A model generated the notes under the pieces. It searched no databases. It was not told where the DNA came from and saw nothing but the letters and a program-made list of their open reading frames with translations. A stretch of DNA of 34,308 nt from a bacterium (GTDB lineage Bacteria > Electryoneota > B3-LCP): assembly GCA_018812585.1 (NCBI GenBank), contig JAHJDJ010000087.1:1-34308 (forward strand). Direction: 5' to 3'. How positions within the stretch are numbered: position 1 is the first letter of the stretch; each line of letters starts with the position of its first letter. The position numbers were made by a program, and so were the translations under genes. Positions 1-34,308 of the stretch are shown here, in pieces.

Positions 1-1654
1 ACTCCCCTTCATCGCCGAAGTCTGTTCCGACGGGATGCTTTCCTCAAATATTTCTTCTTGAGGTGGTGGAGGAATTGCTTCGTCCAACGAAAACTCGTAA
101 ATCGTATTTCCCTCCTCCGATATGACACGATTTACACTGTGCAGTCGGATGCCGTCCATGCCGGCAGCTAAAATTGGCACACGATCCCTGGTCACAGCTT
201 TGCCGATCATGGTGAATCCTTCTGGAGTCGAAATGATCTGATCGATCCAGATTCGATTGACAGTCTTGAAGTCCTCGGATAATTTCTCAAACAGACGACT
301 CCATTTATAAGGATCATCGATGATCGTGTTCAGAAATTCAAGGTTGGCTCTATTAATATTGATCTGACTCTGAAGCTTTCCGATAACAATCAAATCCGGT
401 TGGAGTGAGGCAATTGAACTTCTTTTAGTTTCTATTGATGCTTTGAGGTTCCTGTTTTGTATGCTGAAGTCGAAACCTTGGTAAGAAAGCACCACCATTG
501 CGACGAAAATGGTACCCAACAAAGCAAAACCATGCCAGGCGACCTTGAATGCTTTTTGAGCTTCTCTGATCGAACGCGGCATGAGGTCGACGTTGATAAA
601 ATCTTTGTTCTTCTGATCTAATGCTTCCCATGCTAGAAACTGGAATAGCAAAATTCGCGAAAACTGCCAACTCCTCATTTTTTAGACTGCTGGTGTCAAG
701 AGGACCGGGCGTTATCGGTTTGACTTCGGCGTCTGGAAATTGCCGCTGGAAAAAATCCGTCGCACGTGTCATACCGATTTCGCCGGCTAATACGATCTGT
801 TCAATCTCAGGAATTCCTGCTTCTTCCTGTTCCAGCAGGATTTTACTGAAGAGCGTCTGGCAGACCTGGGGAGATTGATACCCTTCACGAATCGCCTGGA
901 TGAAAGAGATTGGTACTGCTCCCCGCATAATAATGACGCGCGAAAAGTCGGCGCCGATATAGACCACTGCGGTAATTTTATCCTCGGGAGGATCGATTGC
1001 CATTCTAACTAAATTGGCCAGAGCAATCTCGTTCGAATTAACGCTGCAGAAGTAAGGCACTCCATTCAGGTAAGTCTTCAGATCGATCAGTTCTTCAAGA
1101 ATCGGGATCTGACCTTCTGAAACAACCGCCGTCAGTTCTTCAGATTTATTTTTAAAAGAATCAATTATAGCAGATCCCAGTGTCCCGCCTGAAAGTGAAC
1201 TGATTTCATCAGCCAGGCGCTTTTGCAGTTTCTTGCCTTTTAACCCGAAATCACTCTCAAAGGTATAATAAGTAGCCTGACCCTCTGGGATATTGACCGC
1301 GATCTGATTTTTCCTCAGCGGATAGTTTGAGAACACATTCATTATCGTGCTGGAAACGTCGCCTGACGCGGACTCCATCTCCACATTATGATTATGGGCT
1401 GGTGCTTGTGTTTCGACTGAATCATCATCGAAATCGTCCAAACCGAAAATATCGCCATTCTCATTTCCCAGCATTGCCGCTTCAGCGCCGGTCGGTGTGG
1501 TGAGTTTTCCCAATCTGGCTGGCAAAGTAATGCTCTGTAACGCATGAATCGTCAGTTCGCCTTTTTCCCAACCCAATTGAGCGATGCGCAGGTCAGCGCC
1601 GTCAACCATGACGCCCAGTACCTGCCTTATTGATGAACGACCCGGAATCTTCAT
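1..1654 (-). CDS. PilM-PilN fusion (GspL-like) pilus assembly protein, frameshifted and cut by the left window edge
   Basis: The N-terminal ~330 residues read as a PilM-like actin-fold domain, with a segment AVVYIGADFSRVIIMRGAVP resembling the second phosphate-binding turn of PilM/FtsA; the first phosphate loop is degenerate. The starting frame stays open to a stop at 425, but its last ~70 residues look non-biological. The adjacent frame is open from about 680 to base 1. It gives LAWEALDQKNKDF, a membrane segment (GFALLGTIFVAMVVL) and a periplasmic PilN-like domain ending in an acidic, proline-rich tail. The shift therefore lies between about 600 and 682, best near 636, where one extra base or two missing bases would restore the frame. 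In T4P systems PilM binds PilN in the cytoplasm and links the motor to the PilO/PilP/PilQ complex; the fused layout resembles GspL of type II secretion. The start ATG at 1654 has a short GAG six bases upstream. It is last in the visible operon, 36 bases after the PilT-like gene. Sequencing error, true disruption and programmed frameshifting all remain possible. Confidence 0.75.
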
Positions 1655-1692
1655 AATCGACTCATTAATTTGCTGAATGACTTATGTGTGCT

Positions 1693-2964
1693 TTAATTGG
1701 AATATTCGAGTAATTCCCGCATACGGTTTTTATTGTTAGCGTGATTGATCGCTTCTTCCATAGAGATTTTCTTCTCCGTGACCAGCCTGCGAAGATCCTG
1801 CTCCAGGGTGTTCATACCCTCTTTATTGCCTTCGCTGATCATCTGATATACTTCTCCCGTGTTGTCGTTCTTGATGGCCGCTCTTACCGAAGAGTTGACC
1901 AGCAGCACCTCTTTTACCAGAGTTCGCTTACCGTCCAAAGTCGGTACGAGTTTCTGGGAAACGACTACCTTTAAAACGTCGGCCAGTCGATTTCGAACTC
2001 GTTCCTGCTCGTCTGTTGGACATTCAGCAACGATACGCGCGATCGATTCCACCGCGGATCCAGTATGCAAAGTAGAGAAGACCTTGTGGCCTGAGTCTGT
2101 GATCTCCAGTGCAGTCATAATTGTATCCCCATCCCGCATCTCACCGATCATGATAATGTCGGGATCCTGGCGTAACGACTGTACCGCACCCTCTTTAAAA
2201 CTATGTACGTCTCTGCCAATTTCACGATGTCGAATGATGCATCGATTTGATAAATGAACGCACTCAACTGGACTGGAAATGATGACGATATGAGCATCGA
2301 CCGTCTGATTGTTAGCGTCAATTATGCTGTCCAGAGTGGTTGACTTACCAGAACCTGTGATACCGGTGACCAGGACCAGACCCTGCTTTTCATATTTAAG
2401 CGAGAGTGCACGGGAGACCGCTGAGGAGAATCCTAAATTCTTAAAGGGAAAGATGGTATTGTTGATACACCTCATGTTGAGCGCCAGGTGATCCAGATCA
2501 AAGTACATGTCACCACGGAAGCGGACACTCTGTCCGTTGTGGGTAATGCCATAGGAAAAGTCGAGGTTCTTATGCTCCATCAGAAACTCAATCTGTCTGG
2601 ATGACAAAATGTTGAGATTCATGATGTTAAATTGATCAAGCGAGAAGGCGCCGAGCTCCATCGCAGGGCGCTTGTTATTGTAGATGCGGAGCCAGATCTG
2701 GCCCAGACATCCCTGGCCGCCTAAATCGATATCGGAAGCGTTGCTATCGATCATGTGGTGCAGGAAACTCTCAAAAAGCTCTCGAATTTCCTGACGTTCC
2801 GGGTCCTCAATTTCAGCTAATAAATCTGCGATAATGGTTTGGCGTTCCAAACCAGTCACATGCCGGGGAAGCTGTTTTTCTATGTTCTGGAAGATTTCCA
2901 GAACGCCGCTGTGAGGATCTGCTCCGATCAGTACATCATCGCCGAAGTCTAATACTTTATTCAT
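1693..2964 (-). CDS. PilT/PilU-like secretion-family ATPase with altered Asp box
   Basis: A 423-residue hexameric secretion ATPase of the PilT/PilU type, expected to power pilus retraction at the inner face of the cytoplasmic membrane. Visible motifs are Walker A GITGSGKST (201-209), Walker B region DPDIIMIGEMRD (267-278) and the His box GHKVFSTLHT (from 293). The Asp box, normally EDP(I/V)E, reads SSPVE (230-234): the Glu-Asp pair is replaced by Ser-Ser while the last Glu is kept. The N-terminal ~60 residues precede the usual PAS-like PilT domain and are longer than in classical PilT (~345 residues). The C-terminus lacks an evident AIRNLIRE motif typical of PilT. Start ATG follows a strong AAGGAAGG ribosome site. 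It lies between the Ig-repeat lipoprotein (13-base gap) and PilMN, so it belongs to the operon. A PilU-type accessory motor or a regulator of the PilB motor is also possible. Confidence 0.85.
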   Translation of the reverse strand: MNKVLDFGDDVLIGADPHSGVLEIFQNIEKQLPRHVTGLERQTIIADLLAEIEDPERQEIRELFESFLHHMIDSNASDIDLGGQGCLGQIWLRIYNNKRPAMELGAFSLDQFNIMNLNILSSRQIEFLMEHKNLDFSYGITHNGQSVRFRGDMYFDLDHLALNMRCINNTIFPFKNLGFSSAVSRALSLKYEKQGLVLVTGITGSGKSTTLDSIIDANNQTVDAHIVIISSPVECVHLSNRCIIRHREIGRDVHSFKEGAVQSLRQDPDIIMIGEMRDGDTIMTALEITDSGHKVFSTLHTGSAVESIARIVAECPTDEQERVRNRLADVLKVVVSQKLVPTLDGKRTLVKEVLLVNSSVRAAIKNDNTGEVYQMISEGNKEGMNTLEQDLRRLVTEKKISMEEAINHANNKNRMRELLEYSN

Positions 2965-2977
2965 CTGCAGCCTTCCT

Positions 2978-4696
2978 TTAATCTACAGTGCCTTCTATGA
3001 TCATCGAAGCATCACCGTTAGAACTCTCTACACTGATTGTGATCGCTGCCATGACTGCCGGATCTGTTTCTTCGGTATCGTCATCGTAGATTACAAAACT
3101 GAAATTGGTCCATGATACTGGATCTCTGGTATCTGGCAGTGTGAAATTAACGTCGCCTAATAAGCCGCCTGCAGTGGCTGATACTTCGATCTTTGTATCA
3201 TGCGCTAATGGGTATCCATTTTGATCCATAACCCTGTAATTGAAGGTTTTCGAATTGAACTGGTTAACCTCAAAATAGGGTGTATCGAGCAGGGCAATCT
3301 GTGTAATTCCTGAGAACAACACCTCGGTGGTTGCCGTTAGAATCTGACCTCCTTCTCCGACTGTTTGAGCTGAGATCGTTCCGAAAGGATAGGAAGCTGG
3401 AGGTATCGGTGGGCCGGAGAACAGGAGTACACTGGCAAAACCCGACGAATCAGTGGTCGCTGACCCCTGGATAATGCCTGCATCTGAGCTGTAATATACG
3501 GCAGTACCCATTGGCACTGGATTAGCGAAGACGTCACCGACCATAGCGATCATGCTATCTGTTCTGCCGAAAAAGTTGTAGCCTGGGAAGTTAATATAGC
3601 GTGGATATACGCCGAAATGAGTCAAGTCCGGCAATCCCGAATGAATTGTGATCGGTATTGGCGTTGATACGATATCTGGATCGCTGGCAAGAGAAGCCTT
3701 TATCTGAACCGCTCCTGAGATAGTGCCACTATTCAACGTCGTGTGCACCTGTCCTAAGACATCGGTTGTGTCCATATCGGGGAAGAGGTATTCACCACCG
3801 CCAGGTCCGCCGAGAATTTCAAAGTCGACTCCATAAGGTGAACTCCCTGTAATTGGAGATCCGGTGGCATCTTTTATGACAAAGTGGATCGTGCTCGACT
3901 CGTTGGCGCCTGTTCCTTTCACAGCAACTGAATCATATTCAGCTTCCAGGAATTGAATCGAATACGGAGGTCCTGTCTCGTAAATTAGAATTTCAGTAAG
4001 AACGGTAAAAGACGATGTAGTCCCAAATTGTGCCTTGATGATAACCTGGCCTGCGATGGTTCCGGCATGGAAAGTCGTATTGACTCGTCCATCGTGGTCT
4101 GTGACGTCACTTTCGGGATACAGAAAGGCGCCGCCACCAGGCGTTTCCAGAAATTCAAACAGGATTTGTGCAGTATGCAGCGAGTCGACGGGGCGATTGG
4201 AAGCATCCCAGACTTCACAGATTATTGAAGCGGTGCTGTTGCTGCTGAAACCATAAACTCCAATGGTGTCCGGCTCGATAGAAATCAGGACGATCTGTTC
4301 ACCAGGTCCTGAACCTGTGTATCCAGTATCAGTCACGGTAGAATCGAGGTAACGTTCTAACGTAACTGTGGGAATGTTGGTCGTCTCTCCCGCCTGGATG
4401 ACTGTAAACAGCCCGTACGCATAGTACCCCTCTTTATAGATTTCCAGCTCCACAGTCTCCTGTTCGCCTTTTGGCAAAGCGATGGCGAGATCATACTGGC
4501 CTGTTGAGTCGGTTAACGCTGTCTCGATATGAGTGATGGTGCGGACAAAGGCGTCAGGCGCCGGCGCCAGATTTGACGCATATTTGACCGTCCCCTGGAT
4601 GTGAGCCCAATCCTGTCCCGCTCCCAAGTCAGTTGATTGTTCTTCGCAACCTGCGAAGAGCAGAGCGATAACGAGCAGTAGTGACGTCTTTTTCAT
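2978..4696 (-). CDS. Lipoprotein with carboxypeptidase-regulatory-like and bacterial Ig-like repeats
   Basis: The start is set at the second Met (4696) because MKKTSLLLVIALLFAGC is a classic lipoprotein signal with lipobox FAGC and lipidated Cys17; an upstream in-frame TTG (4708) would add only four residues. Glu follows the Cys, so retention in the inner membrane by the +2 Asp rule is not expected. After a short linker a CarboxypepD_reg-like fold (about 33-115) is followed by at least three Ig-like units of the Big_1/invasin type (about 136-240, 244-353, 356-465). The first two share the pattern ETPGGG.FL.P...T...G.V.TT...GTI.G...IKA. Such modules usually form rods at the cell surface. It sits inside the pilus operon between DUF4900 and the PilT-like motor, suggesting a surface-exposed pilus accessory, adhesin or anchoring factor. 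No close ribosome site is visible at the ATG; an AAGGAG lies about 30 bases upstream. Exact function is unknown. Confidence 0.8.
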   Translation of the reverse strand: MKKTSLLLVIALLFAGCEEQSTDLGAGQDWAHIQGTVKYASNLAPAPDAFVRTITHIETALTDSTGQYDLAIALPKGEQETVELEIYKEGYYAYGLFTVIQAGETTNIPTVTLERYLDSTVTDTGYTGSGPGEQIVLISIEPDTIGVYGFSSNSTASIICEVWDASNRPVDSLHTAQILFEFLETPGGGAFLYPESDVTDHDGRVNTTFHAGTIAGQVIIKAQFGTTSSFTVLTEILIYETGPPYSIQFLEAEYDSVAVKGTGANESSTIHFVIKDATGSPITGSSPYGVDFEILGGPGGGEYLFPDMDTTDVLGQVHTTLNSGTISGAVQIKASLASDPDIVSTPIPITIHSGLPDLTHFGVYPRYINFPGYNFFGRTDSMIAMVGDVFANPVPMGTAVYYSSDAGIIQGSATTDSSGFASVLLFSGPPIPPASYPFGTISAQTVGEGGQILTATTEVLFSGITQIALLDTPYFEVNQFNSKTFNYRVMDQNGYPLAHDTKIEVSATAGGLLGDVNFTLPDTRDPVSWTNFSFVIYDDDTEETDPAVMAAITISVESSNGDASMIIEGTVD

Positions 4697-4809
4697 GGTC
4701 CGTCTCAAAGCTTAGTGAGGTGTATCTCCTTAATGGAGAACACGAGTGTTTGCAGCGTGAGCTGGAGATAATACAAAATGCGGGAGCGCTGCCTGCTGAT
4801 TTTTAAAAT

Positions 4810-4960
4810 CCCAGAGACCGGTGAGACACCGCGGGGGTCGGGGCGGAACGGTGAAACATGCGGTCAATTAGTCATCCTATCCAATCAAGAGCATCCGAAC
4901 CAGTCAGTGCATCCGTATCAAGCGTTGTTCATACGTCATGTTGACCGCCCGGTCTCCGGG
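4810..4960 (-). ncRNA. Candidate structured RNA element upstream of the Ig-repeat lipoprotein
   Basis: This lies in the 355-base gap between DUF4900 (ends 5052) and the lipoprotein start (4696), which contains no credible gene. Bases 4941-4960 form one continuous arm complementary to two separated arms, 4860-4867 (8 of 8) and 4810-4821 (11 of 12). The intervening 4827-4858 can form its own hairpin (CACCG with CGGTG). The single mismatch in the outer stem is A-C on the plus strand but a G-U wobble on the minus strand, so the minus-strand RNA, co-directional with the operon, folds better. The inner 4868-4940 includes a CGTAT/ATACG hairpin and three imperfect ~19-base units based on GGATG. No match to the c-di-GMP-I, SRP, tmRNA or RNase P cores could be recognised. 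It could be a cis-regulatory leader, an operon-internal small RNA or a processing site. Confidence 0.45.
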
Positions 4961-5051
4961 GAACTCATCTATCTAAGAAGCCTCCAATGCAGCAGAGACC
5001 TCCAGTTATTTATTCGTCAGATTTGCCTTAATTCTTAACTGGCGAATTAAT

Positions 5052-6254
5052 CTATTCGTACCAGGAAATGATTGACGTGCGCGACAGAATCGGGTAAAAG
5101 GGCGGCGCCCTCTTATAGAAGCGGGCATCATATCTATAATTCTTCGAATAGCCCGATCTAATGGTAGTGTACCAGGCGGTCCCTACTGGACCTCTTTTCT
5201 CCTGGATTATACCGCCGATGACAGCCAGTGTGCCTCGCGGACCACCTTGATTATATTTCTCCACATAAAAGCTTTTGTGTAACGCCATAATTGAGGCGTA
5301 AATAGTACAGTTGGTCATATTTGCAGTCGTAGCTGAAACTACGACGTCATGCATTGCTATCAAGCCCAATATATCATCTGAAGTTGGATCGACCAGGGGA
5401 TCAGCCGCATAGAGAATATCATCGTCGATCAAGATGTCTCCATCGGCAAGAACCGTGGCTTGACCATCCAGAGTGCCTTTGACATGGATGTCTTTTGAGT
5501 TATCTGTGGCAATGACACCGTTCGTGGCGGAGAGCACGGTATTCCCGCTGGAATCCAGCGTGGCGCCAGTGTACACTTCCCAGTTGAAGGTGCCATCGCT
5601 AATAAACTCGACGTAAGTTTCGCCCGAAAACAACATTCCAGCGCTGGCAGCTTTCCCTTGGATTACTGAGAGATCAACCGGCAGATCGAGCTGTGCACTG
5701 CCGAATTGTGTCCCACCTATGAACTGAGGACTTCCAGTTCCCACCCAACCCGCGCCCACGGAGGATACTAAGCCATAAAAGACTGGATTTCCGGAAATAT
5801 GGAACTTACCATTCGTATGAATGGGCCCTCTAAGCGTATCTCCCGTGATAAAAAAAATGGGTGGTTCTGTATTACTGAAGTAAGCGAACTCAGAAAAGGG
5901 TGTGCGCCGCACTTCAACAACAGCAGTTCTTGATTCACCACAGATGTTTCCGGTCGCGGTTATACGCAAATGATCCGACGCGAGTGTCGTGTCCACAGTT
6001 GCATCTACGATGGTGACATTCCCATGACCATCCATCAAAGACAAGTTGGTGAATCCTTCGTCCCAACCATAGTTAGAACGGATTTCATTTAAACTGATAT
6101 TCACCATGCTGTTGGTAATGTTTCTCGCCGTGGCTTCAAGGTATTGGTCATTACTGAGTTCCTGTGCATCACCGCTGAGACGGTTATGATTCAGGCGCAG
6201 TATGCCGGCTACAATGGTAAAGCCGACGACAAGGATGAGTGTGAAGCGTCCCAT
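5052..6254 (-). CDS. DUF4900-type (PilX-like) pilus-associated protein
   Basis: A 400-residue protein with an N-terminal hydrophobic helix (residues 4-20) directly after Met-Gly, then a mostly beta-rich exported region. Patterns such as GDTLRGPIHTNGKFHISG, DGQATVLADGDILIDDDI and GLIAMHDVVV are typical of the DUF4900 family, whose members occur in pilus and secretion loci of Deinococcus and FCB bacteria and resemble PilX-like tip or minor components. The Met-Gly plus hydrophobic helix layout matches the other pilin-like proteins of this operon, suggesting it could be inserted into the fibre or act as a tip subunit; its size is much larger than a minor pilin. The start ATG has a strong AAGGAGGG ribosome site eight bases upstream. 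It follows the minor pilin with an 87-base gap. Assignment to DUF4900 is from memory of the family pattern. Confidence 0.65.
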   Translation of the reverse strand: MGRFTLILVVGFTIVAGILRLNHNRLSGDAQELSNDQYLEATARNITNSMVNISLNEIRSNYGWDEGFTNLSLMDGHGNVTIVDATVDTTLASDHLRITATGNICGESRTAVVEVRRTPFSEFAYFSNTEPPIFFITGDTLRGPIHTNGKFHISGNPVFYGLVSSVGAGWVGTGSPQFIGGTQFGSAQLDLPVDLSVIQGKAASAGMLFSGETYVEFISDGTFNWEVYTGATLDSSGNTVLSATNGVIATDNSKDIHVKGTLDGQATVLADGDILIDDDILYAADPLVDPTSDDILGLIAMHDVVVSATTANMTNCTIYASIMALHKSFYVEKYNQGGPRGTLAVIGGIIQEKRGPVGTAWYTTIRSGYSKNYRYDARFYKRAPPFYPILSRTSIISWYE

Positions 6255-6341
6255 GATTGTCCCTCCTTAAAAGAGATCAGTTACTGGTAAATCCTTGACT
6301 CGCGCTGCCAACGAGATAGCGGTGTGCATTTGCTTGCCTCA

Positions 6342-6896
6342 TCAGAATAAATTACGCGGGTAGACTGTGCCGGTCCAAACAGAACGAGCGTAAACTGAAT
6401 TTACCGGCATGATGCTTTCGAAAGTCATCTCATACTCCAGATAACGGACCAGTGTCATATCCGTAACTTGATTACCGCCGGCGTCATAGTAGCGGACCTG
6501 AAAATCGGTTACTCCAAAAGTGCCGCCTATTGTGACGCCATTCAGTGTGCTATATAGAATGCTATCGTTGGGGTTTTCCGTGCCGATTGCCGCATCAGTC
6601 GTACTTAATTGATAATTTACCACATCTATGACGCCATCGTTATCTACATCAGCACGGAAGGTGATTCCACTGGTATCGCCATTGACGATCGATAACCATG
6701 GATTGGCTACGCCATAACCGATCTTACGAAAATTGAAATCCATTTCTTCTACCAGCAGAACCATGTTCTCTTGGACACTCAGCTCAAACTGGTCTTCCAG
6801 GGTCATATTGGCAAAGTTGGTGTTATAGCTTAAAATCATGATCAGCAGTAAACCACCGATAATGAACGACCCCAACATATCAAGCATCGTACTCAT
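6342..6896 (-). CDS. Minor pilin-like protein (PilW/PilV-like layout)
   Basis: A 184-residue protein with an N-terminal hydrophobic helix (MLGSFIIGGLLLIMILSYN), a helical segment (residues ~28-58) and a soluble beta-rich domain containing a calcium-like DVDNDGVID stretch (about 82-90). The layout matches minor pilins of the PilW/PilV type, which prime or sit at the tip of T4P fibres. No canonical prepilin site with Glu at +5 is present; a possible processing point is after Gly9. The ribosome site AGGAG lies in the last codons of the upstream receiver-cNMP gene, so translation is probably coupled (two-base gap). It precedes DUF4900. Confidence 0.65.
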   Translation of the reverse strand: MSTMLDMLGSFIIGGLLLIMILSYNTNFANMTLEDQFELSVQENMVLLVEEMDFNFRKIGYGVANPWLSIVNGDTSGITFRADVDNDGVIDVVNYQLSTTDAAIGTENPNDSILYSTLNGVTIGGTFGVTDFQVRYYDAGGNQVTDMTLVRYLEYEMTFESIMPVNSVYARSVWTGTVYPRNLF

Positions 6897-6898
6897 GA

Positions 6899-7762
6899 TT
6901 ATCTCCTGAGAATCCGTTCCAGATGAATGATTTGGGCGCTGGCTCTGCGCAATTTCTGATAAAATGTATTAAGAGTGTTGATGATAAAGTACTTAAATAC
7001 CTTCTCTTCATGCCGGTTGAAAAAGTCCAGAATAGCTGAACGCTCTATCACCGTTGCTGTTACAGACGTGCTGGCAATTAAAGTCTGATTTGCGGCATTT
7101 CCTCGGAAGATAAAGATTTCGCCATAACAATCGTGTTTGTGCAGCTTGAATAACTCGAATTCTTCCTGGCGTACCGAAATTTCACCTTCATGAAGGATGA
7201 TAAGATTACGGTCTATAAGACCCTCTTTGGTCAATACATCATTTGGTGAAAACGTCTGAATGGTGCCCAGATTCATGAACTCGATGATGCTTTCCTCTGA
7301 GAAATTGTGCAGCAGTGGGATGGTAGGTGTGTTTTCCTTGACGGCCGCCATAGTCTCGCTTAGCTCCTTTTTTAGACGGTCATTTTCAGCTTTAAGCTGA
7401 TGTTGCTGCAAAGCCATGCGGATCGTGATTTTTACCTCATCGAGAATGAGTGGCTTGGATAAATAATCGAAAGCGCCTCGTTTCATCGCCTCTACAGCAG
7501 AATCTACGTCCCCAAAACCGGAAAACATGATGATCGTCTGGTCAGGATCAATTTTGCGCATCTCTTCCAATAACTGCAGGCCATCCATACCAGGCATGCG
7601 AATGTCTGAAAGAACGACCTGAAAACGTTCCTTTTCAAAAAGACTCAGAGCTTCTTCGCCATTCGGTGTGGTGAAAACCTCATACTGTTCCCCTACCAGA
7701 GAGTCTTTGCAGAGATCCAGTATTTCAGCGTCATCATCGACTATCAGAATTTTGTTTTCCAT
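6899..7762 (-). CDS. Receiver-domain response regulator fused to a cyclic-nucleotide-binding-like domain
   Basis: The start is set at the second Met (7762) because GTGAG lies six bases upstream of it but directly abuts the first ATG (7768). The CheY-like receiver has acidic pocket DDD near residues 9-11, phospho-acceptor Asp53 in SDIRMPGMDG, switch Ser in FSGFG and Lys103 in LSKPL. A coiled coil (~115-140) leads to a CAP-type cNMP-fold domain (~160-260). Its phosphate-binding cassette reads GEIFIFRGNAANQT rather than the usual GE...R(A/T)A pattern, so cyclic nucleotide binding is doubtful. There is no DNA-binding domain. Its position between two minor pilin genes suggests a protein-protein output onto the pilus machine, for example onto the PilB or PilT-like motors. 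The sensor kinase is not in view. Domain calls are firm; the role is inferred. Confidence 0.85.
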   Translation of the reverse strand: MENKILIVDDDAEILDLCKDSLVGEQYEVFTTPNGEEALSLFEKERFQVVLSDIRMPGMDGLQLLEEMRKIDPDQTIIMFSGFGDVDSAVEAMKRGAFDYLSKPLILDEVKITIRMALQQHQLKAENDRLKKELSETMAAVKENTPTIPLLHNFSEESIIEFMNLGTIQTFSPNDVLTKEGLIDRNLIILHEGEISVRQEEFELFKLHKHDCYGEIFIFRGNAANQTLIASTSVTATVIERSAILDFFNRHEEKVFKYFIINTLNTFYQKLRRASAQIIHLERILRR

Positions 7763-7792
7763 TATCATCTCACTGATTGATCAACCCTGATA

Positions 7793-8305
7793 TTAGAAAT
7801 ATCCGAAAATTTGCTCTAACGTAATCGAAACCGGATCATCGCTTGCTGGATTGACCATGTAAGGCGATGTCACAGTAATCTTCAGTTTCTTAAGGAACGT
7901 CTCGGTGCCGCTGGGCGTCGAGGGATTGGTTTCCGATACGTATTCAACATTTCCAGTTATCGTGAAGGGGACAGAAGGAAAAGTCGTAGAGTCAACTATT
8001 GTAACACCATGGTAATCATCAACATCATCGAAGTTGGGAAAGCTTTCACTTCCATCTGGACCTAAATCATCATCTTCTGTCAAATCATTTGCGCTGGTTA
8101 ATCGAGCACTGATAGTCTCTTCATCAAAATCCAATCGGGATGCTTCAGTCAATATCTTTTGTGCCAGAGCAATGGCCGTTAGTTCAGCATTCGTTGAAAT
8201 GATTGTAGTCTCATTGTACATCAGAGATTCATTCAACGACGGCAGTGTCAAGCTGAATATCACCAAAGCGCCCAGCACCAGCAGCATTTGTCCTGTATTA
8301 GTCAT
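7793..8305 (-). CDS. Minor pilin-like protein
   Basis: A 170-residue protein with N-terminus MTNTGQMLLVLGALVIFSLT: a short polar leader ending in Gly5, a hydrophobic helix and then a polar helix (~30-60), the layout of a class-III-like prepilin. Cleavage after Gly would expose QMLLVLG, resembling the QQQLLLIV start of the pilin at 11812-12225. The +5 Glu of classical pilins is absent. The C-terminal domain is acidic and beta-rich without a recognised fold. It begins 12 bases after the PilB gene with an AGAGAGG ribosome site, placing it in the motor operon. It is probably a minor subunit or priming component. Confidence 0.65.
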   Translation of the reverse strand: MTNTGQMLLVLGALVIFSLTLPSLNESLMYNETTIISTNAELTAIALAQKILTEASRLDFDEETISARLTSANDLTEDDDLGPDGSESFPNFDDVDDYHGVTIVDSTTFPSVPFTITGNVEYVSETNPSTPSGTETFLKKLKITVTSPYMVNPASDDPVSITLEQIFGYF

Positions 8306-8317
8306 AATTGCACCTCT

Positions 8318-10114
8318 CTAATCCTCCGCAGTGGCAAACGCAATCTCTTCGCAATTAGCGACGCCCTCTTTGATGCGTTCGCGACCCGAGGCTCTTAATG
8401 TCAACATTTTATTCTTTACCGCTTCCGTGCGCAGGGCATCTTCATCAACTTCGTCTCCCGCATCTAATATTAATCGTCGTATTTCCCGGGTAAAAAACAA
8501 CGCTTCGTGAATGGCGGCGCGTCCCTTATAACCATTTGTGCAATGCTCACAACCAACCGCTTTATGGAAAAGAGTCGTTTCAATCTCTTCAGCAACGAAC
8601 CCCAGACTTAATGGCACCTCAAGATCCAAATCAGTATCAACTTCCTTACACTTCGGACAGAGTGTCCGAATCAACCTCTGCGCAACGATTATATTGATGG
8701 CGTAAGCGATCAGGAACGGCTCCACACCCATCTTGAACAGACGAGATACAGCGGACGGAGCATCGTTGGTATGCAGAGTAGAGAAGGTCAAGTGACCTGT
8801 GTTGGCCAGCTTGATTGCGATCTCAGCGGTCTCTTTATCACGCATTTCACCCACCATGACGATATCCGGGTCGTGACGCAGAATAGCTCTGATGGCTCCT
8901 TCAAAACCGAGGGTATGGCTGATTTTTATCTGCCGAGCGCCCTTGATGATGTATTCAACCGGATCTTCAACCGTCAGACAGTTCACTTCCGATGATAATA
9001 CCTGGTACAGCGCAGCGACCAGGGTTGTCGATTTACCAGAACCAGTCGGACCGGTCAGAATCACCATCCCCTGTGGTTTGGTAATGGCTTTCCGGAAATC
9101 CTTCTTCGCCTGGGGTTGCAATCCCAATTTATCCAAATCTGTGATGATTTTACGATCATCGAGAACACGAATAACGATGGATTCTAACTTGCGCTTGAAC
9201 TCGGTGGACACTATTGGGATGATTGATACTCTAAAACGGATCATGGTTCCGTCGATGTTGCGCTGGATATATCCGTCCTGAGCTGTCTCACGTTCAAATC
9301 GGTCTACGTTTCTTGATCGATCTTTAACCACAGCCGCCATGGCTTCTGGTTTAATTAATTCCTGAGTATGCCATAATTGCAACTTGCCATCGATGCGGAA
9401 GTAGAAGTCCGTCTTATTACCTGCTTGAGGCATGACGTGAATGTCAGAGACGCCTCTGCGAACAGCTTCTACCAGACAGCCTTCGACCAGGTTAGTCAAT
9501 AGAGATTGGTTGATTTCCTGATCTAAAGCCTCTTCATCGATGCCGTCTTCGCCGCCGCCATCTTCTATGGATTCGAAAGAGCCGGCTGATTCTTCTATGA
9601 TCTGCAGGAATTCATTCGTGGTTGGATAAACGCTCTCAATCCACTTTTTGATATTTTCCCGCTTGGCGTAAGCTAATTCAATATGCCTGAACCGCAGTTT
9701 CTTCGCAAGAACCATAATATCGCGGTTCGTAGGATCATCTGTCAAAACCAGCAAAGTATCCGGTCGATTCTCATCGATGCGAAACGGTAAGACATTACTT
9801 TGAAAGAGCTCTACTCTCTCTTTTTTACTGACACTATCATAAAGCGACTTGATGAATTGACCTTTTTTATCAGTTATTTCAAACTTTTCAAGGTCAACTT
9901 CCGGAAAAGCGTAGATCCGGGCTAATTCGAGATAAATCTCATGGCGTTCACAATTGAGATCCTCGACTAAGATTTCACCTAATTTCCGACGCGACCCTTC
10001 CTCAGCCTGCTGTAGAAGAATGGCTTTGTCCAATATATCCTGATCGATAACCCCGCGCTGGACCAGTAATTCGCCGGTACGCGTTATCTTTCTTATTTCG
10101 TCCTTTACAGCCAT
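8318..10114 (-). CDS. pilB: PilB/GspE-family pilus extension ATPase
   Basis: A 598-residue assembly motor. An N-terminal MshEN/GspE-N-like region (about 10-160; LLVQRGVIDQDILDKAI and KLGEILVE) precedes an acidic linker (180-200) and the ATPase core. Visible motifs are Walker A GPTGSGKS (355-362), Asp box EDPVEY (383-388), Walker B region DPDIVMVGEMRD (415-426), His box HLTFSTLHT (441-449) and a zinc tetracysteine site CPKC (486-489) and CEHC (522-525). All catalytic residues look intact, in contrast to the PilT-like partner. It drives polymerisation by acting on PilC. The gene starts five bases after pilC and has no strong ribosome site, suggesting translational coupling. The MshEN-like domain can bind c-di-GMP in some homologues; whether it does here cannot be judged by eye. 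Confidence 0.92.
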   Translation of the reverse strand: MAVKDEIRKITRTGELLVQRGVIDQDILDKAILLQQAEEGSRRKLGEILVEDLNCERHEIYLELARIYAFPEVDLEKFEITDKKGQFIKSLYDSVSKKERVELFQSNVLPFRIDENRPDTLLVLTDDPTNRDIMVLAKKLRFRHIELAYAKRENIKKWIESVYPTTNEFLQIIEESAGSFESIEDGGGEDGIDEEALDQEINQSLLTNLVEGCLVEAVRRGVSDIHVMPQAGNKTDFYFRIDGKLQLWHTQELIKPEAMAAVVKDRSRNVDRFERETAQDGYIQRNIDGTMIRFRVSIIPIVSTEFKRKLESIVIRVLDDRKIITDLDKLGLQPQAKKDFRKAITKPQGMVILTGPTGSGKSTTLVAALYQVLSSEVNCLTVEDPVEYIIKGARQIKISHTLGFEGAIRAILRHDPDIVMVGEMRDKETAEIAIKLANTGHLTFSTLHTNDAPSAVSRLFKMGVEPFLIAYAINIIVAQRLIRTLCPKCKEVDTDLDLEVPLSLGFVAEEIETTLFHKAVGCEHCTNGYKGRAAIHEALFFTREIRRLILDAGDEVDEDALRTEAVKNKMLTLRASGRERIKEGVANCEEIAFATAED

Positions 10115-10119
10115 AAGAT

Positions 10120-11460
10120 CTACATGCCGGGCGTTTTCGGTCGGATGACCGCCGTCTCCGAACTAACAATCGTGATCGCAGTCATTACCACCATGATCGC
10201 CATGGCGACGAAAACCTGGATCATATCGATAATATTATTTAGTTTATGGGTTGTCTCTTTTTCGTAGTAGTTCGCCACTTGCAGCGCTGTTTCCCGAATA
10301 GTGCCTGTCTCCGCGCCGGAGTGCAGCCGCTGCAAAGCATTCCGTGTAAAGACTCCGGTCTTCTCCAGAGCTTCGATCAGTCCCTTACCCTCCTTCAGCA
10401 TCATCGGTATTGCAATATCCTTAATTTGCTTTTCCATATAAGGACTACGGCACGCTTCAGCAGCAATACGAATTGCCTCCACGTTTTCACCAGAACCTGA
10501 GTATAGTGAGTGAAATACGCGGCACCAGATTTCAATCGACGTTTTATGCATCAAGGTGCCGACAACCGGAACCTTGATCATGTACTTTGACAGGAGAAAC
10601 CTTCCCTTAGTTGTGATGACCATTCTGGTAATCACTGCCGCGACTATCGATATGCTGCCAATAATCCATATAGCATTTGACTGCAGCCAACCAGATAAGG
10701 CTAATGTCCCCGCAGTCATGGGTGGCAGATCAATGTCGAATTTCAAGAACATATTGGCCGTCTCGGGGAAGATATAGGCCACGTAAAACAGCACCGCGCC
10801 TAACAGAGCCAACACGACGACCGCCGGCATGATCATAGCGCTTTTCAGGTTCTTTTTGAATTCTTCATTACGTTCGAGAAATTTAGCAGTCGATTCGTAG
10901 ATCTCGACCATGTTACCCGATTTTGATGCAACTCCCAGCATATGCGCAGGGAATTTTCCTAAACTATCCGCCTGCTTGCCGAAAACTTCGGTGCCGTCCT
11001 TACCGTCTTTCAGGTCCTGATGAATCTCCTTCAATGTCTGCTTTAGCGCCTTATTGTCAATGTCATTGGAAAGGAGATTCAGAATTTCGTCGTACGGTAG
11101 TTTCTCACGCAGAAGATCCGCAGACAAACGGATAAACATCACGATGTCCTTTGCCGGAGGTTTTACCTTGAATTCGATGACTTTTTTCTGGATGGATTGG
11201 ACTGTGTATCCCATCTTTTCCAGCGCCCGCCTGACTTCATCGGCGTTGAATGCCTTCTGCTGACCAGCCAAAGCGGCTTCTTTTCCTTTGCGAACCTTGT
11301 AGACGAAGGTTGATTTGCGCTCCAGCTTCTTCAATCGGAAGCGGCGCTGTTTAGCGATATCTTCTGCGCGCTTCTGAGCATCCCTTTTGTTCTTTGCAGA
11401 AAGAATGCCCTGAACCACACGACCGGAAACCGCTATGCCCTGGTATCTAAATTCAGCCAT
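10120..11460 (-). CDS. pilC: PilC/GspF-family inner-membrane platform protein
   Basis: The start is placed at MAEFRYQG (11460), which matches the usual N-terminus of PilC; the in-frame GTG at 11472 would add MWTL. A variable N-terminal region (~1-100) with a basic stretch is followed by two T2SSF domains with membrane segments around PAVVVLALLGAVLFYVAYIF, AIWIIGSISIVAAVITRMV and the C-terminal VFVAMAIMVVMTAITIV. Conserved patterns such as LLREKLPYDEIL, ASKSGNMVEIYE and RLHSGAETGTI agree with the family. At 446 residues it is slightly longer than typical PilC (~400). PilC is the membrane rotor on which PilB and PilT act. It is the first gene after the 350-base leader following the pilin gene. 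Confidence 0.92.
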   Translation of the reverse strand: MAEFRYQGIAVSGRVVQGILSAKNKRDAQKRAEDIAKQRRFRLKKLERKSTFVYKVRKGKEAALAGQQKAFNADEVRRALEKMGYTVQSIQKKVIEFKVKPPAKDIVMFIRLSADLLREKLPYDEILNLLSNDIDNKALKQTLKEIHQDLKDGKDGTEVFGKQADSLGKFPAHMLGVASKSGNMVEIYESTAKFLERNEEFKKNLKSAMIMPAVVVLALLGAVLFYVAYIFPETANMFLKFDIDLPPMTAGTLALSGWLQSNAIWIIGSISIVAAVITRMVITTKGRFLLSKYMIKVPVVGTLMHKTSIEIWCRVFHSLYSGSGENVEAIRIAAEACRSPYMEKQIKDIAIPMMLKEGKGLIEALEKTGVFTRNALQRLHSGAETGTIRETALQVANYYEKETTHKLNNIIDMIQVFVAMAIMVVMTAITIVSSETAVIRPKTPGM

Positions 11461-11718
11461 TAACGTCCACAATCGGGTTGTTTCAAAAATGATTCCAAAC
11501 TATCTAACGATCCATAAAGACAGTGCTTTAAAGATAATTGTTCCTTATAAATACAAAAAAGCAGGTCCTGTTGATCATCGCAGGCAGATTTCCCTGGAGA
11601 GGATCGTTCAGACATGCTGGAGTTTGGGCAGATTTTATTTCCTTTTTTCATGACAGCGATTCTAATAGCGTGGACTGAAACTGAATATCGCTAATAACCC
11701 CGTAATTATAACATCGAG
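11461..11718 (-). other. Leader region upstream of pilC without a recognised gene
   Basis: Together with the hairpin at 11719-11748 this fills the 350 bases between the pilin stop and pilC. A 63-codon minus-strand frame starting at 11651 overlaps the pilC start, has an unremarkable composition and is not called. No sigma-54 element was found. A TATAAT-like hexamer on the minus strand near 11703-11708 lacks a -35 box. The stretch may simply be a long 5' leader for pilC, transcribed from the pilin promoter by read-through. Confidence 0.3.
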
Positions 11719-11748
11719 GCCGGCGGCTCCGTTTCCGGAACCGCCGGC
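11719..11748 (-). terminator. GC-rich hairpin between pilin and pilC (terminator/attenuator or mRNA stabiliser)
   Basis: Arms 11719-11731 and 11736-11748 form a 13-pair stem with a four-base loop. On the minus strand the one non-Watson-Crick position is a U-G wobble (a C-A mismatch on the plus strand), so the minus-strand transcript is favoured. No U-tract follows, so full intrinsic termination is doubtful; partial termination or 3'-end protection of an abundant pilin message fits better. Confidence 0.55.
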
Positions 11749-11811
11749 GCTATCAACAGGCGATTGTGGAGGTAGAAGACAGCCCGTGATAGATCTTGTC
11801 ACAGACCCAAT

Positions 11812-12225
11812 CTACCGGGTTGATATAGTCATGTCAATACTGTCAGCCCATACCTGAATAGTAGCTGTACAGTTTGTACCGTCACCGTCGCCATCTTCGG
11901 TTCCAACACCTGTAAGAGTCACGGACGTGGCGCTACCAGCAGTGCTGATTGTGTAGGCGCCGTTTTCATTGGTAGGTTGCGTGGTCAGGAATTCCATTCC
12001 AGCCGCACTAGCTGCCAGCAGTACAAATGAACCACCGCCACCACCCATGGCAAGCGGGCGACGGAAATGCTGCTGTGCACGTGATGCCAGGTTAATCAAG
12101 TCTGCTGTTACCGCGTCCAGATTCGAAGAAGCGGCCTGATCGTTGAACATGTTAATACCGACGACGACTGCGATACCAACGATGATGACTGATAAGACGA
12201 TCAGTAAGAGTTGTTGTTGTCCCAT
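11812..12225 (-). CDS. Probable major pilin subunit of a non-canonical type IV pilus
   Basis: A 137-residue protein starting MGQQQLLLIVLSVIIVGIAV: a two-residue leader ending in Gly, three Gln, a long hydrophobic helix, then a polar amphipathic helix (~28-55) and a glycine-rich stretch MGGGGGSF (~60-67) ahead of a small Thr/Ser-rich beta domain. The layout and size fit a pilin, but the Glu at +5 of the mature form and the Phe at +1 are missing. I recall similar MGQQQLLL proteins next to pilB/pilC in FCB-type genomes; this is memory, not a search. It has its own sigma-54-type promoter, a strong ribosome site (GGAGG, five bases from ATG) and a GC-rich hairpin downstream, all consistent with the most abundant product of the locus. 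Major-subunit status is inferred from those signals. Confidence 0.75.
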   Translation of the reverse strand: MGQQQLLLIVLSVIIVGIAVVVGINMFNDQAASSNLDAVTADLINLASRAQQHFRRPLAMGGGGGSFVLLAASAAGMEFLTTQPTNENGAYTISTAGSATSVTLTGVGTEDGDGDGTNCTATIQVWADSIDMTISTR

Positions 12226-12293
12226 GATTCCTCCGTTACAATGTTATTATGATTTGAGTGAATTTAGTCCCATTCGCTTTCGAGTTGATAATA

Positions 12294-12309
12294 GACAAAT
12301 CCCGTGCCA
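12294..12309 (-). promoter_or_regulatory. Sigma-54 (-24/-12) promoter of the pilin gene
   Basis: Minus-strand sequence TGGCACGGGATTTGTC matches the consensus TGGCACG-N4-TTGC with a single change (TTGT for TTGC) and the exact 10-base spacing between the GG and G(C) elements. A start near 12283 would leave a leader of about 58 bases before the pilin ATG. An NtrC-family activator is encoded immediately upstream. Confidence 0.8.
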
Positions 12310-12377
12310 GTTTTGTAAGTTATTAATAAATAATATGATAAAACGCAATTATCTCAGAATCCCAGGAATATTGTATA

Positions 12378-12494
12378 ATACTTGTTGATATTTATTGAAT
12401 CTGTCGCGCTATGGATACAGCAAATTCTGGCGATAACGCATAATGCACATAAAACCAACAGCTTATGGACCTGTCACAAAAGAATGATTCTGTC
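12378..12494. promoter_or_regulatory. Candidate activator binding region (three CTGTC boxes) with a possible IHF-like site
   Basis: Plus-strand CTGTC occurs at 12401-12405, 12471-12475 and 12490-12494, that is 92, 162 and 181 bases upstream of the -24 element, a usual distance for bEBP enhancer sites. PilR of Pseudomonas aeruginosa recognises sites containing (C/G)TGTC, so the motif is plausible. An A/T-rich TATCAACAAG stretch at 12381-12390 (minus strand) partly fits an IHF site and lies between enhancer and promoter. Five-base boxes are weak evidence alone; position and clustering are the argument. Confidence 0.4.
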
Positions 12495-12533
12495 ATAAAA
12501 TGATTACAAGTGGTCGCAAAACAGCTTAAAAAA

Positions 12534-13928
12534 CTACCCGGATACCAGTTCCTCTACAAGGTTTGCTGGTGAAATTCCAAGTTGTTTCATCTTGCGATGA
12601 TAGTTCTGCCGAGGTAAACCAGCGCTGCGTGCCGCGTCAGTTACGCAGCCGTCATGTCTGCTTAGTATTTCCAGCAGATATCGCTTTTCAAACTGCTTCT
12701 TGGCGACATGAATGGGTAGATCCATTATCTCCGAAACCCAGTCATGTCCCTTAAAGGTAGGAGTATCAACAAAATCATTCGGTCCCAGAGCTTGCTTTTC
12801 TGTCAGTGCGACAGTTCGTTCAACCCTGTTCTCCAGTTCCCGAACATTTCCAGGCCAATCGTGAGCGCATAATTGCCTGATTGCTTCAGGGGTAATTTCC
12901 TTAATATCCTTAGCGAATGCGTCTGCATACTTTTTAAGAAAATACCTGGCAAGAATGGGTATATCTTCGCGACGCTCCCTTAAAGGAGGTAATGATAAAG
13001 TTATGACATTCAACCGAAAATACAGATCTTTTCGGAATCTTCCCCCTTCTACTTCAATTTCAAGGTCTTTATTCGTCGCGGCGATCAACCGAATATTACA
13101 AGAAACTTCTTCGTCACCGCCGACACGCTGAAAAGAGCGATTCTGCAAAACGCGGAGTAGCTTCACCTGGAGTGGCTGGGGCATATCGCCTACCTCGTCC
13201 AGGAAAAGAGTGCCTTCATGCGCCTCTTCGAAATACCCTTTAACGCGGTGTGTCGCGCCAGTAAAGGCTCCCTTCTCATGTCCGAATAGGAGCGATTCAA
13301 GAAGCCCTTCAGGTAATCCCCCTGAATTGACGCTGATGAAGGGACCATTCGATCGCTTGCTGTTGCGCTGCAGGGTTTTAGCGATTAATTCCTTTCCAGT
13401 ACCGGTTTCACCGGTTATCAGGACGGTCGCATCGATCGGAGCGATCTTCTTCACTAAAGAAAAGACCTCCTGCATCGCCGGGCTGGCGCTGATTAAACCA
13501 TCCAGTTGAAAGCGTTCTTCAAGCTGCTTTTTCAAAAATCTATTTTCCAGACGCACTCTGGCCACCTCAATCAGACGTTGTGCCGCAAGGTTGACTTCAT
13601 CGATATCACGAAACGGCTTTTCCAGGTAATCCTCAGCGCCGGCCTTCATCGCCTGAACCGCCATGGAAATATTTCCATAAGCGCTCATCATGATGATCGC
13701 TGTTTCAGGCGATATCTTTTTAATGCGCGGCAACAGCTCCAGACCTGTGATGTCTGGCATCTTGATATCGAGGAAAATCAGATCGTAGGGATTTCGCCTG
13801 ATTACCTCCAGTACTTTGTGAGGATCAGTTTGCCATTCGACGATCCATTTCTGATCCTCCAGAGCTTCTGCTAAAAGGATGCAGATATCGGCTTCGTCGT
13901 CGACAATCAGGATTCTTGCTGAGTGCAT
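12534..13928 (-). CDS. PilR-like NtrC-family sigma-54-dependent response regulator
   Basis: A 464-residue three-domain activator. The receiver domain has acidic residues DDE near 10-12, phospho-acceptor Asp54 in FLDIKMPD and Lys104 in LEKPF. The AAA+ domain has Walker A GETGTGKE (173-180), the sigma-54 contact loop GAFTGA (220-225), Walker B LFLDEVGD (241-248) and the arginine-finger region FRKDLYFRLNV. A Fis-type helix-turn-helix closes the protein (CVTDAARSAGLPRQNYHRKM, about 429-448). It is the first gene of the pilus locus, 308 bases upstream of a pilin gene that has a good -24/-12 promoter and clustered CTGTC boxes, so it probably activates pilin transcription. A perfect TATAAT (13952-13957, minus) lies 24 bases upstream of the ATG without an obvious -35. 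No PilS-like kinase is adjacent. Confidence 0.9.
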   Translation of the reverse strand: MHSARILIVDDEADICILLAEALEDQKWIVEWQTDPHKVLEVIRRNPYDLIFLDIKMPDITGLELLPRIKKISPETAIIMMSAYGNISMAVQAMKAGAEDYLEKPFRDIDEVNLAAQRLIEVARVRLENRFLKKQLEERFQLDGLISASPAMQEVFSLVKKIAPIDATVLITGETGTGKELIAKTLQRNSKRSNGPFISVNSGGLPEGLLESLLFGHEKGAFTGATHRVKGYFEEAHEGTLFLDEVGDMPQPLQVKLLRVLQNRSFQRVGGDEEVSCNIRLIAATNKDLEIEVEGGRFRKDLYFRLNVITLSLPPLRERREDIPILARYFLKKYADAFAKDIKEITPEAIRQLCAHDWPGNVRELENRVERTVALTEKQALGPNDFVDTPTFKGHDWVSEIMDLPIHVAKKQFEKRYLLEILSRHDGCVTDAARSAGLPRQNYHRKMKQLGISPANLVEELVSG

Positions 13929-13971
13929 TAAAAGTCCAAAGGATGCCTTTTATTATATATCGGAGAGAAAG

Positions 13972-14005
13972 AAAATTCCCTTCACTGAATTTGAAGGGAA
14001 TTTTT
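13972..14005 (-). terminator. Intrinsic terminator between the tandem-ACT gene and the pilR-like gene
   Basis: A perfect 12-base inverted repeat (13972-13983 with 13993-14004) with a nine-base loop, flanked by A/T runs on both sides. On the minus strand it follows the ACT gene stop (14046) and runs into TTTTCTTTC, so it probably ends that transcript and separates it from the pilus locus. Confidence 0.7.
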
Positions 14006-14045
14006 AGAGGTCATTATTACGAAGATGAAAGGGGAAAATCGTACC

Positions 14046-14528
14046 TTAGTGGATTTGTGTGATATCAAACTCCTCAACCAGAGCTTGATAAGCTTTGGAA
14101 AGCTCTGTCTCTCTGATGCAGCAGGTAAGACAATCGAAACTGGTGGAGATTAATTCTATATTTATGGAGAGATTAGCTATCACGCGGAACAGTCTGGCGG
14201 CTATTCCAGGCATTTTAAAAATGTTTTTACGCGAGAGTGTGATTAAACCGATGCCATCATCCCGGTAAAACCCACGCGCACACATATCAGGACAAAGATT
14301 CTGGAGCTGTTGTTCCGCAGCAAAGACAAATTCATCCTTGATCACCAGCGAGATTTCCGCAACGTCCGCATAGCTTGCAGTTTGGATTACCAGCTCAACA
14401 TTGATACCCGCTGAGCTTAAGATGGTGAAGATCTCAGCCGCGATCCCAGGACGATCCGGAACACCCTGTAATGTGAACTTTACCACGTCGCGGTCAAGAA
14501 GAAGCTGGAAGTTTCGCTCCTCACTCAT
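14046..14528 (-). CDS. Stand-alone tandem ACT-domain protein (aspartokinase-regulatory-like)
   Basis: A 160-residue protein made of two ACT units (about 14-78 and 88-155). The first has the typical VKFTLQGVPDRPGIAAEIF followed by AGINVELVIQ; the second has FKMPGIAARLFRVIANLSINIELIS and ends with a helix ELSKAYQALVEEF, as in the C-terminal regulatory half of aspartokinase. There is no catalytic domain. ACT pairs bind amino acids, most often lysine or threonine in aspartokinases, so this may be a detached regulatory subunit or amino-acid sensor. It is monocistronic, with its own sigma-70 promoter (14625-14653) and terminator, divergent from obg. The partner enzyme is not in view. Confidence 0.8.
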   Translation of the reverse strand: MSEERNFQLLLDRDVVKFTLQGVPDRPGIAAEIFTILSSAGINVELVIQTASYADVAEISLVIKDEFVFAAEQQLQNLCPDMCARGFYRDDGIGLITLSRKNIFKMPGIAARLFRVIANLSINIELISTSFDCLTCCIRETELSKAYQALVEEFDITQIH

Positions 14529-14624
14529 GATGGATACCTGGAATTAATTCCTGTACTCTGATTAGAAATAGAATATCGCCGCGGAAATCATGTCAAGAAT
14601 CCATGGGTGAAATATTTACGCTGT

Positions 14625-14653
14625 AGTATAACCCCAGAAATTGTAATAGTCAA
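14625..14653 (-). promoter_or_regulatory. Sigma-70 promoter of the ACT gene
   Basis: TTGACT (14653-14648), a 17-base spacer and TATACT (14630-14625): five of six matches in each hexamer. It reads toward the ACT gene at 14528. A second TTGACA lies closer (near 14597) but has a poorer -10. Confidence 0.65.
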
Positions 14654-14696
14654 GTAATAAAATGCGAGAACGTCTTGGAAATTGATTTAAAAGGCA

Positions 14697-16875
<2,179 letters not shown>

Positions 16876-16892
16876 GCAAGATTGAGTCAAAT

Positions 16893-18044
16893 TTGGCGCT
16901 AAAAGAGCAAATAGTAGAACAAATCAAGAAACCGGTAGCGCTGGTACATTGCAAGAGCTATGAACCCGCCATCGTACGCTCCGCGCTCTGCGCAGCCTTG
17001 GATCTGCTTGAGCCCATGTCGCACTTCGTGAAACGAGGAGACAGAGTACTCCTTAAGCCGAATATGCTCTCTGCCAAAGAACCTTCAAAAGCTGTCACCA
17101 CGCATCCTGAAATATTAGTGGCGGTCGGTGAGCTGGTACTGGATTGTGGGGGGGCTATCATCATCGGTGACAGTCCGGCCGGGCAGCCTAAAGATCTGGA
17201 GAAATATTGGGATAAGACCGGATTCGCACTGGCCGCGAAGCGTTTAGGCGTGGAACTTCTCAGTTTTGAAGAATATGGAGTGCGCAGTTTCACCGCGCCG
17301 GAAGGGCATGTCAGCATTTCAGAAGTTGCCCTGGATGCCGATGTCATCATCAATCTCCCCAAGCTGAAGACGCATTTGCTGACCCGCACAACAGGAGCGG
17401 TAAAAAATATGTTTGGCGTGGTGCCTGGGTACAGGAAAAGCTACATGCACAGTCTGGCTCCCGATCCACTGCCCTTCAGTAGATATGTTGTTGCAGTTTA
17501 CAGTCAGGTTATCCCCACACTGAATATTATGGATGCCGTCGTTGGTATGGAAGGGAATGGGCCTTCTTCTGGCCAGCCGAGAGAAATCGGCGCTCTTCTC
17601 GTCTCCGAAGATGCATTTGAGATCGACAGAATTGCAGCACAAATAATGGGCGAGAACATTGCCAGTCTTCCCGTCTTTCAGGCCGCAGTTGAAGCCGGCT
17701 GCTGGAACTGGGATGAAAATACCTCCAAAATTCTCGGCAACTCCTTAGAAGAATTTATCCTGCCAGATTTTGAGCCGCCCGAAGTCAGTAAAATAGAACG
17801 TATCCCACCCATCCTGAAACGCAACCTGAAGCGCTTGATCTGGATTCGGCCGCGTTCTAATCCGAAGCTCTGCACTGCCTGCGAGCTTTGCATCGATAAC
17901 TGCCCGGAAAGCTGCATGACGCTGATCAAGGACGTGCCAGAGATTGATTACAAGAAGTGTATCAAGTGTGGCTGTTGTGATGAAATCTGTCCCGAAAATG
18001 CGATCTACCAGGAGATGAGTTTAATGGCGAAGCTTTTAGCTTAG
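16893..18044 (+). CDS. DUF362 protein with C-terminal 2[4Fe-4S] ferredoxin domain
   Basis: A 383-residue protein. The N-terminal ~300 residues are DUF362 (VLLKPNMLSAKEPSKAVTTH, GGAIIIGDSPAG, DVIINLPKLKTHLLT, TGAVKNMFG, MDAVVGMEGNGP). The C-terminus has two ferredoxin clusters, CTACELCIDNCPESC and CIKCGCCDEICPENA. These proteins are cytoplasmic iron-sulfur proteins with no established general function. It starts at TTG 18 bases after dprA and is followed after nine bases by the GlmU-like gene, so it is co-transcribed with housekeeping genes. The start has no good ribosome site and is uncertain. Confidence 0.85.
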   Translation: MALKEQIVEQIKKPVALVHCKSYEPAIVRSALCAALDLLEPMSHFVKRGDRVLLKPNMLSAKEPSKAVTTHPEILVAVGELVLDCGGAIIIGDSPAGQPKDLEKYWDKTGFALAAKRLGVELLSFEEYGVRSFTAPEGHVSISEVALDADVIINLPKLKTHLLTRTTGAVKNMFGVVPGYRKSYMHSLAPDPLPFSRYVVAVYSQVIPTLNIMDAVVGMEGNGPSSGQPREIGALLVSEDAFEIDRIAAQIMGENIASLPVFQAAVEAGCWNWDENTSKILGNSLEEFILPDFEPPEVSKIERIPPILKRNLKRLIWIRPRSNPKLCTACELCIDNCPESCMTLIKDVPEIDYKKCIKCGCCDEICPENAIYQEMSLMAKLLA

Positions 18045-18053
18045 GAGAAAACC

Positions 18054-19250
18054 ATGACTGATACCGTCATATTATACGAAGATGATGCCGCTATATCCCT
18101 GGAACCCATATCCTTGACAAGACCGGTTTGGGACCTGCGCTGTGGTATAAGATGTCTAAGTGATAAAATTATATCGCATTTTCCAAATGCCTCGATCTAC
18201 GGGATAACCCGCGATTATCTAAGACCTGCGTCAAAAATTCCTCTACCGCCAGATAATATTTCCGAGGATGTGCTCTGCATCAGTGGAGCTTGTCTTGCAG
18301 GCGTTAAATTTACTGAGATCGAAAAATTGCAGCCAGGTGAGGCGGCTGTAAACCGCGCTCGAATTGTCGCTTTTCGCGGAAAAGCTCCCGCCGGATGGCA
18401 GGCAGGAACGTTTTTGACGCTTGAAGGGTTTCAAATAGTAGAGGTGTCGGATAACGTTTGCCGCTCCCTGCAGTACACCTGGGATCTCGTCAACGCCATG
18501 AATGACGAGAATGCGAGAGAAGCCCGGCAGCTTTTTAAATTAGGAACCGTTGACGGTCATCTGATGAGATCCGTCACCCTTATCAACGAATCAGAAATCT
18601 ATATCGGCAGCGGGGCGCAAGTTTCGCCTCAGGTCCTCCTTGACGCTTCTCACGGTCCCATCGTCATAGACGAAGGCGTGAAAATCGGCGCCAACAGCGT
18701 TATAGAAGGTCCCACGGTTATCGGGCTGAAATCACAAGTGAAACCCCTAACCCACATTAGAGGGAGTTGTCTGGGAGAGCAGTGCCGGGTTGGAGGCGAA
18801 GTTTCGGTATCGATAATACAGGGCTATACCAACAAACAGCATGGCGGCTTTTTAGGTCACTCATTCCTCGGAGAATGGTGCAATTTAGGATCCGGGACGG
18901 AAACGTCCAACCTGAAGAACAACTATACACCTGTAAAAGTCCAGGTAGGGGATAAGTTAATAGATTCCGGCACGCTCTTTGTGGGGTTAACCATGGGGGA
19001 TCACTCCAAGACTGCCATCGGCACGGTCTTGAACACCGGCACGGTCGTGGGCGTAGGGTGCATCGTATTCGGGGCGGGATTTCCACCGCGAAATATCCCC
19101 TCATTTCATTGGGGTGGAGCCGAAAAATTGACCCGTTATCATCTGAAACCGACTATAGAAACCGCCCAGCAGGTGATGCATCGGCGTGATCGGGCGCTAA
19201 CGGATAACGATCGAGAAATACTAACCTGGATATACCATAACCGAACATAA
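18054..19250 (+). CDS. GlmU-like sugar nucleotidyltransferase with left-handed beta-helix domain
   Basis: A 398-residue protein. The N-terminal ~190 residues carry the atypical signature SLEPISLTRPVWDLRCGI of the alternative bacterial GlmU-like family (described mainly from Bacteroidetes). The C-terminal part has hexapeptide repeats (KIGANSVIEGPTVIG, VGGEVSVSIIQGYTNKQHGG, TAIGTVLNTGTVVGVG). The predicted role is UDP-N-acetylglucosamine synthesis: acetylation of glucosamine-1-phosphate plus uridylyl transfer, for peptidoglycan and LPS. A TAGGAG site precedes the ATG by eight bases. Substrate is inferred from the family; another sugar-1-phosphate is possible. Confidence 0.8.
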   Translation: MTDTVILYEDDAAISLEPISLTRPVWDLRCGIRCLSDKIISHFPNASIYGITRDYLRPASKIPLPPDNISEDVLCISGACLAGVKFTEIEKLQPGEAAVNRARIVAFRGKAPAGWQAGTFLTLEGFQIVEVSDNVCRSLQYTWDLVNAMNDENAREARQLFKLGTVDGHLMRSVTLINESEIYIGSGAQVSPQVLLDASHGPIVIDEGVKIGANSVIEGPTVIGLKSQVKPLTHIRGSCLGEQCRVGGEVSVSIIQGYTNKQHGGFLGHSFLGEWCNLGSGTETSNLKNNYTPVKVQVGDKLIDSGTLFVGLTMGDHSKTAIGTVLNTGTVVGVGCIVFGAGFPPRNIPSFHWGGAEKLTRYHLKPTIETAQQVMHRRDRALTDNDREILTWIYHNRT

Positions 19251-19268
19251 CTAGCCATAGGATAGATT

Positions 19269-20852
19269 GTGAAAAAGAAACTCTTCATATATGGATCGCT
19301 CGTCGTCATCCTGGCCTTTATCTCAGGGATGAAGTTTACCGAAAATTTATGGGCCGCTGGTCGAAGTATCTACGATCAGGTCAACCGGCTGGCGTACGTC
19401 ATGCAGTTGGTTCGGGAAGAATATGTCGAAGACCCAGACATGAACGAACTGGTGGATGGCGCCATCGAAGGTATGCTGATGAAACTGGACCCGCATTCCG
19501 TCTATATCAGTGCCAAGGATCAGCAAACGATATCGGAACAATTTGCCGGTGAATTTGAAGGAATAGGCATCTCTTTCGCTCTTCAGAATAATGTCATCGT
19601 GGTAATCAGTCCCATTCCCGGCACACCCGCCGATCGCATGGGATTGCGCTCCGGCGATATGATCATCGAAATTGAAGGAGTGTCGACTTATGGTATCACC
19701 AATGATGGAGTCTTTAAGAAACTACGCGGACCGAAAGGATCGAAAGTTGACATAACCATTCAACGGCCTGGTCTTGATGAAACCCTGACATTTACCATTA
19801 CGCGTGACACGATTCCCATCTTCAGTGTCTTGGCGCATTATATGCTGGGAGATGATACCGGCTACATCTTACTGAATCAGTTCACAACCACCACCACTGA
19901 CGAAATCAAGGAAGCTCTGGACGACCTCTACGGCCAGGGAATGAAGCAATTGATATTCGACCTTAGAGGTAATTCCGGCGGCTATCTGCAGCAGGCTATC
20001 AAAGTCTTGGGCCAATTCGTCGGCGATAAGCAGAGACTGGTCTATACCTTGGGACGCCGAGCGGATTCAGAAAGATCTTATTTCTCCCTCGCTGAAGCGC
20101 CCTACCAGGATCTCCCCATCATTGTTCTGCTCAGTCACGGCAGCGCCTCTGCTTCTGAAATTGTGGCCGGCGCTATGCAGGATCTGGATCGAGGCCTGGT
20201 GATTGGCCAGACCTCCTTCGGCAAAGGTCTTGTGCAGCGTGGATTTGATCTGGGCGACGGTTCCGTCGTCCGCATCACCACTGACCGTTACTATACCCCC
20301 TCAGGTCGATTGATTCAACGCCCTTATGATGACGGTCTGGGACAATATCTCTCAGAAGCTTATGATGAAGACGCCATTGAAGCTCACGAACATCCCGACA
20401 GCACCAAGGAAGTGTATCACACGGTAAAAGGACGCATAGTATATGGCGGCGGTGGAATAACACCGGACATAAAGGTGGAACCCGATCGCATTCAGTCGTA
20501 TAGCATTCAATTACTCCGCCAAAGAGTATTCTTCGAATATGCCAGCAGCTACTGCACTGACCATGAAATCCCTTACACCGATTTCCAGAAGTTCAAGGCA
20601 GAATATAAACCTACGCAGGAAATGCTGGATGGATTAGTCGCTAAAGCCACCGAGAATGAAATTGAATTCAACGAAGAACAGTACCAGCAGGACCTGGATT
20701 TCATTACGCGGGAACTGACGGCTGAGATCGCTCAGATTCACTGGAATAACCGCGATTATTATTACCAGGTGAGAGCTACAGGCGATACCCAGATCGAGAA
20801 AGCATTGACCCTGTTCGATGAAGCAAGGGAGATCGCTGGCTTGGTTAAGTAA
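19269..20852 (+). CDS. S41-family C-terminal processing peptidase (CtpA/Prc type)
   Basis: A 527-residue exported protease with an N-terminal signal-anchor (4-20), a PDZ domain (about 92-165; GIGISFALQ, IPGTPADRMGLRSGDMI) and the S41 catalytic core. FDLRGNSGGYL (230-240) is the substrate-binding strand; Ser294 in GSASASEIV and Lys319 in TSFGKG form the expected Ser-Lys dyad, with the usual 25-residue distance. A ~130-residue C-terminal extension after YTPSGRLIQRPY is helical and typical of larger CtpA homologues. It probably trims or degrades envelope proteins in the periplasm. GTG start 19 bases after the GlmU-like gene; last gene of the operon. Confidence 0.92.
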   Translation: MKKKLFIYGSLVVILAFISGMKFTENLWAAGRSIYDQVNRLAYVMQLVREEYVEDPDMNELVDGAIEGMLMKLDPHSVYISAKDQQTISEQFAGEFEGIGISFALQNNVIVVISPIPGTPADRMGLRSGDMIIEIEGVSTYGITNDGVFKKLRGPKGSKVDITIQRPGLDETLTFTITRDTIPIFSVLAHYMLGDDTGYILLNQFTTTTTDEIKEALDDLYGQGMKQLIFDLRGNSGGYLQQAIKVLGQFVGDKQRLVYTLGRRADSERSYFSLAEAPYQDLPIIVLLSHGSASASEIVAGAMQDLDRGLVIGQTSFGKGLVQRGFDLGDGSVVRITTDRYYTPSGRLIQRPYDDGLGQYLSEAYDEDAIEAHEHPDSTKEVYHTVKGRIVYGGGGITPDIKVEPDRIQSYSIQLLRQRVFFEYASSYCTDHEIPYTDFQKFKAEYKPTQEMLDGLVAKATENEIEFNEEQYQQDLDFITRELTAEIAQIHWNNRDYYYQVRATGDTQIEKALTLFDEAREIAGLVK

Positions 20853-20885
20853 ACATGTGCAAATAATTACAAGACAAAAAAGATG

Positions 20886-20914
20886 TTGACATTATACTTA
20901 AAATGTGTTATGTT
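20886..20914 (+). promoter_or_regulatory. Sigma-70 promoter of the exbB-exbD-tonB operon
   Basis: A perfect TTGACA, a 17-base spacer and TATGTT (four of six), ending 53 bases before the ExbB ATG. The surrounding sequence is A/T-rich. Confidence 0.7.
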
Positions 20915-20966
20915 TACAGATCAACGAGAAATAGTAGAGTTTCCGCAATAAATAGGAGCGATTAGC

Positions 20967-21596
20967 ATGGTAAAGCTGTTCTTGGATGGCGGCCCATTCA
21001 TGTATCCCATTTTGGGTCTGTTGATCATCGGGATTGCATTTTCCCTGGAAAGACTCTGGACCTTATCAAGAGCTTCGGTTAACACCCGTAAGTTCATCCT
21101 TACAGTACGGCAAGCCATCTCAGAGGGTGGTGTCGATCAAGCTGCTGATGTCTGTGCGAACACCCGCGGTCCTGTGGCTGCAGTCTTCCATGCCGGTTTG
21201 ACGCGAGTTGATCGCGGCATTGACGCGGTTGAAAAGTCTATCATGACGGCAGGATCCATCGAAATGGCCTTCCTGGAAAAGAACCTCGTCTGGTTATCGA
21301 CCATCATCGCCCTGGCCCCCATGCTTGGATTTACCGGAACTGTTTCCGGGATGATCAACGCCTTCGAGGAAATTGCCAAAGCGAACGACATTTCCCCCGC
21401 TATTGTGGCAGGGGGTATCTCCGAAGCTTTGTTAACCACTTTGTTCGGCTTGATCGTCGCCATGATCATCCAGGTATTCAACAACTTCTTCATCACCCGC
21501 ATTGACAAGCTGGTCATTGATATGGAAGAAGGCTCTGTCGAATTTATCGATGCCCTGGATGAGATGGAAAAGGGTAAAACCAAAGCCGCCAGCTAA
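20967..21596 (+). CDS. exbB: ExbB/TolQ/MotA-family proton channel subunit
   Basis: A 209-residue inner-membrane protein with three membrane segments (about 10-28, 108-128, 152-174). The hallmark TM2 motif LGFTGTVSGMINAF and the TM3 segment EALLTTLFGLIVAM are present. With ExbD it forms the proton-driven stator that energises TonB. A TAGGAG ribosome site lies eight bases from the ATG. It heads a compact operon with two exbD genes and tonB. TolQ is less likely because TonB rather than TolA/TolB follows. Confidence 0.92.
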   Translation: MVKLFLDGGPFMYPILGLLIIGIAFSLERLWTLSRASVNTRKFILTVRQAISEGGVDQAADVCANTRGPVAAVFHAGLTRVDRGIDAVEKSIMTAGSIEMAFLEKNLVWLSTIIALAPMLGFTGTVSGMINAFEEIAKANDISPAIVAGGISEALLTTLFGLIVAMIIQVFNNFFITRIDKLVIDMEEGSVEFIDALDEMEKGKTKAAS

Positions 21597-21630
21597 AATC
21601 CGGATCAAACGTTAGCCCCCGGAAAGAACT

Positions 21631-22056
21631 ATGCTCAAAAATAAGAAGAAAAAGCGCGATTCTGAAATCTTCACCTCCTCAATGGCAGATATCGCCTTCC
21701 TTCTGTTGATCTTCTTCCTCGTGACCACCACCATTGACATGGATAAGGGTATCAACCTCACCCTGCCGGAAAAAGGTGGCGCCGAAGTTAAGATCAAGAA
21801 GGGTAACATCGCTGCTTTGCTGGTAAATGAATCCGGCCAGGTACTTCTGGACGATCAACTGATTCCCTTGGAAGAAGTAGCGCGGTTGATTAAAGAGAAA
21901 ATCCAAGAAAAGGGTTTCGACAACGATGGTAAACCCAAACTGGTCGTCTCTATAAAAACCGCACGGGAAACAGACTATGACATCTATATCCAGGTGCTGG
22001 ATCAGGTAAAAGTGGCTGGAGCTACGAAGATTTCAATAGCTGAACCGGAGCAGTAG
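21631..22056 (+). CDS. exbD: ExbD/TolR-family biopolymer transport protein, copy 1
   Basis: A 141-residue protein with a short cytoplasmic N-terminus, one membrane helix (IAFLLLIFFLVTTTI) and a periplasmic domain. The proton-carrying Asp is Asp20 in SSMADIAF. It begins 34 bases after exbB and six bases before a second, distinct exbD. Two ExbD paralogues behind one ExbB is a common arrangement in FCB bacteria. Confidence 0.92.
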   Translation: MLKNKKKKRDSEIFTSSMADIAFLLLIFFLVTTTIDMDKGINLTLPEKGGAEVKIKKGNIAALLVNESGQVLLDDQLIPLEEVARLIKEKIQEKGFDNDGKPKLVVSIKTARETDYDIYIQVLDQVKVAGATKISIAEPEQ

Positions 22057-22061
22057 AATCC

Positions 22062-22466
22062 ATGAAATTTCAGCGCAAACAAGAAACCAAAGCCTCGATT
22101 CCGACGTCGTCGATGCCTGACATCATTTTCATGCTGTTGATCTTTTTTATGGTCACGACAGTCTTCAAGGAATTCAGAGGTTTACCGATTTTGACGCCTG
22201 CCGCGCGTTCCACTGAAAAGGTCGAGGCAAAGCGGAATATCACTTATGTCTGGACCGACAAGAATAATCGTATCTCGGTCGACGACAAGATTATTCCCGT
22301 GAGCGTCGTGTCAGACATTATCGGTGAAAAATTTGCTGCCAATCGCCGTCTCATTATCTCGCTGAAGATCGATAAAGAGGTCAAGATGGGGATGGTCAGC
22401 GATATCCAGGAACAGTTGCGCGATGCTTACGCTCTGCGCATTAATTATTCAACTCGCTTCAAATAA
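22062..22466 (+). CDS. exbD: ExbD/TolR-family biopolymer transport protein, copy 2
   Basis: A 134-residue paralogue of the preceding gene: Asp20 in SSMPDIIF lies at the same position, followed by one membrane helix (FMLLIFFMVTTVF) and a shorter periplasmic domain. Outside the membrane region the two copies differ strongly, so they probably form a hetero-dimer or serve different TonB proteins rather than being a recent duplication. Confidence 0.92.
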   Translation: MKFQRKQETKASIPTSSMPDIIFMLLIFFMVTTVFKEFRGLPILTPAARSTEKVEAKRNITYVWTDKNNRISVDDKIIPVSVVSDIIGEKFAANRRLIISLKIDKEVKMGMVSDIQEQLRDAYALRINYSTRFK

Positions 22467-22475
22467 GACGAAGCC

Positions 22476-23129
22476 ATGAGAAGAAAGAACCCAGAAGCCG
22501 ATTTGCGCTATCAGTACCCCAAAGTGCTGGAAATTGCGCTAATTATAACGCTGCTATTGATGACGATCGTTTTCATCGGATCGAAAGAATTCAATATTCA
22601 ATCGAAGACGATCAAAGTTGAAGAGGTCATCATCAAGGTAGAGGATATTCCCATCACACAGCAGATCAAGAGACCGCCGCCGCCCGCGCGTCCTACGATT
22701 CCCATCGAATCCGACGACCCGGAACTCGAAGACGATCTTTCAATTGATGATACGGATTGGGATATCTTCGATGAACCGCCTCCGCCTCCGCCCTCAGACG
22801 ATGATGACATCGTAGATTTCTTCGCGGTTGAACATAAACCCGAATTAATTGGCGGCGCCCAGGCGATCTACGACTACATTCAGAAGCATAATCTGTTCCC
22901 ACGCATGGCGCAGCAGGCTGGTGTCGGTGGGACTTGCATCATCCGTTTCATTGTCGATGAAACGGGAAAACCGATTAATATCGAAGTATTCCAGGAACGC
23001 CCTGAAGGATTGGGCTTCGGTGAAGCCGGTGTCAAAGCTATCGGAGCCATGAAATTTAAACCTGGTAAACAGCGAGACAGATTTGTAAAAGTCCCTATGC
23101 AGCAGGTTATCAAGTTTAAAGTTCAATAG
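22476..23129 (+). CDS. tonB: TonB-family energy transducer, copy 1
   Basis: A 217-residue protein: a cytoplasmic QYPKVLEI motif leads into one membrane helix (~17-36), then an acidic and proline-rich spacer (~55-110; KRPPPP, EPPPPPPS) and a C-terminal TonB domain (~120-217; LIGGAQAIYDYI, GTCIIRFIVDETG, GFGEAGVKAIGAMKFKPG). It transmits ExbBD energy to outer-membrane receptors. Spacing of nine bases from exbD copy 2 and the terminator at 23154 mark it as the last gene of the unit. No TonB-dependent receptor is in the window. Confidence 0.92.
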   Translation: MRRKNPEADLRYQYPKVLEIALIITLLLMTIVFIGSKEFNIQSKTIKVEEVIIKVEDIPITQQIKRPPPPARPTIPIESDDPELEDDLSIDDTDWDIFDEPPPPPPSDDDDIVDFFAVEHKPELIGGAQAIYDYIQKHNLFPRMAQQAGVGGTCIIRFIVDETGKPINIEVFQERPEGLGFGEAGVKAIGAMKFKPGKQRDRFVKVPMQQVIKFKVQ

Positions 23130-23153
23130 CTGATTCAGAAAAAAAGAAACATT

Positions 23154-23187
23154 ACGGTCATCCGAAAAAGGGTGGCCGTATTTTTTT
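23154..23187 (+). terminator. Intrinsic terminator after tonB copy 1
   Basis: Arms 23154-23163 and 23170-23179 form a 10-pair stem (two G-U pairs) with a six-base A-rich loop, followed by A and seven T. It ends the exbB-tonB operon. Confidence 0.85.
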
Positions 23188-23255
23188 GCACTGGAATTTA
23201 ATGAAAGAAAGGCTTATATTAAACTTAACGGCTATTTCAACTGAGGAGGTCGATC

Positions 23256-23906
23256 ATGCAACAAGTCACTGCGTACGCCACCTTAAGGATGCAATATCCT
23301 AAAGTTTTCGAGCTTTCACTGATCATCACCTTGATTCTGGTAACCACTTTCTTTGCCGCTTGGAAAGAGTATCATCCACCCATTGTAAGAACTACTGCAG
23401 CACGCATCACATTGCAGGTCGAAGACATTCCTATCACGCACCAGATAAAACGTCCCCCGCCACCGCCAAAACCCCAGATTCCCATCAGCAGCGATGACCC
23501 CCTCCTGGTAGAGGACATACCGATGCCCAATCTCGGGGAATGGATAGACATCACACCACCGCCCCCGCCTCCAGTCGAACCAGATGTAGTCCCCTTTTAT
23601 ACCGTCGAAACACCTCCGCAAATGGTGGGCGGCATAAAAGCGCTTTACAACTGCATCATGGAAAACGACCTGTTCCCCGCGATGGCCATAAAGACTGGCA
23701 CGAATGGTTTCTGCACCATCCGTTTTACGGTCAATAGAAAAGGCCAAGCTGTTGATATTACTGTGGAAAACGAGTCTCCCCTGGGATTGGGTTTCGGGGA
23801 GGCTGGCATTAAAGCCATCGCGGCTATGCAATTTACACCCGGAATGCAGCGTGACAGACTGGTGCAAGTCGAGATGAGACAGGAGATACAATTTCGAGTT
23901 AAGTGA
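23256..23906 (+). CDS. TonB-family energy transducer, copy 2
   Basis: A 216-residue paralogue of the preceding TonB. The membrane entry (QYPKVFELSLIITLILVTTF), the VEDIPIT.QIKRPPPP block, the SDDP element and the TonB C-terminal domain (GFGEAGIKAIAAMQFTPGMQRDR) all align with copy 1, while the middle spacer differs. It has its own GAGGAGG ribosome site and lies after a terminator, so it is transcribed separately; a TATATT at 23215-23220 lacks a convincing -35. It may serve a different receptor set under other conditions while sharing ExbB/ExbD. Confidence 0.9.
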   Translation: MQQVTAYATLRMQYPKVFELSLIITLILVTTFFAAWKEYHPPIVRTTAARITLQVEDIPITHQIKRPPPPPKPQIPISSDDPLLVEDIPMPNLGEWIDITPPPPPPVEPDVVPFYTVETPPQMVGGIKALYNCIMENDLFPAMAIKTGTNGFCTIRFTVNRKGQAVDITVENESPLGLGFGEAGIKAIAAMQFTPGMQRDRLVQVEMRQEIQFRVK

Positions 23907-23926
23907 GCGCCCTTTAACAATATCTT

Positions 23927-23946
23927 TTGCATGCTTGCAACTTTTT
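23927..23946 (+). terminator. Weak terminator-like hairpin after tonB copy 2
   Basis: TTGCA and TGCAA form a five-pair stem with a four-base loop, followed by C and five T. It is short, so efficiency is doubtful. Confidence 0.3.
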
Positions 23947-24024
23947 GCACTTGAATGCGTCCATATAATGCCCTATCTTCAGGGTAAGGGGGCAGAATGA
24001 GATCAAAGAATCGGTGGAGGCTGT

Positions 24025-24495
24025 ATGCAGGGTGATATAAATATCTCGAAAAAAGCATTTAAAAGTCTGACCATATACCGTTTTCTCATCGCCGCATTTC
24101 TTATTATACTGATCTGTGGAAATACCGGATCAGCCATGAGCTTTTCTGGACGGCCCGTTTTCCCACCCGAATATCCTATCATGAAATACGAGGATGTTGA
24201 TATTGAGCCGCAGCTGATTGGCGGATCGAACGCCATAGATAAATCGATATTGGATCTGGGTCTTTATCCCGAGGAAGCAGAAGAGAAGGGTATTCAAGGC
24301 AGCGTGGAGGTACAATTTATAGTAGATGAGAAGGGCAGGATAGATTACTGCATCATTTTAGAGGAAAATCCGGAAGGTTATGGTTTCGGTTTAGCTGCCA
24401 GGGAAGCGGTGTTAAAAGCAGAATACAAGCCTGGTATTCATTGCAATCGGCCTGCAAGAGTTCTTATGAGAATCACCGTGCAGTTTATAATCTAA
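24025..24495 (+). CDS. TonB C-terminal-domain protein with signal sequence
   Basis: A 156-residue protein: an N-terminal hydrophobic segment (FLIAAFLIILICGNTGSA) that looks like a signal peptide or anchor, a short linker and a TonB-type C-terminal domain (LIGGSNAIDKSIL, GSVEVQFIVDEKGRIDY, GYGFGLAAREAVLKAEYKPG). It lacks the QYPKV entry motif and the proline-rich spacer of its two neighbours, so it may be periplasmic and unable to span the periplasm. A GGTGGAGG ribosome site precedes the ATG. It ends 16 bases from the convergent ABC exporter. It could be a degenerate third TonB or an adaptor with a TonB-like fold. Confidence 0.8.
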   Translation: MQGDINISKKAFKSLTIYRFLIAAFLIILICGNTGSAMSFSGRPVFPPEYPIMKYEDVDIEPQLIGGSNAIDKSILDLGLYPEEAEEKGIQGSVEVQFIVDEKGRIDYCIILEENPEGYGFGLAAREAVLKAEYKPGIHCNRPARVLMRITVQFII

Positions 24496-24511
24496 TACAG
24501 CGATTGATTCC

Positions 24512-26305
24512 TCAATCAATCGACTGCCTCACTTCCTCTTCTAATAACTGTTTCTTGTGCAACTCCGCGTACCGCCCCTTTAGTTTCAGCAGAGTCTCAT
24601 GCGAACCGTTTTCCACAATCCGCCCCTCATCCAATACGATAATATTATCTGCCCACTGTAATGTGGAGATACGGTGCGCGATGATGATCACCGTCTTACT
24701 AGCGAGCAAGGACTTCAGGTTTCTTAAAATTTCCGCTTCAGTATTCGTATCCACCGCAGAAAAACAATCATCGAAGATAACAACCTGCGCATCCGCCGCT
24801 AATGCTCTTGCTATGCTGGTGCGCTGTTTTTGGCCGCCAGAAAGTGTGATCCCCCGTTCTCCGACCCAGGTATCAAACCCCTCAGGAAATCCATCAACGT
24901 CCCCTGTCAATTTCGATGCGTCCGCCATTTTCTGCAGTAGAACCGGATCGAACTCGTTCCTGGCAAACAGAACGTTGCTCCAAAGCTGGTCGCTGAAAAG
25001 AAAACTATCTTGTGGAACAATAGCGATTGATCGTCTCAAAACCTCCAGCGGAATCTCATCGAGCTTATTGCCGTCTATGGTTAGTGTCCCCGAACTGACT
25101 TCATAGAGCCGCGTAATCAGAGATGCCATTGTTGTCTTACCAGAACCCACCTGACCGACGATCCCCAGAGATGATCCCCGCGGAATCGATAGAGAAATAT
25201 CCTTCAGGGCCCAACCAGAACCATCTTTATATTTAAACGAGACCGCCTCAAACAGGATATTGCCAGACAGAGCAGTCGCTTCAGCTGGGTCTGCTTTATC
25301 ACTAATTTCGGGCTCAATATCCAATATACTGGAGATGCGGCTCATGGAAGCGGATCCACGCTGGAAAAGATTCATCACCCAACCAATGGCAATAACCGGC
25401 CAGGCCAGCATACTGACATAGGCGCTGAAAGCGACAAAATCGCCTAAGCTCATACCGCCTGCAATGATTGACTTACCGCCAATGTAGAGGATTAAAGCCA
25501 TGCCCACCCCGAAGATAGAATAAAACATGGGGAAGAGCGCAGCCTGCACCTTGACCAGCTTCATATTAGCATCAAGATAATTCCGGTTCAGTGTCTTAAA
25601 GAGAGCAGCCTCCTGTTCTTCTTGGCAGTACGACCTTACAACCCGGATTCCGGACAGATGCTCCTGGGTCATGGCATTCAATTGACTGTAGCAGTTCTGT
25701 GTAAGCAGGGAATAGGCATGAATCTTCTTCGCTATGATATAAATCAGGAGAGAGATAATCGGTGAAGTCGCTAATACAGCAAGCGTAAGAGGCACTGACA
25801 AGGCGATCATCAGACTGATCGCAAAGGTAAAGGTGATAATGGTATCTACAGAGTACATGACCGCTGGCCCGACAATCATACGGACAGCTTCGATGTCAGA
25901 TGTGGCTCTGGTCATCAAATCGCCAGTCTGCTGTTTGTCATAGAAGGAGGCTGAGAGTTTCTGCAGATGAGCGTAATATTCGTTGCGCAAATCAAATTCT
26001 ATCCAGCGCGAAACCGAAATAATGATGCGCCGCATAAAATATCTTAGAATACCGGCAAGCGTGGCGAGAATCACGATATAAGCCGAATACTGGTAAATCT
26101 TCTCAACCGTTACACCCGCTTGCAGATCTTCAATGGCATACTTCAACACCAACGGGGACAAGACTCCGAAGAAGTTTGTCCCCGCGATGCAGATAAAACC
26201 GATTATCAGTTTCTTTCGATAGGGCTTCAGATAAGGAAAGATGCGCCGTAACGTATCTTTAAAGCTCCAGCTCTGATCCTTCTGATTTTGTGGCTGATGG
26301 TTCAC
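24512..26305 (-). CDS. ABC exporter half-transporter (MsbA/heterodimeric-type)
   Basis: A 597-residue fused membrane-ATPase half transporter with six predicted helices (about 33-310). The nucleotide-binding domain has Walker A GQVGSGKT (384-391), Q-loop VPQDSF, signature LSGGQ (488-492), Walker B VVIFDD (508-513), D-loop SAVD and switch His544. The residue after Walker B is Asp513 instead of the catalytic Glu, as in the degenerate-site partner of heterodimeric exporters. GTG start immediately follows the stop codon of the C25 gene, so the two are translationally coupled. Substrate is unknown; lipid or drug export are common roles. No second half transporter is nearby. Confidence 0.88.
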   Translation of the reverse strand: MNHQPQNQKDQSWSFKDTLRRIFPYLKPYRKKLIIGFICIAGTNFFGVLSPLVLKYAIEDLQAGVTVEKIYQYSAYIVILATLAGILRYFMRRIIISVSRWIEFDLRNEYYAHLQKLSASFYDKQQTGDLMTRATSDIEAVRMIVGPAVMYSVDTIITFTFAISLMIALSVPLTLAVLATSPIISLLIYIIAKKIHAYSLLTQNCYSQLNAMTQEHLSGIRVVRSYCQEEQEAALFKTLNRNYLDANMKLVKVQAALFPMFYSIFGVGMALILYIGGKSIIAGGMSLGDFVAFSAYVSMLAWPVIAIGWVMNLFQRGSASMSRISSILDIEPEISDKADPAEATALSGNILFEAVSFKYKDGSGWALKDISLSIPRGSSLGIVGQVGSGKTTMASLITRLYEVSSGTLTIDGNKLDEIPLEVLRRSIAIVPQDSFLFSDQLWSNVLFARNEFDPVLLQKMADASKLTGDVDGFPEGFDTWVGERGITLSGGQKQRTSIARALAADAQVVIFDDCFSAVDTNTEAEILRNLKSLLASKTVIIIAHRISTLQWADNIIVLDEGRIVENGSHETLLKLKGRYAELHKKQLLEEEVRQSID

Positions 26306-29300
26306 TTATTTGACTAACAGCAATTTTTGAACGTGACTCTGTCCCTGATAGTCTAAACGAGCAAAGTAAATCCCGGATCCCCAGTCAGAAGCATCTACGT
26401 TGAGGCTGTAATATCCCGGTTGCAACTGACCACTCTGCAGATCATCGACGAGCTGACCCCGCACGTTGAAGACATTCAGCTCGACAACTCCAGAAATGGG
26501 TATCGTAAAATTCAGCGTTGTGCTTGGATTGAACGGATTGGGATATGCTGGATTAAACACAAAATCTGTCGGGATGATTCTGTGTTGCGCGGTTGGTGGC
26601 AACTGTCTGATGCCTGTGATCTCCGGCGGATCAGGTGTAAATTTGACTGCCAGGCTGTCCCGCAAGCCTGAGGCGGTGATCGGTGTGTTATTGTTGAAAC
26701 AGAGCGAAATAGCGTCAGTCTGAGAGACGGATTCTATCCCTGCTGTGGTGAAAAGTATTCCGAACATGTGCAGGGACTTATAGTAAAACAGAATCTCCCC
26801 ATCGCCTGTCGCTGTGACTTCCACCGCCGGATCGCATAATACAATCTGGAAGGTTTCTTTTGTGGCAGCATTGGCGTGATGCGAAAGATAATTGTATTCG
26901 ATGTAATAGCAGCCGCTATTCTCATCGTAGTAGTGGAGAATTCGACCCTCTTCGTTATCTGTGTTCCAGAGATCATCCCATAATGCAGCAATCATTCCCG
27001 CGACATCGTCGAAGTGCGGCAGATCATAATTAATGGGTGAAACAGTTGAAACAGAACCTGGCTGCACCCAGCCATCCGCAGAAACCGTCATCTCTTCGAA
27101 GTTCTGCCCCCAATATGTAAACGTGAAGGGAAGATCAACGTTAATTAACTGGTCACTGTTTGAAAACGGTAGTACTTGACCAGGACCGCCGGAATCAGGA
27201 TCGAGTTCGAACCAGACAAAATCTGGCGCCTCAGAGAAAAGGTAATCACTCGATTCGTAGGCGTAGTAATCGAAGTTCAAACTTGCAGTAGGATCGACTT
27301 CACCATATTCGTCGACTTCAAAGGTAAATTCCTCACTGTCTTCAAAAGTGTAGGTAGCCTGGTTAGAAACGACGGTTACTTCAAAGGTTACTTCATGCAA
27401 AGTGGGAGTATAAGGACTGACCGCAATCACAAACGGTGACGATCCGCTGAATACCATGCTTCCTATCCCGACACTGCCCAGCGGAGCGCTCCCTTCCAGA
27501 ATTTCGATGTATTCGTCGTCAGTTGACAACTCCAGCGTGGCATCGTCCATTGCAGATGTGCCGTCGTTCCTGAGGCTGAATGATAGGTTTGCGGTTTCGC
27601 CGCGATCCAGCCTGTCATTGCCTGTTGGATCCGGATCGAAAGAGAGCACCGTCATGTCCGGCGTCAACAGTGGCAGGATGATAATTGAAGTCCAGGAGGA
27701 ATCCGCCGCGTCGGTAATATCGAGTTGAATCTCAATTTCATCTCCGATGATATAAGGTTCTGCAGCCACGCTTAGAGCATAATTCGGGATGCTGGTTGCG
27801 GTTGCGCTCTGCGCGATATCCCCGAAGGATGCTTCACCTTGAGTGATTGTGACTTCTGGATGTGATGAGGACATGACAGCATGGACGTCCAAAGCGGAAA
27901 GAACACCGTAATTCTTCAGGACTTCTACCCATTCCACATCTTCGCCCGGTGATAAACCTCCATCATTATTGCCGACTTGAGAATCATCGATGATATAATC
28001 GTAATGCAATACGTATTGTGATGCGGTGATGATCAGCATGCTGTCTACGAATGCCGCCTTATTGTGTGCAGTTGCTGTGACGTAAACATAACCCGGAAGT
28101 TGAGTTGCCTGCGACGTCAAAGTTACAGTGCCATCCGGGCCGGTCAGATCGGCGGTCTGAAAATCATCAGGAGCATACAAACACACCTGAGCGCCCTCGA
28201 ACGGAAAACCATATTGATCTGTCACCGTGATAGTGATAGATTGGCTGCCATTCAATACCGTTATTGGTGGATCTGCAGAAAGCGGCTCTGGAATAGCGCT
28301 GTAAGGTGCAAGCTCCGGATCCGAGATCGTATGGTATTGATTAAAAGCGACGCGCACAATCTCTTCAATATTTGGATCCTGGATAAAATAATCGTCGAAG
28401 TAGTCATACATCGCCATTTTACCGGCAATCAACGCCGTGCTGGTGCGCGGTTCACCCTCTTCAAAGAGTGATTGGTAAAGCCCCAGATCCAGTTCATTAT
28501 TGAAAAAGGTGTGTGTATTCCAAGTGGGGCCGACGAAAGTAATGGCGCCTTTCTGGTTATTGACCGTTCCTTGCAGCATCCACGCTTCCCCAAAACACTC
28601 GTCTGGTTCGACAAATAGCGTCACACCACATCCGATTCCGGTCACGGTCGGCAGCATGAACGTATTCTGTATCTCGTAAACCATATCGATGTAAAAATTC
28701 AGTCCAGCCCAGCCCATGGTCCAACCAGAGCCGCGATAATTCAAAAAACTTCGGCCTTCAGTCATCCATTGCACTAACTGGTAAGGATTGGTCATACTGA
28801 AGAGCGTATCCACCTGCGAAATCCCCGCATTGTACATCATCTGCTGCGTCTGCAGCTTCGTCTCTCGCATCGAGGGATCACCCTGGTAGTAATAGATATC
28901 CTGAGCGGTCACAACGGCATGCTCGTACCAATCAGTTAGCGTCAGATTGGGTGTCATCTCGTATGTTTTAATCTTTTCGGACATGTAGATGTATTCGTAC
29001 TCAGTATTGACAATCCACCGCCCCATGATAATGTCCGGAAAGAAATCATCACCATCCACACACACAAACCAGTTTTCGTCAGAATACCAGCCAGGCACAG
29101 AAGCAGTGCTGAAAATTGTCGTGGGATCATCCGTAAAATCCATGTGTACTGGCAGGACGGTTTCGTCACCCGCAAGAAGGACAAAATCAGGAGGATTCAC
29201 CCAAGTCTCGTATGCCTGCTGAATGTAGTTCTTCAAACCGATGTCATTGGTGGACGATATACCGATATCCGAAAGTGTGGAAACGGTCACCTCGATGCCT

Positions 29301-29896
29301 TTACGACGCTTCCATTCCACGTAATTTGAAATGTTCCCTTCAGCAAAATCAGGGCAGATCACTAAAAGATGTTCCTGATCAAAATCATCGATGCCATTCG
29401 TTGCAGCTGGATTGACCGTTAAAGCATCGAAGAGTTTACGCAGTGATTTAACTGACTTCGGAGCAGCCACCTCATTGATCCCAGATCCAGAAGCAGAAAT
29501 CTGTACTTTCACATTGTTGATCGGCTCATACTGTGACGCCCGATAAATCGATGGACGAATATTCAACGTTGCCAATCGAACGCCGCGCAAAATAACCGGT
29601 TTCCCAAGGTTCACTTCAACCAGCGGCGAAGCGTCGATTACGTCAATCTTCGCAGCCCCATGTTCAGGCAGGACGATCCAGGTGGAAAACACCTCATCAC
29701 CCGTGCATTCTGACTGTTTATTCCAAAAAGAGCTGAAGTCGAAAGCTGCTGTCAGTCCAAAAGGTGTGTCAGCTATGATATCGATGCCTGCCTTGTGTTC
29801 AGGAATAGAGATGGGAAGTACGACAGTTGCAAAGGCTGGGCTCGTTGCTAACAACAGTAAACCTATTGCGTATTTTCCGAATTTCAGCGCAGTCAT
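26306..29896 (-). CDS. C25 (gingipain-like) family protein with T9SS C-terminal sorting domain; catalytic His replaced
   Basis: The start is set at MTALKFGKYAIGLLLL (29896), which gives a signal peptide ending SPAFA and a GGAGA ribosome site; the longer frame adds 18 unlikely residues. The order is a pro-region, a C25 caspase-like region (about 175-530) with the Cys in TGIGCGVTLF (Cys423) and CFGEAWM, then Ig-like/CARDB-like beta domains, a lectin-like module and a C-terminal NPAYPNPFNPSTTLNFTIP...GIYFARLDYQG domain typical of type IX secretion (Por/FlgD-like fold). The position of the catalytic His, expected 33 residues before the Cys in gingipain, reads Ser390 in LNYRGSGW. The protein is probably surface-attached or secreted; proteolysis is uncertain. 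A -24/-12 promoter lies at 29946-29961, and the ABC exporter follows directly. Confidence 0.85.
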   Translation of the reverse strand: MTALKFGKYAIGLLLLATSPAFATVVLPISIPEHKAGIDIIADTPFGLTAAFDFSSFWNKQSECTGDEVFSTWIVLPEHGAAKIDVIDASPLVEVNLGKPVILRGVRLATLNIRPSIYRASQYEPINNVKVQISASGSGINEVAAPKSVKSLRKLFDALTVNPAATNGIDDFDQEHLLVICPDFAEGNISNYVEWKRRKGIEVTVSTLSDIGISSTNDIGLKNYIQQAYETWVNPPDFVLLAGDETVLPVHMDFTDDPTTIFSTASVPGWYSDENWFVCVDGDDFFPDIIMGRWIVNTEYEYIYMSEKIKTYEMTPNLTLTDWYEHAVVTAQDIYYYQGDPSMRETKLQTQQMMYNAGISQVDTLFSMTNPYQLVQWMTEGRSFLNYRGSGWTMGWAGLNFYIDMVYEIQNTFMLPTVTGIGCGVTLFVEPDECFGEAWMLQGTVNNQKGAITFVGPTWNTHTFFNNELDLGLYQSLFEEGEPRTSTALIAGKMAMYDYFDDYFIQDPNIEEIVRVAFNQYHTISDPELAPYSAIPEPLSADPPITVLNGSQSITITVTDQYGFPFEGAQVCLYAPDDFQTADLTGPDGTVTLTSQATQLPGYVYVTATAHNKAAFVDSMLIITASQYVLHYDYIIDDSQVGNNDGGLSPGEDVEWVEVLKNYGVLSALDVHAVMSSSHPEVTITQGEASFGDIAQSATATSIPNYALSVAAEPYIIGDEIEIQLDITDAADSSWTSIIILPLLTPDMTVLSFDPDPTGNDRLDRGETANLSFSLRNDGTSAMDDATLELSTDDEYIEILEGSAPLGSVGIGSMVFSGSSPFVIAVSPYTPTLHEVTFEVTVVSNQATYTFEDSEEFTFEVDEYGEVDPTASLNFDYYAYESSDYLFSEAPDFVWFELDPDSGGPGQVLPFSNSDQLINVDLPFTFTYWGQNFEEMTVSADGWVQPGSVSTVSPINYDLPHFDDVAGMIAALWDDLWNTDNEEGRILHYYDENSGCYYIEYNYLSHHANAATKETFQIVLCDPAVEVTATGDGEILFYYKSLHMFGILFTTAGIESVSQTDAISLCFNNNTPITASGLRDSLAVKFTPDPPEITGIRQLPPTAQHRIIPTDFVFNPAYPNPFNPSTTLNFTIPISGVVELNVFNVRGQLVDDLQSGQLQPGYYSLNVDASDWGSGIYFARLDYQGQSHVQKLLLVK

Positions 29897-29945
29897 GGAG
29901 TCTCCGGTAAATTCTGTTATATCTGCATGTGCATGATAATTTAAA

Positions 29946-29961
29946 AGCAAAAATGCTGCCA
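29946..29961 (-). promoter_or_regulatory. Sigma-54 (-24/-12) promoter of the C25/T9SS gene
   Basis: Minus-strand TGGCAGCATTTTTGCT keeps TGGCA and TTGCT with exact spacing; two consensus positions differ (CG to GC). A start near 29935 gives a ~40-base leader. Confidence 0.65.
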
Positions 29962-30016
29962 GAAAAGTGCAATTGATTGCATTTTGTATAAAGTTAATAA
30001 TGGACGGTAAGGGAGG

Positions 30017-30469
30017 CTAAATTGGATCGGGCTTGGAGTCGCGGAAAATCAATTTGGAACAAATGAAGTAGTTCGCCAGAGCGCCCAGTATGATCCCAAT
30101 TAAATAAGCAAGTTTGTCCCAGAGATGAAAGGATCGCGTCAGGATGTAGAGGGTTAATAACTGGGCGAGCATCGCAACCAGGCCGCTGGAAAGATGGAAA
30201 GCAAAACAACGCTGAAACCAGACCTTCCAACTCTTCACGGCACGGTCACGAAAAGTCCAGCGCTCATTCAAAACAAAGTTGTTGATGATGGACAGCTCAA
30301 TAGCGATAGCCCCGGCGAGCATGTCATAAAGACCGACCACGTCGTACAGTAAGGCGTAAAACCCCATGTTCACGACAACGCCAATTCCTCCGACTATCCC
30401 AAATCGGAAAAAGCGCTTAGAATGCTGCTTGAACCAGATCTTGCTGGCGATCTTTGTATCTTCTGACAT
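30017..30469 (-). CDS. GtrA-family membrane protein
   Basis: The start is set at MSEDTKIASK (30469); the longer frame to 30628 reads through the terminator hairpin and is not plausible. The 150-residue protein has four membrane helices (about FFRFGIVGGIGVVVNMGFYALL, MLAGAIAIELSIINNFVLN, GLVAMLAQLLTLYILT, KLAYLIGIILGALANYFIC) and the family motif NFVLNERWTFRDR. GtrA proteins are thought to help flip polyprenyl-linked sugars for surface polysaccharides. No ribosome site is evident. It stands alone after the terminator of the TPR gene; no glycosyltransferase is adjacent. Confidence 0.8.
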   Translation of the reverse strand: MSEDTKIASKIWFKQHSKRFFRFGIVGGIGVVVNMGFYALLYDVVGLYDMLAGAIAIELSIINNFVLNERWTFRDRAVKSWKVWFQRCFAFHLSSGLVAMLAQLLTLYILTRSFHLWDKLAYLIGIILGALANYFICSKLIFRDSKPDPI

Positions 30470-30530
30470 GTCGAATTGAAGGTTAGAGACGAAATTTAAA
30501 GTTAAGCATTTTTTCGATGAAATCCAAACA

Positions 30531-30566
30531 GAAAAATAAGAACCCCCACCGAGCTTCGGTGGGGGT
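30531..30566 (-). terminator. Intrinsic terminator after the TPR gene
   Basis: Perfect 11-base arms (30542-30552 and 30556-30566) with a three-base loop, followed on the minus strand by TTCTTATTTTTC. Confidence 0.85.
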
Positions 30567-30572
30567 AGACAA

Positions 30573-30644
30573 GCGGAACTAATAACCGGGGGCAGACTGC
30601 GACCGTCCCAACTATCTTTACGGCGCACCGGTCAGTCGTTCCGC
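30573..30644 (-). ncRNA. Structured 3' region / candidate small RNA of the TPR transcript
   Basis: Directly after the TPR stop (30652) the minus strand can fold into a 7-pair outer stem (30638-30644 with 30573-30579) enclosing, without a gap on one side, a 5-pair stem (30633-30637 with 30595-30599) and a 4-pair extension (30629-30632 with 30602-30605). A strong terminator follows seven bases later. The arrangement resembles an sRNA processed from a 3' end. No known RNA family was recognised. Confidence 0.35.
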
Positions 30645-30651
30645 AATGCAA

Positions 30652-32199
30652 TTAATGTAATGAAAGAATCTGTTCCTCGCGAATCGATTTTAAAAGAGCC
30701 TTTGCTTCCGTGCGGGGCATCCAATTTTCATCCGCGTCGTAGGATGAGGCTAAGAACTGTTCCAGAGTTCTGACAGCTTCATCATGCATCCCTGCCGCTT
30801 CTTCTGCTTTCGCTTTCAAAATCTGTAAATTGGGATGCTGCGGATTATATTGCATCAGATGATCAGCCAGATCGATAGACTTCTGAAAATTGCCTTTATC
30901 GAAATGTATTTTTGCCATTACGTACCAGATATCCATCTTCGATTCAAACATAACCACATCATCCAGCAAATCATCAAGAATGGTCAATGCAGGTTCGTAT
31001 TCGTGAATTTGCCGCAGCTTGTAAACCTGCAGAGATTTTTTTATGAGACTCAATTTATTGCAGGTTTCGCATTCCGTGGCGTACTTGGCAAGGACTTCAT
31101 CTGTGATGTCGATGGTATCCTGTGCCATCTTATAGATCGTCTTACGGATATCTTCTTCGTTTTCACTGATTAATTCATCGATCTTCTCGCGTTGATTCAG
31201 TTCGCAGTACAGTGATGCAAGACTGACACGCAGGTCTGAATCGTATTTTCCGTAAAGCAGTTTTGCCTGACTGATTAAATCGATCGCAGCTTCGTATTGC
31301 TCCTGGCATTTCAACAGCTTTGCCTCTTCCACGAGAATCTGCTGATCGTACCAACCGCCGATGGATAGCTCGCTGGCCCGGCCTAAGCTCTTTTTCGCTT
31401 CGTGCAATTTTCCCTGACTGCGCTGTGCCTTTGCCAAATGCACGAAGATAACGCTGCCTAAATTATTCGGTTCAGTGCCTAAGTTGGGTTTCACAGCTAA
31501 AGCGCGTCGGAAATGATCGATGGCGTCCTGGTAGCGGCCCACCATGATATAGATTTCACCTAATGAATCATGCGGATTGGCTTGATCCGGCGCAATAAAG
31601 ACATACTTCTTAAGGTACTTAATCGCATTTTCAAAGTCTCCCATCTGTGCGTGCAGATAACCGAGACTATTATAACTTAAAGCGTGATTCGGATTCAGCT
31701 TTAAAATAATATTGAATTCAGCAATGGCTTCTTGCAGTTCACCGCGTTGCCAGTGTTGGTTTGCTTTATAAAGGTGGGGTTCTACTTCACCTGGATACCG
31801 TTCCAGCATCAGTTCAAGCAGCGCCTCAAACTGGTCGCTGTCGCCTCGAAACTCTGCTGTAAGAAGCTGTACGTTTAAACGTTCTCGCTCGGGTAAATCC
31901 TGCGACAGCTTATAAGCCTGTTTCGCAGCCATTTTGCCCTCTTCGGAACGTCCCATCGTGTAATAATATTTGCTGAGGTATGCCCAGGCGGAAGCAAAGG
32001 AACTGTCTATCTGAACAGCCGCTTCGAAGTTCTCCAGCGCTTCTGAATTATAAAGCCGTTCAGCGGCTTCTTTTCCGGCGATGAAGTAGTTGTAGGCTTG
32101 GTCTGAGGAAGTTGTGTAAAGTCGATCAGAACGCAAGGATACTGCCACCGAGATGATGGCCGCAACAGCGATGAGGGGAAGTATCCATTTGATCTTCAT
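30652..32199 (-). CDS. Membrane-anchored tetratricopeptide-repeat protein
   Basis: A 515-residue protein with an N-terminal signal-anchor (WILPLIAVAAIISVAVSL, ~5-22) and many TPR units. The clearest are EAIAEFNIILKLNPNHALSY, NAIKYLKKYVFIAPDQANPH and DAIDHFRRALAVKPN (about 155-240), with further units to the C-terminus (FQKSIDLADHLMQYNPQHPN). A CETC motif lies near residue 375. TPR arrays are scaffolds for protein contacts; no enzyme domain is seen. It is preceded by a -24/-12 promoter and followed by a terminator, so it is a single-gene unit directly downstream of an NtrC-type activator that may control it. Confidence 0.85.
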   Translation of the reverse strand: MKIKWILPLIAVAAIISVAVSLRSDRLYTTSSDQAYNYFIAGKEAAERLYNSEALENFEAAVQIDSSFASAWAYLSKYYYTMGRSEEGKMAAKQAYKLSQDLPERERLNVQLLTAEFRGDSDQFEALLELMLERYPGEVEPHLYKANQHWQRGELQEAIAEFNIILKLNPNHALSYNSLGYLHAQMGDFENAIKYLKKYVFIAPDQANPHDSLGEIYIMVGRYQDAIDHFRRALAVKPNLGTEPNNLGSVIFVHLAKAQRSQGKLHEAKKSLGRASELSIGGWYDQQILVEEAKLLKCQEQYEAAIDLISQAKLLYGKYDSDLRVSLASLYCELNQREKIDELISENEEDIRKTIYKMAQDTIDITDEVLAKYATECETCNKLSLIKKSLQVYKLRQIHEYEPALTILDDLLDDVVMFESKMDIWYVMAKIHFDKGNFQKSIDLADHLMQYNPQHPNLQILKAKAEEAAGMHDEAVRTLEQFLASSYDADENWMPRTEAKALLKSIREEQILSLH

Positions 32200-32232
32200 G
32201 GTGTGCTCAAGGTTATGTCTTCAGATGTTTAA

Positions 32233-32248
32233 TGCAAGAATAGGGCCA
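32233..32248 (-). promoter_or_regulatory. Sigma-54 (-24/-12) promoter of the TPR gene
   Basis: Minus-strand TGGCCCTATTCTTGCA has intact TGGC and TTGCA elements with exact spacing (two consensus positions differ). A start near 32222 gives a short ~22-base leader. Confidence 0.65.
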
Positions 32249-32278
32249 CACAAATTTTTTACTTATCATTAATTATTG

Positions 32279-32295
32279 ACCGATCTGACATCGGT
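32279..32295. promoter_or_regulatory. Palindrome upstream of the TPR promoter
   Basis: ACCGAT-CTGAC-ATCGGT, a perfect 6-base inverted repeat with a five-base spacer, about 31 bases upstream of the -24 box. It is a candidate operator for the adjacent NtrC-type regulator, though closer than usual for an enhancer. Confidence 0.35.
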
Positions 32296-32364
32296 TCGTT
32301 TCATTTCAAATCGCTACAAAATTGTGCCTGAGAGTAGCGTATGAAAACCATTCGCGAGATATCT

Positions 32365-33720
32365 TTACTCCGGAGCCAGATCGTACTGCTCGATTTTTCG
32401 ATCCAAGGTAGTTCTAGCGATATTTAACACCTCGCAAGTGCGCTTCTTATTCCAATTGTTGTGCCCCAGCACTTTCTGGATGTAGTCTCGTTCTGCTTCT
32501 GCTAAAGTGCGGAAAGGAACCGTGTCATCCGCATCAATCGCTGTTTCAGACGTCGTCACCGCACTGCTTTCCAGCGCATCGGGCAGCAGTATTTCACCGT
32601 GGTTTAAAACCACCGCTCTGCGCAGGACGTTTTCCAGTTCGCGCACATTACCTTTCCACTCTCTGTGCATCAGCATTTCGATGACCTGAGGCGATACCTT
32701 CCGGATCTGCTTGCTTAAATCTCTGTTGATCTTTTCTATCAAATAATCGGTCAATAGCGGTATATCTTCCATGCGTTCGCTTAAGGGCGGAACGGTAACT
32801 TCTACAACCTTCAAACGGTAATAAAGGTCTTCACGGAATTCGTTCTCTTCCAGCATCCGTTCCAAGTCTTTGTGCGTGGCAGCAATGACGCGTGCTTCCG
32901 TTCGCAGTGTCTGTGATCCACCTACCCGCTCAAAAGTTCTCTCCTGCATGACACGCAGCAGTTTAGTCTGCAACTGCAGGGGCATATCCCCGATTTCGTC
33001 GAGGAATATAGTTCCTTTACCGGCAATCTCAAATTTGCCCTTACACTGCGATATAGCGCCCGTAAAAGATCCTTTCTCATGACCGAAAAGCTCTGATTCA
33101 ATCAGGTTTTCCGGAATTGCGGTGCAATTGATGGGAATAAATGGGTAGTCACGGTACGGGCTGCTATAGTGAATCGCCTTGGCAATCAGCTCTTTTCCCG
33201 TCCCCGACTGGCCTCTCACCAATACCGTAATCCTCGAAGTAGACACCGCGCCGATGATCTTGAAAACTTCGATCATACCGGCAGATTTGCCAATAATATT
33301 ATCCATCTGATAATCTTTACCGACCGTGTCAACCAGACCATCTAACCGGCGCACCATATCCTGGCTTTCCAGCGCCCTCTTTATAGTAATTTCCAGATCG
33401 TTTAAGTCGATGGGTTTGCGCACATATTCATAAGCGCCGTTTTGTATCGCCTTGACGGTCGTCTGCATATCATCGTAAGCCGTGATCATAATAATTTGCA
33501 GATCCTTCTGAACCTGCTTTGCCTTTTCTAAGAATTCAAGACCGTCCATCTTAGGCATGCGAATGTCGCTGATGACCAGATCCAATTGGTTCTCGTGAAC
33601 CTTTTTCAGGGCTTCTTCACCGTCGGCTGCTTCGACAAAATGCCATTCGTCGCTGCCTAAATTCAGGATTATAGATTCACGACTGGAAATATCATCATCA
33701 ACAATAAGGATGCGCTTCAT
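32365..33720 (-). CDS. NtrC-family sigma-54-dependent response regulator
   Basis: A 451-residue activator: receiver with DDD near residues 8-10, phospho-acceptor Asp52 in SDIRMPKMDG and Lys102 in RKPID; AAA+ core with Walker A GQSGTGKE (170-177), sigma-54 loop GSFTGA (217-222, a known variant of GAFTGA) and Walker B IFLDEIGD; C-terminal Fis-type helix-turn-helix (RTCEVLNIARTTLDRKIEQY). It starts three bases after the stop of a histidine kinase gene, so the pair forms a two-component system of the HydG/ZraR/AtoC type. Likely targets include the TPR gene next door with its -24/-12 promoter. The sensed signal is unknown. Confidence 0.92.
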   Translation of the reverse strand: MKRILIVDDDISSRESIILNLGSDEWHFVEAADGEEALKKVHENQLDLVISDIRMPKMDGLEFLEKAKQVQKDLQIIMITAYDDMQTTVKAIQNGAYEYVRKPIDLNDLEITIKRALESQDMVRRLDGLVDTVGKDYQMDNIIGKSAGMIEVFKIIGAVSTSRITVLVRGQSGTGKELIAKAIHYSSPYRDYPFIPINCTAIPENLIESELFGHEKGSFTGAISQCKGKFEIAGKGTIFLDEIGDMPLQLQTKLLRVMQERTFERVGGSQTLRTEARVIAATHKDLERMLEENEFREDLYYRLKVVEVTVPPLSERMEDIPLLTDYLIEKINRDLSKQIRKVSPQVIEMLMHREWKGNVRELENVLRRAVVLNHGEILLPDALESSAVTTSETAIDADDTVPFRTLAEAERDYIQKVLGHNNWNKKRTCEVLNIARTTLDRKIEQYDLAPE

Positions 33721-33723
33721 GTG

Positions 33724-34308
33724 TTACTCCACTTTATGTTTTGGCGCTTTCTGAAGTGTCAGGATGAAGGAAGTGCCCTCACCTTCGGAAGATTCGACCT
33801 CTACGTCGCCGCCCATCTCTTGTATGAATTTTCGCACGTTTGCCAAGCCCAGACCGGTGCCGTCAGCTTTGGTTGTAAAGAATGGATTCCAGATTGAATT
33901 AAGGACATCAGATGAAATTCCCGGTCCATTGTCATTGAACAGCAGATCTACGTGGGTTGAACTGGTGCGGCATGAAATAGTCAATTCCCCATCAGTTCCC
34001 ATCGCTTCTGCCGCATTCGCGATGAGGTTTTTTATCACCTGGTGCAATTTATCCTTATCCGCTTTGACTTCAGGCAGATCCGGTGGCAGATTCAGGGTCA
34101 CACGATGATTCATTTTCTGCAAACCGGGTGCCATAACCTCTAAAGTCTGCATGATAATTTCTCGCGCTTGCACCGGTTCGATCTCCATCCGTGAGGGGCG
34201 TGCATAGATCAGCACGTCATGCACCACATGATCCAGATGATCGATCTCGCGCTGAATGATCCGCAGCCGCTTCTGATTGATCTCATCCAGTTGCAGGTTT
34301 CGTGCCAT
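33724..34308 (-). CDS. Sensor histidine kinase, C-terminal part (cut by the right window edge)
   Basis: The visible 194 residues comprise the end of the dimerisation helices (EIDHLDHVVHDVLIYARPSR) and a complete HATPase domain: N box HQVIKNLIANAAEAM, G1 NDNGPGI, F box WNPFFTTK and G2 GTGLGLANV. The phospho-acceptor His and any sensor domain lie beyond the edge; the ATG at the very end is probably internal. It is paired with the NtrC-type regulator three bases downstream. Confidence 0.9.
   Translation of the reverse strand: MARNLQLDEINQKRLRIIQREIDHLDHVVHDVLIYARPSRMEIEPVQAREIIMQTLEVMAPGLQKMNHRVTLNLPPDLPEVKADKDKLHQVIKNLIANAAEAMGTDGELTISCRTSSTHVDLLFNDNGPGISSDVLNSIWNPFFTTKADGTGLGLANVRKFIQEMGGDVEVESSEGEGTSFILTLQKAPKHKVE

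Follow-up and report, generated by a model that had tools for sequence, protein, structure and literature searches.

A candidate type IV pilus of FCB bacteria with a putatively leaderless pilin

The genes at positions 1–13928 of the window (the whole stretch of DNA that was analysed, 34,308 nt) probably encode a retractile type IV pilus specific to FCB bacteria; as read from sequence comparison, its pilin would have no cleavable leader and its assembly would not need a prepilin peptidase. Loci of this type encode PilB, PilC, PilT, a PilM–PilN fusion, PilO and a short PilQ, together with a pilin that lacks Glu5. Somewhat less firmly, we favor the broader proposition that prepilin processing has been lost throughout an entire branch of these pili, with pilins that would be ready for assembly, would be trimmed at most by methionine aminopeptidase and would make no Glu5 contact. 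Since the window's own genome has one PilD and genes of other filaments, the proposed independence from PilD rests on relatives, which share the identical pilin N-terminus.

Gene content of the locus

All the pilus genes named in a preliminary description of this DNA are present on the minus strand within positions 1–13928, most with matches in Pfam or NCBIfam; all features described in this section are on that strand. A PilR-type activator with receiver and sigma-54 activator domains (12534–13928; PF00072, PF00158, HTH_8) lies upstream of the pilin gene, as it does in all sister genomes (LCP-89 and related candidates). A double ACT-domain protein (14046–14528) adjoins PilR, also in two sister loci, and another receiver–sigma-54 activator (32365–33720) is 37% identical to PilR. 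A sigma-54-like −24/−12 site, TGGCACG-N4-TTGTC, is located at 12294–12309, 84 nt upstream of the pilin start. When 96 pilin upstream regions were scanned, TGGCA-N6-TTGT-like sites were seen 74–113 nt upstream of the pilin in sister genomes; the motif is consistent among these genomes and not convincing across all phyla, with a single-site p of about 0.01–0.08.

The major pilin (11812–12225; 137 aa, MGQQQLLLIVLSVIIVG..., no leader apparent) was identified by pilin alignment and an AF2 model. It is followed by the inner-membrane platform protein PilC (10120–11472; PF00482, 1.1e-31), which has an N-terminal extension and likely starts at the ATG at 11460, and by the extension ATPase PilB with an MshEN domain (8318–10114; TIGR02538, 4.6e-126; PF05157; PF00437, 9.6e-101). 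The assembly ATPase (T2SSE) and the platform protein (T2SSF) expected of a type IV filament are thus both present. Minor pilin-like protein 1 (7793–8305; 170 aa, MTNTGQMLLVLGAL...) lacks Glu5 and has homologues in the same slot with M-x2/3-G-Q N-termini. The slot of minor pilin-like protein 2 (6342–6896; 184 aa, MSTMLDMLGSFIIGG...), between minor pilin 1 and the DUF4900 gene, is conserved as well. A receiver and cNMP-binding protein (6899–7768; PF00072, PF00027) and an Ig-repeat lipoprotein (2978–4708; Big_1/Invasin_D3, PF02369 and PF09134), whose lipobox LLFAGC is retained among homologues, are accessory.

The retraction ATPase PilT (1693–2964) has the Walker A motif GITGSGKST and the Walker B motif IMIGEMRD; it matches TIGR01420 at 3.7e-94, with a score of 315.8 bits against a cut-off of 319.1. 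The solved structures nearest to it are nearly all PilT or PilU, which marks it as a retraction ATPase of the type IVa pilus kind.

The PilM–PilN fusion reported earlier is intact in sister genomes, where it is a single frame of 743–769 aa (with a C-terminal TPR tail in the one scanned), and is split in the window into two overlapping ORFs, PilM (425–1654) and PilN (1–678), because two bases present in relatives are deleted near 632; the contig end falls inside PilN. Programmed frameshifting was considered and rejected: relatives have one frame and the window is two bases short. The deletion could have arisen naturally or, so close to the end of the contig, in assembly.

Outside the pilus locus, the window encodes a gingipain-like C25 peptidase (26306–29950), by domain a type IX substrate; because it carries a Por secretion tail, the host organism probably also has a type IX secretion system.

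The protein with a DUF4900 match (5052–6254; Pfam match sub-threshold, 4e-5) has an AF2 model (pLDDT 88) with a pilin helix at residues 2–60 and a sheet, followed by a large beta-rich domain. Foldseek matched this model to ComZ of Thermus thermophilus (6qvi; E 1.8e-7, probability 1.00). ComZ is a DNA-binding pilin into which a beta-solenoid is inserted; a position at the pilus tip has been argued for it (PMC6561018). The likeness to the ComZ/PilA2 tip extends to the pilin helix, the sheet and the large beta-solenoid-like domain; sequence identity is only ∼12%, and Thermus, unlike most hosts of the pilus described here, has a prepilin peptidase (PF01478 match in a Thermus control genome). In the model, the DUF4900 protein looks like a ComZ-like tip pilin, and because of this resemblance DNA capture or tip adhesion is plausible. 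The function of the locus, previously called not evident, is narrowed to that extent.

Recurrence and distribution

The expectation that the gene order would recur as a block was borne out: sister genomes have an identical order, and the core is found in tens of distant loci, so the arrangement is not due to chance. Across FCB phyla the core reads pilin-PilC-PilB...PilT-PilMN-PilO-PilQ. Past the point where the window ends, sister genomes continue with PilO (∼294 aa) and then PilQ, which has 400 aa and a Secretin domain (PF00263); these are two of the genes that the preliminary description suggested looking for left of the window. The PilMNO proteins and secretin PilQ of a type IVa pilus are therefore complete in relatives; for the window they would lie beyond its edge. 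Because a secretin search of the window's own genome gave two other secretins and no short PilQ, the remainder of the operon is probably unassembled there.

Among GTDB r220 genomes, one per species, we found 240 relatives of PilC and fetched 80 of them. Nearly all come from FCB or neighboring candidate phyla (Ignavibacteria, Balneolia, Calditrichota, KSB1, Kryptonia, Latescibacterota, Coatesbacteria). The few labelled Ectothiorhodospiraceae or Deltaproteobacteria look like mislabelled bins, judging from their position inside FCB clades of the PilC tree. In this tree all 45 FCB-type sequences form one clade on a long branch (support 100/100), separate from both canonical PilC and the Bacteroidota PilC of Cytophaga type (99/95); the wider placement is uncertain because of long branches.

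Genes were counted in the 50 loci in which over 9 kb of sequence follows PilC. PilB was present in all 50, PilT in 48, PilMN in 47, PilO in 42 and PilQ in 39, and the order PilB-PilT-PilMN-PilO was kept in 42. Minor pilins were found in 18 of these loci, the DUF4900 protein in 13, the Ig lipoprotein in 16 and the receiver/cNMP protein in 26. The core is therefore general and the accessories are extras of some lineages; the Ig lipoprotein and the receiver-cNMP protein, earlier proposed as defining parts, turned out to be optional. In 61 of 74 loci PilC is immediately preceded by the pilin gene; many Ignavibacteria carry MGQQQ pilins in tandem, two or three of them, upstream of PilC. Variant layouts were seen in L041 and L057 (G007), with the secretin upstream of the pilin in L041, and in L048 (G023), where the locus is rearranged and no PilT was recognised.

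N-terminus and fold of the major pilin

In every lineage the major pilin begins MGQQQLLLIVLGVIIVG or nearly so. Invariant in 47 aligned pilins are M1, G2, Q4, Q5, L6-L8, L11, G17, N35, P57 and G62, and none of 107 pilins has D, E, K or R within residues 1–24. Absence of Glu at position +5, noted in the preliminary description, holds for all four pilin-like proteins.

The position of the start codon was checked in 96 pilins. In 91 of them no ATG, GTG or TTG occurs upstream before the preceding stop; 49 have an in-frame stop at most six codons upstream of the start, and 82 have a Shine–Dalgarno-like site positioned for the ATG. A leader longer than ‘MG’ is therefore impossible in nearly all pilins. 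A class III signal peptide consists of a leader of 6–26 residues ending in Gly and followed by Glu5; here the leader is at most MG and Glu5 is absent.

In the AF2 model of the pilin (pLDDT 87, pTM 0.70), with a helix at residues 2–55 and four strands, the predicted layout is that of a type IV pilin. Similarity searches gave little beyond this: Foldseek of the model against PDB returned no significant match (the best type IV pilin matches had E∼0.8), type IV pilins were at the top of a PDB profile search only at E∼0.1, the pilin was matched by neither NCBIfam nor PHROGs, and a PHROGs search of the pilin-like proteins gave no match.

Search for prepilin peptidase

According to a review, the peptidase is part of the conserved core of type IV filaments, and Glu5 mutants fail to form homopolymeric pili (PMC4471445). 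We searched 48 genomes carrying the locus for PilD (PF01478), with the presence of another type IV filament judged by canonical N_methyl prepilins or extra T2SSF platform proteins. PilD was found in 14 genomes, all with another filament: 14 of the 16 genomes with another filament have it, versus 0 of the 32 with only this system (Fisher p = 2.5e-10, uncorrected for relatedness of genomes). The 32 include the chromosome CP070707 (a single 4.06-Mb record) and Stygiobacter electus strain 09-Me. Weak PilD matches (E up to 10) inspected in 17 PilD-less genomes include none that resembles an A24 peptidase.

A second, even draw of 297 genomes was made from Bacteroidota, the phylum of Stygiobacter, with a requested completeness of at least 90 and few genomes shared with the first set. 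PilC of this type was found in 103 genomes, PilD in 40 and both in 11; all 11 carry an additional canonical T2SSF. PilD was thus present in 11 of 14 genomes with another system and in 0 of 89 with only this one.

PF01478 misses divergent PilDs: it was negative in 12 of 41 Bacteroidota genomes that have another T2SSF and lack this PilC. It misses or barely matches divergent prepilin peptidases of ∼150–170 aa in seven Cytophaga-type loci; the family model is too narrow for Bacteroidota. Since PF01478 alone was judged insufficient, we built a second profile from divergent and ordinary PilDs. It recovers 7 of 10 retested PF01478-negative controls; three recovered genes were read, and each has the catalytic motif and adjoins PilB. 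Applied to the 32 genomes, this profile gave two weak matches, one to a transporter-like protein and one to a 202-aa protein in which the second Asp motif is missing; by motif, neither is a peptidase. No ORF for a multi-TM GxGD protein was present in any fetched pilus locus. By profile searches, each of which misses some true PilDs and none of which would reveal a peptidase of a different family, a dedicated A24 prepilin peptidase was found in none of the 32 and none of the 89 genomes. The preliminary description suggested looking for PilD to the left of the window; one is present in the window's own genome, and none is detectable in most genomes with this pilus.

Alternative explanations

Some observations speak against the leaderless reading. 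Gly2 is strictly conserved, as would be expected if a peptidase cut after it, the PilD of the window's genome could process the pilin there, and the pilin shows only weak similarity to solved pilins. The locus might instead be a type IV pilus of ordinary mechanism in which a peptidase encoded elsewhere, either strongly diverged or unrelated, cuts the pilin after MG to give a QQQ... N-terminus. Gly precedes Gln in minor pilin 1 too (MNTGQ, MGTGQ, MSSGQ), and divergent PilDs missed by PF01478 do exist in Bacteroidota. We nevertheless consider cleavage after MG rather unlikely: the profile that recovers divergent PilDs finds none in genomes with only this pilus, an uncharged leader of two residues is far shorter than the 6–26 residues of class III signal peptides (PMC4471445), and the inspected PilDs of Bacteroidota mostly adjoin PilB, while none is near PilB of this locus type. 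It is still less probable that in the window's lineage the single PilD (contig C361), shared with another filament, processes the pilin and that the PilD-less loci are decaying or non-functional. The window's genome does contain other T2SSE proteins and two other secretins besides this PilD, but in PilD-less genomes the locus is intact and strongly conserved between phyla, with an MGQQQ N-terminus identical to that in PilD-bearing genomes; we give this explanation only a very slight chance.

Almost as improbable, in our estimate, is a type II-like secretion pseudopilus in place of a surface pilus, comparable with the Cytophaga-type ‘T2SS of Bacteroidetes’. The PilC protein obtains a slightly better score from GspF models than from those of PilC, the secretin is short and PilMNO-like proteins also occur in the Cytophaga T2SS (PMC5553014). 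Against this, the retraction ATPase is kept in nearly all of the long loci, the two PilC clades are separate, and Cytophaga-type clusters have PilD and LQE-type pilins with Glu.

Comparison with known type IV filaments

The type IVa pilus (T4aP) shares with this locus PilB, PilC, PilT, PilM/N/O, PilQ, PilR-type control and minor pilins. In contrast to T4aP, the locus has no class III leader, no Glu5 and, in most hosts, no detectable prepilin peptidase; its PilM and PilN are fused, its secretin is only ∼400 aa and its PilC belongs to a distant separate clade. By leader, Glu5 and peptidase it is not a canonical T4aP, although it would probably work like one.

The Cytophaga-type T2SS (PMC5553014; PMC6668835) also occurs in Bacteroidota and also has divergent PilMNO-like subunits, but it possesses a PilD of its own and Glu-containing pilins; membership in this system was rejected on the separate PilC clades (100/100 versus 99/95). 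PilM and PilN have no meaningful Pfam match; the PilN part weakly resembles the PilM-like family of Amuc_1101 (2.2e-4) and PilQ weakly resembles Amuc_1098, both of the Akkermansia Amuc_1098-1102 pilus-like system, with matches far below family cut-offs. MSH pili (PMC6668835) are likewise encoded by loci without a prepilin peptidase gene, but in their genomes PilD is present from another system, whereas most genomes with this pilus have none. A Tad pilus was rejected, as the locus has a single two-domain T2SSF platform, best matches to PilB and PilT, and no Glu5. Tad pili use the TadA ATPase, paired TadB/TadC platform proteins and a Flp pilin with Glu5. The distinct FCB pilus without Glu at +5 that the preliminary description proposed thus stands as a recurrent block that fits no described subtype; it is a new variant of type IV filament, to which we assign no named subtype.

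Proposed mechanism and implications

In the mechanism that we propose, PilR and sigma-54 would turn on the pilin gene, and the pilin would insert N-in/C-out. Because Gly follows Met, methionine aminopeptidase would remove the Met, leaving GQQQLLL.... The filament would then pack via the Gln-rich N-terminus, replacing the usual pairing of Glu5 with the N-terminal amine. Priming of assembly may fall to the two small minor pilins together with the ComZ-like DUF4900 protein, and these three proteins may lie at the tip as a DNA receptor or adhesin; by retracting the fibre, PilT would enable surface adhesion, twitching or DNA capture. In some lineages the Ig lipoprotein may be an outer-membrane accessory.

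The genome paper on Melioribacter roseus, an FCB bacterium, reports that pilA and pilD were not found and describes the pilus set as incomplete (PMC3534657). The absence of pilA would be explained by a pilin of the type described here, and the leaderless reading, if true, would explain the incomplete set. Annotation would improve as well, given that the pilin at present escapes both NCBIfam and PHROGs. To our knowledge, all or nearly all bacterial type IV filaments are held to rely on A24 prepilin processing and Glu5. If a pilus widespread in nature lacks both, it would reveal what the assembly mechanism can do without.

Follow-up and report, generated by a model that had tools for sequence, protein, structure and literature searches.

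The type IV pilus operon analyzed here raises the question of what is carried by a gap of 355 nt between two of its genes, and of whether the gap affects the genes that follow it. The operon lies on the minus strand of the window (the whole stretch of DNA analyzed, 34,308 nt), which is part of a 3.85 Mb genome distributed over 383 contigs; members of the family with public names are mostly metagenome assemblies of candidate division LCP-89. In operon order, its genes encode a PilC-like protein, a PilB-like protein (MshEN), a response regulator with a cyclic-nucleotide domain, and a DUF4900-like protein, followed by the gap, a Big_1/invasin lipoprotein gene, and a PilT-like ATPase gene. The gap spans positions 4697-5051, between the DUF4900-like gene (5052-6254, minus strand, assigned by Pfam and by relatives) and the lipoprotein gene (2978-4696, minus strand), whose product of 572 aa comprises Big_1/invasin Ig-like domains and a lipobox (LFAGC). 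These limits follow from the conserved lipoprotein start, which is most likely the ATG at 4696 (MKKTSLLLVIALLFAGC) and not the TTG at 4708. The next gene, 1693-2964 on the minus strand, encodes a PilT/PilU-like ATPase (TIGR01420, E 3.7e-94; PF00437), with the TIGR01420 match lying 3 bits under the family cut-off. The PilB-like ATPase (8318-10114) carries an N-terminal MshEN-type domain of a c-di-GMP-binding family, and the pilus may therefore be controlled by c-di-GMP.

The initial annotation had described the gap as devoid of genes and as the site of a three-way-junction RNA transcribed from the minus strand, with no known riboswitch core. Absence of a gene is confirmed: an 86-aa frame on the plus strand has no Pfam match, and protein coding was rejected, as the relatives conserve no stop-free frame across the loop described below, whichever strand is read. 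We consider it practically certain that the gap instead carries a real structured RNA, a three-way junction encoded on the minus strand. The absence of a known riboswitch core was likewise borne out, with no Rfam 15 family reaching its gathering score in the window and none matching positions 4650-5100 up to E = 10. The RNA family is genuinely previously undescribed and lies outside Rfam, although in kind it belongs with either the regulatory leader RNAs or the UTR-derived sRNAs, both of which are known.

Searching relatives at the DNA level returned short matches in three further genera, which correspond to 4815-4853 of the window and in every case lie close to the DUF4900-like gene, and homologous gaps were extracted from four other genera of the family (G001, G003, G004, and G005). 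A scan of 84,980 genomes with the exact loop pattern recovered those copies and one more (L068), and otherwise gave three matches (L062, L065, and L066), which lack the P1-P3 architecture and were rejected as copies. L068 is contig QZKG01000005.1 of an assembly labeled Gaiellales (Actinobacteriota); since it carries an LCP-89-type pilus operon with identical gene order, it is probably misbinned. The DUF4900-like gene is duplicated in tandem, with diverged copies, in G005 (L054) and L068.

Covariance models were built from five copies (R1) and from all six (R2), and the model match in the window copy, itself part of the training set, covers 4809-4961 (66 bits, E 1.3e-11). Of the 39 phylum genomes searched with R1, five contain the RNA, each as a single copy, all from one family and always ahead of the lipoprotein gene, and no copy among 386 genomes beyond the lineage, the latter under a stricter filter by which weak matches may be lost. 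R2 added no copies to those of R1, and the RNA was not found in viral contigs. A borderline match in G018 (27.7 bits, E 0.012-0.036) was rejected as GC-rich and devoid of the loop. One family member, G002, lacks the lipoprotein gene and the RNA alike. In two genomes of another family (f3), a related lipoprotein gene is present in the pilus operon and abuts its neighbors, the gap and the RNA being absent; at L109 and L110 of that family, the related Big_1 lipoprotein gene is located between a short gene and the PilT-like gene, with overlapping ends. The lipoprotein gene therefore exists without the RNA, which is specific to one lineage and restricted to this operon.

The core of the RNA comprises three helices, P1, P2, and P3, with a 17-nt P3 loop of consensus YYYYGCCCCRACCCCCN. 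In minus-strand orientation, P1 pairs positions 4949-4961 (5' strand) with 4809-4821 (3' strand), both supported by covariation. P2 pairs 4941-4948, in which two inner pairs covary and the CGGUC side is nearly invariant, with 4860-4867, and P3 pairs 4849-4853 with 4827-4831 to form a hairpin spanning 4827-4853 overall; the 3' strand of P2 and both strands of P3 were placed with the covariation alignment. The P3 loop (4832-4848, UUCCGCCCCGACCCCCG) is the most conserved segment, with 11 of 17 columns invariant among the six copies, and its sequence conservation far exceeds that of the stems. All six copies possess a P1 of 12-13 bp, a P2 of 6-8 bp at the base of a variable domain, and a P3 with a 17-nt loop. 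The variable domain (4868-4940, about 37-74 nt among the copies) is not conserved, and positions 4697-4808 form the remaining leader to the start codon.

The complementary arms, internal hairpin, and three approximately 19-nt GGATG repeats reported initially are all present. A role for the repeats, located in the variable domain, is not supported, since relatives have GUAUG, GAUG, or nothing in their place. A leader bound by CsrA through GGA motifs in loops was rejected on the same observation, namely that GGATG becomes GUAUG or is lost.

Covariation among homologues, the check set beforehand, was found. In the alignment of six sequences, from which the variable domain and the junctions were trimmed, 94.4% of cells are paired and 9 of 27 pairs are altered on both sides, values reached by none of 500 shuffles; when the pairing partner is displaced by one, two, or three columns, pairing drops to 34-47%. 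In the untrimmed, model-fitted alignment, 94.8% of cells are paired. RNAalifold applied to a structure-free MAFFT alignment of the first five copies recovered P1 and P3, again with nine pairs altered on both sides. The strand follows from the wobble pairs: nine G-U cells occur on the minus strand in the six-copy alignment, as opposed to two A-C cells in the MAFFT/RNAalifold alignment, which places the RNA on the operon strand. Consistent with the initial description, the single mismatch in P1 becomes a G-U pair on the minus strand. The number of sequences behind the covariation, six, is small; nevertheless, synteny, covariation in six divergent copies, and the minus-strand G-U pairs together support the predicted minus-strand three-way junction.

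In the proposed comparison with shuffled sequences, the folding energy of the window copy is unremarkable: z is -0.73 for the whole gap and, for the core, -1.69 on the minus strand and +0.31 on the plus strand. Three other copies reach z values of -3.1 to -5.6 (G001 was left out). The folding energy of the window copy alone is weak evidence, and the structure is proven by comparison.

Three features go beyond the initial annotation: a promoter, the strong conservation of the C-rich loop on P3, and the linkage of the RNA to that promoter rather than to the start codon. The gaps begin with a conserved TnAAG and, about 15-16 nt on, a (G/T)CCGAT or similar motif, as in TTAAAGT-N14-TCCGATAT in relatives; this arrangement resembles the sigma-28 consensus, TAAAGTTT-N11-GCCGATAA (PMC2859248). 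The genome encodes FliA, and flagellin and merR-flagellin genes in these genomes are preceded by TTAAAGT-N13/14-GCCGATA. A PWM was trained on seven sites outside the gap, six of them ahead of flagellin or merR-flagellin genes and one unassigned to a gene. Its best site in the window gap is a candidate sigma-28 (FliA)-type promoter at 5011-5039 on the minus strand (GTTAAGA-N14-GACGAATA), preceded by the stop codon of the DUF4900-like gene; in all six gaps, the best site is located 12-13 nt past the upstream stop codon. Tail probabilities per position, calibrated by scoring the two strands of 800 kb of G003 and G004 sequence, amount to 6e-7 for G003, 2e-6 for G004, 2e-4 for G005, 5e-4 for G001, and 9e-4 for L068. 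The window's own copy of the promoter is degenerate, with a tail probability of 8.6e-3 and a score of -2.5, under the shuffle mean. Accordingly graded, the fit to the sigma-28 consensus is strong in G003 and G004, moderate in G001, G005, and L068, and weak in the window copy. The position of the promoter is conserved, and sigma-28 is the putative factor that uses it.

The predicted transcription start precedes P1 by 40-50 nt in all six copies, whereas the distance from P1 to the start codon varies between 38 and 143 nt; the RNA thus appears tied to the promoter and not to the start codon. No terminator shared by the six copies was found after the RNA, and the transcript therefore most likely reads into the lipoprotein gene. 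Intrinsic-terminator attenuation was rejected, because a hairpin with a U-run on the operon strand occurs in L068 only, where it overlaps P1. Judging from these sequence comparisons, the RNA probably leads a transcript of the sigma-28 type.

The strong P1 helix of 12-13 bp within a long operon could also be a rigid barrier that lets the operon mRNA decay at different rates on its two sides; such a processing or stabilizing element would, however, need neither a conserved 17-nt loop nor an adjacent promoter at fixed spacing, and we regard it as very improbable. Somewhat less improbable, and still unlikely, is a riboswitch or protein-binding leader that acts on translation of the lipoprotein or on termination. 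Such an element would fit the compactness of the junction and the presence of conserved unpaired residues in what is a 5' leader, but the copies share neither a terminator nor an arm sequestering the ribosome-binding site, the distance to the start codon varies between 38 and 143 nt, and no Rfam riboswitch matches up to E = 10. The known c-di-GMP-I (GEMM) riboswitches are three-way-junction leaders ahead of motility and pilus genes and resemble the window RNA in this respect. In contrast to them, the window RNA concentrates its conserved residues in the apical C-rich loop and not in the junction, a distribution that also argues against the ligand- or protein-binding reading, and it shows no covariance-model match: RF01051 gave no match in 4650-5100 and none in the 39 phylum genomes, with the control genomes likewise silent.

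That the C-rich loop is the most conserved part suggests that it acts by base pairing. The candidate partner, proposed from complementarity and promoter position, is the G-rich 5' end of the predicted transcript itself (4997-5006, minus strand, ACUGGAGGUC). Among 13-nt leader segments, the one at the very 5' terminus pairs best with the loop in five of the six copies; the contact fails in G004, and flagellin leaders from similar promoters pair only weakly with the loop. The excess over shuffled leaders is modest, with 3-124 of 200 shuffles equally good, registers differ between species, and there is no column-wise covariation; in the window copy, a local hairpin of -13 kcal/mol competes with the contact. 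As another partner of the loop, the site at which ribosomes would bind the lipoprotein mRNA was rejected, since its pairing clearly exceeds shuffles in two of the six copies only.

The best explanation, to which we assign a probability of about one half, is that the RNA heads a sigma-28-type transcript which starts inside the operon and covers the Ig-like lipoprotein and PilT-like ATPase genes, and that as their 5' leader it provides a loop clamp tied to the flagellar phase. The promoter just past the DUF4900-like gene would start a transcript about 40-50 nt before the P1-P2-P3 junction, which would continue into the lipoprotein gene and then, by gene order, into the PilT-like ATPase gene. P3 would present the conserved C-rich loop, most likely to the G-rich 5' end of the same molecule, and this contact would clamp the RNA over a long range, across P1. 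The clamped mRNA might differ from the open one in stability or output, by which expression of the two downstream genes would be tied to flagellar-phase transcription. A flagellar regulator may thus act on pilus genes through an RNA. The broader proposition, that these copies represent a class of sigma-28-driven leader RNAs in which a C-rich apical loop captures the RNA's own G-rich 5' end and couples the flagellar regulon to pilus genes, is tentative, and we consider it rather unlikely, giving it, like the specific self-clamping mechanism, about one chance in four.

The main rival explanation, itself rather unlikely, makes a different use of the same loop: the RNA could be a sigma-28-driven, 5'-UTR-derived sRNA acting in trans, its C-rich loop serving as the seed for G-rich sites in other mRNAs. 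Conservation of the loop far above that of the stems is expected of a seed, fixed spacing to the promoter and not to the start codon would suit an sRNA, and precedents exist both for C-loop sRNAs driven by alternative sigma factors (PMC5869019) and for sigma-28-dependent UTR-derived sRNAs (PMC10578931). However, the RNA is never found apart from the pilus operon, and neither a conserved terminator nor a processing site was seen in the sequences. The only trans target considered, the ribosome site of merR-flagellin, was rejected: it scored well against 55 initiation regions, but about 9% of 273 regions of G004 paired equally well.

Compared with known systems, the window RNA is closest in function to GsrN and to the E. 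coli sigma-28 sRNAs, which we regard as analogues, claiming neither as a relative. In Caulobacter, the C-rich loop of GsrN pairs with the first nucleotides of katG mRNA; as proposed for the window RNA, GsrN is driven by an alternative sigma factor and has a G-rich transcript 5' end as partner, and, like the window RNA, it has a conserved C-rich loop and by direct sequence search is found in one family only (PMC5869019). GsrN is a short trans-acting sRNA, whereas the window RNA folds as a three-way junction ahead of a protein gene, in its leader, and no terminator was seen. The E. coli sRNAs UhpU, MotR, FliX, and FlgO are sigma-28-dependent and UTR-derived (PMC10578931), and CJnc170 of Campylobacter is FliA-dependent (PMC11187230). 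They share with the window RNA control by a flagellar sigma factor, in its case assigned by computation; the window RNA differs in residing in a type IV pilus operon and has no known relation to them in sequence or structure.

The analysis contributes a family that Rfam does not contain, from an uncultured phylum, with sequences sufficient for a covariance model, and suggests that flagellar and pilus expression may be connected, in a way open to testing, in bacteria that are not yet culturable. Compensatory mutations introduced in a laboratory host could serve to examine the partner of the C-rich loop. If true, the self-clamp would be a self-contained version of the pairing between a C-rich loop and a G-rich 5' end known from trans-acting sRNAs.

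Two minor observations concern neighboring sequences. Positions 4638-4662 of the window form an inverted repeat (arms of 11 nt, loop of 3 nt) where the lipoprotein gene encodes its signal peptide, about 35-60 nt past the start of the gene. In several of these genomes (L112, L116, L118, and L119), a flagellin gene follows a small MerR-like gene; one promoter of the sigma-28 type serves the pair, and the ribosome site reads GGGG(G)U.

Follow-up and report, generated by a model that had tools for sequence, protein, structure and literature searches.

The DNA analyzed here (the window) is a stretch of 34,308 nucleotides that constitutes the entire contig C319 of genome G000. Read along its minus strand, the window carries genes for a pilin, PilC, PilB, a small one-helix protein, a response regulator, a protein beginning MSTMLD, a DUF4900-like protein, an Ig-like protein, a PilT-like protein and a PilM-like protein, in that order, after which the contig ends. 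The features of this region are as follows.

12534-13928, minus strand: NtrC-type (PilR-like) response regulator just upstream of the pilin, as judged from sequence alone
12294-12309, minus strand: sigma-54-like -24/-12 element TGGCACGGGATTTGTC, a motif also seen upstream of the pilin genes of some relatives
12230-12234, minus strand: putative ribosome-binding site GGAGG directly 5′ of the pilin ATG, its position read from the sequence
11812-12225, minus strand: predicted leaderless major pilin, 137 aa; conserved family with an AlphaFold2 pilin fold (mean pLDDT 88.4)
10120-11472, minus strand: PilC/GspF inner-membrane platform protein (PF00482, E 1.1e-31)
8318-10114, minus strand: PilB/GspE assembly ATPase (PF00437, E 9.6e-101; TIGR02538, E 4.6e-126, under the model cut-off)
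7793-8305, minus strand: putative leaderless minor pilin in the PilV/GspI position (MTNTGQMLLVLGA); 18 of 20 relatives lack an upstream in-frame start
6899-7768, minus strand: response regulator carrying a cNMP-binding domain, encoded within the operon (PF00072, E 8.8e-30; PF00027, E 1.9e-9)
6342-6896, minus strand: predicted leaderless minor pilin of the GspJ/XcpW type (MSTMLDMLGSF) with Asp at the Glu5 position (AlphaFold2 mean pLDDT 88.3)
5052-6254, minus strand: putative leaderless protein in the PilX/GspK position (MGRFTLIL), DUF4900-like (PF16241, E 4e-5, under cut-off)
2978-4708, minus strand: Ig-like (Big_1/invasin-like), lipoprotein-like protein, present in the operon of near relatives
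1693-2964, minus strand: PilT-like retraction ATPase (TIGR01420, E 3.7e-94; 315.8 bits against a cut-off of 319.1)
425-1654, minus strand: PilM-like protein with an apparent frameshift near 620 in this assembly

The PilM-like frame closes early, and from about position 620 to the contig start another frame continues a PilN-like part, a pattern that suggests one frameshift, whether arising in assembly or real. The PilT-like protein is 56% identical to a PilT-like protein of Stygiobacter. The Ig-like gene is also found in the pilus operons of loci L026, L028, L030 and L031, and its product may be an adhesin attached to the pilus.

Scanning named genomes for the MGQQQ protein, as we call the product of the pilin gene, identified 323 relatives, and the loci of the best 80 of these were read. 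They come mostly from MAGs labeled LCP-89, KSB1, Calditrichota, Ignavibacteria, Kryptonia, Cloacimonadota and Latescibacterota, plus Stygiobacter electus, and include near-duplicates among L004-L010 and L026-L031/L097. In a separate search for relatives, 15 of 61 genomes proved to carry it. When window proteins were compared by tblastn with the 80 loci, many of which lie on contigs that are short or cut by ends, matches were obtained for PilC at 67, PilB at 58, PilT at 54 (a count that includes cross-matches to PilB) and PilM at 30. The window contig ends before the position occupied in relatives by a secretin gene, which matches PF00263 in Stygiobacter (E 1e-22) and has homologs in 9 of 10 stretches.

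The sigma-54-like element, TGGCAY-N5-TTGY and often with TTGT in place of TTGC, sits between the NtrC-type regulator gene and the pilin gene. It resembles the sigma-54 consensus, and sigma-54 control of this kind has a precedent in PilR and pilA. Of 78 upstream sequences of pilin genes, 23 contain the motif, compared with a mean of 0.03 and a maximum of 1 after shuffling (L039 and L053 have no upstream DNA and were excluded). A scan of the window alone gives 42 matches against 42.9 expected, which is not above chance.

Gene start and N-terminus of the major pilin

The translation of 11812-12225 begins MGQQQLLLIVLSVIIVGIAVVVGINMF... (MGQQQLLLIVL...). As the original prediction for this DNA had stated, a Gly precedes the hydrophobic helix, position +1 is neither Phe nor Met, and Glu is missing at +5; indeed, residues 1 to 27 contain no acidic residue at all. 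An in-frame stop codon lies six codons 5′ of the ATG (the intervening codons read HCNGGI), making a longer leader impossible from the window DNA, and the GGAGG sequence occurs in the context GTAACGGAGGAATCATGGGA.

Start codons among 80 MGQQQ pilin genes, the window's included, are ATG in 75, TTG in two, GTG in one and ATA in two. The ATA codons, in L033 and L098, replace ATG at the conserved start position and reflect either sequencing error or an unusual start. A loosely defined Shine-Dalgarno-like sequence precedes 78 of the 80 genes. A leader supplied by an upstream start codon, which by the original prediction's own account would have overturned it, is ruled out, since 75 of the 80 genes have no in-frame start upstream and the extensions available to the others (L029, L032, L057, L081 and L094) are not conserved. 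The distant relative L023 (E 4.8e-4) has a longer N-terminus with room for a leader.

Conservation of the N-terminal Gly and of a glycine-rich stretch had been offered as a check on that prediction, and both are borne out. In 79 aligned relatives drawn from several lineages of the FCB group (L052, whose match begins inside the protein, was left out), Gly2 and Gln5 are invariant, Gln4 is present in 78, and residue 3 is Gln in 63 or Thr in 16. The GGGG stretch is kept as well, with Gly62 invariant across 94 rows; the alignment, A1, leaves out the weak matches L017 and L023. The N-terminal pattern is more than chance. The best reading is that the MGQQQ N-terminus as translated is the mature one or lies within about two residues of it.

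Some genomes hold several such genes. A second paralog in the window's own genome (L021; G000:C94:2095-2496) has a GTG start and begins MGSTQMFMLVL, and like paralogs exist in G002, G003 and G005. G068, G128, G303 and others have up to 11 matches per genome to the MGQQQ-type pilin profile, several of them in tandem. Close homologs L029 and L032 lie in MAGs labeled Patescibacteria and Kerfeldbacteria, where PilC was not found in the locus, and may reflect misbinning or transfer.

Predicted fold of the major pilin

AlphaFold2 modeling with 94 aligned members yields a structure with a mean pLDDT of 88.4, in which a helix spanning residues 2 to 55 is followed by four strands. In structural comparisons with VIA-align, the model is closest to Thermus thermophilus PilA4 (Z 9.6; 4.1 Å over 111 aligned residues) and Neisseria meningitidis PilV (Z 9.4), with Pseudomonas aeruginosa PilE (Z 9.1) and PAK pilin (Z 7.9) also among the top matches, and the best twenty matches are without exception pilins or pilin fusions. 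Foldseek gives a weak best match, again to PAK pilin (E 0.026). The protein has no close solved relatives: profile matches to the PDB are weak (geopilin E 0.059, PilE 0.085, PilA5 0.14) and appear amid ribosomal S2, and no Pfam pilin family exceeds its cut-off, ComP_DUS coming nearest (E 0.0016; 19.7 bits versus 27.3). On the model, the window pilin is predicted to have a type IV pilin fold.

Residue 1 of PAK pilin is opposite residue 4 of the model, and several other pilins show the same offset of three where their alignment with the model begins. If Met is removed, the MGQQQ protein would thus exceed a processed classical pilin by two residues, and Leu8 would take the place of Glu5.

Minor pilins

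The original prediction pointed to two companion proteins with the same Gly-then-hydrophobic N-terminus, and both exist, at 7793-8305 (MTNTGQMLLVLGAL) and 5052-6254 (MGRFTLILVVGF). It had not listed a fourth pilin-like N-terminus, that of 6342-6896 (MSTMLDMLGSFIIGGLLLI), which has an acidic residue near its start. The gene order and N-terminus of 7793-8305 suggest that it is a minor pilin. Upstream in-frame starts are absent in 20 of 21 GspJ-like, 18 of 20 PilV-like and all 18 PilX-like relatives. Leaders on the minor pilins are rejected as a general explanation, with an upstream in-frame start in just 3 of 59 genes (L031 and L096, PilV-like; L067, GspJ-like).

The acidic residue of the MSTMLD family is present in the window protein and all 21 relatives (21 Asp and one Glu); it lies five residues past Met in 13 sequences and seven past it in 9. 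The model of 6342-6896 matches ten GspJ-type entries, including GspJ, XcpW, EpsJ and TTHA1219, at Z 10.7 to 13.5; below these come a minor pilin at Z 3.7 and unrelated entries from 3.4. In several of these GspJ-type entries, others being numbered differently, model residue n is opposite mature residue n-1 (33/32, 34/33, 36/35 and 40/39), and the initiator Met therefore appears to take the place of the prepilin Gly at -1. If Met is counted as -1 in this way, the acidic residue coincides with the classical Glu5.

Methionine aminopeptidase tolerates a small residue at position 2 (Gly, Ala or Ser). That position in the GspJ-like proteins is Ser, Ala, Gly or Asn, and is one of Gly, Ala and Ser in 21 of 22. 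It is less uniform in the PilV-like and PilX-like sets, and some proteins have a residue unfavorable to Met removal: Asn, Ile, Met (some PilV-like) or Phe (5 of 18 PilX-like).

These alignments do not favor the two-residue leader, cleaved at Gly, that had been proposed for the major pilin. The +1 residue of PAK pilin faces residue 4 and not residue 3, and in the GspJ-like pilin it is the residue after Met (Ser, Ala, Gly or Asn) that aligns with +1. Because the structural register and the GspJ-like alignment both oppose cleavage after Gly, Gly2 more probably belongs to the mature N-terminus.

Prepilin peptidase among carrier genomes

The window's own genome encodes one prepilin peptidase (PilD, on contig C361), and PilD is present in 37 of the 39 genomes of its phylum. 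For this genome, the argument that no peptidase is needed depends on relatives. The single gene there that matches PF07963 is not the window pilin but a GFTLIE pilin on another contig. That gene (L001, G000:C156; KDKGFTLIEVLIVV), the sole N_methyl-type pilin gene found in this genome, has a PilT-like ATPase frame behind it, which points to a second, conventional system.

Profile tallies cover 50 carrier genomes out of those holding the 80 loci. PF01478 is found in 18 of these, and PF06750 adds G087, where the gene is truncated at the end of a contig; both profiles are absent from 31, a figure that counts G075, where PF06750 matches only under cut-off, as lacking a peptidase. PF07963 is detected in 17 of the 50, comprising 15 of the 19 genomes with a peptidase and two weak single matches among the 31 without. 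A search of the 80 pilin loci with the window genome's PilD as query found no PilD within them.

A similar distribution is seen in the class to which G104 belongs, where 245 genomes include 128 with the pilin, 12 with PF01478 and 18 with PF07963. All 12 PF01478 genomes carry the MGQQQ pilin, leaving 116 of the 128 carriers without this peptidase in the genomes as assembled, and 112 carriers lack both PF01478 and PF07963. In each of the 12, PilD lies 0.6 to 1.2 kb from a leader-bearing class III (N_methyl, PF07963) gene.

Five carriers (G216, G141, G276, G279 and G250) are assembled as single contigs as long as a full genome, and in these PF01478 searches to E 10 returned nothing over the cut-off, only matches below it. 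The stretches from G216, G276, G279 and G250 hold a pilin pair, PilC, PilB, PilT, PilM, PilO and a secretin, with two MGQQQ pilins ahead of PilC-PilB-PilT-PilM-PilO-PilQ in G250; that from G141 holds only a pilin. Incomplete assembly as the reason for a missing PilD fits G087 only, and not the five single-contig genomes.

The original prediction had left a choice between unprocessed pilins and a different processing enzyme, and had suggested looking for a prepilin peptidase in related genomes. That search gives a divided answer, with the enzyme absent from 31 of 50 carriers and from 116 of 128 in the G104 class, and present in the window's own genome. Together with the conserved leaderless N-terminus, the absence from those 31 carriers supports the first arm of the choice only.

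Discussion

Gene structure, conservation, the operon, predicted folds and peptidase absence were each computed, and from them we propose, with a probability a little above three in four, that the locus encodes a type IVa-like pilus built from subunits synthesized in mature form, with no need for prepilin peptidase or N-methylation. The major pilin would be made without a leader peptide, its N-terminus at, or about two residues from, the mature one. How the subunits are inserted, trimmed, assembled and retracted we infer as follows. Sec/SRP would insert the hydrophobic helix with the N-terminus in the cytoplasm, and methionine aminopeptidase would probably cut the initiator Met off subunits that have a small residue 2. 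Going by the parts list, PilC and PilB would build the filament, which the PilT-like ATPase would retract through the secretin. The invariant Gln5 nearby may, speculatively, substitute for Glu5 in N-terminal hydrogen bonding, while the GspJ-like pilin, as a tip subunit, would retain an acidic residue at the Glu5 place. Against this proposal stand the PilD of the window's own genome and of most of its phylum, the apparent register of the major pilin, two residues off that of classical pilins, the residues at position 2 of some minor pilins that look unfavorable to Met removal, and the longer N-terminus of the distant relative L023, which might include a leader. We also lean, with less assurance, toward a broader form of the proposal, in which several phyla of the FCB group would have a whole type IV pilus branch with all subunits encoded mature, general Met removal having replaced the peptidase. 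Type IV filaments could then form with neither the peptidase nor N-methylation, and a major pilin could polymerize through a Gln-rich N-terminus that stands in for Glu5.

The apparatus might instead be a type II-like secretion pseudopilus and not a retractable surface pilus. The fold of the minor pilin is nearest to that of GspJ/XcpW from type II secretion systems, and the PilC-like protein is closest to GspF in NCBIfam; even so, we consider a pseudopilus unlikely, given that the operon holds a PilT-like ATPase (TIGR01420, E 3.7e-94) and a PilM-like gene and that a sigma-54-like promoter lies 5′ of the pilin. The leaderless argument is unaffected by the filament type.

It is improbable, in our judgment, that a divergent or unrelated peptidase cuts after Gly2, which would make MG a minimal leader and give a mature Gln start, perhaps as pyroglutamate. 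In its favor, Gly2 is invariant (79 of 79), such an enzyme might escape the two profiles used, and the Methanococcus maripaludis pilin begins with a modified Gln (PMC4471445). PF01478 and PF06750 are nevertheless absent in 31 of 50 carriers, the GspJ-like pilin aligns at +1 with the residue that follows its Met (Ser, Ala, Gly or Asn), and the PAK pilin alignment places residue 4 there.

Processing of the window pilin by the PilD of its own genome, with the pili of PilD-less relatives being nonfunctional, is very unlikely, although G000 and 37 of the 39 genomes of the phylum do encode PilD. An identical N-terminus is kept by 116 carriers of another class that lack PF01478, operons are complete in the PilD-less genomes G216, G276, G279 and G250, and the PilD genes of that other class adjoin leader-bearing genes in 12 of 12 cases. 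Known leaders, moreover, are 6 to 26 residues long (PMC4471445).

That we are dealing with an ordinary membrane protein and no filament subunit, with homologs outside pilus loci as the original prediction's own counter-case had it, is hardly credible even with no Pfam pilin family over cut-off (ComP_DUS, E 0.0016, 19.7 versus 27.3 bits), because PilC lies near 67 of the 80 loci, the predicted fold is that of a pilin with pilins or pilin fusions as its twenty best VIA-align matches, and copies occur in tandem.

Relation to known systems

As described in PMC4471445, a class III signal peptide and a prepilin peptidase are general features of type IV filaments, pilins are usually recognized by this signal peptide, Glu5 mutants fail to form homopolymers, and Nanoarchaeota are named as the group without a detected peptidase. 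Of the features that define such filaments, a PilB/GspE-type ATPase, a PilC/GspF platform, PilT, a secretin (in relatives) and a predicted pilin fold are present in the system described here. A class III signal peptide (a leader of 6 to 26 residues ending in Gly) and the Glu5 of the major pilin are missing, and many carriers have no prepilin peptidase in the genome, while the window's own genome has one. With the machine in place and leader, peptidase and Glu5 wanting in this manner, we would class the system as a leaderless form of the type IVa pilus. We found no description of a leaderless, peptidase-free pilus in the open-license PMC literature, a scope that excludes preprints. If the proposal is true, a basic rule of type IV pilus building changes, in that the trimming enzyme is not essential. 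Leaderless systems would also open to experiment the old question of how leader removal, N-methylation and Glu5 each serve assembly, and cultured hosts of the MGQQQ-type system exist.

Systems without leader and peptidase would escape standard annotation, as apparently happened in Melioribacter roseus, for which PMC3534657 reports that pilA and pilD were not found. The pil genes of M. roseus are probably the same system, and we propose that its missing pilA is the MGQQQ gene, with PilD apparently unnecessary.

MSH pilins carry leaders. MSH pilus loci are like those described here in having no prepilin peptidase in the locus (Denise 2019, PMC6668835), and differ in that they may borrow the peptidase of a different system in their genome. 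GspJ/XcpW of type II secretion systems and TTHA1219 of T. thermophilus resemble the 6342-6896 protein in predicted fold and in having an acidic residue as mature residue 5, whereas the 6342-6896 protein has Met at -1 in place of a leader of six or more residues ending in Gly. Some archaeal type IV pilins have Gln near the N-terminus. Glu5 is often absent from archaeal type IV pilins too (PMC4471445), but these pilins possess a leader and a prepilin peptidase. The closest likeness is to the type IVa pilus, with which the system shares both ATPases, the platform, PilM-like and PilO-like proteins, the secretin, the predicted pilin fold and the sigma-54-like promoter, and from which it differs in that the major and minor pilins appear to be leaderless, the major pilin is without Glu5 and the peptidase is missing from many carriers.
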